The notes beneath the pieces were generated by a model. That model was not told the origin of the DNA. It worked only from the letters and a program-made list of their open reading frames with translations, and ran no database searches. A stretch of DNA of 64,000 nucleotides from Gemmata massiliana. Its GTDB lineage: Bacteria > Planctomycetota > Planctomycetia > Gemmatales > Gemmataceae. This document shows positions 1 to 64,000 of the stretch, in pieces (positions within the stretch are counted from its first letter, which is position 1; each line of letters begins with the position of its first letter). The stretch covers positions 1,302,001-1,366,000 of the forward strand of contig NZ_LR593886.1 of the NCBI RefSeq assembly GCF_901538265.1, written 5' to 3'. Both the position numbers and the translations under genes were made by a program.

Positions 1-1034
1 TTGTTCACGATCTCCACCGGAGCGGTGAACGACTTCACTGCCAGTGTCCACCCCTTCGTCGCCTTCAGCAGGTTGTACGGCAGCCCCTGGTTGAGCTTCA
101 CGATGAACGGGTCGAGCTTCCGCGGCCCCTGCAGCTGCGTGGCCCGCGGGACCGACGGGTTCGGCACCACGAACGCCGTCGCGTAAGGATTGAGGATCGC
201 GGCCCCGGCCGTTCGATCGTCGCGCCCGTTACTCATGATCTTGTCGACCAGCACGTCGTTCTTCGGCGCCGGCCACGTCTTCAGCTTCGCGAGCGCTTTC
301 TGTGCGTCGGCCTCGGTCTGGAACCCGCCGACCAGCACGCCGATCTGGTCGCGGTGGTTGTGCGTCATAATGTGCAGCGTGTTGTCCGGCGCCAGGAACT
401 CCATGTTCTGGAGCTTGCTCTTTTGCTGCTGTATCCGGATCTGTTCGGCGTAGGCCGCGGCCTTCTGTCGGGCCGCCGCGATCTGCCGCGCTTCGGCCTT
501 GCGCTCCTCTGAGATGTACTCGTACAGCCATGCTCCGACCTGGTACGTCTGACGAATGTCCGCGGCCAGCGCCTCGGCGAGTTCGCGCGCGCTCACCCCC
601 TTGTCCTCGGCCGCGTCGCGCGATCCCTTCGCGGGGCGCACGTAGCTCTTCACCATGATGAAGTACGCGCCGTGCTCCGGCTTGATGAGCCACTCGTGAT
701 TGGCCGGGATCGCGGTTTTGATCTCCACATTTGCCGGGAGCGGTTCGGGGCGCGGAATGGCCGCGTAATCGACCGGTTGAACCCCGCTCGACGGGGGGAT
801 GTAAGCCCCCCCTGAGACCGCGGGCGCGGTCTTGGTGCCGCCGACCTGCGGGGCCGCGGTGCCCGGCCCGACCGGTGTCAAACCGCCCGGAAGGGGCGCG
901 GGTTGCGTTCGCGGCGCCGCAACCGGCAACCCGACCGGGGCTGCGCCGGGAGCGCGCTCCGATGCGAACTGCGCCGTACCTGCGCTTCCCGTGAACAACG
1001 CCAGACCGACCCCCAACAGCGCCTTCTTGCGCAT
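1..1034 (-). CDS. Partial exported protein with SPOR-like segments (3' end outside window)
   Basis: The reading frame starts at ATG 1034 and runs off the left edge, giving 344 visible residues. The N-terminus (MRKKALLGVGLALFTGSAG) is a signal peptide, followed by a Pro/Ala/Gly-rich linker to about residue 90. Downstream, the stretch GVLVGGFQTEADAQKALAKL has the pattern of a SPOR-type repeat (hydrophobic strand, G-x-F, then an Ala-rich helix). GAYFIMVKSYVRP and WTLAVKSFTAP may be related strands. SPOR domains bind denuded peptidoglycan in other bacteria; that role here is inference. A Lys/Gln/Ala-rich helical segment lies between the strands. It is divergent from the protease gene at 1284 across about 250 bases. 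No other function can be assigned. Confidence 0.7.
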   Translation of the reverse strand, partial: MRKKALLGVGLALFTGSAGTAQFASERAPGAAPVGLPVAAPRTQPAPLPGGLTPVGPGTAAPQVGGTKTAPAVSGGAYIPPSSGVQPVDYAAIPRPEPLPANVEIKTAIPANHEWLIKPEHGAYFIMVKSYVRPAKGSRDAAEDKGVSARELAEALAADIRQTYQVGAWLYEYISEERKAEARQIAAARQKAAAYAEQIRIQQQKSKLQNMEFLAPDNTLHIMTHNHRDQIGVLVGGFQTEADAQKALAKLKTWPAPKNDVLVDKIMSNGRDDRTAGAAILNPYATAFVVPNPSVPRATQLQGPRKLDPFIVKLNQGLPYNLLKATKGWTLAVKSFTAPVEIVN

Positions 1035-1283
1035 GGACTTCCCCCGTGCATGCGGACCGGTGCGAACTGTTTTGTGTTTGAGTGCGAGGGAAATACCGTC
1101 GCCCCGCGGGTGACGCCAGAGGAAAACCGCCAAAATCTCTCAAGTGCGGCCCCGGACCGGCGAAATGCAGAACACGGTCCCGTTGCCGGTAAACCCGGCG
1201 GGGGCGGTAACAGGGAACTTTCCACGGTTCAGTTCGGGGGCGTAGAATTGGCAACGCTCCTTTGTCTGCTCGTGAGGTCGCAC

Positions 1284-2543
1284 ATGCGCCGCCCCCTTTG
1301 TGCCCTGCTCCTGCTCGCACTGCTCGCGCCGGCCGCGCCCGCCCAGCCGAAACCCGAGTCCGCACCGCAACAGGCGGACGCGGGTACGTCGGTGTATCAA
1401 AAGGTGGTGCGCTCGACGGTGTGGGTCCACTCCGATCGGGGCGGCGGGAAGTTCGCGACCGGCACCGGGTCACTCGTGGATAAGGGGCGGCGGCTCGTCC
1501 TCACCAACTACCACGTCGTGGGCGACGTGAAGGCCGCGACCGTGTACTTCCCGGAATTTGAGGGGCGCGAGGGGAAGAAGACGATCTCGGAGCGGAAGTA
1601 TTACACCGACCGTTCTGGTAAGCTCGGTATTTCGGGCGAGGTGCTCGAACTCGATAAGCAGGCCGACCTTGCGCTGATCCGCATCGACCGCGTTCCTGAA
1701 GGCGCGACGGAGTTACCGCTCGCGCCCGAAAGCCCGGACCCGGGCCAGTCGGTTCACTCCATCGGCAACCCGGGCAAGAGCGGCGCGCTGTGGGTGTACA
1801 CACCGGGCAAGGTGCGGCAGGTGTACACCAAGAAGTGGAAGGCCAAGCTCGACGAGCGGAACACCGTCTCCTTCGAGGCGAAGGTGATCGAGACCGATTC
1901 GCCCACCAACCCGGGTGATAGCGGCGGCCCGCTCGTCAACGATAAGGGAGAACTGATCGGCGTCACGCAGGGCGGCGCGCTCGACGCGCAGTCGATCAGC
2001 ATCTTCGTTGACCTGTCCGAGGTGAAGCGGCTCATCAACCGGCGCTCGGTCCAGTTGCTCCGCACGGGTGTTGCGAGTCAACAGCCCAAAGACCCGCCCA
2101 AGGCGTCGCGCGAGAAGCCCCTGGAGAGCAAGGACGAAGGCAAGTTCTTCGGCGAGGCCGCGTGGAAGCGGGTCGCGCCCACCGCGGAAAAGCTGCTCAA
2201 GGAGAAGAACACCGACTTCCTCGTCGAGACGTACATGACCCCGCCGAAGGGCGACGCGGACAAGATCGCCGCGATGAAACCGGCCGAGCGCGAAAAGTTC
2301 TTCAAGGAGCTAGTAGAAGCTCGGGTGAAGGAACTCAAGTTCCAGGGCGTGTACGTCCTCGTGAGCAAGAAGCCGGCCACGTTGTACGTCGAGATCTCGA
2401 ACCCGAAGGACTTCCCCTCCGGGCTCGCGACCAAGCTCAAATCCGCACTACTGGCGAGTTTCAAGGAAAGTAAATTCGACGAGGGGCTGACAAAGGTGAT
2501 CGACATGACCCTCGAAGCTAAAGGCCTGGGAGAAAAGAAGTGA
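1284..2543 (+). CDS. Secreted trypsin-like serine protease (S1C / HtrA-like)
   Basis: The protein has 419 residues. The ATG at 1284 was chosen because it begins a signal peptide (MRRPLCALLLLALLAPAAPA) and has GAGG six bases upstream; the open frame continues further 5' but without such features. The chymotrypsin-fold catalytic triad is visible: His77 in TNYHVVGD, Asp128 in QADLALIRI and Ser213 in NPGDSGGPLV. No PDZ domain follows. Instead residues from about 260 to 419 form a charged region rich in Lys and Glu that I do not recognise. It probably acts in the periplasm on misfolded or envelope proteins, by analogy with HtrA proteases. Its stop codon overlaps the GTG start of the next gene, so the two are probably translationally coupled. 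Confidence 0.88.
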   Translation: MRRPLCALLLLALLAPAAPAQPKPESAPQQADAGTSVYQKVVRSTVWVHSDRGGGKFATGTGSLVDKGRRLVLTNYHVVGDVKAATVYFPEFEGREGKKTISERKYYTDRSGKLGISGEVLELDKQADLALIRIDRVPEGATELPLAPESPDPGQSVHSIGNPGKSGALWVYTPGKVRQVYTKKWKAKLDERNTVSFEAKVIETDSPTNPGDSGGPLVNDKGELIGVTQGGALDAQSISIFVDLSEVKRLINRRSVQLLRTGVASQQPKDPPKASREKPLESKDEGKFFGEAAWKRVAPTAEKLLKEKNTDFLVETYMTPPKGDADKIAAMKPAEREKFFKELVEARVKELKFQGVYVLVSKKPATLYVEISNPKDFPSGLATKLKSALLASFKESKFDEGLTKVIDMTLEAKGLGEKK

Positions 2544-2917
2544 CCGCGAGCGCCGGACCGCACGGACTGATGTTGTGCGACGATCTGATCTTTTTCAGCC
2601 GCGTATCGGGCGCGGCTCGTGCGGCCGGGTTGACCGTGCGTATGGTCCGCACGCAGACCGATCTCCTCGCCGCGGTGCGCGCCGCTGCACCGGGCGGGGT
2701 CATTCTGGACGTTCACAACCCGGGGCTCGATCTCCCCGGGCTACTCACGGAACTGAAAGCGGCATGTGAAGTGATGCCGCGCGTGACAGCTTACGGGTCA
2801 CACGTCGAGGCCGACGTGCTACGGGCCGCCCGACAAGCGGGGTGCGATCGCGTGCTCCCGCGCAGCCAGTTCGTCAAGGAACTGGAAGGGCAGATCGGGT
2901 CGTGGTTGGGTTCGTGA
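2540..2917 (+). CDS. Receiver-like small protein
   Basis: The protein has 125 residues and starts at GTG 2540, four bases overlapping the TGA of the protease gene, which argues for coupled translation. The sequence has the alternating strand-helix pattern of a response-regulator receiver or a related flavodoxin-like fold: GLMLCDDLIFFSRVSGAARAAG at the start, then GGVILDVHNPG where a receiver phosphoacceptor Asp would sit, then MPRVTAYGSHVEADVLRAAR. The Asp of VILDVHNPG fits the phosphorylation position, but the usual acidic pair and Lys are not clear. It may be a degenerate receiver. The function in this operon is unknown. Confidence 0.72.
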   Translation: MTASAGPHGLMLCDDLIFFSRVSGAARAAGLTVRMVRTQTDLLAAVRAAAPGGVILDVHNPGLDLPGLLTELKAACEVMPRVTAYGSHVEADVLRAARQAGCDRVLPRSQFVKELEGQIGSWLGS

Positions 2918-2943
2918 ACTCAGATCGCCCCACGCCCTTCGGT

Positions 2944-4527
2944 TCACTTTCGCTTCTTTCGGATCCCCCGCACCATTTGCCACAAGCCACCGAGCCGCTC
3001 CCGGAGCCTGCGGGCGTGCGTCAGTCGAATCAACCCGTGAAGAAGGTCGATGGTCGCGGGGTCGGGGTTCACAGCGTCGTCGAGGTGCGGGCGGAAAGTT
3101 CCTTTGTGGACTGTCACCACTTGCGGTACGGTCATCGCCAGTAGCCCCTCCGGTCCCTGCGTGACGCCCCACCCGCTCGCCCCGCGCCCGCCGAACGGCG
3201 TTGCCGGGTGCGCTGTTGGTGCGAGCACGTCATTAATGACGACGCTCCCCGACGGCACGCGCGCAGCGAACTCTTGCGCCACAGCAACATCGGCCGAGAA
3301 GACGGACGCGGACAAGCCGAACGGCGACTGGTTCGCTATCGCGAGCGCGTCCTCCGCCGTGTCGAACGGAATCACGGCCGCAACCGGGGCGAAGCACGCC
3401 TCGCGACAAATGGCCGCGTCCGCGGGGGTGTGGAGAAGGAGAGTGGGCTTCAACCCCTCCCCAACCCCTCCCCCCTTGCTCTCCGGCCCTGTCAGCAGAG
3501 CTTCTCGCGGGCCGGAGCACGGAGAGGGGCTTAAAGCAGAAGATGGTTCTGTTCCCCCTTCCTTCTTAGGGAAGGGGGTTAGGGGGTTAGGTTCTTCGGT
3601 GGAATTAGGTTCCCCCAGCACGCTCGCCCCGCGCTTCACCGCGTCCTGAATGAGCCGGCTGGCCTGTGTGTGTTGCGACTCCATCACCAAGCTCATCGGC
3701 GCCGCGCGCTCGACCAACGGCTTGAGCGCGGCCACGAGCGCATCGTATTTCGCCCGCTGAACGAAGACCCGGCGCACCGCGACACACGTCTGCCCGTGGT
3801 TAAGCGTCAACCCAAACCACACCCCCTTCGCGGCCATCTCGATGTCGGCGTCGGCGAACACGAACATCGCGTCGCACCCCGAGAGTTCCAGCGTGCTGGG
3901 AATGAGGCGCTCGCCGAGCCGGGTCGCGAGCTTCCGCCCGACCGTATCGGAGCCGGTGAAGACCATGTAGTCGACGTCTGTCTCGGTCAGTTGCGGGCCG
4001 GCTTCGCGGGTGTGCGGAAGCGTTTGCAGCAGGTCGGGCGAGAAACCCGCGTCGTTGAAGAGTTGGTGAATGACCTTTGTCGTGCGCGGGGTGTTCTCGC
4101 TCGGCTTCCACAGGACCGCGTTGCCCGCGACGAGCGCGAACGCGATCTGCCCGACGTTCAAGTGGACCGGGTAGTTCCACGTGCCGATGATGCCGACCAC
4201 GCCCCACGGCCGGTAGTGGATCGTGTCGCGGTTGCCCATTAGCCACACCGGGCAGTCCCAACCCGACACGCGCCGCGGGGCGAGAATTCGGGCCGCGCGC
4301 TTCTCCAGGAACTTCAGCGCGGAAGTGCAGGGGAGAATCTCGCTCCCGATGATCTCGATCGCGGGCCGGGCGATATCGGCGTGAATCGCCGCACTGATAT
4401 CGGCGACACGCTCGACGATCAGCGCCCGCAGGTTGCGCACGAGCCGTAGTCGGTCGCGCACGCTGCGTTTGGTCCAGGACTCTTGGGCGCGCCGGGCGAG
4501 GGCCAGTTCCGTCGTGAAGGGTGTCAT
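2944..4527 (-). CDS. Aldehyde dehydrogenase family protein with an in-frame repeat insertion
   Basis: The protein has 527 residues from ATG 4527. An upstream in-frame start at 4596 would add 23 residues that are not ALDH-like. Family motifs are clear: GIIGTWNYPVHLNVGQIAFA (NAD(P)-binding), FTGSDTVGRKLA, TLELSGCDAMFV with the general-base Glu, and GQTCVAVRRVFV with catalytic Cys248. It oxidises an aldehyde to an acid with NAD(P); the substrate is not evident. The class resembles ALDHs that lack the long C-terminal oligomerisation arm. Residues about 312-359 are foreign. They are coded by a palindromic repeat (3452-3593) inserted between GASVLGEPN and PTLLLHTPADA, a surface loop in the family, and account for the extra length. 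Confidence 0.9.
   Translation of the reverse strand: MTPFTTELALARRAQESWTKRSVRDRLRLVRNLRALIVERVADISAAIHADIARPAIEIIGSEILPCTSALKFLEKRAARILAPRRVSGWDCPVWLMGNRDTIHYRPWGVVGIIGTWNYPVHLNVGQIAFALVAGNAVLWKPSENTPRTTKVIHQLFNDAGFSPDLLQTLPHTREAGPQLTETDVDYMVFTGSDTVGRKLATRLGERLIPSTLELSGCDAMFVFADADIEMAAKGVWFGLTLNHGQTCVAVRRVFVQRAKYDALVAALKPLVERAAPMSLVMESQHTQASRLIQDAVKRGASVLGEPNSTEEPNPLTPFPKKEGGTEPSSALSPSPCSGPREALLTGPESKGGGVGEGLKPTLLLHTPADAAICREACFAPVAAVIPFDTAEDALAIANQSPFGLSASVFSADVAVAQEFAARVPSGSVVINDVLAPTAHPATPFGGRGASGWGVTQGPEGLLAMTVPQVVTVHKGTFRPHLDDAVNPDPATIDLLHGLIRLTHARRLRERLGGLWQMVRGIRKKRK
3452..3593 (-). repeat. In-frame palindromic element, copy A (inside aldehyde dehydrogenase)
   Basis: Read on the coding strand it starts with AACCTAACCCCCTAACCCCC and ends GGGGAGGGGTT. 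It encodes PNPLTPFPKKEGGTEP, then LSPSPCSGPREALLTGP, then GGGVGEGLK. A hairpin with arms CCCCCTTCC/GGAAGGGGG sits at about 3554-3578. A second palindrome (arms 3481-3489 and 3509-3517, CTCCGGCCC/GGGCCGGAG) is nested inside the second half and is absent from copies B and C. Copies B and C are in the amino-acid-kinase-like gene and queG. All three have the same orientation and frame relative to the host gene. Confidence 0.9.
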
Positions 4528-4592
4528 GCCAACAGAATACAGCGCAGCAAACGACCGGGGCGAGTGGGCCGGCACCTCCAGCACAAATAGCA

Positions 4593-4661
4593 CCACCCGC
4601 TCGTTAACACTCGCGGTTCGCCAAGAGGCCAGGCGAACCGCGAGTGTTAACGAGCGGGTGG
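4593..4661. terminator. Perfect 30-bp hairpin, shared repeat sequence
   Basis: Arms 4593-4622 and 4632-4661 are perfectly complementary over 30 bases with a 9-base loop. It lies between the stop of the thioredoxin-fold gene (4678) and the start of the ALDH gene (4527), so it could terminate the former on the minus strand. No T tract is needed to see the stem. The right arm (starting GGCGAACCGCGAGTG) is identical to 26450-26479 inside queG, so this is a dispersed repeat as well as a possible terminator. Confidence 0.8.
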
Positions 4662-4677
4662 AGTCAACCGCTTTGGC

Positions 4678-6558
4678 TTACTGCGCCAGTTTCTTGACTT
4701 CTTCTTCGATGGCGGCGATACCGGTGTTGCGTTTGACCACCTTGCCGTCCTTGCCCGCCACGAACACGTAGGGCGGGGCCAGGATGCCGTAGGTCGCGGC
4801 CAGTGTGCTGCGGTCCAGCCCGCCCTCGGCGAAGAGGTGCGTACCGGGCAGGCCCGAGGTCTTGATCGCGTCCGCGGCCTGCTTCGCGTCGTGGTCCAGG
4901 CTCACCGTGACCACCACCAGCCCCTTCTTCTCGTAATCCTTCACGAGCGCCTGGAGCTTCTTGGCGTCTTCGGCGAGCGAGTCGCTCCAGCTCGCCCAAT
5001 AGTAGACCACCACGACCTTGCCGGGCTGGGCGGCGTTGAACGCCTGGTTCGTGCCGAGCACTTGGCCCGTGAGTTCGAGCGGCTTGCCCTCGCTGTCGAG
5101 GCGCTTCAGCGCCCCAGCGCCCTTCGCGCCCTGCGGGGTGTCCGCGTAGTTCTTCACGAGCGTCTCGTAAGTGGCCCGAGCCTTGGTCTCGGCGTCCTTC
5201 GCACCGGAGTGCTCCTGGGCCATCGCCAGGCGCCAGTACGCTTCGGGCGCGTCCGCGCTCTGCGGGAACGCCTTCACGAACTCTTCGAGCGCGGCGCGCC
5301 ACTTGTCCTGGATCGCGGCGAGGTCGCTCCCGTCCGGCTTCATGTTCGCCATCGCCACGCTGTTCTCGGCGTAGAGCAGGCGGTACGCGGCGTAGGACGC
5401 GATTGCCGGGTTCATGTTCGGCGCGGCGTAGGTCTTCTTGAACTGGTCCAGGCGGGCGAGGTGCTTGTTCCCGGGCTTATCGTTCTCGGCGGCCGCGGCG
5501 TGGCTGTCGAGCAGCATCTTGGCCCACGTTTCCTTTTTGTCTTCCGGCAGGCGCTCGTGAATCTGTTCGAGCAGCTCGGCGCGCTTCGAGTTGAACTCGT
5601 ACATGGCCGCCGGGGTCGGCGGGTTCGGCACGTTTTGGTCGAACTTGTTGAGCCTCTCGACCAGGGGCCGGACCTCTTCCGGTACGACCGGGCCGTCCGG
5701 GGCGCTCCCGCCCTGCGGCGCGGCGCCCGCCGAGGGACCGTCCACGAGCTTCCACGCCTTCCCGATCAGGATCAGTTCGCCGGTCTGGAGCGCCTGCCCC
5801 TTCCCGCCGTCCTCGACCAGAATGGTGCCGTTCTTGTACGCGGTGTAGTCCTGGCGCCCGCCGAACGAGTCGGCCGCGCGCGTGTTCGGGATACCGTACT
5901 CGACGTGGACCCACTTCGCCTTGTCGGTCAGTTTGAGCGCGGCGGCCGTTTCGCTCACGCGCTTGGCGGCGCCGGTGGTCCGGGCCACGAGCTTGTCCGC
6001 GTCCGCGGACGGGAGCCCGAGCGCTGTCAGGTTCTCCTTCGTCACCAACAGGGCCTCGATCCGCTTCGGATCGCGCGTGGTGACCGCCTGGACGAGTTCC
6101 TGACTCGCCTCCTCGGGCGAGATCACGGCCCACTCGTCGATCACCCCGTCGCGGTTACGGTCCAGCCCCCACTTGGTCCCGTTCGGCCCGAGCCAGCGGA
6201 ACTGGAACGGCTCTTTCGGGTCCGGCGGGTAGACCTCGCGGTAGGCCTCGACCCCGTCCACAAAGTAGACGACGATGTTGAAGGTCTTGTCGTCGTAACT
6301 GACGAACTGGCGCACCGGTTTGCCGTCCGGCCCGGTGACGATCGAGCCCACCGACTTGCCCGGCTTGTCGCCCGGGATCGGCGCCACTTTACACTGAGCA
6401 GCGGCCGGCGCGGGCACGTTCACGCCGGGCTGCCGCGGGGCCTGCTTGAGCGCCCAATCGACCGTGACCGGCGCCGGGTCCGCGCGCCCGGTCGAGCCGA
6501 ACCCGACTAACAACGTGAGTGCGGCGAGGGTCTTCACCGTCACGTGCGAAGTCGTCAT
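4678..6558 (-). CDS. Exported thioredoxin-fold (TlpA-like) protein lacking the CXXC motif
   Basis: The protein has 626 residues with a signal peptide (MTTSHVTVKTLAALTLLVGF). The N-terminal third contains a calcium-binding-like segment, DRNRDGVIDEW. The middle is helical and rich in Ala/Lys, with a tetratricopeptide look (FPQSADAPEAYWRLAMAQE). The C-terminal part from about residue 480 is a TlpA/peroxiredoxin-type thioredoxin fold: GKVVVVYYWASWSDSLAEDA, VVVTVSLDHD and YGILAPPYVFVAGKDGKVV. The redox site WCxxC is replaced by WASWSDS near residue 520, so it cannot be a normal dithiol oxidoreductase. It is probably an envelope binding or scaffold protein; the role is unknown. It is divergent from htpG. 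Confidence 0.82.
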   Translation of the reverse strand: MTTSHVTVKTLAALTLLVGFGSTGRADPAPVTVDWALKQAPRQPGVNVPAPAAAQCKVAPIPGDKPGKSVGSIVTGPDGKPVRQFVSYDDKTFNIVVYFVDGVEAYREVYPPDPKEPFQFRWLGPNGTKWGLDRNRDGVIDEWAVISPEEASQELVQAVTTRDPKRIEALLVTKENLTALGLPSADADKLVARTTGAAKRVSETAAALKLTDKAKWVHVEYGIPNTRAADSFGGRQDYTAYKNGTILVEDGGKGQALQTGELILIGKAWKLVDGPSAGAAPQGGSAPDGPVVPEEVRPLVERLNKFDQNVPNPPTPAAMYEFNSKRAELLEQIHERLPEDKKETWAKMLLDSHAAAAENDKPGNKHLARLDQFKKTYAAPNMNPAIASYAAYRLLYAENSVAMANMKPDGSDLAAIQDKWRAALEEFVKAFPQSADAPEAYWRLAMAQEHSGAKDAETKARATYETLVKNYADTPQGAKGAGALKRLDSEGKPLELTGQVLGTNQAFNAAQPGKVVVVYYWASWSDSLAEDAKKLQALVKDYEKKGLVVVTVSLDHDAKQAADAIKTSGLPGTHLFAEGGLDRSTLAATYGILAPPYVFVAGKDGKVVKRNTGIAAIEEEVKKLAQ

Positions 6559-6696
6559 CCTTGACTCCTATGGAAAAGGCGCGCCCGGCGCGACCCGCGG
6601 CGCATCCGTCACAACTGGTTTCGGCAGATTGCGGTAGCCGGGTTGACACTTGAGTGAAAAAGAATGGGTAAAGCTGCGCCGGCCCCAACGGGTGCC

Positions 6697-6758
6697 GGCC
6701 GGTGTGAGCCGGTCGGCGTACAACAACGGGAACGTTCATCGGCCGGCTTACACCGGCC
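6697..6758. repeat. Imperfect hairpin repeat upstream of htpG
   Basis: Arms 6697-6715 and 6740-6758 pair at 17 of 19 positions. The sequence family (GGCCGGTGTGAGCCGG and its complement, ending CGGCCGTTCGCC) recurs at 48780-48863. Both copies stand just upstream of a gene start, here 23 bases before htpG. Confidence 0.7.
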
Positions 6759-6781
6759 GTTCGCCTTTTGGAGGTTCCGAA

Positions 6782-8668
6782 ATGTCGGCCGAAACGCTCG
6801 AATTCAAAGCAGAGCTGAAGCAACTCCTGCACCTCATCACGCACTCGCTGTACTCGGACCGCGAGATCTTCCTGCGCGAGCTGATCTCGAACGCCTCCGA
6901 CGCGATCAACAAGGTGCGGTTCGACGCGCTCGCTAACGCGGACAAACTGGAAGGCAACACGGACTGGAAGATCAAGCTCACCCCGGACGCCACCGCCAAG
7001 ACGCTCACGATCTCCGACAACGGCATCGGGATGTCGCGCCAGGACGTGATCGACAACCTGGGCACCGTGGCGCAGTCCGGGACGAAGGCGTTCCTCGAAG
7101 CCGCGAAGCGCGCGGGCAAGACCGGCGAAACGCCGGGGCTGATCGGCCAGTTCGGGGTCGGCTTCTACTCCGCGTTCATGGTCGCCGACAAGGTGACCGT
7201 CGTGACGCGCGCGGCCGGCTCCCCGGCGGACGGCACGCGGTGGGAGTCCGACGGCCAGGGGAGCTACACGCTCGAAGCGTGCGAGAAGCCGACCCGCGGG
7301 ACCGACGTGGTCCTGCACCTCAAGGACGACACCAAGGACTTCCTCGACACCTGGCGCCTCCGCCAGCTCGTGCGGAAGTTCTCCGACTTCCTCGAACACC
7401 CCGTCGTGATGGACGTGGAGAAGGAAGTCGAAGAGGGCAAGAAGGAGACGACCGAGGAAACGCTCAACTCGCGCAAGGCGATCTGGCTCCGCAGTAAGAG
7501 TGAAGTAAAGCCCGAAGAATACGAAGAGTTCTACAAGTCGCTCGCACACGACACCGATGCGCCCGCGGACGTGATCCACTATGCGGCCGAGGGCAAAACC
7601 GAGTTCAAGGTGCTGTGCTTCGTCCCGGGGCACAAGCCGTTCGGCTTCGACTACGAGGAGCCGGTCGCGGGGCTGCGGCTGTACGTGCAGCGCGTGCTCA
7701 TCATGGACCGGTGCGAGCAGGTGCTCCCGGTGTACCTGCGGTTCGTGAAGGGCGTGGTCGATTCCGCCGACCTGCCGCTGAACGTCTCGCGCGAGCTGCT
7801 CCAACAGAACCCGCTGCTCGACGTGATTCAGAAGAGCGTCGTGAAGAACGTTCTCGAATCGCTGGCCGGCACGAAGAACGTTGAACCGGACAAGTACCTC
7901 ACCTTCTACAAGAGCTTCGGCACCGTCCTGAAAGAGGGGCTGACGCGCGACTGGAGCAACCGCGAAAAGATCGCGGACCTGCTCCTGTTCGAGAGCGCGA
8001 ACACCGAGGCGGGCAAGTTCACCACGTTCGCCGAATACGTCGAGAAGATGCCCACCGATCAGACGGAGATCGCGTATCTGATCGGCGAATCGGCCGAGCA
8101 GCTCCGGCACTCGCCGTACCTCGAAGCGTTCCGCGCGAAGGGGCAGGACGTGCTCCTGCTCACGGACCCGATCGACGAGTTCGCGATCCCGCAGCTCGGC
8201 GAGTACAAGGGCAAGAAGCTCGTCGCGGCCGACCGCGGGGAGGCCACCGGTGTGGGCGAAGTTCCGGCCGGTGACAAGGAGCGGTTCGCGGCGCTGCTGA
8301 CCGTTCTCAAGGAAAAGGTGCCCGACGTGGCCGACGTGCGGCTCACCAACCGGCTCACGGAAAGCGCGGCGTGTCTCGTGGCCGAGGCCCACGGCGTGTC
8401 CGCTCACATGGAGCGCCTGATGGAACGCATGGGGCGCGATTCGGGAACACCGAAGCGCGTTTTGGAACTCAATCCGAAACACCCCACCCTCGAAGCCCTC
8501 CGCGTGCTCCATGAAAAAAACGCCGCCGACCCGCGCCTCGACGGTTACGCGCGCCTGCTCTACGAGCAAGCGGTGATCGCGGAGGGGTCAAAAGTGACCG
8601 ATCCGGTCGCATTCGCGAAGCGGGTGAATGACCTGATCGTGCGCGATGCGCAAGTATCAGGGGCGTAG
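6782..8668 (+). CDS. htpG: Molecular chaperone HtpG (Hsp90 family)
   Basis: The protein has 628 residues from ATG 6782, preceded by GGAGG seven bases upstream; that ribosome site decides against the longer frame from 6650. Hsp90 family signatures are present in order: FKAELKQLLHLITHSLYSDR, ELISNASDAINKVRFDAL, DNGIGMSRQDVIDNLGTVAQSGTKAF, GQFGVGFYSAFMVAD, LYVQRVLIMD and DLPLNVSRELLQ. The N-terminal GHKL ATPase domain, the middle domain and the C-terminal dimerisation domain are all present at the usual length. It is an ATP-dependent cytosolic chaperone for late folding and stress. A hairpin repeat lies just upstream, so the promoter is probably before 6697. Confidence 0.97.
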   Translation: MSAETLEFKAELKQLLHLITHSLYSDREIFLRELISNASDAINKVRFDALANADKLEGNTDWKIKLTPDATAKTLTISDNGIGMSRQDVIDNLGTVAQSGTKAFLEAAKRAGKTGETPGLIGQFGVGFYSAFMVADKVTVVTRAAGSPADGTRWESDGQGSYTLEACEKPTRGTDVVLHLKDDTKDFLDTWRLRQLVRKFSDFLEHPVVMDVEKEVEEGKKETTEETLNSRKAIWLRSKSEVKPEEYEEFYKSLAHDTDAPADVIHYAAEGKTEFKVLCFVPGHKPFGFDYEEPVAGLRLYVQRVLIMDRCEQVLPVYLRFVKGVVDSADLPLNVSRELLQQNPLLDVIQKSVVKNVLESLAGTKNVEPDKYLTFYKSFGTVLKEGLTRDWSNREKIADLLLFESANTEAGKFTTFAEYVEKMPTDQTEIAYLIGESAEQLRHSPYLEAFRAKGQDVLLLTDPIDEFAIPQLGEYKGKKLVAADRGEATGVGEVPAGDKERFAALLTVLKEKVPDVADVRLTNRLTESAACLVAEAHGVSAHMERLMERMGRDSGTPKRVLELNPKHPTLEALRVLHEKNAADPRLDGYARLLYEQAVIAEGSKVTDPVAFAKRVNDLIVRDAQVSGA

Positions 8669-8892
8669 TTGTTTATTTTCTGGCACGTGTTCAGATTAAG
8701 TAACACGCCCCCGACCAAGTGCCCGTTTCGCGCCCGTTTCCGCTTGTCACATAAGCACCGGCGCTGAGTGGACACTTGGTCTGTTTTGTGGTGTAATTTC
8801 AGGCTCGGGGTCGCGCCGGGGCGCACTTTCGGCACCGTTTTCGCAACCCCTCAAATCGAAGAGTCCGTTACCCGGTCTGATTTCGGCCCGGA

Positions 8893-8898
8893 TATAAT
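8893..8898 (+). promoter_or_regulatory. Possible -10 element (TATAAT)
   Basis: A perfect TATAAT stands in GC-rich DNA in the otherwise gene-free stretch 8669-9161. I do not see a good TTGACA at 16-18 bases upstream, so this is only a candidate promoter for the small gene at 9162. Nothing else in that 490-base stretch is recognisable. Confidence 0.35.
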
Positions 8899-9161
8899 GG
8901 ACGAGAGCGAATCGGGCAGACCCTGTCCGCCGATGCTTGCTCAATGACAGGGAGTGTCCGCCTCGCTGTGAATTTAGTACACGGAGAGGAACGCCTAGTC
9001 CGCGTAACAAGTCTCTCGGTTCGCGCCCACCTTCATTCTTTCGCCCGACGCGGAACGCCCAGAGGATCTCAGCTTTCCCAGCCCATTTTCCAATGGGTTT
9101 AGGGGTTCGTGTTCTACAGTTCCGCTACATCGGAGTTCAGCACCAATTGCGGGGCAAGGAT

Positions 9162-9470
9162 ATGACGCTCACCCTCCTCACGCTCAGCGGTATCTCGCTC
9201 GGTCTTACGGCCGTGTACGTTCTGACCGCGCGGTCCAAAGAAGCTGTTCTCGCCGGTGAAAGCACGGCCGTCGGCCTCGCCGACCCGTCCGCCGACACGC
9301 TGGCTACCGGGCACCGCTCGGAGCCGGTTGCTCAAAACGACTGGCAACTCACTACCGTCGCCGCGTTGAGCGAGGCGGAAGAGATGCTGGACATGCTGGA
9401 GTACCAGGGGTACTCGGAGCGCGAACTGGTCGTACTCGGGAACTCGTGCTTCGCCGTCCGCTGGCGCTAA
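9162..9470 (+). CDS. Small membrane-anchored protein of unknown function
   Basis: The protein has 102 residues. ATG 9162 was chosen because AAGGA precedes it closely and because it begins a hydrophobic segment (LLTLSGISLGLTAVYVLTA) that would be one membrane helix, leaving a soluble tail. The tail ends with LSEAEEMLDMLEYQGYSERE and VVLGNSCFAVRW, a helix-then-strand pattern. I do not recognise the family. A perfect 18-bp hairpin 23 bases after the stop is a likely terminator, which supports it as a real monocistronic gene. Confidence 0.65.
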   Translation: MTLTLLTLSGISLGLTAVYVLTARSKEAVLAGESTAVGLADPSADTLATGHRSEPVAQNDWQLTTVAALSEAEEMLDMLEYQGYSERELVVLGNSCFAVRWR

Positions 9471-9493
9471 GTTGCCAAACTGAAACGATCTAC

Positions 9494-9535
9494 AACAGGA
9501 CGGGCCGCGAGTTGGTACTCGCGGCCCGTCCTGTT
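9494..9535 (+). terminator. Perfect 18-bp terminator hairpin
   Basis: Arms 9494-9511 and 9518-9535 are fully complementary with a 6-base loop. It follows the small gene ending at 9470 and may serve both convergent neighbours. Confidence 0.8.
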
Positions 9536-9597
9536 TTGCTGTGTGCTACACCAATCAAGCAGCAGCCTTCTGCGCAATTCACCCGCTTCTCGGTTCG

Positions 9598-9696
9598 GTA
9601 GTGTGGTCCGCGAGCGGTTGGCTCCTGAGTGTGGCACTTGCTTGAATACCCAGGAGCCAAGCACCGCTCGCAGAGCGAGCGGGCTACACTACCACA
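9598..9696. repeat. Large imperfect inverted repeat between convergent genes
   Basis: The left part (GAGCGGTTGGCTCCTG) pairs with CAGGAGCCAAGCACCGCTC on the right, with a three-base bulge. The outer AGTGTGG/CTACACT segments extend the stem. An inner palindrome GCTCGCAGAGCGAGC sits in the right arm. It lies next to the 3' end of the OPT gene and may act as its terminator, but it looks like a dispersed repeat. Confidence 0.6.
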
Positions 9697-9712
9697 CCCA
9701 AAATTGATGTTC

Positions 9713-12073
9713 TCACGCAGTCGGCGGCGCGGACGGAGGAGTCTCTGGTTCCACGCCTCCCTTTCGGGAACCAACCCAAAGCAGAAACGCCCCAAGCAAA
9801 CCGAACATCACAACCGAAACGATCTTTGCCCATTCCACTTCGTCCGGCTTCCACTCCCGTTTGCCCTTATCGTTCACTTCGCTGAACAAGTGGAAACCGA
9901 GGTTAATAGCCTGATTGAACTGATCCGGCAGGAACGTAAAGAACGCCACAATCAGACCGCACAGCGTTCCCCCAGCGATGAACCCGCTCGCGAGGAGTAC
10001 CCCGGGGCTGGTTTCGGACTCGGCCTCAGATTTCGCTTTACCACGTACCTTGTCGGCCACTAACCGCAGCATCCCTCCAATGAAGATGGGCATGCTCGAC
10101 GCGAGCGACAGGTACATTCCCACCGCGACCGGCAGAGCGGAGACACCGCACAATTCCAGTGTGATGGCAATGAGTGCCCCGGCGATGATGAGCGACCACT
10201 CCAGTGTACCGCCCAGAATTCCCGAGATGATGTTGGCGAACAGGCGCGGCTGCGGGGCGGTGAACTCCTTAGGTGCGTCCTCGCCGTTGTCCATCTTCTT
10301 CTCTTCGCGCGCGATCGGTTCGTCCGTGCGGTACACCGGCTTACCGTCCGGGGTCACGAGGTACCGCCCCGGCTTCAGCTTGTCGTGCTCGCCTCCTCGC
10401 GCGTGAACGACGCGGTACTCTTTCGTGTCGAGGAGATCCCCCGAATCGTAAGGGCGCCCCGGTTTCTCGGTCGGCGCGTCCTCCGGCACGACCAGCTTCG
10501 CATCGGCCGGGATACTGTTCTTCGTGTAGTGAACCCCGGCACTGTTCAGCGCCAGCATCGTCAACCCGATGACCAGCGCCGACGTAACCGCACCAATGAG
10601 AATGGCCCACTGCTGTTTCGACGGCGTGGCCCCGACGAGGTACCCGGTCTTCAGGTCTTGCGACGTGGTCCCACCGTTCGAGGACGCGATACACACGACC
10701 GCTGCGACCGTCAGGGCCGTGAGCATCGCCGACGGACCGGTGCGACCGAGGATCAAAAAGATCAGGCAGACGAGCAAGAGCGTGGCAATGGTCATACCGG
10801 AGATCGGGTTCGACGAACTGCCGACCTCGCCCGTGAGCCGACTGGAAACGGTCACAAAGAGGAACCCGAACAGCAGAATCATCCCCGCGCCGACGATACC
10901 CTGGAAACTCAACCCCAGGCCGAGTTGTGGGACCAGCGCGAGTATCAGAACGAGTACCAAGCTGCCCCACAAGACCACAGTCATCGGCATGTCGCGTTCG
11001 GTTCGAGGGGCGCCCGCACCGGTTCCCGTTGCTGACCGCGCGGCCCGCATGTCGCGCAACCCGCCGACGATCGAGCCGATAATGAGCGGCAGCGCCCGGC
11101 ACATGCTGATGATGCCCCCGGCTGCGACCGCCCCGGCGCCGATGTACCGCAGGTACTTGGCCCGCAAACCGTCCGGGTCCATGTTGCGAATCAGCCCGGG
11201 GTCTTTGGGATCTTTCTTCTCCGCGTCCTCCCACGTCGCCGGTGCGACCGGTTCGTTCAACTTGTCACCGAATGTTGCGATAAGCGGCCCGAGGACAAAG
11301 TATGACATCACCGCGCCGGCCATCATCAACGCTGCGATCCGTGGACCGATCAGGAAGCCCACACCGAGCAATTCCGGCGACAGCTCGCCGCTCACCTGCC
11401 CGCCCTTCAGCCCGGTTTTTACCCCGGTCGCTTCGTTCGTTACGTACAGTTTTGCCGACGGCTCCGACGACCACAGTTTCGTGGCCGCGGTGAGGAACTT
11501 GTGTACCAGAGCGACGCCGAACCCGATAAACACCATCTTCGCGGTCGCCCCGCCCTTCTCGCCGGCAACCAGCACCTCGGCGCACGCTGTTCCCTCGGGG
11601 TAAATCAGTTTGCCGTGCTGCTTCACGATGAACGCCCGGCGCAGTGGGATCATCATCAGGATGCCGAGAACTGCGCCGAGAACGGAAACCGTCATCACGC
11701 GAACTGGGTCCATCTCGAACCCGAGGAGCAGCAGCGCCGGCATCGTCACACCGACACCGAACGCGATACTTTCACCGGCGCTGCCGGTGGTCTGAACGAC
11801 GTTGTTTTCGAGGATCGTCGTTTTGCGAACCTTGAACGCATTCGAGAACGCGCGGAACAGCGTGATCGACAGCACCGCGATGGGCACTGACGCGGACACC
11901 GTCAACCCGACCTTGAGCACCAGGTACAGCGACGATGCGCCGAAGATGATACCGAGCACGATACCGGTTAATATCGCCGGCCAAGTGAGTTCTGGTGGCG
12001 CTTCGGTGGCGGGTATGAATGGCTGGTGTGGTGGCGTTTCCGGCACACCACTGGGCACGTTCTCTGACGACAT
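9713..12073 (-). CDS. OPT family oligopeptide transporter
   Basis: The protein has 786 residues from ATG 12073. It is highly hydrophobic with about 14 or more membrane segments, beginning ELTWPAILTGIVLGIIFGAS, as in bacterial OPT transporters. Typical motifs include TTGSAGESIAFGVGVTMPAL, YPEGTACAEVLVAGEKGG and SNGGTTSQDLKTGYLVGATP. OPT proteins import small peptides or metal chelates with protons. A hydrophilic insert of about 90 residues (SIPADAKLVVPEDAP to EFTAPQPRLF) interrupts the membrane region between two helices and would form an extramembrane domain. The gene is convergent with the small gene at 9162. Confidence 0.93.
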   Translation of the reverse strand: MSSENVPSGVPETPPHQPFIPATEAPPELTWPAILTGIVLGIIFGASSLYLVLKVGLTVSASVPIAVLSITLFRAFSNAFKVRKTTILENNVVQTTGSAGESIAFGVGVTMPALLLLGFEMDPVRVMTVSVLGAVLGILMMIPLRRAFIVKQHGKLIYPEGTACAEVLVAGEKGGATAKMVFIGFGVALVHKFLTAATKLWSSEPSAKLYVTNEATGVKTGLKGGQVSGELSPELLGVGFLIGPRIAALMMAGAVMSYFVLGPLIATFGDKLNEPVAPATWEDAEKKDPKDPGLIRNMDPDGLRAKYLRYIGAGAVAAGGIISMCRALPLIIGSIVGGLRDMRAARSATGTGAGAPRTERDMPMTVVLWGSLVLVLILALVPQLGLGLSFQGIVGAGMILLFGFLFVTVSSRLTGEVGSSSNPISGMTIATLLLVCLIFLILGRTGPSAMLTALTVAAVVCIASSNGGTTSQDLKTGYLVGATPSKQQWAILIGAVTSALVIGLTMLALNSAGVHYTKNSIPADAKLVVPEDAPTEKPGRPYDSGDLLDTKEYRVVHARGGEHDKLKPGRYLVTPDGKPVYRTDEPIAREEKKMDNGEDAPKEFTAPQPRLFANIISGILGGTLEWSLIIAGALIAITLELCGVSALPVAVGMYLSLASSMPIFIGGMLRLVADKVRGKAKSEAESETSPGVLLASGFIAGGTLCGLIVAFFTFLPDQFNQAINLGFHLFSEVNDKGKREWKPDEVEWAKIVSVVMFGLLGAFLLWVGSRKGGVEPETPPSAPPTA

Positions 12074-12251
12074 AAGTTGGCCCGTGCGAGTACGGTTCTG
12101 TGGCGGAGAGTTGAGCCACAGCTTACGGGCACAGGCGCGCGAAGTGAAGAAGTCAAGAAACCAAAACGCGAGCGGCGCGGGTTCGCCCACTGCGAACCCG
12201 CGCCGCGCTGTTCATCAATAAACGAACTGATATTTCTGTGTGCCGACGGTA

Positions 12252-12425
12252 TCAGTTACCGGCGTTGGTCGCGATCGGCGCCGCGTTCGGGGCGGGCGGA
12301 ACGGGCGTGCCTACGCTGCTCTGAGCGATCGCGTTCTGGAGCGCGCGGCGCATCAGATCCTGAATAAACGACGCGGTCACGCGGTCGGTCCGGTCGGCGG
12401 GGTTTTGCAGCACGCTATTGGTCAT
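12252..12425 (-). CDS. Small hypothetical protein (57 aa)
   Basis: The reading frame runs from ATG 12425 to TGA 12252, with AGGGTGG just before the start. The product begins MTNSVLQNPADRTDRVTASF, continues with an amphipathic helix (IQDLMRRALQNAIAQSS) and ends in a Pro/Ala-rich tail. It sits alone between the OPT gene and the AtuA operon. No function can be assigned; codon use fits the neighbouring genes. Confidence 0.5.
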   Translation of the reverse strand: MTNSVLQNPADRTDRVTASFIQDLMRRALQNAIAQSSVGTPVPPAPNAAPIATNAGN

Positions 12426-12663
12426 GGGTCCACCCTAATAATGCAGTCGCACGAACCTAGAGCGCGTTCGCTCCGCGGGTGCGGAAATTCGATCACCAAT
12501 TAATATGTCGAAGCTTGTCGTTCGTTTTTGTTCGCTTCGCTCCCAATACCGTGAAAGAGATCATACCCCACGCGAGGTTCGCGCGCATGTCGGTTGTGTG
12601 AAAGATGTTCTCAATTGCCGAGGGGCGTAGAATACAGGCGACACTTCCTCTCCGGTGGACACG

Positions 12664-14019
12664 ATGAAACACGTGCGAATCGGCAACGGCTGCGGGTTCT
12701 GGGGCGACAATCTCGACGCCCCGGTGCGGCTCGCGAATACGGGACGGCTCGATTATCTGACGCTCGAGTACCTCGCCGAACTCACGATGTCGATCCTCGC
12801 CGTTCAGAAGGCGAAGGACGCGAGTGCCGGGTTCGCGACGGACTTTATCGACGTCCTCGGCCGGCTCGCCCCCGCGCTCCAGGCGCAACCGCGTCTGAAG
12901 ATCGTCACCAACGCGGGCGGCATGAACCCGCGTGCGTGCGCGATTCAGGCGAAACAAGTCATCGCAAAAGCCGGGATCGAGAAACGAATCGCGGTGGTGA
13001 GTGGTGACGATTTGCTCCCGCGCCTCGATGAACTACTCGCCAGCGGGCACACACTCAATCACCTCGATACCGGCGAACCGCTCTCCTCGATCCGCGACAA
13101 GGTGGTGAGCGCGAACGCTTACCTGGGCGCGCGCCCGATCGCAGACGCACTGAAACAGGGCGCGGAGATCGTCATCACGGGTCGCGTCGCAGACGCATCG
13201 CTCACGGTCGGCCCAGCGGCACACGAATTCGGCTGGGGATTCGGTCCCATCGACTTGGACCGGCTCGCAAGCGGGACGGTCGCGGGGCACCTGATCGAGT
13301 GCGGAGCCCAGGCCACTGGTGGATTGTGGATCAACGCGGACGACTCGACGCACCTCGAAAACGTCGGCTACCCGATCGCGGAGATCCATGAAGACGGTAC
13401 GTTCACCGTCTCGAAGCCAGAGGGTACCGGTGGCGCAGTGAACGTCGAAACGGTGTCGGAACAGCTCCTCTACGAAGTGGCCGATCCCGCACGGTATTTC
13501 ACACCCGACGTCGTCGCCGATTTCACCACGGTGAAGCTGACGCAAACGAAGCCCGACGTGGTACACGTGACCGGCGGCACCGCGAACGGGTTGACGGACA
13601 CGTACAAGGTGTCGATCGCGTACCGCGACGGGTTCATGTCGGCCGGCACGCTGGTCATCGCGGGCCCGAACGCCGCAGCAAAGGCCCGGAGCTCCGGAGC
13701 GGTCCTGCTCGAAAAGCTGAAGCAGGCCGGGTTCACCTTCGCCGAGAGTCGCATCGAAGCGTTAGGCGCGGGCGATTGCGTGCCGGGGGTGGTCACCGCA
13801 ACCGCCGATCCACCGGAGGTCGTGCTTCGCGTGGCGGTGCGCGACCCGCGGAAGGCCGCCGTCGAGCGCTTCACGAAGGAGTTCGCCCCGCTCGTCACGT
13901 CCGGGTTCCCGGGGACGACGGGTTACACCACGGGCCGACCGCCCGTGCGCGAAGTGTTCGCCTATTGGCCCGCGCTCGTGGCGAAGTCGGCCGTAACACC
14001 GGTCGTGGAGGTGGTGTGA
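12664..14019 (+). CDS. AtuA-type acyclic terpene utilization protein (DUF1446)
   Basis: The protein has about 451 residues. ATG 12664 is preferred; a GTG nine bases earlier is also possible. The start MKHVRIGNGCGFWGDNLDAP and the motifs LTLEYLAELTMSIL, KIVTNAGGMNPRACA, VITGRVADASLTVGP and GHLIECGAQATGG are those of the AtuA/DUF1446 family. AtuA was found in a geranyl/citronellyl-CoA degradation cluster, but homologs often accompany branched acyl-CoA (leucine-type) breakdown. The exact reaction is not known. The stop overlaps the next ATG (TGATG), and the third gene is an enoyl-CoA hydratase. The three therefore look like one acyl-CoA degradation operon. Confidence 0.88.
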   Translation: MKHVRIGNGCGFWGDNLDAPVRLANTGRLDYLTLEYLAELTMSILAVQKAKDASAGFATDFIDVLGRLAPALQAQPRLKIVTNAGGMNPRACAIQAKQVIAKAGIEKRIAVVSGDDLLPRLDELLASGHTLNHLDTGEPLSSIRDKVVSANAYLGARPIADALKQGAEIVITGRVADASLTVGPAAHEFGWGFGPIDLDRLASGTVAGHLIECGAQATGGLWINADDSTHLENVGYPIAEIHEDGTFTVSKPEGTGGAVNVETVSEQLLYEVADPARYFTPDVVADFTTVKLTQTKPDVVHVTGGTANGLTDTYKVSIAYRDGFMSAGTLVIAGPNAAAKARSSGAVLLEKLKQAGFTFAESRIEALGAGDCVPGVVTATADPPEVVLRVAVRDPRKAAVERFTKEFAPLVTSGFPGTTGYTTGRPPVREVFAYWPALVAKSAVTPVVEVV

Positions 14020-14348
14020 TGGCACAGGTTCCACTTTCGCAAATTGCCCACGGGCGCAGCGGCGACAAGGGTAATCATTCAAACATCGCCGTGATCGCGT
14101 ACACCGATGCGGGGTTCACGTGGCTGCGCGCGAACCTCACAGCCGAGGTCGTGGCCACGTACTTCCGGCCGCTCGGAGCGACCCGCGTGGAACGCTTCGA
14201 GGCCGCCAACGTGCGGGGCTTCAACTTCATGCTGTACGATGCCCTCGCGGGCGGCGCGAGTCGGTCGCTACGCATCGACACTCAGGGCAAAACGCTCGCG
14301 GTCGCGCTCCTGCGAATGATGGTGGCGTGGGAAGAACCGACGTCCTGA
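14019..14348 (+). CDS. AtuA-like small C-terminal domain protein
   Basis: The protein has 109 residues and starts in the TGATG overlap with the AtuA gene. It contains VPLSQIAHGRSGDKGNHSNI and NVRGFNFMLYDALAGGASRS, the pattern of the small domain that is fused to the C-terminus of AtuA in many proteins (for example after DUF1446). Here the two domains are separate, adjacent genes. They probably form a complex. The next gene follows 17 bases after the stop. Confidence 0.82.
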   Translation: MAQVPLSQIAHGRSGDKGNHSNIAVIAYTDAGFTWLRANLTAEVVATYFRPLGATRVERFEAANVRGFNFMLYDALAGGASRSLRIDTQGKTLAVALLRMMVAWEEPTS

Positions 14349-14365
14349 CGGGAACGGGAGAATCC

Positions 14366-15148
14366 ATGTCCGACATCGTGCAGTACGCGCATCGCGGTTC
14401 CGCAGCGGTCATCACGATCAATCGCCCCGACAAGCGCAACGCCCTGTCGCGCGCGCTGATCGCGGCGCTGAACGCCGCCTTTCGGCGCGCTGCCGAGGAC
14501 ACCGCCGCCCGAAGTGTGATCCTCACAGGAACCGGCGCGGCGTTCTGCGCGGGGATGGACCTCGACGAACTACGCGGGACGCTCGGCGCGGACAGCGACA
14601 AGGTTTGGGACGACGCGGCGAAGCTCTCGGCGCTGTACGAACTGATTTACGCGCTCCCGAAGCCCACTATTGCGGCCGTGAACGGCGCCGCGGTCGCGGG
14701 CGGCGCGGGACTCGTGACTGTGTGTGACCTCGCGGTGAGCACGCCCGACGCGAAGTTCGGGTACCCGGAAGTGCGCCGCGGACTGGTCGCCGCGATGGTG
14801 ATGCCGCACTTATTGCGGCACGTCGGCGAGCGCACCGCCCGGTGGCTCCTCCTGACGGGCGAACTCATCGACGGTCTTTCGGCCCTGCGCGTGGGGTTGG
14901 TGAATCAGGTGGCGTCGGCGGAAAACTTGCTCACGGTGGCCGGTGAGTGGGCGAAGTCGCTCGCAGAAGGCGGCCCCAAGGCACTCGCGACCACGAAGGA
15001 ACTGCTGGGTCGCTGTTCGCGCCAGTCGATGAGCGTCGACGACCTCGCGAAAGCGAGCGCCGAACCGCGCCTCACCGACGAGTGCCGCCACGGACTGACC
15101 GCGTTCTTTGACAAGAAACCTGCCCCGTGGATTCCCGAAGCAAGGTAA
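14366..15148 (+). CDS. Enoyl-CoA hydratase/isomerase family protein
   Basis: The protein has 260 residues from ATG 14366, with GGGAG eight bases upstream. Crotonase-fold motifs are present: INRPDKRNALSRALI, GAAFCAGMDLDEL (first oxyanion-hole strand), PTIAAVNGAAVAGGAGLVT (second) and FGYPEVRRGLVAAM carrying the catalytic Glu position. It probably hydrates an enoyl-CoA, and the AtuA neighbours suggest a branched-chain substrate such as methylglutaconyl-CoA. That assignment is inference. A hairpin repeat follows the stop. Confidence 0.9.
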   Translation: MSDIVQYAHRGSAAVITINRPDKRNALSRALIAALNAAFRRAAEDTAARSVILTGTGAAFCAGMDLDELRGTLGADSDKVWDDAAKLSALYELIYALPKPTIAAVNGAAVAGGAGLVTVCDLAVSTPDAKFGYPEVRRGLVAAMVMPHLLRHVGERTARWLLLTGELIDGLSALRVGLVNQVASAENLLTVAGEWAKSLAEGGPKALATTKELLGRCSRQSMSVDDLAKASAEPRLTDECRHGLTAFFDKKPAPWIPEAR

Positions 15149-15155
15149 GAAACGC

Positions 15156-15232
15156 GCCACGGATGACACAGATAAACACAGATCAATCCAAGAAATGATT
15201 CTTGATCCGTGTTTATCTGTGTCATCCGTGGC
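15156..15232. repeat. 31-bp arm inverted repeat
   Basis: Arms 15156-15186 and 15202-15232 match at 30 of 31 positions with a 15-base loop. The core (GCCACGGATGACACAGATAA) is AT-richer than its surroundings. It lies between the enoyl-CoA hydratase stop and the kinase start, ending 12 bases before the latter, and could be both terminator and leader structure. From memory, this sequence type recurs in planctomycete and verrucomicrobial genomes; that needs a search. Confidence 0.8.
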
Positions 15233-15244
15233 TGGATTTCTCTT

Positions 15245-16177
15245 ATGAACCCAATTGTCGGCATCGGCGAAGTGCTGTGGGACGTGTACCCGGACGGCCG
15301 AAAAGTGGCCGGCGGGGCGCCGTTCAACTTCGCGTTCCACTGCCACCAGCTCGGCCACGACTCGGTCATCGTGTCGCGCGTCGGCGCCGACGACCTCGGG
15401 CGCGAGTTGCGCGAGCGCGTCCGGGCGCTCGGGCTGTCGGACGAGTACATCCAGACCGATCCCGATCACCCGACCGGCACGGTCCAGGTGGCACTTGATG
15501 TCAACAAGGTGCCGACGTACACGATCACGGAACACGTCGCGTGGGATTACATCGGGTGGGACGAGAAACTCGAACCACTCCTGAAGACGGCCCGCGCCGC
15601 GTGCTTCGGTACGCTCGCGCAACGATTCGGTACACCGGTTCCCGTTCACCGATTCGCGGAAGGGTTGCACCAGCGCAAACAACCGGGGCTGGTTGTGTTT
15701 GATGTGAATTTGCGAGGGCGGTACTTCACGGAAGAAATACTGCGGTGGGGAATCACCACGAGCGACTGGATTAAAATCAACTCGGACGAGCTTGCTGTAC
15801 TCACCGACTTGCTGCAATTTCAATCGTTGTCCGACACCGTAAGTTCGGCCAAACCGTTTGGTAGCGGAGTCGCGATTCTGACTCGCGGTGAGTTGGGGTG
15901 TGAAGTCTATCGGCAGTGGGAAGAAAAAGACAGCGACGGTGATCCGCTCTACTCCAGTGAAACCTTCACCGAACCCGGCGTGTCCGCGAAGGTCGTTGAT
16001 ACTGTGGGAGCGGGCGACGCATTCACAGCCGCGATGGTGTGCTTGCACCTGGAGGGGCGCCCGCTTCGCGAGTGCGCGAAGTTCGCCACACACTACGCGG
16101 CTCGTGTGTGTGAGTACCCGGGCGGGACGCCGAAAATCGATCGCTCCGAAGTGGAACGCGCTGCGGGGCTGAAATGA
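15245..16177 (+). CDS. PfkB family carbohydrate kinase (fructokinase-like)
   Basis: The protein has 310 residues from ATG 15245. A longer in-frame start at 15209 lies inside the upstream hairpin repeat and is unlikely. Ribokinase/PfkB signatures: GEVLWDVYPDGRKVAGGAPF at the N-terminus for sugar binding, and DTVGAGDAFTAAMVCLHLEG near the C-terminus with the anion hole and catalytic Asp. It probably phosphorylates fructose or a related sugar with ATP in the cytosol. The stop overlaps the next gene by four bases (ATGA). Confidence 0.9.
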   Translation: MNPIVGIGEVLWDVYPDGRKVAGGAPFNFAFHCHQLGHDSVIVSRVGADDLGRELRERVRALGLSDEYIQTDPDHPTGTVQVALDVNKVPTYTITEHVAWDYIGWDEKLEPLLKTARAACFGTLAQRFGTPVPVHRFAEGLHQRKQPGLVVFDVNLRGRYFTEEILRWGITTSDWIKINSDELAVLTDLLQFQSLSDTVSSAKPFGSGVAILTRGELGCEVYRQWEEKDSDGDPLYSSETFTEPGVSAKVVDTVGAGDAFTAAMVCLHLEGRPLRECAKFATHYAARVCEYPGGTPKIDRSEVERAAGLK

Positions 16178-16758
16178 TTAAGCCACCCAACTGGCGCCCA
16201 CCGACACTCACGACCGAGCGCCTTACACTGCGGGCGTTCACCGAAGACGACGCGCAACCGCTCTTCGAGCACGCCCGGAACCCGAACGTGGCGCGGTTCA
16301 CGCTCTGGGACGCGCACCGTACCGTCGCAGACACAATGCTGTTCCTCCGCGACTATGCCGTACTGCGGTACCTCGAGGGAATGCCCGAGCCTTACGCAAT
16401 CACCGTTCCCCCGGACCCGCACCCCATCGGCGCGTGCGGGTGCTTCTGGGCCGCGAAACTGCACCAGACGATGGAACTTGGTTACTGGATCGCGGAACCG
16501 TTTTGGGGCAAGGGGTACGTTGTCGAGGCGTGCCGGGCGGTGCTGGACCACGTATTCGCCGAGCACGAACCGGAGCGGGTGCAGGCCCGCGTCATTGATG
16601 GCAACACCGCGAGCGAGCGCGTGCTGACGAAGCTCGGTTTCCGCCACGAAGGGGTACTCCGTCACGCGCTTCTGCGCCGCGGGAACTTCGAGGACGTGCG
16701 GATGTACTCGGTTCTCCGCGACGAATGGCCCAACAACTGTGACAAGAAATTAACGTGA
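16174..16758 (+). CDS. GNAT family N-acetyltransferase (RimJ/RimL-like)
   Basis: The protein has 194 residues. It begins in the ATGA overlap with the kinase. The sequence has the RimJ/RimL pattern: TLTTERLTLRAFTEDDAQPL, IGACGCFWAAKLHQTMELGY, then FWGKGYVVEACRAVLDHVF for acetyl-CoA pyrophosphate binding and NTASERVLTKLGFRHEGVLR. Such enzymes acetylate N-terminal amines of proteins or small molecules. The substrate is unknown. Confidence 0.9.
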   Translation: MIKPPNWRPPTLTTERLTLRAFTEDDAQPLFEHARNPNVARFTLWDAHRTVADTMLFLRDYAVLRYLEGMPEPYAITVPPDPHPIGACGCFWAAKLHQTMELGYWIAEPFWGKGYVVEACRAVLDHVFAEHEPERVQARVIDGNTASERVLTKLGFRHEGVLRHALLRRGNFEDVRMYSVLRDEWPNNCDKKLT

Positions 16759-16771
16759 TGCACGCGATCTC

Positions 16772-17470
16772 TCAACTCGTTCGAGCGATGAATTCGCGGA
16801 TACCGTCGATCATCCGCTGAACTTCTTCCGCCGATCGACTGAAGGTAGTCGGCGTGTGCGCTGCATCGTTGCGGATTCCTCCCCACCCAGTTACCAGTTT
16901 GCTGTCGGTAGGTGAATAAACGGTCGCAGTCCCATCGTTTCGGGCTTTCGCTATTGCCCCATCGTATTTGCTGATCGAGCCATCGCCACTAACCGTAAGG
17001 CCAGCCTTCCCTACCAAGTGGCGCAAATGCGTTTCCAACGCCCCGCCTGCGATAATGGCTGCCGCAAGAACGTGTTTTGCCCCGAGCAGTGTGGCCGCCT
17101 GATCGAGTAACTCGTCTTCCGTTTCGGCACGAATCGCGTCGAGGAGGTGGCTAAGCCGATTGTCCCGTAACTGTTGTACTGCCGCTTGAAACACACCCGC
17201 CATCTCTTCCAAAGACCCTCCGCGGGCCATGCTGGGCTGCAAGTTCGCGGAGAGCCGATCCCAGCTCTGGCGAATTGGGTGATTTGGTAGGAAAACGGAG
17301 GCGAGAGCAGAAGCAGCCTCTGCCGTCCAAGCGTTTGCACCGCGATCTTCATACCAAGAAGTCACGATCCCTTGAAAACTGTCGTGGAGCTGTGGAATGG
17401 AACCGAACCGCGCCAACAAATCTTCGTACCACTTCAAGTAGTCAGCAGTCTTCACGTTGTCTTGCTCCAC
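16772..17470 (-). CDS. HEPN-like protein of unknown function
   Basis: The protein has 232 residues and is mostly helical. The C-terminal half contains AAAIIAGGALETHLRHLVGKA and then GGIRNDAAHTP. RNDAAH fits the R-x4-H motif of HEPN ribonuclease domains, and the preceding helix pattern resembles the C-terminal domain of abortive-infection-type proteins. This is a fold-level guess. Its codon choice is less GC-biased than its neighbours (many TTG, GTT and CAA codons), which suggests transfer. It sits convergent to the acetyltransferase gene and just downstream of the histidine kinase gene, whose stop at 17533 lies 63 bases away. Confidence 0.7.
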   Translation of the reverse strand: MEQDNVKTADYLKWYEDLLARFGSIPQLHDSFQGIVTSWYEDRGANAWTAEAASALASVFLPNHPIRQSWDRLSANLQPSMARGGSLEEMAGVFQAAVQQLRDNRLSHLLDAIRAETEDELLDQAATLLGAKHVLAAAIIAGGALETHLRHLVGKAGLTVSGDGSISKYDGAIAKARNDGTATVYSPTDSKLVTGWGGIRNDAAHTPTTFSRSAEEVQRMIDGIREFIARTS

Positions 17471-17532
17471 AAAGGTCGAGCTTTGACACTAGCTCAAACG
17501 ACAACGGACGTGCAATGGCACTTTAATCTTGC

Positions 17533-19158
17533 TCACAGCATCGCTTTGATCGTCATCGTGAACGTGCTGCCCTTACCGAGTTCGCTCGCGACGGTGATCT
17601 GGCCGCCCATCGCGGCGCAGAGCTTCTGACTGATCGCCAGTCCCAGGCCGGTGCCGCCGAACTTGCGCCCGGCAGACGAATCGACCTGCGTGAACGCCTG
17701 GAACAGCCGGCCGATCTGCTCCGGCGACATCCCGATCCCGGTGTCCGACACCGACACGCGGACCGAGTCCACACCGGCCACCGGCTCGCGCCGGGCGGTC
17801 ACCGTCACGGTGCCGTCCTTCGTGAACTTGCACGCATTGCCCACGAGATTGAGCACGCACTGTCGGATGCGCGTCGGGTCGCCCATTGCGCGCCCCAAAT
17901 CCGGCGGGCAGTCCACTTCGATCCGGTTGTTGTTCTTTTTCGCCAGCGGTTCCACCGACAGGATCAGGTCGCCGATCAAGCTCGCCGGCGCGTAGGGGTC
18001 GTTCGCGATCTCCAGTTTGCCCGCCTCGATCTTCGAGAAATCGAGGATGTCGTTAATGAGCGCGAGCAGGTGCTGGCCCGCGGAGTGGACCTGCTGGAGG
18101 TCGGCCGTGTACTGCGGCAGGTTGTCCATCGCGGCCTGTTCGAGCAGCATTTCCGAATAGCCGATGATGGTGGTGAGCGGCGTGCGGAGCTCGTGGCTCA
18201 CCATCGCGAGGAACCCGCTCTTAGTGCGGTCGGCCTCTTCCGCCGCGTCCTTCGCCACGCGCAACCGGTTAGCCTCGTCGTCTTGTTCCAAGCGCTGCAA
18301 CCCGGCGCCCACAGCGGTCGCGAGCAACTGCACAACCTGGGCTTCGAGCGGCCCGATTTCGCGCCCGCGTGCGCGCTGCATCCGGTTACCGTAAATCACG
18401 CCAATCACGTTGTCCCTCGAGTCGAAGAACGGCGACACCACGACCCCTTGCACCCCCACGAGGCTCTCACCTCCTCCCGCGGCGGCCGCGCCCACGTAGA
18501 AGGTGCGCTTGCCCGTGAGCGCCTGGGCCAGGAGCGCGTGGCTGAACGCCCGGGCGGGCTGGTTGTCGTCCTTCACCACTTGGGCCACCACGCGCCAGGC
18601 GTCGCGCTCCTTGAGGAGCACGATGCCCGTGTCCAGCCCGATGTGTGAAACGAGCGCGTCGGCCGCCTGCTTGTAGAACGCATCGCGCTCGCCGGCCTTC
18701 TGCACGTTCACGACCGTTTCGAGCCAGCCGACGATCTCCTCGGGCTTCGCGGCCTCGCTCCGGTCGATGAGCGCCGGCTGCGTACCGGACCCGGCGCGCG
18801 CGGGCGCCGCGATGGTCTTCAGCACGTTCACCGAAACCGGCTCGGAGTCGCCGGAGTCCACGTCGACGACCGTTTCGCCGACGGCCAGGCGCACCGGGAG
18901 CAGGTAGTCGCACTCGGCGCCGGGGTTCAGCACGGCGTGGTTGTCCACCGTGATCGGCGCCTTCGTGCTGAGGTTCAGCACCTTCACCTTGCGGCCCGGC
19001 AGTTCCTCAATGTGAATGTGGTCGCGCGAGACGAAGGCGTCGCGCACCACGACCCGCGCCGACCCCGACCGCGCCGGCCCGCGCCCGAGTTCGAGCGGGC
19101 CGCTGTTGTGCGTGAGTTGCTGCGTTTCGAGCTTGTTCGCGACCGTGAGCGTAATCAT
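17533..19158 (-). CDS. FHA-GAF sensor histidine kinase
   Basis: The protein has 541 residues and no membrane segment, so it is cytosolic. Residues 1-100 are an FHA domain (LELGRGPARSGSARVVVRD, AFVSRDHIHIEELPGRKVKV), which binds phosphothreonine. Residues about 145-300 are a GAF-type domain. A coiled linker leads to SGFLAMVSHELRTPLTTIIG with the phosphoacceptor His, then the HATPase domain: LNLVGNACKFT (N box), VSDTGIGMSPEQIGRLF (G1) and GGTGLGLAISQKLC (G2). There is no receiver domain and no adjacent regulator gene. The FHA input suggests cross-talk with Ser/Thr kinases, which is inference. Confidence 0.93.
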   Translation of the reverse strand: MITLTVANKLETQQLTHNSGPLELGRGPARSGSARVVVRDAFVSRDHIHIEELPGRKVKVLNLSTKAPITVDNHAVLNPGAECDYLLPVRLAVGETVVDVDSGDSEPVSVNVLKTIAAPARAGSGTQPALIDRSEAAKPEEIVGWLETVVNVQKAGERDAFYKQAADALVSHIGLDTGIVLLKERDAWRVVAQVVKDDNQPARAFSHALLAQALTGKRTFYVGAAAAGGGESLVGVQGVVVSPFFDSRDNVIGVIYGNRMQRARGREIGPLEAQVVQLLATAVGAGLQRLEQDDEANRLRVAKDAAEEADRTKSGFLAMVSHELRTPLTTIIGYSEMLLEQAAMDNLPQYTADLQQVHSAGQHLLALINDILDFSKIEAGKLEIANDPYAPASLIGDLILSVEPLAKKNNNRIEVDCPPDLGRAMGDPTRIRQCVLNLVGNACKFTKDGTVTVTARREPVAGVDSVRVSVSDTGIGMSPEQIGRLFQAFTQVDSSAGRKFGGTGLGLAISQKLCAAMGGQITVASELGKGSTFTMTIKAML

Positions 19159-19269
19159 GAGGGTGTTCCGAAGAACCGGGCATCCCGCCCGCTATCCGAT
19201 GAACTCCGCTCTCGCGAGCGGCTGGTGGCAATGACAAGGCAGCACGCAGCATCGCCTCGCTTCGTCTGA

Positions 19270-19347
19270 CTTCTGTAGCCGGCCTCTGTGAGGCCGGTGA
19301 GCCACAAGCAATGGATATCCCGGCCTCGCAGAGGCCGGCTACAGAAG
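19270..19347. repeat. 28-bp arm inverted repeat
   Basis: Arms 19270-19297 and 19320-19347 agree at 27 of 28 positions. Each arm itself contains a smaller palindrome (GGCCTCTGTGAGGCC). It lies between the start of the histidine kinase gene and the stop of the Hsp70-like gene, and may terminate the latter. Confidence 0.8.
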
Positions 19348-19400
19348 ACAAACTTCGGCACGACACGGTGTAGCAAGCCTCGCCCACAAAAGCGGGTGCT

Positions 19401-22274
19401 TTACCCGCCCGATAATCGTAACCCAATCGGGAGGCTCTCGCCGAACAAACGCGACGCTTCTTCACCCTCGGCCGCGACGACCTCTTCCACCATGCGTTTC
19501 CACGCCGCGGGGCACGGATGCGCCCGGAGCACACCCAGAACGCGGTTCCGCGTCGAATCGCTGATGTCTACCGCGCGCAACCCACTCTGACGAGCGAGCT
19601 GCGACAAGCAAAAGAGCCAGCCGTTCTTCTCGCTGTCGTTGGCCGGCGTGAACGGCAGGAGTTCGTCGATCCACTGCTCCACGATCTCGGGGTGAACGAC
19701 CGAGTTCAGCGGGCCGTAGAACTGCACCCGGGCGCCGAACCGCGTGAGCGCCCAGAACGCATACGTCGGCACGGGCGACTTCTTGCAGTCGCGGAGCGCT
19801 GCGGCGCCGAGCGTTTCGCGGGTCTTCGCGTCGAGGCGCTCGAGGCTCGCCGCGGCGCGCCACATCTCGGCGTATTCATTCGCCGGCGGGCGCGAGAACG
19901 CCTTCCCCTTTACCGGGAGCAGCGTGGGCTTCAGTCGGGAAAACAGTGCTTGCTGGAGCGCGGCGTTCAACCCACCGCTCACCCGGCGCCACATGATCCA
20001 GTAGTCCGCGCCGCCCTCGGGAACGACCATCTTCTTCGGGCCGCTCGTCTGCGTTTGACCGCTCGCCGCGGCGGTAATCATTTTCCACAGTGCTTCAACG
20101 CGGTAGCGGTCCACCGGGTCGCCGAACCCGGGCCGCAGCGTGTACCCGGTGAGGTTGTACCACCGCGACAGGTGCCCCGGCGACCGCGCACGTCCGGCCG
20201 CGTGCGATTCGAGGAACTCCCACACCCGGCGGCACAAACCCGTGGGCCAGTCGGCGCGCGGCGACTCCAGCGCGGCTTCGAGCAGTTTGGGCAGATCGGA
20301 GGTCGTGACCCCTGGGACCGCGGGCGTCCCGCCTGCCTCTGATGCCTCTGAAGCGGGCGGGACGCCCGCGGTCCCAGGATCGCCAAATACCTGTGCTATC
20401 AATGATCCCGCCGCCTGCACTTTCTCTTCCGGGAAGACGTCGATCACCGCTCCCTGTGTGTCTTCAACATCGTCCTTGGTCGGTTCGCGGAGCACGTCAC
20501 GGACGTTGAACTCCAGGCGCCAGCGGTTGCCCTCTTTCGATTCGCAGTAGAGTTCGAGCGTGCCGATCTCGGTACACTTGGCCGCGAGCGTCACCGGCAC
20601 GCGCTTCGCGCCCGCCCGCTTCCCGCCGCGCAAGATGGTGTGAAGGGGCGGCAATCGCATCAGTGATTCTTCTTGCAATCGCAGCACTTGCCCGGGCTTG
20701 TCATCCCCACGCACGGTCGAGGTGTAGAGCGGGAACAGCACCGGCTCGCCGAGCGCGAGTTCCAGCACCGGTGCCGGCATGTGAACCTCTTCGCCCTCCT
20801 GCATCCTGCGCGGAACGACGCAGAGCACCGGAACACTGTGCGCGTGAACCCCGCGACCCGGAGTATCCGTTTCCACCGCGACGTAGTACGAGCGCGGAAT
20901 CCCTCCACCGATGCGCCGACCGCCAGAGTGCTTCAGCCACGCGAAGTACGCCGCGCCCCAAGCCACCGCGAGGTCGAGCGACGGACTCGTGAGGACCAGC
21001 GGATCCCACTTCTTGTCCGACTGATCGAACCACGGTCGCATCACGTCGATGACTCGCTCGCGCAGCACTTCCGGCTGGAACACCCCGCCGTTAAAGAGGA
21101 TCGCGTCGACGCTTTCGCCCGCGGGGACGTGCTGGCGGATGAACGCCGCGAGGTGCTTACTGACGGCCGCGTCCGAAACGTAAGGAAGCCCCATCTCCTG
21201 GAGCCCGGTGCGGGCGCCCTGGGCCGGCGCCGAATCGAACGCCGTGAGCGGGAAGAACCCGTCGAAGAGCGCCGCGGCTACGTCCGCTGGCGTGATGTTC
21301 ACCGATACCGTACCGCCCACAACGGAGCGCCCCTTGCCCATCACCGTGACGGGGTACGAGGGGGGCGGAGGGGCCGAAAGTAGCGCTTCCTTCGCCCCGC
21401 GGCACGCCTGCACGAGCGACCCGAACTGCGCCGCGTCGAGCCGACCGCCGGGGAGCTTCTGCTCGACGGCCTTCGCGAGCGCGAGGTCCATGTTGTCGCC
21501 GCCGAGCAGCAGGTGGTCGCCGACCGCGTCGCGGATGAACGTGAGTTCGCCCTTCTCCTCGCCGGCCCGGATCAGGCTGAAGTCGGACGTACCGCCGCCC
21601 ACGTCCACGACCAGACACCGCATCCCGGGCCGCAGCATCCCGGCCTCTTGGGGCGAGTGCGTTCCGAGCCAGGCGTAGAACGCGGCCTGTGGTTCTTCGA
21701 GCAGCGTGACGTGCTTCAGGCCCGCCTGCTTCGCGGCTTCAGCCGTCAGGTTCCGCGCCACATCATCGAACGACGCGGGTACCGTGACCACTACCGTTTG
21801 TTCTTCGAGCTTGTCCGCGTCCTTGCGGTTCGGCGCATGGTTCCACGCCTCGACGATGTGTTTGAGGTATTTGGCCGACACTTCGAGCGGCGACAGGCGC
21901 GGAACGTCCGGCGGGCCGGCCCACGGCAACAGCGGCGCGGTGCGATCGACGCCGGGGTGACACAACCACGACTTCGCGCTCGAAACCTGGCGCCCGGGCA
22001 CCTTCGAGCCGTGGTTCCGCGCGAACAGGCCCGCGGTGTCGGGCGGGTTCTTCTTCCAGGGGAGGTCGATTGCCCCGGGCGCGAGGTCGTGCGGCCCCGG
22101 GATGTAGAGGAACGACGGCAGCAGGTCGTGTTCCTGGACCTGACCGGCCGCGACGACTTGCGGGACGTGGAACGTGTGCAGCCGCGGACCGCCGGCCGCT
22201 TTGCTGGCCGTGTCCACGAAGGCCACCGCGATGTTCGTGGTGCCGAGGTCGATTCCGACGAGGTAGCGTCCCAT
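19401..22274 (-). CDS. Hsp70-like protein with long C-terminal extension
   Basis: The protein has 957 residues from ATG 22274. The first half is an actin-like Hsp70 ATPase domain: YLVGIDLGTTNIAVAFVDT (phosphate 1), VVVTVPASFDDVARN, TLLEEPQAAFYAWL and CLVVDVGGGTSDFSLI (phosphate 2). The second half lacks a DnaK substrate-binding domain. It continues with a long region matching the layout of Hsp70 homologs that carry a DUF3731-type extension (for example SRWYNLTGYTLRPGFGDPVD). Partners and clients are unknown. Between AQVFGDPG and TTSDLPKLLEAA an in-frame palindrome adds about 25 residues. Confidence 0.9.
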   Translation of the reverse strand: MGRYLVGIDLGTTNIAVAFVDTASKAAGGPRLHTFHVPQVVAAGQVQEHDLLPSFLYIPGPHDLAPGAIDLPWKKNPPDTAGLFARNHGSKVPGRQVSSAKSWLCHPGVDRTAPLLPWAGPPDVPRLSPLEVSAKYLKHIVEAWNHAPNRKDADKLEEQTVVVTVPASFDDVARNLTAEAAKQAGLKHVTLLEEPQAAFYAWLGTHSPQEAGMLRPGMRCLVVDVGGGTSDFSLIRAGEEKGELTFIRDAVGDHLLLGGDNMDLALAKAVEQKLPGGRLDAAQFGSLVQACRGAKEALLSAPPPPSYPVTVMGKGRSVVGGTVSVNITPADVAAALFDGFFPLTAFDSAPAQGARTGLQEMGLPYVSDAAVSKHLAAFIRQHVPAGESVDAILFNGGVFQPEVLRERVIDVMRPWFDQSDKKWDPLVLTSPSLDLAVAWGAAYFAWLKHSGGRRIGGGIPRSYYVAVETDTPGRGVHAHSVPVLCVVPRRMQEGEEVHMPAPVLELALGEPVLFPLYTSTVRGDDKPGQVLRLQEESLMRLPPLHTILRGGKRAGAKRVPVTLAAKCTEIGTLELYCESKEGNRWRLEFNVRDVLREPTKDDVEDTQGAVIDVFPEEKVQAAGSLIAQVFGDPGTAGVPPASEASEAGGTPAVPGVTTSDLPKLLEAALESPRADWPTGLCRRVWEFLESHAAGRARSPGHLSRWYNLTGYTLRPGFGDPVDRYRVEALWKMITAAASGQTQTSGPKKMVVPEGGADYWIMWRRVSGGLNAALQQALFSRLKPTLLPVKGKAFSRPPANEYAEMWRAAASLERLDAKTRETLGAAALRDCKKSPVPTYAFWALTRFGARVQFYGPLNSVVHPEIVEQWIDELLPFTPANDSEKNGWLFCLSQLARQSGLRAVDISDSTRNRVLGVLRAHPCPAAWKRMVEEVVAAEGEEASRLFGESLPIGLRLSGG
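20311..20378 (-). repeat. In-frame palindrome inside the Hsp70-like gene (copy D, different family)
   Basis: Arms 20311-20336 and 20353-20378 match at 25 of 26 positions with a 16-base loop. On the coding strand it reads GTAGVPPASEASEAGGTPAV, continuous with the host frame, with no stop codon. The sequence is unrelated to copies A-C. The host gene stays open on both sides. Confidence 0.88.
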
Positions 22275-22276
22275 AA

Positions 22277-22334
22277 TCGAAGGTCGCAAAGTCGTGTCGT
22301 AAGGTCGTCAGGTCACAAAGTCGAAGGTCGCAAG
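22277..22334. repeat. Short direct repeats upstream of the Hsp70-like gene
   Basis: TCGAAGGTCGCAA occurs at 22277-22289 and again at 22321-22333, with the related AAAGTCG and AAGGTCGTCAGGTC in between. The array fills the 5' flank of the minus-strand gene. It could be a regulatory array or decayed repeat DNA. Confidence 0.6.
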
Positions 22335-22419
22335 CCGTCAGACCCAGAAGCCACCGCATGAGTTTCAGGAAGCTTCACGGCTTTCGACGTTACGCCCCCG
22401 CGACGGTATTCTGAGCCGC

Positions 22420-23424
22420 ATGGCAACCTCAATCTTAGGACTCGACATCGGCGGGGCGAACCTGAAGGCCGCAACTGCGAACGGGCGCGCGGTGTCGGTG
22501 CCGTTCCCATTATGGAAGCAACCGGACCGGTTGCCGACTGCTCTCGTCGAACTTGTATCCCAGTTCCCGGGTACGGATGAACTGGCTGTAACGATGACCG
22601 GCGAGTTGTGCGACTGTTTCGAGACGAAGCGCGACGGCGTCCACGCGATCATCGCGGCCGTGCGGCGCGCGAGCGGTGGGCACCCGGTCCGCGTGTGGAG
22701 CACAGACGGCGTGTTCCTGAACTCGGAAGAGGCGAAACAGAACCACATGAAGGTCGCCGCGGCGAACTGGCACGCCCTCGCGACCTTCGCGGGTCGGTTC
22801 GCGCCGGATTACGGCGGGCTACTGCTCGACATCGGCTCCACCACGACCGACATCATTCCTCTCAATCACGGCGTACCGTCCACTTACGGAACGACCGATT
22901 GGGACCGACTCCAGACACGAGAGCTGGTTTACGCCGGGGTGCGCCGGACACCCGTGTGTGCGGTCTGGACCGATCGTGTATGCGCGGAACTGTTCGCAAC
23001 GACACAGGACGTTTACACGATTCTCGGGCAACTGCCAGAAGAACCCGAGAACCGCGACACAGCCGACAACCGGCCTCTTACAGTCGAATACTCGCTGGCC
23101 CGGCTCGCGCGCATGTTGGGCGGGGACCGAGAAGCCCTGAACGACGACCAGATCATCCATTTCGCGACCCGGATTCATTCCCGACTAAAGCAGCAATTAG
23201 TGGAATCCACGCGCGCAGTCTATTACGACACCCAATCGCCGCCCGAACTCCGAACCGTGATCGTTTCCGGCGCCGGTGAATTCCTCGCGCGTTTGGTGGC
23301 CGCGACCGCGTTCCCCGAAACCGCGGCCCAAACCATCTCCCTGAACGACAAACTCGGCCCGACCGTCTCGGCGTGCGCGCCGGCGTATGCGGTCGCGGTG
23401 CTGGCGACGGAGCACCGGTCATGA
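22420..23424 (+). CDS. H4MPT-linked C1 pathway protein (MfnF-like, hydantoinase/oxoprolinase fold)
   Basis: The protein has 334 residues from ATG 22420. It is an ASKHA-fold protein: ILGLDIGGANLKAATANGRA at the N-terminus, GGLLLDIGSTTTDIIPLNHG as second phosphate motif and VIVSGAGEFLARLVA near the end. This pattern matches the family of H4MPT-linked C1-transfer proteins that includes archaeal MfnF, which joins tyramine-glutamate to the furan during methanofuran synthesis. The next gene is an amino-acid kinase like MfnE, which supports this reading. Planctomycetes are known to carry H4MPT-dependent C1 genes. The two genes overlap by four bases. Confidence 0.85.
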   Translation: MATSILGLDIGGANLKAATANGRAVSVPFPLWKQPDRLPTALVELVSQFPGTDELAVTMTGELCDCFETKRDGVHAIIAAVRRASGGHPVRVWSTDGVFLNSEEAKQNHMKVAAANWHALATFAGRFAPDYGGLLLDIGSTTTDIIPLNHGVPSTYGTTDWDRLQTRELVYAGVRRTPVCAVWTDRVCAELFATTQDVYTILGQLPEEPENRDTADNRPLTVEYSLARLARMLGGDREALNDDQIIHFATRIHSRLKQQLVESTRAVYYDTQSPPELRTVIVSGAGEFLARLVAATAFPETAAQTISLNDKLGPTVSACAPAYAVAVLATEHRS

Positions 23425-24212
23425 TCGTCGTGAAGGTCGGCGGGAGCCTCTTCGATTCCCCGGCCCTCGGGCCCGCGCTCCGCACGTTCATTGAGTCGCT
23501 TAAACCTGCCGACGTACTCCTCGTTCCCGGCGGCGGCCCCGTCGCGGACGCTGTGCGCGAACTCGATCGCACGCACGGTCTGGGCGAAGAAGCCTCACAC
23601 TGGCTGGCGCTGCAAGCGCTGAGCGTAACGAAGGCGTTTCTGGAGCGCGTGGTGGGGAGAGAACCTAACCCCCTAACCCCCTTCCCTAAAAAGGAAGGGG
23701 GAACAGAACCAAATACACAAACTACCACACCGCAAGCGCCGGTTTTAAGCCCCTCTCCGTTTAGGGGGGAGGTTGGGGAGGGGTTCGAGGCCCCCCCCCT
23801 CCCTGAAGGGAAGGGGGAGAAAGAGCGGTCGTCGTGCGTGATACCAATCTCTGAGACTTCGTATGTCAGCTCCCCCTTCCCTTCAGGGAGGGGGGGCAGG
23901 GGGGGAGGTTGTGTCCGAATCGGTGTGCTCGATTGCTTCGCCTTCGCGCTCGAAGATGAGGGACGTCCTGGTGCGCTCCCTCATTCGTGGAGTGTCACCA
24001 CGGATTCGATCGCGGTGCGCGCGGCACTCGTTTTCCGCGCCGAACGGCTCATTCTCCTCAAATCGGTCGATGTTCCCCCCGGCACGTCGTGGGAAGTTGC
24101 AACCGCAAATGGCTGGGTTGATACGCACTTTCCCCAAATCGCCCAAACACTTACGTGCCCCATCGAAATCGTGAACTTCCGCTCCCGACTCGGAGCGGGC
24201 GGCAGGTCGTGA
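23421..24212 (+). CDS. Amino-acid-kinase-like protein (MfnE-like) with in-frame repeat insertion
   Basis: The protein has 263 residues from ATG 23421 (ATGA overlap). It starts with the kinase motif IVVKVGGSLFDSPALG and GGGPVADAVREL, as in the uridylate/aspartate-kinase fold. The C-terminal part has HSWSVTTDSIAVRAALVFRA and LILLKSVDVPPG. Its place beside the MfnF-like gene suggests the furan-phosphate kinase step of methanofuran-type cofactor synthesis. About 84 residues between AFLERVVGR and VRIGVLDCF are coded by repeat units (23662-23909), which is a third of the protein. They lie in a connecting segment, so the fold could survive, but activity is unproven. Confidence 0.82.
   Translation: MIVVKVGGSLFDSPALGPALRTFIESLKPADVLLVPGGGPVADAVRELDRTHGLGEEASHWLALQALSVTKAFLERVVGREPNPLTPFPKKEGGTEPNTQTTTPQAPVLSPSPFRGEVGEGFEAPPLPEGKGEKERSSCVIPISETSYVSSPFPSGRGGRGGGCVRIGVLDCFAFALEDEGRPGALPHSWSVTTDSIAVRAALVFRAERLILLKSVDVPPGTSWEVATANGWVDTHFPQIAQTLTCPIEIVNFRSRLGAGGRS
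23662..23785 (+). repeat. In-frame palindromic element, copy B unit 1
   Basis: It starts AACCTAACCCCCTAACCCCC, has the hairpin CCCCCTTCC-CTAAAAA-GGAAGGGGG, and ends GAGGTTGGGGAGGGGTT. It encodes PNPLTPFPKKEGGTEP then LSPSPFRGEVGEGF. The two ends are imperfectly complementary, so the whole unit could fold as a large hairpin. Confidence 0.92.
23794..23895 (+). repeat. In-frame palindromic element, copy B unit 2
   Basis: Arms 23794-23818 and 23871-23895 are perfectly complementary over 25 bases. The 52-base loop is unique sequence. It encodes PPLPEGKGE on one arm and SPFPSGRGG on the other. It directly follows unit 1, as in queG. Confidence 0.92.
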
Positions 24213-24297
24213 GAAACGAAGCCTCGCGCGTGACCTCAAACCGTGTTCTATGCTTGGCGCGAAAACGCCTTCGCTCGAACACGGGAACTCACGCGCC

Positions 24298-25944
24298 ATG
24301 CGGTTCATTATTGCGAACGAGTTCTACCAGCAGATGATCGCCATGCCGGACCACACCCCGGACTGTTACGTCCGGCCCGGCGAGTTTCTGCACCACATGT
24401 ACATCGACGGCGTGAAGTACGCGGTCGCCCCCGCCGTTATTGACTGCCTCGCCGAAGCCGAGGCCAAAAACGACCAGGAAGCCATCGCGCATCTGCGGCT
24501 CCACAAGCTGCACTTCGAGGCGCTGCTCGCGGACGCCGAACGCACCGGTACTCTGACCGAAGACGTTACTCTGCTTGGAGATGCGCCGCCGACAGACGAA
24601 GAGGCGATCCCGATGACCGGGAACGCTTACATCCCGCGCGTTCCGAGCCGGTGGGAAGACCTCGGACTCGACTTGCCGTTCATTTTCGACCTGGCAATGC
24701 GCACGATCTACAACCGTGGGCAGATCACGGGCGGCGAACTCGCCAACTCGATGGCCGTTCCGTTCCCGATCGTGAACCCCGTGTTCCAGGCGATGCGGAA
24801 GCAGTCGCTCATCGACATCGTGGCCCAGCGCGGCAACAGCGGCGACGCGAGCTTCGTTTACGCGATCAAGCCACCCAAGGGCGAAGACGCGCTCCGCGAC
24901 GCCCTCGACAAGACCAGCTACGTCGGTCCGGCCCCGGTGCCGTTCACGGACTACGTCGAATCGGTGATGGCTCAAACTATCAAGCGCCTCGTGGTGACGC
25001 GCCGGAGCATCCAGCGGGCGTTTGAAGACCTCATCATTACGGACGAGTCGTTCAACGAGATCGGCCCCGCGATCAACTCCGCGCAATCGATCTTCTTCTT
25101 CGGCTACCCGGGCAACGGGAAAACGAGCGTCGCGGAGCGCATCACCCGGCTCATGGGCGACGCCATCTACGTCCCGCACGCGGTCGAAGCCAACGGCCAG
25201 ATCATCAAGGTGTTCGACCCGATCCAGCACACCGTGATCCAGGACGACGACCACCACGACGTGACCGAAACCGTGCTCAAGCGCGGGGTGCAGTTCGACC
25301 AGCGGTTCATCAAGGTGAAGCGCCCGACGATCGTGGTCGGCGGCGAACTCACGATGCCGATGCTCGACCTGAAGTACAACACCGTGGGCAAGTACTACGA
25401 AGCGCCGCTCCAGATGAAGGCCAACGGCGGTATCTTCATGATCGACGACTTCGGGCGCCAGCAGGTGCGGGCGATGGACCTGCTCAACCGGTGGATCGTG
25501 CCGCTGGAAAAGAAGTACGATTACCTGAACACCATCACCGGCACGAAGGTCGAGGTACCGTTCGACCAGTTGCTCATCTTCAGCACGAACCTGGACCCGC
25601 ACCAGCTCGCGGACGAAGCGTTCTTGCGCCGGATCAAGTTCAAGATCGAGATCCGCGACCCGGACGAGGCCCAGTACCGCAAGATCTGGGAACTGGTGTG
25701 CCGGAGCAAGCGCGTCGAGTTCGACTCGCGCGGCGTGGACTACTTGGTTCAGAAGTGGTACCGCCCGAGCGGGCGGCCGTTCCGGATGTGCCAGCCGCGC
25801 GACATCCTCGACCAGATGATGTCGATCGCGAAGTACAACATGGAGCGCGTGAACTTCAGCCCGGACCTCATCGACGCCGCCTGCGCCACCTACTTCATTA
25901 GTTCCCAGAAGAAGGATTTCGGCGCCAAGGTGCGCATGGAATAA
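24298..25944 (+). CDS. AAA-type ATPase of unknown function
   Basis: The protein has 548 residues from ATG 24298. An upstream in-frame start at 24250 adds 16 residues without clear features. Residues about 130-220 form a helical region (AMRTIYNRGQITGGELANSM) that looks like a winged-helix or CheW-type adaptor. The P-loop is FFFGYPGNGKTSVAERI near residue 268, and Walker B is GGIFMIDDFGRQQVRAMDLL near 378, followed by FSTNLDPHQLADEAFLRRIK (sensor 1 and arginine finger). A cytosolic remodelling ATPase is likely. It precedes queG and is a few kilobases upstream of the secretion cluster. I cannot say which process it serves. Confidence 0.88.
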   Translation: MRFIIANEFYQQMIAMPDHTPDCYVRPGEFLHHMYIDGVKYAVAPAVIDCLAEAEAKNDQEAIAHLRLHKLHFEALLADAERTGTLTEDVTLLGDAPPTDEEAIPMTGNAYIPRVPSRWEDLGLDLPFIFDLAMRTIYNRGQITGGELANSMAVPFPIVNPVFQAMRKQSLIDIVAQRGNSGDASFVYAIKPPKGEDALRDALDKTSYVGPAPVPFTDYVESVMAQTIKRLVVTRRSIQRAFEDLIITDESFNEIGPAINSAQSIFFFGYPGNGKTSVAERITRLMGDAIYVPHAVEANGQIIKVFDPIQHTVIQDDDHHDVTETVLKRGVQFDQRFIKVKRPTIVVGGELTMPMLDLKYNTVGKYYEAPLQMKANGGIFMIDDFGRQQVRAMDLLNRWIVPLEKKYDYLNTITGTKVEVPFDQLLIFSTNLDPHQLADEAFLRRIKFKIEIRDPDEAQYRKIWELVCRSKRVEFDSRGVDYLVQKWYRPSGRPFRMCQPRDILDQMMSIAKYNMERVNFSPDLIDAACATYFISSQKKDFGAKVRME

Positions 25945-26004
25945 GTACCCGACACCGGTCGTTTTGGGCTGCACCTTCGTCCGCGTCTTCACCATGATGA
26001 AGGT

Positions 26005-27336
26005 GTGAGCTACCCGAGTCCCCAGCGCGCCGAGGCGCGCGCGTCCCTTTCAGAACGCCTCAAAGAGCAAGCCCGCGCCCTGGGGTTCGAGCTGGTGGGC
26101 ATCGCCCCAGCCACGGACGCGGACGGCTTCGCACGCTTCAACTCCTGGCTCGACCGCGGGTTCGCGGGCGAAATGTCGTACCTCCCTAAGTTCCGCACCG
26201 AGCGCCAGAACCCGAACAGCATTCTGGAAGGCGTGCGCAGCGTGCTGATGGTCGGAATGGAGTACGGGAGAGGGGAAAGGCAACCTAACCCCCTAACCCC
26301 CTTCCCTAAAAAGGAAGGGGGGACCGAACCACCGGTGGTTTTAAGCCCTTCTCCGCTTAGGGGAGGGGTTGGGGAGGGGTTACAGGCACAGCCTCCCCCC
26401 CCGCCGCCCCTCCCTAAAGGGAAGGGGGAGCAGGTATTGGGTGCCTCTGGGCGAACCGCGAGTGTTAACGAGCGGGTGGTTTTCTCCCCCTTCCCTTCAG
26501 GGAGGGGGGACGGGGGGGGAGGTTCCCCCCTCGCCCGCGTCGCGTCGTATGCTGCTGGTCCGGACTACCACCGCTACATCTGGGACCGACTCAACACACT
26601 CGCGGCGTGGCTGGAAGCCGAAGCACCCGGCAGCCGAACAGAAGCCGTCGCCGACACCGCGCCGCTCCTCGAACGCGACTTCGCCCGGCGCGCGGGCTTG
26701 GGGTGGGTCGGCAAGAACACAATGCTCATCAACACGCGACGCGGGAGCTTCTTCTTCCTCGGCGCAGTGCTCACGGACCTCGAACTCGAACCCGATTCGC
26801 CCTCAACATCTTCTCACTGTGGTACGTGTACGGCCTGCCTCGACGCCTGCCCGACGCGGGCATTTGCCGAGCCGTTCGTGCTCGACGCAACCAAGTGTAT
26901 CAGTTACCTGACCATCGAGTTACGTTCGGATATCCCCGTCGAACTCCGAGGATCCGTCGGGAATTGGCTTTACGGCTGTGACGTGTGTCAGGACGTGTGC
27001 CCGTGGAACCGCAACGCCGGGAGCCGCACGCCGGCGTTCCCGCACGAGCCGGACCTAGCGTGGATCGACCCGGCCGAACTGCTGGACCTCGATGCGGATG
27101 CGTTCCGCGTGCGCTTTAAGAAGACATCTTTCTGGCGGAACCGACGCGCCGGTCTACTGCGCAACGCGGCAATCGTATTGGGGAACATCGGCGACGAACG
27201 ATCGTTACCGGCATTGGAAAAGGCACTGACTGATCCCGAGGACGTGATTCGCAACGCGGCGCAGTGGGCCATCGATCAGATTCGTTACCGCACTTCGAGC
27301 GTGAAGTCGGGATTGCCGTCCGCCCCTTCAGACTGA
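26005..27336 (+). CDS. queG: Epoxyqueuosine reductase QueG with in-frame repeat insertion
   Basis: The protein has 443 residues from GTG 26005. QueG reduces epoxyqueuosine to queuosine in tRNA using cobalamin and two [4Fe-4S] clusters. Cluster ligands are visible: CGTCTACLDACPTRAF, then KCISYLTIELR and GCDVCQDVCPWNR. The catalytic Asp region is VADTAPLLERDFARRAGLGW with GKNTMLIN. The C-terminal HEAT-like repeat NAAIVLGNIGDERSLPALEK is typical of the tRNA-binding end. Residues about 93-173 are foreign repeat sequence between SVLMVGMEYGRG and LARVASYAAGPDYHR, a loop before the cobalamin domain core. Its 3' end overlaps the convergent Uma2 gene by 52 bases. Confidence 0.93.
   Translation: MSYPSPQRAEARASLSERLKEQARALGFELVGIAPATDADGFARFNSWLDRGFAGEMSYLPKFRTERQNPNSILEGVRSVLMVGMEYGRGERQPNPLTPFPKKEGGTEPPVVLSPSPLRGGVGEGLQAQPPPPPPLPKGKGEQVLGASGRTASVNERVVFSPFPSGRGDGGGGSPLARVASYAAGPDYHRYIWDRLNTLAAWLEAEAPGSRTEAVADTAPLLERDFARRAGLGWVGKNTMLINTRRGSFFFLGAVLTDLELEPDSPSTSSHCGTCTACLDACPTRAFAEPFVLDATKCISYLTIELRSDIPVELRGSVGNWLYGCDVCQDVCPWNRNAGSRTPAFPHEPDLAWIDPAELLDLDADAFRVRFKKTSFWRNRRAGLLRNAAIVLGNIGDERSLPALEKALTDPEDVIRNAAQWAIDQIRYRTSSVKSGLPSAPSD
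26282..26381 (+). repeat. In-frame palindromic element, copy C unit 1
   Basis: The first 40 bases are nearly identical to copy B unit 1 and copy A. It encodes PNPLTPFPKKEGGTEP, then LSPSPLRGGVGEGL. It is the shortest of the three first units at about 100 bases, and may be closest to the basic form. Confidence 0.92.
26407..26507 (+). repeat. In-frame palindromic element, copy C unit 2 with nested repeat
   Basis: Arms 26407-26430 and 26484-26507 match at 23 of 24 positions and belong to the same family as copy B unit 2. The loop contains a 30-base sequence (26450-26479) identical to the arm of the intergenic hairpin at 4632-4661. It is read here as TASVNERVV. The host frame stays open throughout. 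Confidence 0.92.
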
Positions 27337-27956
27337 GTGAGCCGAAACGATTTGCCCAATACGGCCGATTTCGTCCACCCGCTGGCCTTGCGCACCGCCA
27401 CGAACTCCTTCTTCCCGCGCTTGTAAATATCGAACCGGATATCGTCTTCGTCGCGCGCGTCAACGATCCAATACTCCTGCACGTCCGCGTCAAAGTATGC
27501 GGTCATCGTCCATTCCGTGTCTTTGACTTCCGAACTCTCACTAACAATCTCAATGGCGATTTCTGGCGAGCCAACCAGTTCAGTCTGCGTACCCGTGTCC
27601 CCGCCGACCAGTTCCACGCGCCCGTCGCGCAGCGCCTCGTGCGAGACGATCATCCCGTCCGGTTCGGTGGACAACTGCGTGCCCAGGTGCCCGAATCGCA
27701 TCCCTTCCGACACGAACCGGCCGAATTTCGTTTCTTTCATCAGATTGGCCAGCACACGACCGAGTTCCGTGCGGACGACGTTGTGGCTTGAGAATTCCTC
27801 CATACTCAGGTCCATCCACACCTTTTCGTTGATGAAGCAGACCCGCCCCTCTTCGGGAAATTCGGCCGAATGCGACCAGCGCCGAAAAGACTCAAACTCG
27901 GTCACCCACGCGGGGACGACCACTTTCCGTCCCCCGATTGCGAGTGCTACTTCCAT
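27285..27956 (-). CDS. Uma2 family protein (PD-(D/E)XK nuclease-like, DUF820)
   Basis: The protein has 223 residues from ATG 27956. The Uma2/DUF820 pattern is seen: EEFSSHNVVRTELGRVLANL, then TEPDGMIVSHEA with the first acidic residue, ELVGSPEIAIEIVSESSE with the E-x-V element and YFDADVQEYWIVDARDED. This fold is shared with restriction nucleases, and such genes are greatly expanded in Planctomycetes and Cyanobacteria. The biological role is not established. The 3' end overlaps queG by 52 bases on the opposite strand. Confidence 0.88.
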   Translation of the reverse strand: MEVALAIGGRKVVVPAWVTEFESFRRWSHSAEFPEEGRVCFINEKVWMDLSMEEFSSHNVVRTELGRVLANLMKETKFGRFVSEGMRFGHLGTQLSTEPDGMIVSHEALRDGRVELVGGDTGTQTELVGSPEIAIEIVSESSEVKDTEWTMTAYFDADVQEYWIVDARDEDDIRFDIYKRGKKEFVAVRKASGWTKSAVLGKSFRLTQSEGADGNPDFTLEVR

Positions 27957-28226
27957 ACATTCCTCATAATTCCGGTCACGAGTGGAAGCCCCCTCGCGTT
28001 TAGGATCTTTGCGGATAATACCAGCCTACTTGCGCGTACACCACGCCAGACGAATGCGCCGGTTGTAAGCCCGCACAGATTGCCCGGTTTCAGCAGGTTC
28101 TCATATCTTCCCTCTTAAAATCAGTTACTCTCGAAACACCTCAGACTCGCCACAGGTACGACCACCACAGCCGCGGTGCAGCAACACGAGTTGAGCACAG
28201 GTGTTGAGCACAGGTACGGGGCCATC

Positions 28227-29993
28227 ATGCAACTGATCCAAACGCTCACCGCCCGCGGGCTCCTCAACGACGCCGACCGCACCCGCGCGGCCGACACGAT
28301 CAAGTCCAACCCGGACATTCCCCCGCACCAGATCCTGATCGACAAAGGGTTCGTTCGCGAGGAGGCGATCCTGCCGGTGCTGGCGGAAGAGTTCGGTCTG
28401 GAACTCATTGACCTGTCGCACGCGAAGATCGCCTCGGACGTGCTCTCCGCGATGCCGCAGAAGCTCGTCCACCGCAAGAACTTGATGCCGGTCGCCCGGA
28501 ACAACGGCACCCTCGTCGTCGCCACCGCGGACCCGTTCGACGCCTACGCGCTCGACGAACTGCAAACGCTCACCGGCCTCCACGTGATGCCGGTGTTGGC
28601 CCCGCTGCGCGAAATTACCCGGCTCATCAAGCAGAACTTCGGCGTCGGCGGCGACACGGTCGCGGCGCTCGCGGAAGAGGCCAAGAACGAGGACGTCGAA
28701 CTCCTCGAGGCCCTGGAAACCGACGACAGCGAGATGGCGAAGGCGGCGCAGGAAGCGTCCGTCGTCAAGCTCGTGAACCAGATCCTCGTCGAAGCGGCCA
28801 ACGAGCGCGCGTCCGACATTCACATCGAAACCGAAGAGCACGGCATCCGCATCCGGTACCGGATCGACGGGCTGCTCCAGAACCAGAACCTGCCCCCGGA
28901 GATCAACCGGTTCGCGCTCGCGATCGTCAGCCGCCTCAAGATCATGGCCCGGCTCAACATCGCCGAGAAGCGGCTCCCGCAGGACGGCCGCATCAAGATG
29001 AAGGTGCAGGGGCGCGAGATCGACGTCCGCGTGTCGATCATCCCGATGATCCACGGCGAGGGGATCGTCATGCGGTTGCTCGACAAGGGCCGCATGTCGT
29101 TCAACCTCAAGAACTGCGGGATGCTGCCGGACATCTACGGCACGTTCAAGCAGGTCATCGACCGGCCCCACGGGATCGTCCTCGTTACCGGTCCGACCGG
29201 GTCGGGCAAGTCCACCACGCTGTACTCGGCCCTCAACGAGATCAAGGACGAGGTCACCAAGATCATCACGGTGGAAGACCCGGTCGAGTACAACCAGGAC
29301 GGGATCTCGCAGATCCAGACGCACGCGAAGATCGGCCTCACGTTCGGCCACGCCCTGCGGTCCATCCTGCGGCACGACCCGGACGTGATCCTCGTCGGCG
29401 AAATCCGCGACAAGGAAACGGCGGAAATGGCGATCCAGGCGTCGCTCACCGGGCACATGGTGTTCAGCACCCTGCACACCAACGACGCCCCCAGCGCGTT
29501 CACCCGCATGATCGATATGGGCGTCGAGCCGTTCCTCGTGTCGAGCACGGTCGAGGGCGTCATGGCCCAGCGCCTCGTGCGCACGATCTGCCCGGACTGC
29601 AAGGCCGAATACGTCCCCGACCCGGACGCCGTGCCGCTCGACTTCCCCGGGCGCAAGGGGTCCGTGAAGCCGGCCCCGGACGTCGCGATCCAACAGGGCG
29701 TGGTGGAGATGATGGGCGCCGGCGCCGCGAACGACGGCAAGTTGTGGAAGGGGATGGGGTGCCGGGCCTGTCGCCAGGGCGGGTACCGCGGGCGCACCGG
29801 GATTCACGAGCTGCTCATCAACAATGAGGTAATGAAGGATCTGGTCGTCCAGCGCGTGAACTCGGGCGTGGTCCGACTGGAGGCGCTCAAGGCCGGTATG
29901 ATTACGCTCCGTCAGGACGGCTGGCGCAAGGTGCTCAACGGTACCACTACCATTGATGAAGTGACTCGTACAACCGCCGGCGACATTAATTAG
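28227..29993 (+). CDS. gspE: Type II secretion / type IV pilus ATPase GspE (PilB-like)
   Basis: The protein has 588 residues from ATG 28227. A longer frame from 28176 lacks extra family sequence. The N-terminal MshEN-type domain (PHQILIDKGFVREEAILPVL) is followed by the ATPase core: IVLVTGPTGSGKSTTLYSAL (Walker A near residue 321), Asp box ITVEDPVEYNQDGISQIQ, VILVGEIRDKETAEMAIQAS (Walker B) and TGHMVFSTLHTNDAPSAFTR (His box). The tetracysteine zinc motif is CPDCKAEY and GCRACRQGGYRGRTG. It powers pseudopilus assembly at the inner membrane. It is the first gene of the secretion cluster and is separated from gspF by about 410 bases. Confidence 0.95.
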   Translation: MQLIQTLTARGLLNDADRTRAADTIKSNPDIPPHQILIDKGFVREEAILPVLAEEFGLELIDLSHAKIASDVLSAMPQKLVHRKNLMPVARNNGTLVVATADPFDAYALDELQTLTGLHVMPVLAPLREITRLIKQNFGVGGDTVAALAEEAKNEDVELLEALETDDSEMAKAAQEASVVKLVNQILVEAANERASDIHIETEEHGIRIRYRIDGLLQNQNLPPEINRFALAIVSRLKIMARLNIAEKRLPQDGRIKMKVQGREIDVRVSIIPMIHGEGIVMRLLDKGRMSFNLKNCGMLPDIYGTFKQVIDRPHGIVLVTGPTGSGKSTTLYSALNEIKDEVTKIITVEDPVEYNQDGISQIQTHAKIGLTFGHALRSILRHDPDVILVGEIRDKETAEMAIQASLTGHMVFSTLHTNDAPSAFTRMIDMGVEPFLVSSTVEGVMAQRLVRTICPDCKAEYVPDPDAVPLDFPGRKGSVKPAPDVAIQQGVVEMMGAGAANDGKLWKGMGCRACRQGGYRGRTGIHELLINNEVMKDLVVQRVNSGVVRLEALKAGMITLRQDGWRKVLNGTTTIDEVTRTTAGDIN

Positions 29994-30045
29994 AGACTTC
30001 GGCGTTTAATTCCGTGAGCGCGCCGGAGGCAGTCGACGCGCGGAG

Positions 30046-30075
30046 TTGACATATTGGATGTTTGTACAGTACAAT
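30046..30075 (+). promoter_or_regulatory. Sigma70-type promoter upstream of gspF
   Basis: A perfect TTGACA (30046-30051) and TACAAT (30070-30075) are separated by 18 bases. The site sits 50 bases after the gspE stop in the 414-base gap and would give a leader of about 325 bases before gspF. The rest of the gap holds no gene that I can see. Confidence 0.65.
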
Positions 30076-30407
30076 TGGAATTCGCGCTCGATCGTGATCG
30101 AAGAGTAAATGGCCCGGGTTTGGGTTGGGCGATCAAAAGTGAGCGAATGTTAGCCGCTATTAGCGGTTGGGGAGGGGCGAAACGGAGCCGAAATTGGCCC
30201 TAAAAATCGGTTAATTCAGCAGTTAGGATGGATTCCCACCCCCGCACGCTGTCGTGCCGCCCGGAAATGTCAGCGATTGTTACTAAAATGACGCAATGGC
30301 AGGCGAAGTAACGACTTAAGTCGCTATCGTCGTTGCGATCCGGTATCTGTCGTGAGTGCAAAGGTCCGAAGTCGTCTAAACGGAACAAACTGAGTACGAG
30401 CGATACC

Positions 30408-31622
30408 ATGCCCGACTTCACTTTTGAAGCGCTCGCCCGCACCGGGGCCAAGTCCACGGGAACGCTCACGGCCAACAGCGAGCGCGAGGCCGCCCTGATC
30501 CTCGACGGGCGCGGGCTGTTCCCGCTCAAGATCGGTCGCGCCAAAACCCAGGCGTCTAGTGCCGGCGGGTTCTTCGGCGGGCGCGTCAGCGGGCGCGCGA
30601 CCGCCACGCTGTACTCGCAACTCGCGGACCTGCTCCACTCCGGCGTGCCGCTACTGCGGTCGCTCGAACTGCTCGAGCGCCAGAGCGCCAACCGCGCGCT
30701 CCAGTCGGTGCTGCGCGACATCCGCGCCCGGGTCGCCGACGGCACCGGGTTGGCCCAGGCGATGGCGTTCCACCCCCGGGTGTTCAACGAACTCGCCGTC
30801 AGCATGGTCCGCGCCGGTCAAGAAGGTGGGTTCCTCGAAGACGTGCTCAAGCGCATCGCCGCGTTCGTCGAGCACCAGGAAGATTTGAAATCGAAGGTGG
30901 TCGGCTCGCTCGCGTACCCGGCGTTCCTGGGGTTCGCCGGGTTCGGCGTGGTCGCGGTGCTGATGGTGTTCTTCGTGCCCAAGTTCGAGTCGATTTTCGA
31001 GAAACTGAAAGAAAAAGACGAGATGCCCGAGATCACCAGCCTGTTGCTCTGGATCAGCCACTCGATCCGGGGTTACTGGTGGTTGGTGATCAGCGCCGTG
31101 GTCGGCGCCGCGTTCGGGTTCCGCGCATGGGCGCGAACCCCGAACGGGCGCCTGATCGTGGACCGCGTGAAGATCCGGCTCCCGCTGTTCGGCCCGGTGT
31201 TCATGGGGCTGGCCCTGTCGCGGTTCTGCCGCATCCTGGGGACGATGTTGCACAACGGTATCCCGCTCCTGAAGGCGCTGCACATCTCCAAGGACTCGAC
31301 CGGTAACAAGGTGCTGGCGGCGGCCGTCGAGCAGGCCGCGGAGAACGTGACCGCCGGGCAGAAGCTGGCCGACCCGCTCCGCAAGAGCGGCCACTTCCCG
31401 ACCGACATCGTGGAAATGATTACCATCGCGGAAGAGGCGAACAGCCTGGAAAAGGTGCTGATCGACGTCGCCGACGGGCTGGACAAGCGGACCGCCCGGA
31501 ACCTCGAACTCATGGTCAAACTGCTCGAGCCGATCATGCTCCTGGCTATGGCGGCAGTGGTCGGTACCATCGCGGTCGGGCTACTGATGCCCGTGTTCAA
31601 GCTCAGCACAACGTTGAAATGA
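30408..31622 (+). CDS. gspF: Type II secretion inner-membrane protein GspF
   Basis: The protein has 404 residues from ATG 30408. It begins MPDFTFEALARTGAKSTGTL, the usual GspF/PilC start. The two repeated GspF domains are present: LYSQLADLLHSGVPLLRSLE in the first and LSRFCRILGTMLHNGIPLLK in the second. Three membrane segments can be seen (AYPAFLGFAGFGVVAVLMVF, YWWLVISAVVGAAFGF, LEPIMLLAMAAVVGTIAVGL). It forms the platform that couples the GspE ATPase to pseudopilin assembly. Its own promoter lies in the preceding gap. Confidence 0.95.
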   Translation: MPDFTFEALARTGAKSTGTLTANSEREAALILDGRGLFPLKIGRAKTQASSAGGFFGGRVSGRATATLYSQLADLLHSGVPLLRSLELLERQSANRALQSVLRDIRARVADGTGLAQAMAFHPRVFNELAVSMVRAGQEGGFLEDVLKRIAAFVEHQEDLKSKVVGSLAYPAFLGFAGFGVVAVLMVFFVPKFESIFEKLKEKDEMPEITSLLLWISHSIRGYWWLVISAVVGAAFGFRAWARTPNGRLIVDRVKIRLPLFGPVFMGLALSRFCRILGTMLHNGIPLLKALHISKDSTGNKVLAAAVEQAAENVTAGQKLADPLRKSGHFPTDIVEMITIAEEANSLEKVLIDVADGLDKRTARNLELMVKLLEPIMLLAMAAVVGTIAVGLLMPVFKLSTTLK

Positions 31623-31714
31623 CATAATCGAGTCTCTCATGGCTGGCTAACCGCCCTGCTAGGTATACTGACTACATCCACGCTCCAACTCGCCCACGTA
31701 AGAGGTTCCGATCC

Positions 31715-32191
31715 ATGATGCTGGCCACAACTCGCCGCGCCGCGATCCGCCCGGTTTCCCCCCGGCGCCGCTCCGCGTTCACCCTGATCGAAGTCCTCGT
31801 GGTGGTCGCGATCCTCGTGATCCTGGCGACCATCGCCGCGGTCGCCGTGCCCAAACAGCTCAACGAAGCGCGCAAGAGCCGGGCACAAATCGGGTGCGTG
31901 ACCATTGCTCGGGCTGCCGAGGCTTACCAAATCAATCAGGCGAACCCGGGGACGACCGACGACGAGCGCATGCCGCAGGGGATCAACGACCTGCTCAACC
32001 CGTCGTGGACCACGTCGTTCCTGCCGGAAGGTCAGGCCAGCGCGGTCGACCCCTGGGGGAAACAGTACAACCTGCAGATCCAGCAGCGCAACGACGGGAA
32101 CGGCTCGTACATTCTGGTCCACACGACCGCGCCGGACGGGACCGAAATCAGCCAGTTCGGTTTGGGTGCTAATTCCCGGCCCAAGAACTAA
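31715..32191 (+). CDS. gspG: Major pseudopilin GspG
   Basis: The protein has 158 residues with a 21-residue basic leader (RRAAIRPVSPRRRSA) before the class III signal FTLIEVLVVVAILVILATIA, including Glu5. Residue -1 is Ala instead of the usual Gly, which is unusual but tolerated by some prepilin peptidases. The C-terminal part (DPWGKQYNLQIQQRN) matches the GspG calcium-binding region: DPWG and a following loop. It would form the pseudopilus shaft. No prepilin peptidase gene is in the window. Confidence 0.9.
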   Translation: MMLATTRRAAIRPVSPRRRSAFTLIEVLVVVAILVILATIAAVAVPKQLNEARKSRAQIGCVTIARAAEAYQINQANPGTTDDERMPQGINDLLNPSWTTSFLPEGQASAVDPWGKQYNLQIQQRNDGNGSYILVHTTAPDGTEISQFGLGANSRPKN

Positions 32192-32226
32192 GGTCCCGCA
32201 GCCGCTCCACCGCCCGAGGGCCAGCC

Positions 32227-32772
32227 GTGTTGATCCGCCCCGTTACTCGCCGCGGCTTCACCCTGGTTGAAGTGGTCGTCGTCATGGCGATCCTGATCCT
32301 GCTCGCGGCCGTTGTGCTGCCCAGTATCGGGGTGTTCCGTGGCGACTCGCGCCCGCGGGCCGCGGCGGACGTGATCCGCTCTGAGCTGGCCGCGGCCCGC
32401 GGGCGCGCAATGATTGAGGGGCGCCCGTACCGGATCGCGATCGGGTCCAACGGCGATCGCATTCGCCGCGCCCCGGACGGGGCCGATTTCGCTGAGGCCA
32501 CGGCGTTCGACCGCACCGACGGGAACGCCGCGACCGTTGAATACGCCTTTGAAAACGCCGCCGCGGAACTCCTCTCCTCCCCCTCCGTGGCGTCCGACTC
32601 GGACGGTACCTGGACCACGATCGCCGTCGTCCTGCCCAACGGCACGTGCCTGGACGACAACATGGTCGTCGGCGTGCGCGACAAGGAAAAAAACGACGCC
32701 CCGCTCCGGGTCCAGATCCGCGGATTGACCAGTACGTCCCGCGTACTACCCGCCGGCACGGAGGTCCGCTGA
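32227..32772 (+). CDS. Minor pseudopilin, GspH-like
   Basis: The protein has about 181 residues; start GTG 32227, with TTG 32230 equally possible. The leader VTRRG precedes FTLVEVVVVMAILILLAAVV with Glu5. The globular part includes VIRSELAAARGRAMIEGRPY, as in GspH. The position after gspG also fits. It overlaps the next gene by one base. It is expected to sit near the tip of the pseudopilus. Confidence 0.85.
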   Translation: MLIRPVTRRGFTLVEVVVVMAILILLAAVVLPSIGVFRGDSRPRAAADVIRSELAAARGRAMIEGRPYRIAIGSNGDRIRRAPDGADFAEATAFDRTDGNAATVEYAFENAAAELLSSPSVASDSDGTWTTIAVVLPNGTCLDDNMVVGVRDKEKNDAPLRVQIRGLTSTSRVLPAGTEVR

Positions 32773-33227
32773 TGCTCCCCCGCTCCGCTCCGCGCCGCGG
32801 GATCTCGCTCATCGAAGTCCTGCTCGCTCTGACGATCCTGGTGATCTCGCTGGCCGGGATCAGTCAACTGGTGGACATCGGCTCCGATCACGGGAACCAG
32901 GCCCGGGCCGCGACCCGCGGAACTCGGCTGGCGCAGGGGAAGATGGTCGAAGTCGAGGCGGGCGTCGTCCCCCTGACGAGCGAAGCGAGCGGTAATTTCG
33001 AGGGCGACGACGCGGCCTGGAAGTTCACGGTCAGCCCGGAACCGGCCGGCCCCCCGAACCTGTACACCGTGACCGTTCGCGTCTCCCGCGAAATCAAGGG
33101 TGAGACCTTCGAGATCGTGCTGACGCAGATGATATTCGACCCGACCGTGATGGGGTCCGCGGCCCAGGCCGAGCTCCCCCCAACAGACTCCACGACGACC
33201 ACCGGAACGGGAGGAACGACGCCGTGA
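32772..33227 (+). CDS. Minor pseudopilin, GspI-like
   Basis: The protein has 151 residues from ATG 32772, sharing the A of the previous TGA. The leader ends APRRG, then ISLIEVLLALTILVISLAGI with Glu5. The Val-rich region TVTVRVSREIKGETFEIVLT resembles GspI. A short Thr/Gly tail (TTTTGTGGTT) is odd for this family. Overlap with the next gene indicates one transcript. Confidence 0.85.
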   Translation: MLPRSAPRRGISLIEVLLALTILVISLAGISQLVDIGSDHGNQARAATRGTRLAQGKMVEVEAGVVPLTSEASGNFEGDDAAWKFTVSPEPAGPPNLYTVTVRVSREIKGETFEIVLTQMIFDPTVMGSAAQAELPPTDSTTTTGTGGTTP

Positions 33228-34408
33228 TGCTCCGCTCTCGACGTGCCCGCTCGCTCCGCCGGGCGGGGTTCACGCTCCTCGAAATCCTCCTCGCGACCGT
33301 GCTCGCCACCCTGCTACTCGCCGCGCTGTACGCGATGATGTCCGTGACGCTGCGCCAGACGCAGAGCAGCCGCGACGCGAGCGAACTCGAGGATCTGTCG
33401 CGCGGGATCTTCAACAAGATGACCGTGGACCTGAACGGCACGCTCGCCCCGCTCCCGCCGCGCTCCGGTGGGAACCCGCTGGCGAGTACCACGAGCGGGT
33501 CGACCGGCACGAGTACCGGGACTTCGGGCACGACCACTCCAAGTGCCACGACTGGTTCTAGCGGCTCTGCCGCTCAGTCAGCCAGTACGACGTCCACACC
33601 CGCGACGGGAACCGCAACTGGCGGGGCTGCAACAACTTCGACGGACACGGAAACCGATAACCCCAACCCAGGGGCCGCGGATTTCTCGTTCCAGGGCGGC
33701 GTGGCCGGGTCGGAGAAGCAGATGGTGGTGTTCTCCGGGCGCGTGCCGGAAGTGTTCGGCCGGTTCGGGAACCCGGGCGAGCAGATCCGCGCCGACCAGC
33801 GCCAGATCATTTACTGGGTCGGTCCGAGCGGCGGGTTGTACCGACAGGAGCGCCCGTGGGTGACCGCAGACGGTGTGCGCAACTCGCTCGATCCCGACCC
33901 GGAAGCGCCCGACGCGGTGCTCATCGCCGAGGAAGTGTCCGACGTGACCTTCGAGTACACCGACGGTACGAGTTGGGCCACGGACTGGGACGGCACGGTG
34001 CCCGGTCCGGACGGCGTGACCCCACTCGGCCCGCCTCGTGCGATCCGCGTCACGCTCGTACTCAAGGTTTCCACGGGCAAGAGCAACGAAACGGTCGAGA
34101 AGAGCCTGACCCAAGTGATCGCGGTTCGGTCGGCGCCCGGTACTAACACCCCACCGCTCGTCACGCCGCCGGTCGACGGCGCGACCGACACGTCGAGCGG
34201 AACAACGAGTGGGACGACGGGCAGCAGTTCTGGGACGGCGGGCAGTACGGGTAGCTCGGGCGGCAGTACCGGCGGGGCGAGTAGTTCGGGCGGCACCACG
34301 AGCAGTCCGTCTTCGGGGAGTTCGGGCGGGACGAAACAGAGTGCCGGCACCTCCGGGGCGTCGATGAGCAGCGGATCGACGGGCGGCAAGAGCGGAGGCG
34401 GGAAATGA
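33227..34408 (+). CDS. Minor pseudopilin, GspJ-like, with low-complexity Ser/Thr/Gly segments
   Basis: The protein has about 393 residues; ATG 33227 shares the last base of the previous stop, and GTG 33224 is an alternative. The leader ends SLRRAG, then FTLLEILLATVLATLLLAAL with Glu5. The globular GspJ-type part includes QRQIIYWVGPSGGLYRQERP (about residues 190-210). Two disordered stretches rich in Ser, Thr and Gly interrupt it: residues about 85-145 and the last 80 residues. The usual length is about 200, so this is nearly double. The last four bases overlap the next gene. Confidence 0.85.
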   Translation: MLRSRRARSLRRAGFTLLEILLATVLATLLLAALYAMMSVTLRQTQSSRDASELEDLSRGIFNKMTVDLNGTLAPLPPRSGGNPLASTTSGSTGTSTGTSGTTTPSATTGSSGSAAQSASTTSTPATGTATGGAATTSTDTETDNPNPGAADFSFQGGVAGSEKQMVVFSGRVPEVFGRFGNPGEQIRADQRQIIYWVGPSGGLYRQERPWVTADGVRNSLDPDPEAPDAVLIAEEVSDVTFEYTDGTSWATDWDGTVPGPDGVTPLGPPRAIRVTLVLKVSTGKSNETVEKSLTQVIAVRSAPGTNTPPLVTPPVDGATDTSSGTTSGTTGSSSGTAGSTGSSGGSTGGASSSGGTTSSPSSGSSGGTKQSAGTSGASMSSGSTGGKSGGGK

Positions 34409-36084
34409 AAATGCACCGTCACTCGCGCTCGGTTAACGGTTCGGGCGCTTCGGGCCGGCGCGACGGGTACGTCATCTTCGCCGTGCTCATTGTCATCGTC
34501 GTCCTGTCGCTGGTCGCGTACCGGTTCACCGCGGCAATGACGGCGGAAGCCCAGGCCAGCGCCCGTGCCCGCGACGACGCCCAGGTCAAACTCGCGGCCG
34601 TGTCCGGGTTGCACTACGCCGCCGCGGTGCTCTCCGATCGCGACTCGTTCGTCAGCGAACTCGAAGGGAACCCGTTCGACAACTCGGACGTGTTCGAGCG
34701 CGTGGAAGTCGCGGCGAGTGGGAACAGCCGCCGGACCGCGTACTTCGACATCCGCTCCGTGGCCCGCCTGGACGGGGGCACCTACGAGCAGCGGTTCGGG
34801 GCCATCGACGAGGGCGGCAAGATCAACATCAACAGCATGATCGTGCTCGACCCCACCGGTAACCTGCTTTACAACGCGCTGATGCAGCTCCCCAACATGA
34901 CCGCCGACGTCGCCGACGCGATCGTGGACTGGGTGGACGCGGACGACGTCCCGCGGGCCAGCGGTGCGGAGTCGTCGGAGTACCAGTCGCTCCCGAGCCC
35001 GTACAAGGCGAAGAACGGCCCGCTCAACTCGCTCGACGAGTTGTTGCTCGTTAAGGGCGTCACCCCGGACCTGCTCTACGGCGGCGACCGGAACCGGAAC
35101 GGCACCTACGACGACGGCGAGAGCGGCACCAGCGACCTCGGCTGGTCCGACTTCCTCACGGTCTACGGGCGCGAACTGAACTTGGACTCGACCGGCACCG
35201 TGCGCGCCTACCTCAACGGCGAACTGGACACGATGCTACCGCAACTCACGTCGTTGCTCGGGGACGATCTGGCGACGTACATCATCGCGTACAAGATGTT
35301 CACCGCGACCAAGACGGACGCCAACGGTAACCCACAAACCACGACCACGACAACAGCCACGCTCTCAACGAACAGCGGTTCGGGGAGCGCGTCCGGGACC
35401 ATGACGGTGACCGTCACCGCAGCCCAGCCCCAAGCTCAGCAGAAGGGCGTACAAAAGGCGACTCTTGCCCAACTCCAGGCCGCGGTACAAACGCAGGGCG
35501 AAGCGAACGGCTGGACGGGCAAGAACAAGATCAACTCGGTCTTCGACCTGATCAACACCCGGATCACGCTCCCTCGCGCGAAGGACGCGAAACAGGACGA
35601 CCCCGACGTGGTCGCGTACTCGCCCCTGCTCGACGCCGCTACGCGGAACGACCTGCTCGCGTCGCTGATGGACAAAACGACGGTAACCAAGGACGTCGAG
35701 ATGACCCCGCGGATCAACGTGAACACCGCGCAGCGCGAGGTGCTCCTCGGCGTCCCGGGCATGACCGAAGAGTACGCCGATACGATCATCAACACGCGGG
35801 GCGACCAGGCACAAACCGATGCAGCGACCCTTTCGGGCGCGTGGCTCATTACGGTCGCCAACATCCCGCCGGCCACGTTCCAGCAGATGGAAAAGTACGT
35901 GACCGGCACCGCGATGGTGTACCGCGTGCAGTCGATCGGGTACCTGGGCGGCAACAACGGGCCGGTGGCCCGGATGGAAGCCGTCATCGACACGAACCAG
36001 GGCGCCCCGCGGTTCCTCCACATCCGCGACCTGACGGATTTGGAGAACCCGCGCGGGTTCGACCCGACGAAAACGAGCCAGTAA
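34405..36084 (+). CDS. gspK: Minor pseudopilin GspK-like
   Basis: The protein has 559 residues from ATG 34405 (ATGA overlap). A basic leader ends SGRRDG, followed by YVIFAVLIVIVVLSLVAYRF without Glu5, as is normal for GspK. The helix-hairpin domains are visible: FGAIDEGGKININSMIVLDP, DAIVDWVDADDVPRASGAES with the calcium-site pattern, and MTPRINVNTAQREVLLGVPG. A Thr/Ser/Gly segment of about 45 residues (near 308-345) is inserted. GspK caps the pseudopilus tip. The protein is about 200 residues longer than usual. Confidence 0.9.
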   Translation: MKMHRHSRSVNGSGASGRRDGYVIFAVLIVIVVLSLVAYRFTAAMTAEAQASARARDDAQVKLAAVSGLHYAAAVLSDRDSFVSELEGNPFDNSDVFERVEVAASGNSRRTAYFDIRSVARLDGGTYEQRFGAIDEGGKININSMIVLDPTGNLLYNALMQLPNMTADVADAIVDWVDADDVPRASGAESSEYQSLPSPYKAKNGPLNSLDELLLVKGVTPDLLYGGDRNRNGTYDDGESGTSDLGWSDFLTVYGRELNLDSTGTVRAYLNGELDTMLPQLTSLLGDDLATYIIAYKMFTATKTDANGNPQTTTTTTATLSTNSGSGSASGTMTVTVTAAQPQAQQKGVQKATLAQLQAAVQTQGEANGWTGKNKINSVFDLINTRITLPRAKDAKQDDPDVVAYSPLLDAATRNDLLASLMDKTTVTKDVEMTPRINVNTAQREVLLGVPGMTEEYADTIINTRGDQAQTDAATLSGAWLITVANIPPATFQQMEKYVTGTAMVYRVQSIGYLGGNNGPVARMEAVIDTNQGAPRFLHIRDLTDLENPRGFDPTKTSQ

Positions 36085-36135
36085 CTACGAGGTTCACGTT
36101 CCCGACCGGAACTTGACACCCAGAGCGGAGCACCT

Positions 36136-37752
36136 GTGTCCAATTTTATCGCGATCGACCTGGAACCCAACGGCGTGTTCGCCGTCGCCGGTGCCGCGCG
36201 CGGGGCCGTCAAGGTGACCCACGCGACCGCGTGGACCGGGGCCGACGGGGAGCCGCCGCCGGCGCTCACGCTCGATACCGCTCGGGCGTTCGGCGAGGCG
36301 CTCCGGGCGAAGCTCCGGGCCGCCGGCGCCCCGGTCGCGCCCGTGCTCGTTTCGGTCGGCCGCGACCGGGTCATTCTCAAGGAACTGAAGCACCCGCCGG
36401 TGCCCCCGCGCGAAGAACCGGCCATCATCAAGTTCCAGGCCATCAAGGAGATGTCCGAGTCGCCCGACGACGTGGTGCTCGACTACGTTCCGCTGAGTAA
36501 CGGCACCGGCGGTGACCCGACCGCCGACCGCCGGGCGATGGCCGTAATGCTCCGCAAGGACGTGTTCAACGCGATCCAGGCGATGTGTACCGCCGCCGGG
36601 CTGAAGCTCACCGGCGTCACCCCGCGCCCCTACGCGGTGGCCGCCGGGTTGGGCCGGGTGTTCGCCACGGGCGCGGCCCCGGCCCCCGAACACAAGACCG
36701 ACGCGGTCGCGGCCCTCACCCTCACCCCCGTTGGGGGCGAATTTACCGTCGTGCGCAGCGGCGAGACGATCCTGACGCTGGCGATCCCCAGCCCAGTGCT
36801 GGCGAACGAGAACATGCTCGTCGCGCAGTTGCGCCGGAACCTCACCGTCTACGCCGGCCAGCACCCGGGGCACCCGATTCAGGCGCTGTACCTCGCGGAA
36901 GTCGGTCCGGGCTGGACCGCCCGCCTCTCTTCGGCCCTCGGCGTGCCGGTTCACGCCTACGACCCACTCGCCGGGGCGCTGCCGAGCGTTCCCGAACACC
37001 TCCGCGGGCGCTTCGCCGGGGCCGTCGGGTTGCTCGCGGGCCAGGCCCACGGACCGCTGCCGATCAACTTCGCCGCGCCGCGGCAACCGACAACCGATCG
37101 CGACCCCGCGAAGCGGCGCATCGTGATCGCGGCGATCGCGGCCGCCGTTCTGCTCGCCGGGGGCGCCGTCTTCGGTTACATGGTGACGAGCGAGGCCGAT
37201 GCCCGGGTCGCCGACCTGACCCGAGAACGGGACGAACTCAAGGAGAAGCTCGAGAAGGGCAAGGCGGTCGCGACCGGCGCGACCGCGATCGAGAACTGGT
37301 CCAACCGCGAAGTGGTGTGGCTCGACGAGCTACACGACCTCGCCCACCGGATGCCCGCCGACGACAGCATGCGCCTCATGAGCCTCTCCGCGACCCCGTA
37401 CCCGGTGGTCAAGGACAAGCAAGAGGCGCAATCGCGGCTGGAACTGAAGATCGCCGCAACGGACGCCCGGCCGGTCAACAATCTGGTGTCCGCCACGGAA
37501 CGCGATAACTCACCGACGAACCGGTTCTATGTGAACTCTCCCGTGAGCGTCCTCGGCACGCTCCCCGCGAGCGCGGGCAAGTACACGCAAGGGTTCGGGC
37601 TCGTCACGAAGATCAACCACCGCGCGCCCGAAAAGTACACCGCGCGCCCGCCCTTCATGCCGCCGAAGCGGAGCTGGGGGCTGTTCACCCCGGCCCCCGA
37701 GAACTCGGCCGAACTCGCTCCCCCGCCGTCCGAAGGGAAGTCGGCCCCGTAA
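36136..37752 (+). CDS. GspL-like assembly protein (PilM/PilN-like domains in one chain)
   Basis: The protein has 538 residues from GTG 36136. The N-terminal 320 residues have an actin-like PilM/GspL cytoplasmic fold: SNFIAIDLEPNGVFAVAGAA, VLVSVGRDRVILKELKHPPV and LRRNLTVYAGQHPGHPIQAL. A membrane helix (VIAAIAAAVLLAGGAVFGYM, about 327-349) is followed by a coiled coil (LTRERDELKEKLEKG) and a PilN-like periplasmic domain. This domain order matches GspL. It would anchor GspE to the inner-membrane platform. The C-terminal 30 residues are Pro-rich. Confidence 0.85.
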   Translation: MSNFIAIDLEPNGVFAVAGAARGAVKVTHATAWTGADGEPPPALTLDTARAFGEALRAKLRAAGAPVAPVLVSVGRDRVILKELKHPPVPPREEPAIIKFQAIKEMSESPDDVVLDYVPLSNGTGGDPTADRRAMAVMLRKDVFNAIQAMCTAAGLKLTGVTPRPYAVAAGLGRVFATGAAPAPEHKTDAVAALTLTPVGGEFTVVRSGETILTLAIPSPVLANENMLVAQLRRNLTVYAGQHPGHPIQALYLAEVGPGWTARLSSALGVPVHAYDPLAGALPSVPEHLRGRFAGAVGLLAGQAHGPLPINFAAPRQPTTDRDPAKRRIVIAAIAAAVLLAGGAVFGYMVTSEADARVADLTRERDELKEKLEKGKAVATGATAIENWSNREVVWLDELHDLAHRMPADDSMRLMSLSATPYPVVKDKQEAQSRLELKIAATDARPVNNLVSATERDNSPTNRFYVNSPVSVLGTLPASAGKYTQGFGLVTKINHRAPEKYTARPPFMPPKRSWGLFTPAPENSAELAPPPSEGKSAP

Positions 37753-37826
37753 CGGCGGCCCCGGAACTCGGACCCCCGGCGTCCCACTAACCCACGAATC
37801 ACCGCGACCGAAGAAGGCCCGATCCG

Positions 37827-39482
37827 ATGACCCCACGCGACCAAAAACTGGCCCTCATTCTCATCGCAGTCATGGTACTGGGCGTCGGCGGTGCCGGCGG
37901 GTACCTGTTGGTCTGGTCGCCGCTCGAGGACCAGCGCAAGGCCGAGCTAGTGCTCCAAACAGAGATTAGCGAGCTCAAGGGCACCGAACAGAAGCAAGCG
38001 ACCAGCGCCAAGTACCTGGCCGCCGCTCGCGCGCGCAGCCTCCCGGCCGATTCGGACCTGGCCCGGAACGAGTACGGCGTTGCCCTCGGGCGCCTGCTCG
38101 ACGCGGCCGGCGCCCCAAAGGGGTACATCATCTCCATGAAACCGGACTCGGGCAACAGCGCCAAGCAGGTGCCCGAGATCTCGAAGGGCAAGCCGGCCTA
38201 CACGCGCATCGTCTGCACGGTGCAGATCAAGAAGGCCGACATGTGGGTCGTCAAGGACTTTCTCAAGGGGTACTACGACCTCGGGCTGCTCCACCAGATC
38301 ACGCACTTCAGCATCAAGAAAGAGGACGAGGGCGCGAAGAACGCGACCAAGCGGAACGACCTCACGGTGGACCTCACCACCGAAGCCATCATCATGGACG
38401 GGGCGGAGAACCGCCGGACGCTGCTCCGCATCCCGAATTCATACGGGGCGGCCGGGGGCGGCGGGCTGTACGCGGGCATGACGACCCAAAAAGAGTACGG
38501 GCGCGGGGTCACCCCCCAGGTGCCGAAGTCGGTGCTCGCCGCGGGCCGGGACTACAGCCTGATTGTGCTGAAAGACCCGTTCAACGGGCCGCTCGCCCCG
38601 CCGCCGCCCTTCAAACTCTCCCCGATCAAAGACGTGAAGATCGTTCAAGACGAGAGACCGTCGCCGGTCAAGGTCGCGGTCAGCGGCGAGGGGGCGCAGG
38701 GGACGAAGGTCACGGCCACCGCGTCGGGCAAGGTGTTCGCCGAGGGCGCCCTCAAGGTCGATCCCAAGACGCTCGCCATCGAGTTGCCCAAAACCTCCGC
38801 CGGTGAAGGCACCGAGACCATCTCGGTCGTCGCGGTCTCCGCCGACGGTAAGGTCGAGAAGACCTCGTTCAAGGTCACCGTTGAAGCGGCGCAGGCGAAA
38901 ACGGTAGTTGACAATCGGGATGAAGTGTCCGGTGCCATATTCCTGACAATGGTCACGTTCCGCTCCGACGGTACCGCTTGGGCGCGGATCTTTGATAGCG
39001 CGAGTCGACTCCGCTACGAGATTGACGCTAAGCCCACCGGCGTGAGTGTCGTGAAGGAGTGGATCCCGTCCGCCAAGAGCGGGTGGCGCCCGGACCTGGA
39101 CCATAAGCACCCACCGGGTGTGATCGTGCTCTCGGACGAAGGGGTCAAAACGCACCGCACGTTTCAGATCGTCGGCGTGGATTTTGAGGGCCTGATAATC
39201 GCCGATTTGAAGCCCAACGAACCGGCACCCTCAAAACCTAAAGGCACAAGTGGGTTCTCCAAAGGCGGGGTGCCTAAACCGGGACCAACCAACCCGCTCA
39301 CGGCCGTCGCGGGGAACGTGGCCGTCGGGGTCGCGGTCGCACCGCCCAAACTCTACCGCTGGACGGTCGGTCAGTCACTCGCGACAATCAAGCAGATACC
39401 AGATTCAGAGGCGCAGAAAATCCTCAAGCAGGCCGCGGACAGTGGCCCCATGTTTGAAGTAGCCGCGGCTGGTAAGGAGTGA
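37827..39482 (+). CDS. PilO/GspM-like protein with a large C-terminal extension
   Basis: The protein has 551 residues from ATG 37827. One membrane helix near the N-terminus (LALILIAVMVLGVGGAGGYL), a coiled coil (LVLQTEISELKGTEQKQ) and a PilO/GspM-like ferredoxin region (YTRIVCTVQIKKADMWVVKD) fit the position after GspL. Residues about 250-551 form an added region with beta-rich, Pro-containing segments (VAVSGEGAQGTKVTATASGK), and a second part that could resemble PilP/GspC. If so, it would contact the secretin. A terminator hairpin follows directly. Confidence 0.75.
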   Translation: MTPRDQKLALILIAVMVLGVGGAGGYLLVWSPLEDQRKAELVLQTEISELKGTEQKQATSAKYLAAARARSLPADSDLARNEYGVALGRLLDAAGAPKGYIISMKPDSGNSAKQVPEISKGKPAYTRIVCTVQIKKADMWVVKDFLKGYYDLGLLHQITHFSIKKEDEGAKNATKRNDLTVDLTTEAIIMDGAENRRTLLRIPNSYGAAGGGGLYAGMTTQKEYGRGVTPQVPKSVLAAGRDYSLIVLKDPFNGPLAPPPPFKLSPIKDVKIVQDERPSPVKVAVSGEGAQGTKVTATASGKVFAEGALKVDPKTLAIELPKTSAGEGTETISVVAVSADGKVEKTSFKVTVEAAQAKTVVDNRDEVSGAIFLTMVTFRSDGTAWARIFDSASRLRYEIDAKPTGVSVVKEWIPSAKSGWRPDLDHKHPPGVIVLSDEGVKTHRTFQIVGVDFEGLIIADLKPNEPAPSKPKGTSGFSKGGVPKPGPTNPLTAVAGNVAVGVAVAPPKLYRWTVGQSLATIKQIPDSEAQKILKQAADSGPMFEVAAAGKE

Positions 39483-39486
39483 GTCG

Positions 39487-39531
39487 CACGAGGAACTGTT
39501 GCCCGGTGAACTCGGGCAACAGTTCCTCGTG
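39487..39531 (+). terminator. Perfect 19-bp terminator hairpin
   Basis: Arms 39487-39505 and 39513-39531 pair fully with a 7-base loop, starting five bases after the stop at 39482. It separates the E-to-M block from the secretin gene, so the secretin probably has its own promoter in the 39532-39985 gap. That gap also holds a small hairpin (CCGCGTCC-GCA-GGGACGCGG) but no gene. Confidence 0.85.
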
Positions 39532-39985
39532 TTACGTGCATCACTGCACGAGAAGTTGAAACAGGGGCGGGTTCGCGGCAGTAGCGCAGTTCGCGTCCCG
39601 TGCCACAGGCACTTTTGAGAACCCGCGTCCGCAGGGACGCGGTGCCCATCACCAGCTTTTAAAATCCAAATTTATTTAAGAGCGATTGCCGAGCGCGGCC
39701 AGTATCTAACCGCCCACAACTGCCCAGACCGGCTGCGTTCTCTCATCCCGATCTAACGGTGTACTGGCGCGGCAACTGAGATAAACTGGGGTTAGATTAA
39801 AAGTTCCCTCGCTTCGGCAGTTTCCCGTTGCTCGCCCCGGTGACGGACGATATTCAGCCTCATCACGTGTGTGAACACTCTTGTCGGCTCGGCGGGGCGC
39901 CTGTTGGGGAACGGGCGCCCGCGAACCTGCTACCTTGTGGCGGGGAACCCGGTCCGCGAGGGCTTCGCAGTTCCTGGGGGATGTT

Positions 39986-42900
39986 ATGGGTCAGCGTCGC
40001 GGCTCGCAGGCGCGAGCAGTTCCGTTCTGGAAGCTCCTGAAGCTCCGCAAGTGGCTGCCCGGCGTACTGGCCGCAGCCGCCGGGCTGACCGGGCCGGTCG
40101 ATCGCGCCCTGGCTCAGCCCGTCCCGATGTCGGTCCCCGGAGCCCCCGGCGCTGTCGCGCCGGTGGCCCCGTCTGCACCCGCGATTCCCACAGCGCCCGC
40201 GAAGACGGTCAGCATCCACTTCGAGAAAGCGCGCTGGGAAGACGTACTCGATTGGTACTCCAAAGAAACTGGCCTGACACTTATCACCACGGTCCACCCG
40301 ACCGGAACGGTCAACATCAAGCCGGGCAAGGACCGGAAGTTCACCATCGGCGAAGTCACCGACCTCATTAATGAGGCGATGATGCAGCAGAAGTTCATTC
40401 TGATTCGTCGGCACATGACGTTCTTCATCCAGCCGTCGGACGAGAAGATCGACCCGACCCTACTCCCGCGCGTCACGCTCTCCGAACTTCCGGAGCGCGG
40501 GCGCACCGAGATCGTGCAGGTCGTGGTGCCCGTCGAGGGGATGGTGGTCGAGGACGCGACCGAAGAGCTGAAGAAGCTCCTCACGCCCTTCGGCACGATG
40601 GTGCCGCTGACGAAGCCGAACGCGCTGCTGATCCAGGACACGGTCGGTAACATCGCCCGCATCCAGAAGACGCTCGACGACATCGTCGACAAGACCAAGG
40701 GCGCGGACTCCCTGAACCACGTGTGCGAGTACCGCCGGGCGCAGGAAATCGCGGAAGTTCTCAAGACGCTGATGTCCGACGCCACGACCCGGATCGACAT
40801 CACCGGCACCCAGCAGATGCCACAGACCTTCGATCCGCGCGGCGGTGGGGGGTGGGGCGGCGGTAGCGGTTGGGGCGGCGGTGACCCGCGCTGGAGCGGC
40901 GGGCCCGGTGGTAGCAGTGACCCGCGCCGCGGACCGGGCGGTCAACAACCGGTCGGCAGCGGGCGCGTGAAGACCGTGCAGATCGCGGTCGACGCCAAAC
41001 GCAATGCGATCCTCGTGACCGCCCCGCAGGATAAAATCGGGCTCGCCGAGAAGCTCATCAAGGAACAGGACAAGCCGGTGAAGCCGGGGGACGGCAAGAT
41101 CGTCGTCGGCGAACCGGTCCTCAAGACGTACACGGTCCAGGCCGGGGCCGCGGACCTCGCCAAGAACATTCAAGCCAAGTTCCCGTGGCTCCAGGCGATC
41201 GGCCTGCCGGCGCAGAACCAGATCCTGGTCGTCGCCTCGCCCGCGGACCACAAGGACGTGGAAAATTACCTCGGGCTCGGGGGCGGGCCGGGTACCGCCG
41301 CCACGGACCTGACGTTCATCCCGCTCAGCGCCTTGGACCCGGGCGAAGCGGCCGCCATCGTGACCAAAATCATGCCGACCCCGGCGGCCGGTGGACCCAC
41401 GGTCGAACCGGTCAAAACCGGTAACGTCGGGCTGATGGTAAAGGGCAGTTCGGCGCAGATTCTTGAAATCAAGAAGATCCTGATACTCAACGGCGAGACC
41501 AGCATCGGCACCGACACGATGCCATCGGGTCCGGCGCCCACCTCGCGCACCATCACCCTGGGCGGGAACACCAACGCCGCGGTCGTCGCCGAACTGCTCG
41601 GCCGCGCGATGGAGGGGATGGGCAAGAAGGTCATCATCAACGACCCGCTCAACCCGAAGCCGCCGGTGCTCCGCCCACCGGCGGGCGGACTGCCGCCCGG
41701 TAGCGAACCCGCACCGCGGCAGCCGGTCCCGGTACAGCCGGCCCCGACGAGGCCGCCGACCCTGGGCACCCGGGACCAACTGCCCGGCCGCGACTTCCTG
41801 ATTTCCGCGCAGATCAGTGACCCGGAAAAGAAGGACGATAAGCCGATCATCATCACGGTGACCGGCGGGAAGCTCCTCATCCAGAGCGACGACACGAAGG
41901 CGCTCGAGGTTCTTTCGCAACTGGCTCGGTACATCACCACCGAGGGCGCGAAGGCCGACGAGAACCTGTTCAAGGTGATCCGGCTGCGGTCCGTGTCCGC
42001 CGAGGACGCGGCGCGCGAGTTGACCGAGATCTTCAACGGCCCGCAGCAGCAACAGCAGGGGGGCAACCGCGGGCCGGGGGGGTTCAACCCACTGGCCCTG
42101 TTCGGCGGGCTCGGTGGCGGAGCCAACCAGACTCCGCCGGCCCCCGGGCGCGTCCGCGTCGTCGCGGAGCGGAGCAGCAACTCTGTAGTCGTGGTGAAGG
42201 CCAGCCCGCTCGACCTGGTGCTGATCGAGAAGCTGTTGGAGGGCGCAATCGATGGCGGCCCCAACGACTCTGCCGTGGTCATGAAGACGTACCGGATTCC
42301 GGTCAAGAACGCGGACGCGACCGAGGTCGCGCGGCAGATCCGGGAACTGTACCGCAGTGCGATGCTCCCGTCCGGGGGGCAGGCCGGCGGGCTCCCCGTG
42401 TTCAACCCGTTTGCCGCGGCCGCGCTCGGGGGCGGTGGTGGTGGGCAACAGCAGCAACAGCGCCCGCCGGCACTCTCGCTTACGGTGGACGACCGGAGCA
42501 ACAGTATCACGGTGGTCTGCACCGAGCCCATGTATCAGGATATCCGGGAGTTCGTCGGTCAGTTGGACAGCGCTACGATCAACACCACCGAAACGGTGAA
42601 GCTGGTCCAACTCAAGGGCATTGACCCGAACGTGGTCCAGCAGGCGATCAACGCCATGCAGGGCCGCGACACCCGCCAACAGCAGCAGGGCAACCGCGGC
42701 GGGTTCGGCGGGGGCGGCCCCGGTGGGTTCGGTGGTGGAGGCCAGGGCGGGTTCGGCGGGGGCGGCCCCGGTGGGTTCGGGGGCGGCGGATTCGGTGGTG
42801 GTGGAGCCGGTATGGGCGGTGGCGGGGGAACCCGTGGGGGAGGTGGCGGAGCAACCGGTGGCGGGGGAACCCGTGGGGGAGGTGGCGGGGGAGCCAGACC

Positions 42901-45900
42901 CGGCGGCGGGCGCCAGGCTAGCCTCGGCACGACGGAGGGCCCCTTAAATTTTGACTACCGGGGCACGGACGCCCCTTCGGCCGTCTCCAAGATCTACGAT
43001 CCGATGATTGACACGCCGGACTTCGGTTACAACCGACCGGCGAAACAGTCCAACGATGTCGTGCAGGTCGGTGCGCGCCAGCCGGAGCCGCCCGTTATTC
43101 CCGGCGGCGCACTGCCCCAAACGATGCCCCAGCCGCCGGTGCCACCCGGGTACGAGCGCCCGGGTACGCCGCCCGGAACCGGCGTGGCGGGTGGCCCCAC
43201 GGAATCGGCCCCGCGCGGCACGGTCACCGCGATCCCGATCACCGGGTTCGACGCTATCGTCATCCGCGCCCAAGACGCGCAGGACCTGGAACTCGTCCTC
43301 CAACTGATCGACCTCCTCCAGCGCCAGGGCAAGGAGGTTCAACCGAAGGTCGAGGTCGTTCGGCTCGAACACGGCGACTGCAACTACATCGCCGATGCGT
43401 TCAACGCCCTGCTCACCCGCGTCCAGATCGGGCAGAACGGGAACTACGTCCCGGCCGCCCGAACCGGGGTGACCTCGCCCGGGTTCGGGAACCAGGGCGC
43501 GCTCGGCGGCGCCGGGGCCGCGGGCTCGCAGAACGTCGGTGCCCTCGCGCTGCCGCGGTTCAACGCCGTGCTCCTCGTGGCGCCGGAAGCCCGCTTCGAG
43601 GACGTCAAGAAGGAACTGAAGCGCCTCGATCAGCCGAGCGGCGCGCCGCTCAAGGCGTTCCACTTGACGAACGCCTCCGCGCAAATCGTCGCGCAGCAGC
43701 TCCAGAACTTCTGGAACACGCGGTACCCGGGCGAGTCGCTCCAGCGGAACCAGTTCCGCGTCACGTTCGACATCGCCAGTAACACCGTGTTCATCCAGGG
43801 CAGCCCCAGCGACCTCAAGGACGCCGCCGAGCTGATCTCCCTGATGGACACGTCCGTGTCGAAGGCCGTCAACGACATGCGCGTGTTCCGCCTGAAGAAC
43901 GCGCTGTCCGACGAACTCGGCCAGGTGCTCAGCCAGGCACTGACCGCGAACGTGCTCAGCCAGCAGCCGCAACAGCAGTTCACCAGCCCGCTCGCGCAAA
44001 CGGCCGGGGGTCAAACGGCGTTCGGCGGGTTTACCACCCAGCAGCAGCAAGGGCAGCAAGGGCTGCAGAACCAAGTCGGGCAACAGCTCGGGCAGCAGAA
44101 CCAGATCGGGCAGGGGAACCAGGGCGGGTTGAACGGCGCCCAGCAGGTCCAGCAGATCAACGCTCTCATCCCGACCATCGGGACCGGCGGCGCGGGCGGT
44201 CTCCACACCAAGTCGACCGCGATCCGGTTCTACTCGGCGAAGGACGGGAAGACCTACGAGACCGGGTTCCTTTCGGACGTTCACATCGTCTCGAACGCCC
44301 GGATCAACGCCCTGGTCATCGCGGCCCCGACCGAGACGATGAAGGTGATCGAGCAACTGGTCGAAAGCCTCGACACGGTCGCGGCGGCCCGGTCCTACGT
44401 GAACGTGTTCCAGCTTTCTAAGGGAGCGGACGCAAACCTCACGGCGAACCTGATCGCCCAACTGTTCACCGGTCAGGGTCGGCAAGCGAACACCAACATC
44501 GGCACACAGGGGCTCGGGAACACCAACCAGGCGCGCCCGCTCCTGGTTCTCACCGGCAACCCGGCCGACGGAGCCTCGCTCATCGACCTGCGGTTGTCCG
44601 TGGACGACCGCACGAACAGCCTCATCGTGGCCGGCTCGCTCAACGATCTCGACACCATCCGCGCCATCATCGCGCGCCTGGAAGGGACCGACGCCCAGGC
44701 CCGGTACCACGAGGTCGTCAAACTGCGGAACGCCGCCGCCGCGGACGTGGCCACCGCCCTGCAAACGTTCTTCACGAATTCGCTCGCGGCCTACACGGGG
44801 GCGCAGTTCACCAGCGTCTACCAGCAGCTCCAGCGCAACGTGGTGGTGATCGCGGAGCCGGTGAGCAACACGGTGCTCATCGCCGCGACCCCGCAGTACT
44901 TCGGCGAGATCAAGCGGATCATCGACAAGATCGATTCGCAGCCGCCGCAGGTGGTGATCCAGGTGACCATCGCCGAAGTGCAGTTGAACAACACCGAAGA
45001 GGCCGGGGTGGAACTGGGGCTCCAGACCCCGGTGCTGTTCAACCGCGGCACGGGGCTGAACTTCAACACCACCGCCGCGCTGCCGAACGTGGCGGTCAGC
45101 GAAGGGACCGTCGGGTTCCAGGGGCTCGGGAACCTGGGCGTCGGGCGCACGTCTCCCACGCAGGGCGTCGGCGGGTTCGTGTTCTCCGCGTCCAGCGACA
45201 CGTTCAGCCTCCTGGTCCGGGCGCTCAAGGCGCAGGGCCGGGTGGACGTGCTCAGCCGCCCGCAGGTCCAGGTGGCGGACAACCAGACCGGGTACATGAA
45301 CGTCGGTCAGAAGTTCCCGGTCGCGACCGGGTCCACGATCACCAACGGGCTGTCCCAACAGGGGATCAACTACGTCGACATAGGGATCACACTCCAGGTC
45401 ACGCCGCGCGTGAACCCGGACGGCAAGGTGCTGATGCGGGTCGAGCCGACCGTGTCCAGCGTCCAACCCGGGTCCGTCAGCGTGGGCGGCATTCAGGCGG
45501 CCGTGTTCAACCAGCAAACGGTGCAGACGACCGTGCTCGCCTCCGACGGCGAAACGATTGTGCTCGGCGGGTTGATTAGCCGACAAGAGACCCGCAACGA
45601 GACCGGCATCCCGTACATGAAGGACATTCCTTACGTCGGGTCGCTGTTCCGGTACCGCACGCACACGCTCCAGCGGCGCGAGATCCTGGTGATCATGACG
45701 CCGCACATCGTCCGCAACGAGTACGACCAGGCCCGTATCCTGGCGGAAGAGTCGGCCAAGATGAAGTGGTGCTTGCCCGAAGTGGCCGCGGCGCACACCC
45801 ACGGGATGGAGGTCATGGGGCCGGCGTCCCAAGGCGCCCGTCCGGTTCCCGTGGGCGGACCGCAGGGCGGCGCTCAGCAACCCGCACCCGGCCCCGCGTA

Positions 45901-46573
45901 CTTCGGCACGTTCAACCCGATCCCGCTCGACGGAACCTCGGCGTACCAGCCCGGGGTCGCGCCGGGCACGCTGCAACCGGGCACGTTGCAACCGGCGTAC
46001 ATCCCGCCGAGTGCGCAACCGGGTGCGGTACAGCCGAATCACCTGATGCCGCCGGGCGGCGCGGCCATTCTGCCGATGGCGCCCCAGTCGATGCAATCGG
46101 GCACCCCGATGCCGGGGCAACCCATACCGGGAACGGGGACACTTCCTCCGCTCCCGGGCGCACCCGGAGCAATGGCCCCGCAACTGTGGCCGACCCAGCC
46201 CACCGCGGGCGTGATGCCGATCAGCGCGACTCAGCCGACGTTCGCGCCCCCGGCTTCAACTCAAGCGGTGGTGCAACCGGGCTTCGTGCAGCCAACGACG
46301 GCCCCGGTGTACCCGCAATCGATCCCGGTTCAGCCCGCACCGGTGGGTTACACGATGCAAGTGCCCGGTGCGCCGGTACAGCCCGTAGCGCCCCCCGGGG
46401 CACCGAACACCGCGGGGCGCGGGTTCACGATGGTCGGCGGTGCGCCCGCTCCGGCGGCACCCACTCAACCACAACCGGCAACGGGTAAGGACACCCCGCC
46501 GGCGGACAAGAAGCCGCTTCCCAAAACCACGGAGGGTACGCAATGGGGTACCGGAAACAACATCTTCCGTTGA
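39986..46573 (+). CDS. gspD: Giant type II secretion secretin GspD
   Basis: The protein has about 2195 residues from ATG 39986, which follows GGGGGA; an upstream frame from 39881 does not add a signal peptide. A signal sequence (LPGVLAAAAGLTGPVDRALA) leads to an N0-like domain (residues about 71-152: VSIHFEKARWEDVLDWYSKE). From about 170 to 1650 there are roughly 11-13 N1-type modules, each with the pattern 'hydrophobic strand, LKxxxAxE, two helices, then V..NAxLVxAP'. A Gly-rich stretch (GGFGGGG repeats, about 892-975) interrupts the series. The secretin core is near 1652-1915 (PPQVVIQVTIAEVQLN, VDVLSRPQVQVADNQTGYMN, VLASDGETIVLGGLISRQE). A Pro/Gln-rich tail of about 270 residues ends the protein. 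Usual GspD length is 650-750. It would form the outer-membrane channel. Confidence 0.93.
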   Translation: MGQRRGSQARAVPFWKLLKLRKWLPGVLAAAAGLTGPVDRALAQPVPMSVPGAPGAVAPVAPSAPAIPTAPAKTVSIHFEKARWEDVLDWYSKETGLTLITTVHPTGTVNIKPGKDRKFTIGEVTDLINEAMMQQKFILIRRHMTFFIQPSDEKIDPTLLPRVTLSELPERGRTEIVQVVVPVEGMVVEDATEELKKLLTPFGTMVPLTKPNALLIQDTVGNIARIQKTLDDIVDKTKGADSLNHVCEYRRAQEIAEVLKTLMSDATTRIDITGTQQMPQTFDPRGGGGWGGGSGWGGGDPRWSGGPGGSSDPRRGPGGQQPVGSGRVKTVQIAVDAKRNAILVTAPQDKIGLAEKLIKEQDKPVKPGDGKIVVGEPVLKTYTVQAGAADLAKNIQAKFPWLQAIGLPAQNQILVVASPADHKDVENYLGLGGGPGTAATDLTFIPLSALDPGEAAAIVTKIMPTPAAGGPTVEPVKTGNVGLMVKGSSAQILEIKKILILNGETSIGTDTMPSGPAPTSRTITLGGNTNAAVVAELLGRAMEGMGKKVIINDPLNPKPPVLRPPAGGLPPGSEPAPRQPVPVQPAPTRPPTLGTRDQLPGRDFLISAQISDPEKKDDKPIIITVTGGKLLIQSDDTKALEVLSQLARYITTEGAKADENLFKVIRLRSVSAEDAARELTEIFNGPQQQQQGGNRGPGGFNPLALFGGLGGGANQTPPAPGRVRVVAERSSNSVVVVKASPLDLVLIEKLLEGAIDGGPNDSAVVMKTYRIPVKNADATEVARQIRELYRSAMLPSGGQAGGLPVFNPFAAAALGGGGGGQQQQQRPPALSLTVDDRSNSITVVCTEPMYQDIREFVGQLDSATINTTETVKLVQLKGIDPNVVQQAINAMQGRDTRQQQQGNRGGFGGGGPGGFGGGGQGGFGGGGPGGFGGGGFGGGGAGMGGGGGTRGGGGGATGGGGTRGGGGGGARPGGGRQASLGTTEGPLNFDYRGTDAPSAVSKIYDPMIDTPDFGYNRPAKQSNDVVQVGARQPEPPVIPGGALPQTMPQPPVPPGYERPGTPPGTGVAGGPTESAPRGTVTAIPITGFDAIVIRAQDAQDLELVLQLIDLLQRQGKEVQPKVEVVRLEHGDCNYIADAFNALLTRVQIGQNGNYVPAARTGVTSPGFGNQGALGGAGAAGSQNVGALALPRFNAVLLVAPEARFEDVKKELKRLDQPSGAPLKAFHLTNASAQIVAQQLQNFWNTRYPGESLQRNQFRVTFDIASNTVFIQGSPSDLKDAAELISLMDTSVSKAVNDMRVFRLKNALSDELGQVLSQALTANVLSQQPQQQFTSPLAQTAGGQTAFGGFTTQQQQGQQGLQNQVGQQLGQQNQIGQGNQGGLNGAQQVQQINALIPTIGTGGAGGLHTKSTAIRFYSAKDGKTYETGFLSDVHIVSNARINALVIAAPTETMKVIEQLVESLDTVAAARSYVNVFQLSKGADANLTANLIAQLFTGQGRQANTNIGTQGLGNTNQARPLLVLTGNPADGASLIDLRLSVDDRTNSLIVAGSLNDLDTIRAIIARLEGTDAQARYHEVVKLRNAAAADVATALQTFFTNSLAAYTGAQFTSVYQQLQRNVVVIAEPVSNTVLIAATPQYFGEIKRIIDKIDSQPPQVVIQVTIAEVQLNNTEEAGVELGLQTPVLFNRGTGLNFNTTAALPNVAVSEGTVGFQGLGNLGVGRTSPTQGVGGFVFSASSDTFSLLVRALKAQGRVDVLSRPQVQVADNQTGYMNVGQKFPVATGSTITNGLSQQGINYVDIGITLQVTPRVNPDGKVLMRVEPTVSSVQPGSVSVGGIQAAVFNQQTVQTTVLASDGETIVLGGLISRQETRNETGIPYMKDIPYVGSLFRYRTHTLQRREILVIMTPHIVRNEYDQARILAEESAKMKWCLPEVAAAHTHGMEVMGPASQGARPVPVGGPQGGAQQPAPGPAYFGTFNPIPLDGTSAYQPGVAPGTLQPGTLQPAYIPPSAQPGAVQPNHLMPPGGAAILPMAPQSMQSGTPMPGQPIPGTGTLPPLPGAPGAMAPQLWPTQPTAGVMPISATQPTFAPPASTQAVVQPGFVQPTTAPVYPQSIPVQPAPVGYTMQVPGAPVQPVAPPGAPNTAGRGFTMVGGAPAPAAPTQPQPATGKDTPPADKKPLPKTTEGTQWGTGNNIFR
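42661..42912 (+). repeat. Gly-rich tandem repeat within gspD
   Basis: Short units of GGGTTCGG(C/T)GG(G/T)GG are repeated in tandem and code for GGFGGGG and GGGTRGGGG blocks. It marks an internal linker between two groups of N1 modules. Repeat number is likely to vary between strains. Confidence 0.9.
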
Positions 46574-47748
46574 TCGTGTTGGCGTCCGGGATGCTGGCCC
46601 TCGGTAGCGGCTGCACGACCACGGGCGCGACCGACGCGAAGAAGATCGAGTCGAAGAAGCCCGACGTGATGCAACCGGGCGTGCTGCCGCCGCCCCAGGA
46701 AACGACCCGCCCGGTGTCCGCTGTGGGACCGGGTGGGGCGGTGGTCCCGGCCTCCGGAACTACCACGGCTATGTCCGTGGGGAACCCGCAAGCGCCCGCG
46801 GAGCCCGCGTCGCCACTCACGAAACTGACCTCGCGCCCCGAGCGCAAGGTGGTCGCGACCGAGATGGCGGTGGGCTGGCAGAACCGGATCGCCTCGCTAC
46901 CGGACCCGGTGCGCGCCGGGCGCGTGAGTCCGGGCATCGTGGGCCAGATGTTCCTCTTCGGAGGGACGAAATTGGAGTTCGCCCAGGCCGACGGTACGCT
47001 CACCGTGGACCTGGTCGACGAGACCCCGCGCCAACCGGGGCAGCCCGCGGCCAAGCCCGAACGGTGGCAGTTCAGCAAGGAGATCTTGCGGAACTTGCAG
47101 GCCCGCGACGAAACGTTCGGGAAGAGCTACGTGCTGTTCCTCCCGTGGCCGTCGTACACGCCGGACGTCACGCGGGTGCGGATTTCCGCCCGTTACGACC
47201 CGGAGAACGGCCACACGCTGTTCTCGACGCCGAACAACATCACGTTCGACACGAGCGTGTCGCAAGACCCGCGCATGTGGGCCGAAAAGTCGAACGTGTC
47301 GACGCCGATTGTTCCCGGAAAGCCGCTCGGTGCCGGTTCAATGCCGGGGCTGGGCGGGGTGACGACGAGTGGCGTGATGCCGATTTCCGGCGCGGCGGGC
47401 GCGCCGATCCCGCTCGGCGGGGCGACGACGCCTGGCACGATGATGCCGATTCAGTCGAACGGACCGGCCCCAATGGTGCCCATCCCGCAGGGCGGCGCCA
47501 TGTTGCCGATCCAACCGAACGGTGCGGCCCCGATGATGCCGATTCAGCCGAACGGCGCCATGATGCCGATCCCGCCGGGTACGGTTCCGGCGGGTGCGCC
47601 GAGCACGGCTCCCGCAGCGCCGGTGGGTGTAGTTCCGGTAATTCCAGCGGCCCCAACGACCGTGGCTCCGACAGCGGCGCCCACGAACCCGGCGCCGCTG
47701 CCCGATGGGTTGCCCCCGCTCACCATCACGCTGCCCACGCGACAGTGA
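46543..47748 (+). CDS. Lipoprotein of unknown function, coupled to the secretin
   Basis: The protein has 401 residues from ATG 46543. The start lies 31 bases inside the end of gspD in another frame, so translation is probably coupled. A signal with lipobox-like LGSGC puts the lipidated residue at Cys24. The middle region (SRPERKVVATEMAVGWQNRI, TLTVDLVDETPRQPGQPAAK, LFLPWPSYTPDVTRVRISAR) looks like an exported beta-rich domain. The tail from about 270 is repetitive: MLPIQPNGAAPMMPIQPNGA. It may be a pilotin or accessory lipoprotein of the secretin, by location only. A strong terminator follows. Confidence 0.8.
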   Translation: MGYRKQHLPLIVLASGMLALGSGCTTTGATDAKKIESKKPDVMQPGVLPPPQETTRPVSAVGPGGAVVPASGTTTAMSVGNPQAPAEPASPLTKLTSRPERKVVATEMAVGWQNRIASLPDPVRAGRVSPGIVGQMFLFGGTKLEFAQADGTLTVDLVDETPRQPGQPAAKPERWQFSKEILRNLQARDETFGKSYVLFLPWPSYTPDVTRVRISARYDPENGHTLFSTPNNITFDTSVSQDPRMWAEKSNVSTPIVPGKPLGAGSMPGLGGVTTSGVMPISGAAGAPIPLGGATTPGTMMPIQSNGPAPMVPIPQGGAMLPIQPNGAAPMMPIQPNGAMMPIPPGTVPAGAPSTAPAAPVGVVPVIPAAPTTVAPTAAPTNPAPLPDGLPPLTITLPTRQ

Positions 47749-47766
47749 GTTGGTGACGAACAGTTA

Positions 47767-47839
47767 GAGCCGGGTGCGCGAGTGGCCGGAGGCGTTGCGT
47801 TACAAGCGCAAAACCTCCGGCCACTCGCGCACCCGGCTC
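47767..47839 (+). terminator. Perfect 26-bp hairpin
   Basis: Arms 47767-47792 and 47814-47839 are fully complementary with a 21-base loop, 18 bases after the lipoprotein stop. It marks the end of the secretion cluster. Confidence 0.85.
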
Positions 47840-47897
47840 GCCTTTGTTTCCCCGCGCCCGACAATGCACCTGTCCGCTGTGCGAACCCGGGGAGCGC

Positions 47898-48776
47898 ATG
47901 ACCGAGCCGATACTGGCGACCGAAAATCTGACCAAAGACTACGGCTCGTTCCGCGCGCTGAACGCCCTCACCCTTTCCGTCAACCCGGGCGAAGTGGTCG
48001 GGTTGCTCGGCCCCAACGGGTCGGGCAAGTCCACGGCCCTGCGGCTCGTGCTCGGCTTCCTCCGCCCGACGAACGGTCGCGCGAGCATCGGCGGGGTCGA
48101 CTGCTGGGCCGATAGTGTCGAGGCGCGCAAGCGGGTCGCGTACCTGCCGGGCGAACTGCGGCTCTACGACACCATGACCGGCCGCCGACTCGTCACGTTC
48201 CTCGCACAACTCCGGGGTGACGTTCCCGGCCCCGAGATCGACGACCTCGCGAAGAAACTGGACATCGACATCGACCGGCCGCTCACGCAGATGTCCAGTG
48301 GTATGAAGCGGAAGGTGGCGCTGCTTGCGGTGCTGGTGCCGAAGGTTCCGCTCATCATCCTCGACGAGCCGACGAACACGCTCGATCCCACGATGCGCGA
48401 CGAACTGCTCGACCAACTCAAGGCCGCGCGCGACCGCGGTCAGGCGGTCCTGTTCTCGTCGCACGTCCTCCAGGAAGTCGAAGCGGTGTGTGATCGGGTC
48501 GCGGTTCTGCGCCGCGGGGAACTGGTTCACGTGCAGGAAATGAGTTCGTTGCGCGAGGGCCGGAACGTGAGCGCGCGACTCACCGGTGCCCCGCCCGCTC
48601 TCGGTCCCGGTGGGGCGCCCCTTGATGCGAACGCGATCACGACCGACGGGCGCCTCCAGTTGACGTTCCGCGGCCCGCTCCCCGCGCTCCTCGACTGGCT
48701 CGCGAAGCAACCGCTCACGGACTTAGTAATCGAGCCACAGGGCCTGACACCGATCTACAAGAAGTTCCACGGCTAA
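47898..48776 (+). CDS. ABC transporter ATP-binding protein
   Basis: The protein has 292 residues from ATG 47898. The ABC domain has Walker A (VGLLGPNGSGKSTALRLVLG), signature MSSGMKRKVALLAVLV (variant of LSGGQ), Walker B (VPLIILDEPTNTLDPTM) and the H-loop SSHVLQEVE. The C-terminal 60 residues are the extra domain common in ABC-2 exporters. It pairs with the permease at 48874. The substrate is unknown. Confidence 0.93.
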   Translation: MTEPILATENLTKDYGSFRALNALTLSVNPGEVVGLLGPNGSGKSTALRLVLGFLRPTNGRASIGGVDCWADSVEARKRVAYLPGELRLYDTMTGRRLVTFLAQLRGDVPGPEIDDLAKKLDIDIDRPLTQMSSGMKRKVALLAVLVPKVPLIILDEPTNTLDPTMRDELLDQLKAARDRGQAVLFSSHVLQEVEAVCDRVAVLRRGELVHVQEMSSLREGRNVSARLTGAPPALGPGGAPLDANAITTDGRLQLTFRGPLPALLDWLAKQPLTDLVIEPQGLTPIYKKFHG

Positions 48777-48779
48777 CCG

Positions 48780-48863
48780 GGCGAACGGCCGGCGTGAGTC
48801 GGCTGGTCAGAACTCGCAGAGCACGTGTCACTCTCACCAGCCGGCTCGCGCCGGCCGTTCGCC
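48780..48863. repeat. 28-bp arm hairpin repeat between the ABC genes
   Basis: Arms 48780-48807 and 48836-48863 match at 26 of 28 positions. It shares its sequence type (GAACGGCCGGCGTGAG) with the hairpin at 6697-6758 before htpG. It lies between the ATPase stop and the permease start. Confidence 0.75.
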
Positions 48864-48873
48864 GGAAGCACAC

Positions 48874-49848
48874 ATGACCATAATTCTCGTCCGCAAACTG
48901 CTCCGCGACGTGCGCCCCGCGTTCATCGCGGTGTCCGTCATCCTGTTCGCGTTCGCGATGCTTTGGGTGAAGATCACGCAGCGCGTGACGACCGAGATCG
49001 CACCGATGTTCAAGATCGTTTCCACGGTCGCGATGGGCGACCCGAAGCGCTTCGAGAACCTGATGATGCGCGGGCCGAGCAAGGTGTCCCAGGCCGCTCT
49101 TGGGTGGGGCGAAATCAACTTCGAGCGCCCGACCGAGTTCCTGTCCATCGGGATGCTGCACCCGATCGTCCTCATCCTGTCCGTGGTGTGGTGCGTGGGG
49201 CGCGGGGCCAGTGCGGTAGCCGGCGAACTCGACCGCGGTACGATGGAACTGCTCATGTCGCAACCGGTCCCGCGGAACCGGTTGCTACTCGCTCACCTGA
49301 TTGTCGATTGTGTAGTGCTACCCGCGCTGTGCTTGGCGTTCTTCGCGGGCACGCAGTTCGGCCTCGCAACGGCCGGCCCGTTCGTGCCGAACTACACCGC
49401 GCTGGACGAGATCCCGCAGTTGAAGAGCCTCCCGCGCGACACGACACCGCTGGAGGTCAGCGGAATGGGCGAGATTCCGGGGCTAGTCAATACGCTCGCG
49501 CTGATGTTCGCGATCAGCGGCATGACGCTCGCAATGTCCGCGTTCGGCCGGAGCCGGTGGTGGGTGGTGGGGCTCGCGGTGCTGGTACTGGTGGTGATGT
49601 TTGTGGGGAACACGATCGGTCAGTTGTGGGAACCGGCCGGGTTCGTGCGCCCGCTGACGTTCTTCTACTACTACCAACCCCAGCGCGCGATGATCGCGGA
49701 CGTCTGGACCGTCGATCTCAACAAGTCGTGGGATCTTGGGGGGAGCTTCTTCGTGCCCGCGGTCGGGGTGCTGTTCGCGGTGGGGGCCGCGGGTTACGCG
49801 CTCGCGTTACGAACATTTACCCGCCGCGATCTCCCGGCCCCACTGTGA
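48874..49848 (+). CDS. ABC-2 type permease
   Basis: The protein has 324 residues with about six membrane segments, for example AFIAVSVILFAFAMLWVKIT, MLHPIVLILSVVWCVGRGAS and WVVGLAVLVLVVMFVGNTIG. The segment VAGELDRGTMELLMSQPVPR is the coupling region typical of ABC-2 permeases. With the ATPase at 47898 it forms an exporter, perhaps of a lipid, copper-site factor or drug. No regulator is adjacent. Confidence 0.9.
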   Translation: MTIILVRKLLRDVRPAFIAVSVILFAFAMLWVKITQRVTTEIAPMFKIVSTVAMGDPKRFENLMMRGPSKVSQAALGWGEINFERPTEFLSIGMLHPIVLILSVVWCVGRGASAVAGELDRGTMELLMSQPVPRNRLLLAHLIVDCVVLPALCLAFFAGTQFGLATAGPFVPNYTALDEIPQLKSLPRDTTPLEVSGMGEIPGLVNTLALMFAISGMTLAMSAFGRSRWWVVGLAVLVLVVMFVGNTIGQLWEPAGFVRPLTFFYYYQPQRAMIADVWTVDLNKSWDLGGSFFVPAVGVLFAVGAAGYALALRTFTRRDLPAPL

Positions 49849-50115
49849 GTTACGGCTTGTTGAGATTTGTGCCGGGCGAAAACTTCCGCGGTTGGCGTTG
49901 ACAACTTTTGTGAACCCGTCCAGTATACCCAGAAGTTCTGCCTCTTCTCTGTTCCGGCCCCATCGTATTGAGGCGCAAGCCAAAATACGATGGGGTTTTC
50001 TTCATCGTCTTCACACTTCCTACTTCTTTCGGGATCGTTGGTTGCACTGTCTTCTGTTCTCGGCGCTTGGCTATACTGTGACCTTACGAACGTGTGCGCC
50101 CCGGGAGCAGGTGTC

Positions 50116-52362
50116 GTGCAACCGCCCGCAAATTCCACAAGTCCTGCGAACCTCGACGACCCGGCCCTCTACATCAACCGCGACCTGAGCTGGTTGGATT
50201 TCAACCGGCGCGTGCTGGAAGAGGCCCAAGACCCGACCGTTCCCATGCTGGAGCGGCTGAAGTTCCTCGCGATCTTCAGCTCGAACCTGGACGAGTTCTT
50301 CATGGTCCGGGTGGGCGGGATTCAACAGAAGGTCCAGGCCAACATTCCGATCGGGTCCGGGGCCGATCAGTTGTCCCCGCGGGTGCAACTGGAACAGGTA
50401 CGAACCACCACGCGCGAACTCGTAACCGAGCAGTATCGCGTGCTGCACGAGGAGGTGCTACCGGCGCTGGCCGGGCGCGGGATCGTGCTCCGCACCGCCG
50501 ACCAACTCTCGGAGGCGGACCGCGCGCACGTCCGCGAGCTGTTCACGCGGGAGATTTTTCCTGTCCTGACGCCGCTCTCGACCGATCCGGCGCACCCGTT
50601 CCCGCACCTCCAGAACAAGTCCCTCAACCTCGCCGTCGTCCTGCACCGGCCCAACGACGCCGACCCGCTCTACGCGGTCGTTCAGGTGCCCAGCGTGCTC
50701 CCGCGCTTCTTACCCCTACCCGTGCCCCGGGCGGAAACGCCCGGCCCGACCGAGGAGAAGGTGAAGGCGGGTACGAACGGTGAGACCTCGGGCGTGATCC
50801 CCTTCGCCTCGCGCCCCATCCCGCTCGCCCCGACGCCGCACGCATTTTTGCCACTCGAAGACGCGATCCGCCTGCACCTGCGGGAACTGTTCCCGGGATT
50901 GGAGATCGGGAACGCGGTCGCGTTCCGCGTGACGCGGGACAGTGAGTACGAAATCGACGACGAAGTGGACGACCTGCTCGAAGAGATCGAGGCCCACGTT
51001 CGCGCGCGGCGCCGGGGGCACCCGGTGCGCCTGGAGATCGACAACGGCGCCCCGCCGGACATGCAACTGTTCCTCACCGACGGACTGAACCTGAACGCGG
51101 CCGACGTGTACCCGACGCGGGGACCGCTCGACCTGACGGGCCTGTTCCAGATGCTCGCGGTGCCCGGGTTCGCGGACCTGCGCGACCCGCCGTTCACCCC
51201 GGCGGCCGTGAGCGCGTTCGTCCAGGCGAGCAACCCGTGGTCGGTCATCCGCGGGCGCGACGTGCTCGTGTTCCACCCCTACGAGTCCTTCGCGCCGGTC
51301 GTGGAGTTCATCCAGGCTGCCGCGTCCGACGAGCGCGTCCTCGCGATCAAGCAGACGCTCTACCGCACGAGCAGCGATTCGCCGATCGTCCGGGCGCTCC
51401 AGCGGGCCGCCGACCTGGGCAAGCAGGTCACGGCCGTGGTGGAACTGAAGGCCCGCATGGACGAGGAGCGGAACATCCTCTGGGCGCGGGAGCTGGAAAA
51501 GGCCGGGGTCCACGTGGTGTTCGGGTTCGTCGGGCTGAAAACGCACTGCAAGGTGTCGCTCGTGGTGCGCCGCGACGAGGACCACGCGATCCGCCGGTAC
51601 GTCCACCTCGGCAGCGGGAACTACAACCCGCAGACGGCCCGCGTGTACACGGACCTCGGGCTGTTCACCTGCAACCCGGAAGTGGCCGAGGACGCGACGC
51701 TCCTCTTCAACCACCTCACCGCCAGCACCCCGCTGCCGGCGATGCGGAAGCTGCTCGTCGCGCCGACCCGCCTGCAAACGCAGATGATCGAGAAGATCGA
51801 CCGCGAGGCCGCGAACCTCAAGGCCGGGAAGCCCGCGCGCCTGCTGGTGAAGGTCAACGGCATTCTGGAACCCGCGGTGGTGAAAGCGCTGTACCGTGCG
51901 AGCCAGTCCGGGGTGAAAATCGACATCGCGTGTCGCGGGATCTGCTCGCTGCGCCCGGGAATCCCGGGTGTGAGCGAGAACATTCGCGTCATTTCGGTAG
52001 TCGACCGATTCCTCGAACACAGCCGCATCTTCTACTTTGAGAACGGCGGTTCGCCGGAAGTGTTCGTCGGCAGCGCCGACTGGATGGACCGCAACTTGAG
52101 CCGGCGCGTGGAGGTGGTGTTCCCGATCGAGCAGCCGGACCTGAAGCAACGGGTCATTGATGTGCTCAAAACCACTCTCGCGGACACCGCGAAGGCGCGC
52201 GAACTGCTCCCGGACGGGCACTACCACCGCGTGACGCCGCCCGACGGCCAAACTCCACTGCGAAGTCAGGTACGATTCCTGGAACAAGCCAACGAACCGC
52301 CGCCCCCGCCACCAACTGCTCCCGCCACTCCCAAGCCCGTTCGCCGCGCCAAGCGCCGGTAA
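50116..52362 (+). CDS. ppk1: Polyphosphate kinase
   Basis: The protein has 748 residues if it starts at GTG 50116, which has GGGAG about ten bases upstream; the frame is open from 49990 and GTG 50092 is another candidate. Domain order is that of Ppk1: N domain (YINRDLSWLDFNRRVLEEAQ), head domain with FSSNLDEFFMVRVGGI, then C1 and C2 domains. The phosphohistidine site is GLKTHCKVSLVVRR, followed by RRYVHLGSGNYNPQTARVYT. The C2 motif is CRGICSLRPGIPGVSENIRV. It makes polyphosphate from ATP reversibly. A terminator hairpin follows. Confidence 0.96.
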   Translation: MQPPANSTSPANLDDPALYINRDLSWLDFNRRVLEEAQDPTVPMLERLKFLAIFSSNLDEFFMVRVGGIQQKVQANIPIGSGADQLSPRVQLEQVRTTTRELVTEQYRVLHEEVLPALAGRGIVLRTADQLSEADRAHVRELFTREIFPVLTPLSTDPAHPFPHLQNKSLNLAVVLHRPNDADPLYAVVQVPSVLPRFLPLPVPRAETPGPTEEKVKAGTNGETSGVIPFASRPIPLAPTPHAFLPLEDAIRLHLRELFPGLEIGNAVAFRVTRDSEYEIDDEVDDLLEEIEAHVRARRRGHPVRLEIDNGAPPDMQLFLTDGLNLNAADVYPTRGPLDLTGLFQMLAVPGFADLRDPPFTPAAVSAFVQASNPWSVIRGRDVLVFHPYESFAPVVEFIQAAASDERVLAIKQTLYRTSSDSPIVRALQRAADLGKQVTAVVELKARMDEERNILWARELEKAGVHVVFGFVGLKTHCKVSLVVRRDEDHAIRRYVHLGSGNYNPQTARVYTDLGLFTCNPEVAEDATLLFNHLTASTPLPAMRKLLVAPTRLQTQMIEKIDREAANLKAGKPARLLVKVNGILEPAVVKALYRASQSGVKIDIACRGICSLRPGIPGVSENIRVISVVDRFLEHSRIFYFENGGSPEVFVGSADWMDRNLSRRVEVVFPIEQPDLKQRVIDVLKTTLADTAKARELLPDGHYHRVTPPDGQTPLRSQVRFLEQANEPPPPPPTAPATPKPVRRAKRR

Positions 52363-52369
52363 GCAAAAG

Positions 52370-52419
52370 ACCGGTGGCCGCGATCGATCGGACTAATCCG
52401 ACTGATCGCGGCCACCGGT
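52370..52419 (+). terminator. Terminator hairpin after ppk1
   Basis: Arms 52370-52392 and 52397-52419 pair at 21 of 23 positions, starting seven bases after the ppk1 stop. The convergent lipoprotein gene ends at 52440, so it may serve both. Confidence 0.8.
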
Positions 52420-52439
52420 TTCGACCTTCCAGTCCCCGA

Positions 52440-52634
52440 TTACTCGTTCCCGCCGCCCTTCGGCGCGGTCGGCTTGGTAGCCGGCACCGGCGCGGAGGGG
52501 TACGGGTTCGTCGGCCCGGAAATCTGGTAGTCGCTGGGGTTGTACCCGCAATCACACTTACCACCAACGTGGTTGCAGCCGATCGCGGCAACCAGCGCGG
52601 CGAGAACAGACGTCAACGCGATGTATCGGCGCAT
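52440..52634 (-). CDS. Small lipoprotein
   Basis: The protein has 64 residues from ATG 52634. Its signal (RRYIALTSVLAALVAAIGC) ends in a lipobox with Cys20. The mature part is short: CNHVGGKCDCGYNPSDYQ then a Pro-rich tail. It contains three more Cys residues, counting the two in KCDC. The function is unknown. The following 52635-52966 gap, divergent to the nucleotidyltransferase gene, shows no gene. Confidence 0.7.
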   Translation of the reverse strand: MRRYIALTSVLAALVAAIGCNHVGGKCDCGYNPSDYQISGPTNPYPSAPVPATKPTAPKGGGNE

Positions 52635-52966
52635 GACCGTAACCGTCCGTGGCGTGTTGAAGTCGAAAGAGACATCGACCACCCACGGCCGCCGCCGGGA
52701 AGAACACCGTGTGACCGGTGCCCAAGCCCGACGGCAGCACGGGAGGGTGAACGCACTAATGGCCCGCTTCCATGCGCGAACCACCAGAGGCCAGGTGAGT
52801 GTTGGACTCCGCCGCTACCGCACCCGACGCCGGTTATATCGACGGCCCCCGTTACCCGGGTTTACTCGTTTTCGCCGAACCGCGCGGTTTCTCCCGCTCC
52901 CCTCTCTAAACTGGTTGTGAAGCGCGCACCGGTCGCGCACGCATTCTCTCTCAGTGGTATCCGAAC

Positions 52967-53653
52967 GTGGACGCTATCATCCTCGCGGCCGGCAAGGGCA
53001 CTCGGTTGCGCCCGCACACCGAAACGATCCCCAAACCGCTCCTCGACGTTCAGGGGCGGCCGATCCTCGACTGGATCATCGGCGCCCTCCCGCCCGTCGA
53101 CCGCCTCGTGGTCGTGGTCAACTACCTCGCGGAGCAGATCGAGGGATACCTCGCGAAGCAAACGCACGTGAAGAACTGGACCACCGTCCGACAAGCCGAA
53201 CCGCGCGGTACCGGCGACGCGCTCATGAGCTGCCGCGGGGCGGTCATGTCCGACCGGGTGATGGTGCTGAACGGCGACGACCTCATCGGCCGCGCGGACC
53301 TCGCGAAGCTCGCCACGGTACCGATGGGCATCCTTACACACCCCGTGAATGAACCCGAGCACTACGGCATCACGTTCCGGAACCCCGACGGCACACTCGA
53401 AAAGATCGTGGAGAAGCCCCAAGGGTTAACTCCGCCTCAACTGGCGAACATCGGCGGGTACATGTTCCCGCGCTCGGTATTCGATCTCACGCTCCCGCTC
53501 TCACCGCGGAACGAGTACGAAATCACCGACGCGGTCAGCCAGCTCGCAGCGAAGGGGCCGTTCCACGTTGTTGCCGCGAACTACTGGCTCCCGATCGGCA
53601 CCATCGATCAGTGGACCGCCGCACAAACCGCCGACGTCAGCGCCGCCAAGTAA
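52967..53653 (+). CDS. Sugar-phosphate nucleotidyltransferase
   Basis: The protein has 228 residues from GTG 52967. The signature LAAGKGTRLRPHTETIPKPL is that of glucose-1-phosphate thymidylyl/uridylyltransferases and mannose-1-phosphate guanylyltransferases, and the Asp of LNGDDLIGRADLAK binds metal. The short length with no C-terminal left-handed helix suggests the basic catalytic domain only. It activates a sugar for cell-envelope polymers; which sugar is not clear. Confidence 0.9.
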   Translation: MDAIILAAGKGTRLRPHTETIPKPLLDVQGRPILDWIIGALPPVDRLVVVVNYLAEQIEGYLAKQTHVKNWTTVRQAEPRGTGDALMSCRGAVMSDRVMVLNGDDLIGRADLAKLATVPMGILTHPVNEPEHYGITFRNPDGTLEKIVEKPQGLTPPQLANIGGYMFPRSVFDLTLPLSPRNEYEITDAVSQLAAKGPFHVVAANYWLPIGTIDQWTAAQTADVSAAK

Positions 53654-53683
53654 GCGATTCGTCCGCCCGCGGGAGAAACCGGT

Positions 53684-54655
53684 ATGCGCAGCTTTCTTGC
53701 GTTCGCGCTCGTTCTGACACTTGGCGCGTCAGGGCGAGCGGCCGAGCCGGTCGTTATCCGCGGGCACAAAGACCGCATCAACGCGGTTGCGTTCACCCCG
53801 GACAACAAGATCCTCGCCACGGGAAGCACGGACAAAACCGTGCGCTTGTGGGACGCGAAAACCGGCAAGGAACTGCTCTCGCTTGAGGCACACACCGGGG
53901 CGGTGACCGGGTTGGCATTCAGTTTCGACAGCAAGAAGCTCGTTACTGGTGGCTACGGCCCGAGGCAAAAGGGTACCGAAGTCTCCGCGGGCGAGGTCAA
54001 GGTTTGGGAAGTCCCGTCCGGGAAATTGCTCCAAACGATGGAGAAAATGCCCTTTGCGGTTGAGGCCGTCGCGTTCGACCCGAACGGGCGCCAGGTCGCG
54101 GCCAACAGCGGAAAACTGGTCCACAGTTGGGAAGTCGCGACCGGAGCGCGGAAGGTGACGTTCGAGGGCCACACGGAACCGGTTCGTGGGGTCGGGTTCG
54201 ATGCCCAGGGTGCGCGTCTCGTGACCACGGGAGAAGACGGCACCGTTCGCGTGTGGCACCCGGACACCGGGAAACTGCTCCACACCTTTAAGGGACACCA
54301 AGGGTTCGCGCTGGCGACCGCTGTCACGCCGAACGGGACGCGGGCGGTTACGGGTGGACAGGATCACTCGGTTCGTATCTGGAACCTCGAAACGGGCAAG
54401 GAAGAACGCAAACTCACGAGCCACGGCGGGCCGGTTTCGGGCGTCTCCATGAGTTCGGACGGCAAGACCTTCGCCGCGGCAAGCGGATTGGACTCCGCCG
54501 TTCGCATTTGGGAAACGGAGACGGGCAAAGAGGTTCGCGTGCTCCGGTTACCGAAGGAATCCCGGGGACCGAGTCGCGTCGCCTACTCGCCCGACGGCAA
54601 GCGGATCGCGGTCGCGTGCTTCGATAACAGCCTCCGCGTGTACGATCTGGATTGA
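53684..54655 (+). CDS. Secreted WD40-repeat protein
   Basis: The protein has 323 residues from ATG 53684. A signal peptide (SFLAFALVLTLGASGRAAEP) is followed by WD repeats filling the remainder. Examples: RGHKDRINAVAFTPDNKILA, TGSTDKTVRLWDAKTGKELL, FEGHTEPVRGVGFDAQGARL and TVRVWHPDTGKLLHTFKGHQ. About seven blades would close a propeller. It probably acts as an exported scaffold; no partner is visible. Confidence 0.93.
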   Translation: MRSFLAFALVLTLGASGRAAEPVVIRGHKDRINAVAFTPDNKILATGSTDKTVRLWDAKTGKELLSLEAHTGAVTGLAFSFDSKKLVTGGYGPRQKGTEVSAGEVKVWEVPSGKLLQTMEKMPFAVEAVAFDPNGRQVAANSGKLVHSWEVATGARKVTFEGHTEPVRGVGFDAQGARLVTTGEDGTVRVWHPDTGKLLHTFKGHQGFALATAVTPNGTRAVTGGQDHSVRIWNLETGKEERKLTSHGGPVSGVSMSSDGKTFAAASGLDSAVRIWETETGKEVRVLRLPKESRGPSRVAYSPDGKRIAVACFDNSLRVYDLD

Positions 54656-54665
54656 AGGCGCGGCC

Positions 54666-56293
54666 CTATTTCTCGCTCACTTTCGGCGGAACGACCGGCT
54701 CCCAGCGTAACCCCGGCACGAACGCACGCGACCGCTTCGCGAGCACGCCCCACGGCGTGTCCTTGTGATCGGATCGGCTGCCAGCTTGTTGAACCCTTCT
54801 TGGGCCGCATCGAACATCGCACGCACCTCTCGACGCGACGTGAGCTTCTCTGCCGGACAGAGCCGCCAGCCGGTTGCGCCGGCGGGTAAATCGGGAAGCG
54901 TTTCGGTGCGCACGCGGGCCAGGAGCACGTTGTACTCGTTGAGCACGACCAGCCGGAGTCGCAGCTCGGCTAGCGTGTAGTCGTAATGTGCCTGCCACCG
55001 CTTTGTTTCCTTCGCGCGGTGTTTGGCCACGGCCAGCAGCCCCTCTAATTCGCTTTCCAGTCTCGTAATTGCCTGAGCGAGTGGAAGTTGTGCGTCGCTG
55101 ATTGCCCTCTTGGTTCGGTCCACGATCGGCGCGGTCAGCGGGGTGACGCCCTTGGGTTCCTTCGCGGTCAGTGGCCAGGTGTCGCGCACCGCTTGCAGCG
55201 CCCGAAGGGTCGCGACGCGGAGCGGGTACTTGTCCCCGTTTTTCAGAGCGTCATCGGCCGAAACGTCACTCGCGTAACCCTTCAACAACGCCTCCGAGAA
55301 CGGCAGTAACTCGATGGCCCCTGCATCCCCCTCGAACAGCGGCGGCAGCGCGAGTTCATCGAGAATCGCCTTCGTATCAGCAGTTCCCTTCGGCGCTGCG
55401 GGAAGCTCAAATCGTTTCGCGGGCGCGACTTTGGGATCGTAAGCCGCGGGCTGTTTGGGAGCGGTCCCCACGAGCACCGGCGTCTGCTTTCCGAGGGCTG
55501 CAACAGACTGGCACGCGGACTTGTGTAGTTCCTCGATCGGGATGGCGTCGCCCGGTGTGGCTTTGGCAGCGGTATCGGCTGCCGCGTGGCGCAGGGCATC
55601 GAGATACGCACTGCCCGCGAATATCCCAGCCGGACCGCGCGGAGCCGAGTATTCCAGCGAATGTTCGCCGGGCGAACACGCCACCAGCGCTTGCACGCCC
55701 TCGGGCGGAGTCGTGAGTGCCTTAAAAAGAACGGGTGTCATCGGTCCCGGATCGCGGCGCCCGCGAACTCGCTCCGGGTTGTGCCGGCACACGTCCCAAA
55801 CCACGATCTTCTGCGCCGCGTGCAGATCCTTCAACTTCGCGTAGACGTCCGCCACCGGGAGCAGCGTTTCGGGCGCGTCCGGGTCGCCATCAACGGGCAC
55901 GACGAACGCCCGCCCGTCCTTCTCCACCGCGTGTACGCCGAGGTAAATCACGACGCGGTCGTGTGGCCGTGTCGTCGAGCAGAAGCCCGCGATCGTCTTC
56001 GCAAGTGCGTCTTTCGTGGGCAATCGCGCGTCCGTCACCAGCGTATCGGACAGCACGAAAAGTTGCTCGTTCCCCTTCGCGGTCGGGGTTCGGAAGCCGG
56101 CCGCAAAACGCTCCGCGACCGCGCGCACGCGATCCGGCCCGCCCGGGGCCGCGTGCGTGAGCGGGTTCAGGTACAGGTAGCCGCCGATTTGAACGAACAG
56201 CACCCGACGCGGGAACGGAGAACCTTTTGGTTCTTGGGCTGAAACGATCGGTGCGAGAATCAGGACCGCCGCAATCGAGAGTGCGAATCGCAT
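54666..56293 (-). pseudogene. Caspase-like (C14) exported protein with a C-terminal frameshift
   Basis: The frame from ATG 56293 has a signal peptide (MRFALSIAAVLILAPIVSAQ), a caspase-like region with a candidate His near residue 119 (VIYLGVHAVEKDG) and a Cys near 168 (IVVWDVCRHNPERV), then a long helical region. As written it ends at 54677 with an Arg-rich tail after FNKLAADP. In another frame the sequence continues DHKDTPWGVLAKRSRAFVPG, then PPKVSEK with a stop at 54666. TPW-VLAKR endings are typical of such proteins, from memory. A single missing base near 54775-54785 would explain it. It is either a sequencing error or a true mutation. It follows the TPR gene by 36 bases in an operon. Confidence 0.75.
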
Positions 56294-56329
56294 GATGCCC
56301 TTGTAATAACGAGCGCCGATCGCGAACAG

Positions 56330-57346
56330 TTACGGTTTCGCCGCGGGCCGCGCGTACAGGTCGTCAACGGCTTGCGTTAGAACGCCTTCGAGTTGCGCGG
56401 CCTCGTCCCCTTCCGGCTCCCGGGCGAGGTGCGGAACGAGGTGCAGCGTGCCGTCCTGCTCGAACTCGACTTCGAGGTTCGCGAGCAACCCGCCCGTTAA
56501 CCGCCGGACCGTGTACGACCACACCGATCGGCGCACCGCCGCGTCCCGGGCACTTGCGTCGGCCCCGGCGCCCAATCCCGCTTCGTGGTGCGCGACGGCT
56601 GCCAGCACGTCACACGTCACCGGGTGCCCGTCGCCGTACCTCTTGTCCACGAACGCGAGCAGGTCCGCGAGAACCGCCCGAATGTGAACCGGGTTCCCGT
56701 TCGGCACGTGCTCAATGATCTCGGCCACGGTCCGGTTCACCAGATCGTCCGGCAGGCCCACGAAATCGGCGAACGGGCTGTCTGCTTTACCGACCGCCTT
56801 CCACGCTTCGGCCCGCACCGGGGCCACCTTCGCGATGAGTACGTCGCCGAGGCGCCAGAGCGTGTCGTAAGCCTCTTGAGCGATCCGGAGCGATTCGAGC
56901 GGCTTATTGGCCCGAAGGACCGCGTCGGCGAGCGGCACGGTGGCGACCGCGGCCAGCCCGGACGACGACCCATACATCCGCTTGGCGAACATCACACACT
57001 GACGCAGAACCATTTGGGCTTCGTCATAGTTGCGCAACCCCGCGAACGCTTCGGCCAGCCCGTACAGGAAGCTGAGCCGGTCGCGGCGGCTCGGCGTGTC
57101 CGGCGGCATCGCGTCCTTGCTCGCGTGCTGGAACTCGGCCACGGCCTTCTGGAATTTCCCCATTCGGAGGTGCAGTCGGGCCATGTCCGCATACGCCATC
57201 GCCAGCGGGTGCGACCCGGACCCGTGCTTCCCCTTGGCCACCTTCGCGGCCCGTTTCACGACCGTTTCGGCCTCTTCCGCGCGCCCCTCGGCGAGCAACT
57301 GTAGCGCCTCTTGTAGCGCGGCCGACGGCTGTTCCGCAAACACCAT
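56330..57346 (-). CDS. TPR-like helical protein
   Basis: The protein has 338 residues from ATG 57346, which has GGGGG six bases upstream; TTG 57361 is a weaker alternative. The first half is made of TPR-type helix pairs: LQEALQLLAEGRAEEAETVV, MAYADMARLHLRMGKFQKAV and FLYGLAEAFAGLRNYDEAQM. The second half (residues 180-338) has no recognised fold. No signal peptide is seen. It is followed by the caspase-like gene, so the two may form a signalling pair. Confidence 0.82.
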   Translation of the reverse strand: MVFAEQPSAALQEALQLLAEGRAEEAETVVKRAAKVAKGKHGSGSHPLAMAYADMARLHLRMGKFQKAVAEFQHASKDAMPPDTPSRRDRLSFLYGLAEAFAGLRNYDEAQMVLRQCVMFAKRMYGSSSGLAAVATVPLADAVLRANKPLESLRIAQEAYDTLWRLGDVLIAKVAPVRAEAWKAVGKADSPFADFVGLPDDLVNRTVAEIIEHVPNGNPVHIRAVLADLLAFVDKRYGDGHPVTCDVLAAVAHHEAGLGAGADASARDAAVRRSVWSYTVRRLTGGLLANLEVEFEQDGTLHLVPHLAREPEGDEAAQLEGVLTQAVDDLYARPAAKP

Positions 57347-57361
57347 GAGCGCCCCCAACAA

Positions 57362-58268
57362 CGCACGAGCAACGCTCGCAATTATCCCTCGCGCACCGCG
57401 AGGTGTCCAGGGTACTCACCAACCCGCGACACCCGGAAAAGCACCAGTAACCCGAACGGTCGACACCGCACCGCGGAGTCGTGAAGCGGATCTGCCGAAA
57501 GCCGTCCCGACCCGAAAGCTAACATTTGCTAACCTTTTCGGGCCGGAACGCTCTCACAGATGCCTCAAAGACAGCTCCAAAACCCATATCCACAGCACCT
57601 TAAAACGCGACAAATCCTCCAAAAAGCTCTCCAAACGGCTAACATCCACTCACATTCCGCAGCATTTTGACCCCTCCGCGTGCCCCGAATGCTGCAAATA
57701 CACCCAAATTTCACCCCAAAACGCTACACCAGCGCCGACCGTCCGCGTTGGCTACTGATAGTATACGCAATGTCATGTAAAATTCCAATCCGCAATAAAC
57801 GATTTCAGAGCGGCGTGCGAGGTGTATTGGGGGCTTGCCGAGTACCAGAACACTGAACCGAAGAGAACCGGCTTCCGCGGAGCGCCGACGCGCGAACCAA
57901 GCTCCGCACGTTGCTCGATGCTTTCGCCGCGGGGCCGGCAGTTGGGTTGCGGCTCGGACTCGATGGGACGGTACCAGTCTCGGGAAAGGCGTTCGGAATG
58001 AAACCACGGCCGGCAAACAATCTGGTCATTAGAGCACTGAGAGTCGGCTCACGGGTTCGGTGCAGACGTGCGGTTCGCGGGTGTAAGTTGCGCCGAGGGC
58101 ATCAGCCTCGGGCAGCGGGCGAAGATCACAAGGGAAGGGGCGCTGCCCCGGAGCGCCACGATGGGCTAGGAGTGAAAGCAACACCAACGTGCTCCCGTGG
58201 GTCGCAGAGCAGGTTACGCAAAACAAGAGATTAGCCGAACGGCAGCTTACTTGACGCAAATCAAGTTA
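57362..58268. other. Long gene-free stretch with G-poor segment and structured GC-rich segment
   Basis: I see no convincing gene in these 907 bases. 57551-57730 has only about 11% G against 39% C on the plus strand (hand count over 180 bases), with repeated TCCAAA and GCTAACAT words. 58045-58215 has several strong small stems (CCGAGG-CCTCGG and GGGGC-GCT-GCCCC), so it may be a structured RNA or the remnant of an element. It marks the boundary between normal chromosome and the island to the right. Confidence 0.5.
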
Positions 58269-59207
58269 TCATTGCCCTTCTTCGGGCTCCGCAAATTTCT
58301 CAAAGATAACTCGTTGGGGAGGCATAACTACGAGTACCTCCCTATCCGTCCCGGACGACACGACAGCGCTTATTGAGACAATATACATTCCAGCCGTCTT
58401 CGCATTAAGCCGAATTGCGATATGTGCGGGCAGGTTATCATCTAATACCAAAGGAGCCGGGAACCGTTGTTCCGAACTTCCGTCAGGAGTGTGTGTGTAG
58501 TACTGCAGCGGCCGAAATTCGCGTGGGAGGCCATCCGGATTTTTGTCAATTTCAATGTAGTACAAGTTTGTAGTCGCGGGATAAACCATCATCAACGGTC
58601 TGTACTGCGGAATTGGTTGCGTCTCATGTACCGTAGCGACAAAATGCTCCACTATAGCGTTTGACCGCTCTTGTCGTTTAAGAAGAGAAAATTGAATTAC
58701 AAATGCACCAATAAACATAGTCATCCGCTCGTGCGGATCTGTAGCATTAAAGATTGTGGTATGGGCAATTCTCTCATTTCCTACCATGACACAGGTTTCA
58801 GCACCAAGTCGCACTGACGGCGAGGCGATGGCAATGTTCCCCGTAGCACAAGATGTGGGCTTGCCAAGCACTTTTAAGGCGCGGCGCTCAGCTTCTTCTT
58901 TCCATGCTCGAAGCAGGTTAACAGGATAGCGAGTCTCATCCCGATCAACTACGGCTGCATGAATCTTGCACAGCCAAATACCATTGTCAGCGTCGCTTCG
59001 TTGATCTGGTGAAAGTGTAGCATCATAGCGTGGTCCCTTAGGCGATGCTGCAGTAATGTGTGCAGCATCGCCTAAGTTTACAGGCTGGGCATCATTCAAA
59101 GCCGGCCCGGAAGTTGGAGCCATGCATTCTGGGCATGAGCAAACATGTCCAGCACGAGCAGCTAATAGTCGCTTAGTTGCCGCTGGAAAATCATCATCTC
59201 GTTTCAT
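58269..59207 (-). CDS. HNH endonuclease-like protein (possible defence effector)
   Basis: The protein has 312 residues from ATG 59207. The N-terminal 100 residues have an HNH domain with zinc cysteines: CSCPECMAPTSGPALND, LGDAAHITAASPKGPRYD (first His), then NGIWLCKIHAAVVDRDE (Asn and second His). The C-terminal 200 residues are beta-rich and not recognised. This HNH subtype is often found in phage-defence contexts. The DNA is clearly AT-richer than the window (about 38% GC in 58681-58740 by hand count), so it was probably transferred. It is 17 bases behind the small gene, in one transcript. Confidence 0.78.
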   Translation of the reverse strand: MKRDDDFPAATKRLLAARAGHVCSCPECMAPTSGPALNDAQPVNLGDAAHITAASPKGPRYDATLSPDQRSDADNGIWLCKIHAAVVDRDETRYPVNLLRAWKEEAERRALKVLGKPTSCATGNIAIASPSVRLGAETCVMVGNERIAHTTIFNATDPHERMTMFIGAFVIQFSLLKRQERSNAIVEHFVATVHETQPIPQYRPLMMVYPATTNLYYIEIDKNPDGLPREFRPLQYYTHTPDGSSEQRFPAPLVLDDNLPAHIAIRLNAKTAGMYIVSISAVVSSGTDREVLVVMPPQRVIFEKFAEPEEGQ

Positions 59208-59224
59208 TTTCTGATACCTGGCTC

Positions 59225-59446
59225 TTAGTAATCTGATAATTGAAAAAATAAAATACAGACTCGATAGTACTTAATAAACTGGGAAAATGCAACACTTTGG
59301 CAGATCGAATCTAAACTAAGCGACTGCGCGATCGGATCTTGCGGATTGTCGCTACGAGTATGGACGAGTGCAGCAGGCCAGGAATGATCCCCGGCCTGCG
59401 GTGCGTCCGTGGCGTTTACTTCCCGATCTAATCTGTCATTTGGCAT
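59225..59446 (-). CDS. Small protein upstream of the HNH gene
   Basis: The protein has 73 residues from ATG 59446. An AGAGGAG site nine bases upstream decides the start. The N-terminal half (MPNDRLDREVNATDAPQAGD) is hydrophilic. The C-terminal end (SQFIKYYRVCILFFQLSDY) is hydrophobic. The two-gene layout with a short gap is like a toxin-antitoxin or defence pair, but no family is recognised. Confidence 0.6.
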   Translation of the reverse strand: MPNDRLDREVNATDAPQAGDHSWPAALVHTRSDNPQDPIAQSLSLDSICQSVAFSQFIKYYRVCILFFQLSDY

Positions 59447-59564
59447 AACGTATTGCTCCTCTGGGAGTGACACGCGGTACGCGACGTGGTAATTTGTCTT
59501 CCTAAGACAAACGAATTTGTTCGCGACCGCGCGATCGGCTCGTCCCGCCTCGGAGCCCGCCCCC

Positions 59565-60518
59565 ATGCTTCGCCCACTCAACCGATGCGACGCCTGCAAT
59601 TACACGTGGTACCCCCAGGGGGAGAACCGCTCGCGCCGCTGTCCGGGGTGCGGGAGCGAGGCGGTTCAGTGTTCCTGGCTCCCGCTCGCGGCGCCCATCA
59701 TTGGCGGCGGGTTGTTTCTCATGCTCCTCGCCTGCGGGGGCGTATTCGCGCTAATTAATCAAGCGGATTCGGAACCGCCCGCGCCGGTCGCTAAGGCGCC
59801 TCCGGTCGTGGAAAGGCCCCTTGTGGACCGCGACCCGCCAACAAGAATCAGCCCTCAACTCCCGATGAATCCCGGAGCCGCTATCCCACCGGGGCCGGCT
59901 CCGATCCCACCGGGGCGCCCGGAACCGATCAAGAAAGTCAACACGCCGTCTCTCCCACCGACCCCGCCGATTCCGAAACCCGAACCGCCCGTTCCGGTCG
60001 TCGTTAAACTGAGCCCGGCCGATTTCCTCGCGCCGCACCCGCACCCCCCGCGACCCAACCGCCCGCCGTTGGGATTCGCTTCGGGCTGGGACCAGTGCGG
60101 CCCCATTCAGGCCCGCGTCGTCGGTGCAAAGATCATGCACCCGACCCTCGTTAACAAGGCGAACCAACACACTCTCGCACCCGAACCGATGCTGGTCGTG
60201 TGGGTCGAAACGCAGAGCCTCTCGAAGGGCCGCACCGTGCGCCGGTGGCAGAACCCGCTCGGCAGTTACGCGCAACTGAAAGACACCGAGAGCGCGAAGA
60301 TCGAAGCCGCGACGCTCCCGGCCGATACATGGGTCGGCGGGCAGATCCAGGGCGCACAACCGCTCACTCCGGGCGCTGCCGGGGTCGTGGACGTCCTCGC
60401 ATTTGAAATCCCCTCAACCTCGTCCCGGGACTTGTGGCTCAAGCTCGACGGTGCGAACGTGAGCGAACGCAACATGTTCCTCATCAAGATCCCCTATGAC
60501 GTTTGGTCAAAAAGATGA
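59565..60518 (+). CDS. Zinc-ribbon membrane protein
   Basis: The protein has 317 residues from ATG 59565. A zinc ribbon at the N-terminus (CDACNYTWYPQGENRSRRCP, then GCGSEAV) is followed by one membrane helix (PIIGGGLFLMLLACGGVFAL). A Pro-rich linker leads to a C-terminal beta domain (ARVVGAKIMHPTLVNKANQH, MLVVWVETQSLSKGR). The layout, cytosolic ribbon with outside domain, is common in planctomycetes. The function is unknown. Confidence 0.8.
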   Translation: MLRPLNRCDACNYTWYPQGENRSRRCPGCGSEAVQCSWLPLAAPIIGGGLFLMLLACGGVFALINQADSEPPAPVAKAPPVVERPLVDRDPPTRISPQLPMNPGAAIPPGPAPIPPGRPEPIKKVNTPSLPPTPPIPKPEPPVPVVVKLSPADFLAPHPHPPRPNRPPLGFASGWDQCGPIQARVVGAKIMHPTLVNKANQHTLAPEPMLVVWVETQSLSKGRTVRRWQNPLGSYAQLKDTESAKIEAATLPADTWVGGQIQGAQPLTPGAAGVVDVLAFEIPSTSSRDLWLKLDGANVSERNMFLIKIPYDVWSKR

Positions 60519-60618
60519 TCTTCTAAAGCACTAGGAATCTGTGGCGATTTGATTCTTTCCGGCGAGGACGTTTAAATCTGGGCGTGTGGCACATACGTAC
60601 ATTTAAAGTAGGTGCTCA

Positions 60619-61911
60619 GTGGCCCAGGGTAGAACTACGATTGTCGAGTACAAGGGCGAGCAACTGACGCTCGCGGAACTCTCCGAGCGGTGCGGGATCA
60701 GCGCCGCGACACTGCGTGCGCGTATCGCCGTTTACGGCAGAACGGTGGAAGAGGCCGCCTCCATTCCCATCCGGCAGAAGTCCACCTACGGCGGGCGCCC
60801 CGCGGCGAACGTCCCGCGCCCGGTCCCGAAGTTGAAGCGGCACCCGTCCGGGCGGGCTTACGCGCGATGGCGCACGCTCGGCAAGATCAACGAGAGGTAC
60901 TTCGGCAGGTACGGTTCGGCCGAGGCGAACACGGAGTATCGGCGGTTCGCGACCGATTGGGCGGCCGGCAAGTTCGACGTGTCGCCGGAAACCGGAATGA
61001 AGAACGCGGGCGGGGTGTCGGTTGCGCGCCTCGCGGAGCGGTGGATGGCGCACGTGCGGGCCTATTACCTCAAAGATGGGGTGCCGACCACGGAGGTCAA
61101 GACCTGCCTCGCGGCGGCGCGGCTGATGGTGGACGAACGCGGGAACACGCTCGCGGAGAACTTCACCCCGGCCGAACTGCGCACGTGTAGAGAGGTTTTG
61201 ATCGCTCGCGGCTACTCGCGCACGACGGTCAACTCCTACGTCAACCGCGTGGTCAAAATGTTCGGCTGGGGTGTCGGTCAATCAATGATCCCGCCCGCGG
61301 TTCACGGCGCCCTGAAGCTCGTCGAGCAGCTGAAAGCGGGGAGGTCGGCGGCCCCAGATCGACCCAGAAAGAAGCCGGCCACCGACGCGCAGATTGAAGC
61401 CACGCTACCGCACCTCGCGCCGTCTGATGCCGCGCGTACTACCAAACTCGCGGCGATGGTGAAACTACAGCGACTCACGGGGATGCGACCCGGTGAGGTC
61501 TGCGCTCTTTCTCGTGACGACCTCGACATGAGCGCGGACGTGTGGAAGTACACGGTCGGCGCCACCAACAAGAACAGGCACCGCGGGAAGGGCCAGTCCT
61601 ATTACTTCGGGCCGAAGGCCGTCGAGATCTTGCGCCCTTATCTTGAAGCGGCCGGCGACGGGCCGGTGTTCGGCGAGATCACGAACACGTATTCGCACAT
61701 GATTACCCGCGCCAGCATCCGGGGTGGCGCGGGGCAGTGGTCCCCTCACCAACTCCGGCACGCGCTCGCAACAGAAGTCGCGCAGCGATTCCGTTCGCTC
61801 GAACACGCGGCAGCGGCGATCGGCGATTCGTCCGCGGTGGCGAGCGCGGTTTATATTCACGTTGACCCGCAAGAGCGCGCGAAGATCGAGATCGCCAGAA
61901 CGATGGGGTAA
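60619..61911 (+). CDS. Tyrosine-type site-specific integrase
   Basis: The protein has 430 residues from GTG 60619. The N-terminal part contains an HTH segment (LTLAELSERCGISAATLRAR), then a SAM-like core-binding domain. The catalytic domain has the first Arg in LTGMRPGEVCALSRDDLD (about residue 289), HQLRH with the His-x-x-Arg pair (about 376-379) and the nucleophile Tyr in SAVYIHVDPQE (about 411). It recombines DNA and probably inserted the element to its right. Terminator hairpins follow. I see no tRNA beside it. Confidence 0.93.
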   Translation: MAQGRTTIVEYKGEQLTLAELSERCGISAATLRARIAVYGRTVEEAASIPIRQKSTYGGRPAANVPRPVPKLKRHPSGRAYARWRTLGKINERYFGRYGSAEANTEYRRFATDWAAGKFDVSPETGMKNAGGVSVARLAERWMAHVRAYYLKDGVPTTEVKTCLAAARLMVDERGNTLAENFTPAELRTCREVLIARGYSRTTVNSYVNRVVKMFGWGVGQSMIPPAVHGALKLVEQLKAGRSAAPDRPRKKPATDAQIEATLPHLAPSDAARTTKLAAMVKLQRLTGMRPGEVCALSRDDLDMSADVWKYTVGATNKNRHRGKGQSYYFGPKAVEILRPYLEAAGDGPVFGEITNTYSHMITRASIRGGAGQWSPHQLRHALATEVAQRFRSLEHAAAAIGDSSAVASAVYIHVDPQERAKIEIARTMG

Positions 61912-61922
61912 GGCCGTCCCGA

Positions 61923-61953
61923 GAAACCTTCGTCCGATTCGGACGAAGGTTTC
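61923..61953 (+). terminator. Terminator after the integrase
   Basis: Arms 61923-61936 and 61940-61953 pair fully over 14 bases with a 3-base loop, followed by TTCTTCC. It begins 12 bases after the integrase stop. Confidence 0.85.
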
Positions 61954-62011
61954 TTCTTCCCGCGACCGCTGCTACCCCTGGCGCCCTTCACGGACCTCCC
62001 GCTCCACCTGA

Positions 62012-62040
62012 AAAGCTTCAGGCAAATTGCCTGAAGCTTT
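62012..62040. terminator. Perfect 14-bp palindrome, terminator or site
   Basis: AAAGCTTCAGGCAA pairs with TTGCCTGAAGCTTT across one base. It is a second stem within 90 bases of the first, so it may instead be an attachment or protein-binding site. Confidence 0.6.
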
Positions 62041-62141
62041 CTCTGTTCCCATCCACCACTTCCGCGACCACTAGCGCATTTGACAACTCTGCCCTTCACC
62101 CGGTATCAGGCAACTGTTCACTACTGAACGGGAAAACAAAA

Positions 62142-62177
62142 GCGTGACCGGGAGCTAGGACACGCGACCGGTCACGC
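62142..62177. promoter_or_regulatory. Inverted repeat upstream of the excisionase-like gene
   Basis: GCGTGACCGG (62142-62151) and CCGGTCACGC (62168-62177) are a perfect 10-bp inverted repeat with a 16-base spacer, 61 bases before the start at 62238. It may be an operator for the excisionase-like protein. Confidence 0.5.
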
Positions 62178-62237
62178 GGGACAGTAGGGGTTACAGGTTT
62201 CGATCGGAAGCCAATTCACCGCCACGAGGACCATCAC

Positions 62238-62444
62238 ATGGGTTCGCAGCAGAAGATTTATTACGTCCCGGATCTGATGCGCGTCGCGGGCCGTTCGCGG
62301 ACCTGGGTTCAGGAAGCGATCCGGTACAACATGCTCCCGAAACCCATTCGCGTCGGCAAGCGCAACGGCTGGCCCAAGCCGGTAATCGACCGGTTCTTCG
62401 GCCTCGACACAGAGCCAGCGCCGACAAACACGATCACGGCCTGA
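62238..62444 (+). CDS. AlpA/excisionase-like DNA-binding protein
   Basis: The protein has 68 residues from ATG 62238. The pattern YYVPDLMRVAGRSRTWVQEA then LPKPIRVGKRNGWPKPVIDR is that of AlpA/MerR-type winged-helix excisionases or prophage regulators. It is beside the integrase, so it is probably its directionality factor or a regulator of the element. A terminator follows. Confidence 0.85.
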   Translation: MGSQQKIYYVPDLMRVAGRSRTWVQEAIRYNMLPKPIRVGKRNGWPKPVIDRFFGLDTEPAPTNTITA

Positions 62445-62451
62445 AAAACGA

Positions 62452-62483
62452 GAACACCTCGCGGCGCCAACCGCGAGGTGTTC
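62452..62483 (+). terminator. 13-bp terminator hairpin
   Basis: GAACACCTCGCGG (62452-62464) pairs with CCGCGAGGTGTTC (62471-62483), eight bases after the excisionase-like stop. Confidence 0.75.
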
Positions 62484-62551
62484 GTGATCGAACGGTGGTA
62501 ATCCCCGAAACCCGCGCCGGGCGCAAACCGGCGTACCAGCTCTGAAAGGTA

Positions 62552-62824
62552 ATGTTCGGTGATCTAATGTCTAAATTAGCCCTCCCGTGTCCTTCTGTCA
62601 AGCGCAACTCAACACCGATTCGTTCGGCGCCGGACCGGTTCGTGTTCGTGAACGCGGAGCAGGCCGCATACCTCCGCGGTGAACTCCTGCGCCGCCTCGC
62701 CACGCTCCGGCCGGGCAAGGGCGCCGCGAACGTCGGCCTCACACCGCACTGGCGCCTCGAAGAGATTCGACAGTTGGAACAGCTTTGCGATCGCCTGGGC
62801 GAAGCCGCGGAGGTGCGCCCGTGA
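62552..62824 (+). CDS. Small element-encoded protein
   Basis: The protein has 90 residues from ATG 62552; ATG 62567 is an alternative start. The C-terminal half (EQAAYLRGELLRRLATLRPG, WRLEEIRQLEQLCDRLGEAA) is helical. The stop overlaps the next start (GTGA), so it belongs to the replication operon. No family is recognised. Confidence 0.65.
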   Translation: MFGDLMSKLALPCPSVKRNSTPIRSAPDRFVFVNAEQAAYLRGELLRRLATLRPGKGAANVGLTPHWRLEEIRQLEQLCDRLGEAAEVRP

Positions 62825-63690
62825 TCGCGTACCCGCAACGCCCGTCGCACTTCGCGCACAAGTACTGCCGGCTGCTGTTCAAGCAGTGCGTCGCCAACGA
62901 GATCGGCCCGGAAGGGTGCTGGCTCCTGACGGTGATTGCGCACACCGAGGACGCGCGCCACTACAAGGGCGCCGTCACGTTCTTCAATCTTCAGTTGGCC
63001 CCGCTGGTCGGGCTGGGTTCCGCGGACGCGCTGGACCGGGTGCGCAAGAGGTGTGTCGCGGCCGGCTGGCTGCACTACGAACCCGGCGCCAAGGGCGTCG
63101 CGGGCCGGTATTGGGTCACGGTCCCGGACCAGTGCGCGGACCTGGGAGACGGTCCGACCGACGAGAATGGGAGCGACTACGAGGAGGTTATCCCCGCGGA
63201 TACTGCCGCGAAAATGCGGACGAATCCAAGAAGCAAGTGCGGAACAATCCGCGAAGAAAGTGCGGAACATTCTTCCCTATCCCTAGCCCCATCCCTTTTC
63301 GCGGACGTTCCGCCCGCGGCGCCGGCTCCGGAGCAGAAGCCGAAGAAGCCCGCGAAGGAAAAGAAACCCCGTCCCTGCAACCCGCTGTTCGATGCGCTGG
63401 TCGAGGTCACCGGTTCCGATCCGGTGGTGAACGGCAGGTACGTCGGCAGGGTCGCATCACTGCTCGCGTCCGCGTCCCCGCCGTACACGCCCGGCGAGGT
63501 CCACGACTTCGCGCGGGACTGGCGACTGCTGCTCCCGTGGGCGAAGCAGTCCGAACACCCGCGCCTCACGCTGGGGATCATCGAAAAGCATCTGCCCCAG
63601 CTCCGGGCCGTGAAGCCCTTGAGCCGACCGTCTCAGCAGTTCAGCCCGCCACCCGATTTTGACACCCAACCGATGGAGCTGACACCATGA
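62821..63690 (+). CDS. Replication-initiation-like winged-helix protein
   Basis: The protein has 289 residues from GTG 62821. The N-terminal region (EGCWLLTVIAHTEDARHYKG, FFNLQLAPLVGLGSADALDR, CVAAGWLHYEPGAKGVAGRY) looks like a winged-helix domain of phage replisome organisers. The middle is Lys/Pro-rich and disordered. The C-terminal part (PLFDALVEVTGSDPVVNGRY) is DnaD/DnaT-like in position. Its stop overlaps a DnaB gene by four bases, which supports a helicase-loading role. Confidence 0.75.
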   Translation: MIAYPQRPSHFAHKYCRLLFKQCVANEIGPEGCWLLTVIAHTEDARHYKGAVTFFNLQLAPLVGLGSADALDRVRKRCVAAGWLHYEPGAKGVAGRYWVTVPDQCADLGDGPTDENGSDYEEVIPADTAAKMRTNPRSKCGTIREESAEHSSLSLAPSLFADVPPAAPAPEQKPKKPAKEKKPRPCNPLFDALVEVTGSDPVVNGRYVGRVASLLASASPPYTPGEVHDFARDWRLLLPWAKQSEHPRLTLGIIEKHLPQLRAVKPLSRPSQQFSPPPDFDTQPMELTP

Positions 63691-64000
63691 GTGAACTGCC
63701 CGTACCCCCGCGGAACCACGCGGCCGAATGCGCCGTTCTCGGGGGCATTCTCCGCGACCCGGAATCCCTGCACGATGTACTCGCGGCCGTCCGTCCGGAG
63801 GCGTTCTACCTCGACGCGCACCGCCGCATCCTGACCGCGATCGTGGGCCTCGTGGACCGGGGCATTCCGGTTGACCTCGTGACGCTGTTCGAGGAACTGA
63901 AGCGCCGCGGACACGTCGAGGATGTGGGCGGCAGCGCGTACTTGGTCGGGTTGTGGGAGACGGCCCCGACCGCCGCGAACGTCGTGTACCACGCAAAACT
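63687..64000 (+). CDS. Replicative DNA helicase DnaB, N-terminal part (truncated by window)
   Basis: The frame opens at ATG 63687 in the ATGA overlap and runs to the edge, giving 104 residues. The DnaB N-terminal domain is clear: NHAAECAVLGGILRDPESLH, FYLDAHRRILTAIVGLVDRG and VTLFEELKRRGHVEDVGGSA. The helicase core lies outside. It is part of the element's own replication genes. Confidence 0.9.
   Translation, partial: MSELPVPPRNHAAECAVLGGILRDPESLHDVLAAVRPEAFYLDAHRRILTAIVGLVDRGIPVDLVTLFEELKRRGHVEDVGGSAYLVGLWETAPTAANVVYHAK

What the first reader, a model, noticed from the sequence alone, without database searches (positions are those of the whole stretch)
39986..46573. Giant secretin with about a dozen N1-type modules
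The protein is about 2195 residues while GspD is usually 650-750 with three N-domains plus N0. Counting by eye gives 11-13 N1-like modules and a Gly-rich linker before one normal secretin core. Stacked modules could form a long periplasmic tube suited to the wide, invaginated planctomycete periplasm. This would be a new architecture for protein export.
Basis: partly seen in the sequence, partly recalled or inferred. Interest (0 to 1): 0.8.

Follow-up and report, generated by a model that had tools for sequence, protein, structure and literature searches.

The report
Giant multi-ring planctomycete secretin
A planctomycete bacterium, like nearly all its close relatives, makes an outer-membrane export pore carrying 14 stacking domains instead of the usual four, and more distant relatives carry up to about 50, so these bacteria may build unusually long, adjustable tubes across their wide cell envelope.

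Summary
Window 39986-46573 encodes one 2195-aa secretin: signal peptide, N0, 13 N1-type modules, one secretin core, Pro-rich tail. AlphaFold shows N0 plus eight beta-alpha-beta-beta-alpha modules in the first half; profiles find the other five. One correction: the Gly-rich stretch (residues 895-985) is not just before the core but inside module 8, with five modules after it. The gene ends a T2SS-like operon (E-F-G-H-I-J-K-L-M-D) without GspC, followed by a conserved lipoprotein of unknown family.

It is not unique. All 32 Gemmatales genomes where both ends could be matched carry the single-chain form, and all 16 Gemmataceae sequences examined keep N0+13 one-to-one. In other Planctomycetia the stack is split over two ORFs; in clean cases the break falls inside module 8, at the Gly-rich stretch. 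Other planctomycetes reach 3269 aa (27-30 modules) and 4808 aa (about 49; Pfam alone counts 42). Proteobacterial GspDs give 2-3 with the same profile.

Best reading: an extended, probably two-segment trans-periplasmic ring stack, and a candidate for the planctomycete 'crateriform' outer-to-inner-membrane connectors. Domain architecture and distribution are shown; ring stacking, tube length and cellular identity are inferred. I found no description in the papers searched.

The parts
39986..46573 (+). giant secretin, 2195 aa, ATG to stop
   Evidence: Pfam; NCBIfam
39986..40192 (+). signal peptide (..LAAAAGLTGPVDRALAQ) and Pro/Ala linker, residues 1-69
   Evidence: sequence, by eye
40193..40465 (+). 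N0 domain, residues 70-160
   Evidence: AlphaFold; 4jtm N0 Z 10.6, rmsd 2.0 over 80 aa; PDB sequence match of N0-N1 to 4e9j/4ec5
40505..40693 (+). N1-type module m1, residues 174-236 (canonical N1 position)
40712..41083 (+). module m2 with Gly-rich loop insert, residues 243-366
   Evidence: GspD 5wq9 rmsd 1.1 over 59 aa, 30% id
41117..41281 (+). module m3, residues 378-432
41297..41491 (+). module m4, residues 438-502
41537..41941 (+). module m5 with Pro-rich insert, residues 518-652
   Evidence: AlphaFold; conserved in Gemmatales
41960..42250 (+). module m6, residues 659-755
42281..42574 (+). module m7, residues 766-863
   Evidence: PilQ 6ve2 rmsd 1.9 over 60 aa, 32% id
42581..43333 (+). module m8, in halves m8a (beta1-alpha1) and m8b (beta2-beta3-alpha2), residues 866-1116
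   Evidence: AlphaFold; split point of the two-ORF relatives
42668..42940 (+). Gly-rich stretch inside m8, residues 895-985 (60% Gly)
   Evidence: TRF; pLDDT mostly under 40
43340..43636 (+). module m9, residues 1119-1217
43643..43855 (+). module m10, residues 1220-1290
43871..44380 (+). module m11 with Gln/Gly-rich loop, residues 1296-1465
44390..44689 (+). module m12, residues 1469-1568
44702..44941 (+). module m13 (canonical N3 position), residues 1573-1652
   Evidence: best Pfam Secretin_N stretch
44948..45730 (+). secretin core, residues 1655-1915
   Evidence: Pfam Secretin; PulD 6hcg E 2.4e-46 over 1537-1916
45731..46570 (+). Pro/Gln/Gly-rich C-terminal tail, residues 1916-2195
   Evidence: sequence; poorly conserved in alignment A1
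46543..47748 (+). lipoprotein (lipobox LGSGC) overlapping the secretin stop; conserved next to the core-bearing secretin gene; Ig-like beta-sandwich model, pLDDT 87
28176..29993 (+). GspE-type ATPase
30333..31622 (+). GspF-type inner-membrane protein
31715..32191 (+). GspG-like major pseudopilin
32227..32772 (+). prepilin-like protein (GspH position)
   Evidence: N_methyl
32646..33227 (+). GspI-like minor pseudopilin (true start probably internal)
33224..34408 (+). GspJ-like minor pseudopilin
34405..36084 (+). GspK with C-terminal helix-hairpin-helix (ComEA-like) domain
36136..37752 (+). GspL/PilM-like
37827..39482 (+). GspM-like, enlarged to 551 aa
   Evidence: (weak, E 0.0039) and position

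Best explanation
The protein is the outer-membrane secretin of a GspC-less, T2SS-like machine. It keeps the normal ends (N0-N1 for the inner-membrane side, last N-domain plus core for the outer-membrane side) and lengthens the stretch between them with extra N1-type modules. SHOWN: one continuous gene; N0 + 13 N-type modules + one core; T2SS-like operon; the same 14 domains one-to-one in all Gemmataceae examined; in other Planctomycetia the same order divided between an N-protein (N0 to first half of m8) and a core-bearing C-protein; far longer stacks elsewhere in the phylum. INFERRED: the modules form coaxial rings as in GspD and PilQ, giving a trans-periplasmic conduit. At 2.5-4 nm per ring (scaled from Thermus PilQ, six rings plus core in 35 nm) it would be roughly 45-65 nm long. 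The Gly-rich break in m8 would divide it into an inner-membrane-side and an outer-membrane-side segment joined by a flexible joint or by half-domain complementation, which could suit a periplasm of variable width. A pseudopilus would run inside and export proteins or extrude fibres. MOST SPECULATIVE: it is the core of the 'crateriform' connectors between outer and inner membrane.
For: Domains: Pfam, own profile with controls, AlphaFold and fold matches to GspD N0/N1/N2 and PilQ, PDB sequence matches at both ends. Operon; T2SS genes around homologues in Gemmatales, other Planctomycetia and Phycisphaerales loci. Selection on number: N0 and m1-m13 each score in all 16 Gemmataceae proteins examined; N0-bearing and core-bearing ORF are the same in 32 Gemmatales genomes. 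Functional unity of the two halves: N- and C-proteins sit in one T2SS operon (L038/L037: N-protein-E-F-G-H-I-J-K-L-...-C-protein; L040: J-K-L-...-N-protein-C-protein, adjacent) and are fused in the window; N-proteins end in a half module and several C-proteins start with the other half. Length is evolvable: 3269 aa (L039) and 4808 aa (L081; 42 Secretin_N by Pfam); unit-wise gain/loss and a five-module duplication. Known N-domains stack as rings; Thermus PilQ is said to span most of its wide periplasm with six rings and has glycines in extra gate loops (PMC5745081). Crateriform structures link outer and cell membrane (PMC5394234).
Against: No oligomer, ring or tube was modelled or observed. AlphaFold mean pLDDT is 55 overall (mostly 70-88 in domains) from only five sequences, so relative domain placement is unknown. 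The lumen of internal membrane sheets in G. obscuriglobus averages about 19 nm (PMC3660258), too narrow for a straight 45-65 nm tube there. Crateriform pits are described as holding the membrane close to the wall, which does not obviously call for a long tube. Fifty rings (125-200 nm) strain the simple model. Long Gly/Gln-rich loops and the two-chain forms are compatible with flexible tethers.
Confidence: 0.6

Rival explanations
1. Only the outer-membrane-side block (m8b/m9-m13 + core) forms stacked rings; N0-m8a is a flexible, beads-on-a-string arm or a separate ring assembly that reaches the inner-membrane platform, so there is no continuous long tube.
For: 91-residue, 60% Gly stretch inside m8 with very low pLDDT; the chain is naturally broken there in some relatives; long disordered loops in most modules.
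Against: Most modules follow each other with short linkers, as in ring-stacking secretins; m1-m7 are conserved one-to-one in Gemmataceae; extra glycine-containing loops form a gate in a known ring stack.
Confidence: 0.22
2. The giant polypeptide is a precursor cleaved in the Gly-rich stretch to two mature chains, equivalent to the N- and C-proteins of other Planctomycetia (compatible with either structural model).
For: Position of the natural break in two-ORF relatives.
Against: No protease site or proteomic evidence; the fused form is found in all 32 testable Gemmatales genomes.
Confidence: 0.1
3. The machine is functionally a type IV pilus or DNA/polysaccharide-uptake system rather than a protein exporter (a question of function, not of the stack).
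For: No GspC in the genome; GspK carries a ComEA-like HHH domain and GspL resembles the PilM-like Amuc_1101 family; fibres attach to crateriform structures and bind dextran (PMC5394234).
Against: Gene order and best-scoring models are T2SS; the PilQ model TIGR02515 is below its cut-off.
Confidence: 0.35
4. Assembly or annotation artefact.
For: G415 shows how N-gaps in Gly-rich DNA break such ORFs.
Against: Orthologues of 1893-2442 aa in 32 genomes.
Confidence: 0.01

Closest known systems
GspD/PulD, type II secretion secretin (PDB 6hcg, 5wq7)
   Same: N0-N1 at the start, N-domain plus secretin core at the end, in a T2SS-type operon
   Different: N0+3 modules and about 650 aa, against N0+13 and 2195 aa here; no GspC found here; long Gly/Gln-rich loops; conserved downstream lipoprotein that matched no known family
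Thermus thermophilus PilQ (N0-N5, six rings, 35 nm; PMC5745081)
   Same: extra N-domain rings, glycine-containing loops, proposed to span a wide periplasm
   Different: type IV pilus secretin, 757 aa, six rings against 14 domains here; one chain
Deinococcus PilQ DR_0774 (PDB 8co1)
   Same: secretin that matches both the sequence and the N-domain model
   Different: 740 aa, so room for far fewer modules
Planctomycete crateriform structures (Boedeker 2017, PMC5394234)
   Same: outer-membrane complexes joined to the inner membrane and bearing fibres, in the same class of bacteria
   Different: protein composition not given in the papers read; the link proposed here is untested

Membership tests
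Secretin superfamily | Secretin core (PF00263) | tested here: met
   158 bits against cut-off 27.5, residues 1746-1910
Secretin superfamily | Secretin_N (N1-type) domains before the core | tested here: met
   Pfam 230.6 bits, 7 stretches; profile and AlphaFold, 13 modules
Secretin superfamily | 12-15-mer stacked rings | not testable with these tools
   single-chain prediction only
T2SS secretin GspD | TIGR02517 equivalog score | tested here: inconclusive
   434.9 against cut-off 351.35, but the whole-protein score sums 7 stretches of repeated N-domains
T2SS secretin GspD | operon with GspE,F,G,H,I,J,K,L,M | tested here: met
   but several members are below equivalog cut-offs (E 605/630, F 371/424), GspM is weak, GspH rests on position and N_methyl only
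T2SS secretin GspD | GspC in the genome (mandatory in the T2SS model of Denise 2019, PMC6668835) | tested here: not met
   no PF11356 match at E<=1 in the own genome; control genomes positive
T2SS secretin GspD | N0 plus three N-domains | tested here: not met
   N0 plus 13
Type IV pilus secretin PilQ | TIGR02515 score over cut-off | tested here: not met
   227 against 284
Type IV pilus secretin PilQ | AMIN domain at the N-terminus | tested here: not met
   no Pfam hit other than Secretin_N and Secretin at E 0.01
Crateriform structure component | localisation to crateriform outer-membrane pits | not testable with these tools
   needs tagging or knockout plus tomography

The most novel reading that the evidence does not exclude
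Planctomycetota use secretins as an extendable construction kit: trans-periplasmic ring stacks of about 14 rings in Gemmatales and up to about 50 elsewhere, built from one polypeptide or from two that meet inside a single split N-domain, grown by whole-module duplication to match envelope width, and forming the crateriform membrane connectors.
Probability: 0.3. Interest if true: 0.92.

Novelty: new variant of a known kind. Interest (0 to 1): 0.78.

Why it matters
Among the papers read, the secretin with most rings has six and is called one of the largest characterised. A phylum-wide family with 14 to about 50 modules, sometimes split across two chains inside a domain, gives a natural series for asking what sets secretin length, how a secretion machine spans a wide or invaginated periplasm, and how ring stacks grow in evolution. 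It also supplies a named, deletable candidate for the planctomycete crateriform structures, whose protein make-up the papers read leave open, and shows a machine that GspC-requiring T2SS surveys would miss.

Tried and rejected
Artefact or unique oddity: rejected, orthologues in 32 genomes. 'Other Planctomycetia simply have shorter secretins': my first reading from the core-bearing ORFs alone; rejected once the N-proteins were found. A Gemmataceae genome with a split gene (G415): explained by N-gaps in Gly-rich DNA; the other four Gemmataceae exceptions have the two ends on different contigs. The split is not always exactly at m8: several C-proteins (families f4, f6, f8) carry their own N0 or extra modules in front, so the clean half-domain split is claimed only for pairs such as L040 and L036/L035. 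TIGR02517 score as proof of GspD: weakened because repeats inflate it (compare 1304 bits for L081). Lipoprotein as a known pilotin fold: Foldseek found only generic Ig-like sandwiches (no E <= 0.001) and VIA-align gave best Z 7.9, which is uninformative. Paper searches for giant secretins or planctomycete T2SS secretins returned nothing on point; only open-licence papers are held. No plasmid match for N0-N1.

Full report
WHAT IS THERE. The ORF at 39986-46573 (+) is open from ATG to stop, 2195 aa. Pfam finds one Secretin core (1746-1910) and seven Secretin_N stretches. A profile built iteratively from the window's own modules finds 11 modules. The controls are good: shuffles of the first 1655 residues never exceed 3.8 bits in 500 trials, and secretins of Proteobacteria and other phyla score mostly two or three modules, as they should. 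AlphaFold2 on residues 65-1122 with four Gemmataceae homologues gives N0 (beta-alpha-beta-beta-alpha-beta-beta) and then eight beta-alpha-beta-beta-alpha units, including m5 and m8, which profiles miss because of inserts between alpha1 and beta2. Foldseek's best matches are secretin N0-N1-N2 structures. VIA-align puts N0 on 4jtm (Z 10.6, 2.0 A over 80 residues), m2 on GspD (1.1 A over 59) and m7 on PilQ (1.9 A over 60). Sequence alone matches residues 77-266 to GspD N0-N1 and 1537-1916 to PulD. The protein is therefore a normal secretin at both ends with about ten modules added in between: N0 + 13 in all.

The Gly-rich stretch (895-985, 60% Gly) lies inside module 8, not directly before the core; the second half of m8 and five further modules follow it. 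The trait is not special to this genome.

SETTING. Upstream on the same strand lie GspE, GspF, a GspG-like pseudopilin, a GspH-position prepilin, GspI-like, GspJ-like, GspK (with an HHH domain), GspL/PilM-like and GspM-like genes. GspC was not found anywhere in the genome although the search found it in control genomes. Directly downstream, overlapping the stop codon, is a lipoprotein gene with no Pfam family. Homologues sit next to the core-bearing secretin gene across the phylum, including the giants of Phycisphaerales and the two-ORF systems. Its model is a confident Ig-like sandwich (pLDDT 87). A pilotin-like or outer-membrane-anchoring role is a guess from position.

DISTRIBUTION. In the class survey the core-bearing ORF is 1893-2442 aa in Gemmatales (contig-broken cases aside) and mostly 900-1500 aa elsewhere. 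Searching with N0-N1 instead shows why. In 32 Gemmatales genomes both ends lie in the same ORF. In most other Planctomycetia they lie in two ORFs: an N-protein with signal peptide, N0, m1-m7 and the first half of m8, ending in a low-complexity, usually Gly-rich tail, and a C-protein with the second half of m8, m9-m13 and core. In L038/L037 the two flank the T2SS operon; in L040 they are adjacent in the order of the fused gene. Some C-proteins carry additional N-terminal domains. Adjacent two-ORF pairs with 36-38 modules in all also occur in L068, L072 and L075.

EXTREMES. L039 (genome G039) is one chain of 3269 aa with 27-30 modules and a core. Seven loci, mostly labelled Phycisphaerales or Phycisphaeraceae, hold single chains of 4170-4813 aa with 40-49 modules and a core. 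Pfam alone counts 42 Secretin_N stretches in the 4771-aa translation from L081. Core-less N-proteins reach 3259 aa (L142, about 35 modules). In L081 modules 7-9 resemble modules 12-14 (43-59% identity), a five-module duplication, and L074 appears to lack about four modules relative to L081. Module number is thus fixed within Gemmataceae (14 of 14 domains in 16 of 16 proteins) and changes by whole modules between lineages.

MECHANISM. N-domains of known secretins stack as rings. Thermus PilQ has six and is 35 nm long, said to span most of a wide periplasm, with a gate made of glycine-containing extra loops. By the same logic 14 rings plus core would be roughly 45-65 nm (inference; 2.5-4 nm per ring). 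The break in m8 suggests a two-segment stack, one segment anchored at the inner membrane through N0 and one at the outer membrane through the core. Because N0-N1 and the last module plus core are kept, the platform and the gate need not change when the middle grows; only the pseudopilus must be longer. Crateriform structures of Planctopirus, described as connections between outer membrane and cell membrane with attached 12-nm fibres, with comparable fibres in Gemmata, are a natural place to look. Against a straight tube: internal membrane sheets in Gemmata have a lumen of about 19 nm, crateriform sites hold the membranes close, and 50-ring stacks would be 125-200 nm. No oligomer could be modelled here.

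MEMBERSHIP. It is a secretin (core, N0, N-domains met). It works like a T2SS secretin by operon and closest profiles, but I do not file it as a canonical GspD: GspC is missing, the N-domain number is not met, and the TIGR02517 score is inflated by repeats. It is not PilQ (below cut-off, no AMIN domain).

NOVELTY. None of the papers found describes these proteins. T2SS surveys that require GspC (PMC6668835) or that report very few T2SS outside Proteobacteria (PMC4793230) would pass over them. The search covered open-licence papers only, so prior mention in subscription journals cannot be excluded.

Noticed in passing
L137:3432-6530 (-), L139:2983-5127 (-), L140:1675-3483 (+); same genome as the window: Three proteins join an ECF sigma factor (Sigma70_r2 + r4_2), a hydrophobic segment and secretin N-type domains (L137 also two N0 domains): possible membrane-bound sigma factors that sense a secretin or its substrate.
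   Followed up: partly
L138:3211-4638 (-): 476-aa protein of the same genome with two N0-N1 units and no core or sigma domain; G010 has a 615-aa protein with three such matches.
   Followed up: no
window 46543-47748: Conserved lipoprotein directly downstream of core-bearing secretins across Planctomycetota, no Pfam family, predicted Ig-like sandwich.
   Followed up: partly
L142:4741-14517 (+), L141:2-7843 (-), L143:2048-9403 (+): Core-less N-proteins of 3259, 2614+ and 2452 aa with N0 and about 24-35 N-type modules.
   Followed up: partly
window 34405-36084: GspK carries a C-terminal helix-hairpin-helix domain like ComEA, which hints at DNA binding in a T2SS-like machine.
   Followed up: no
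L146:3258-5849 (-); same genome as the window: 864-aa ORF with two secretin-core matches in one frame.
   Followed up: no
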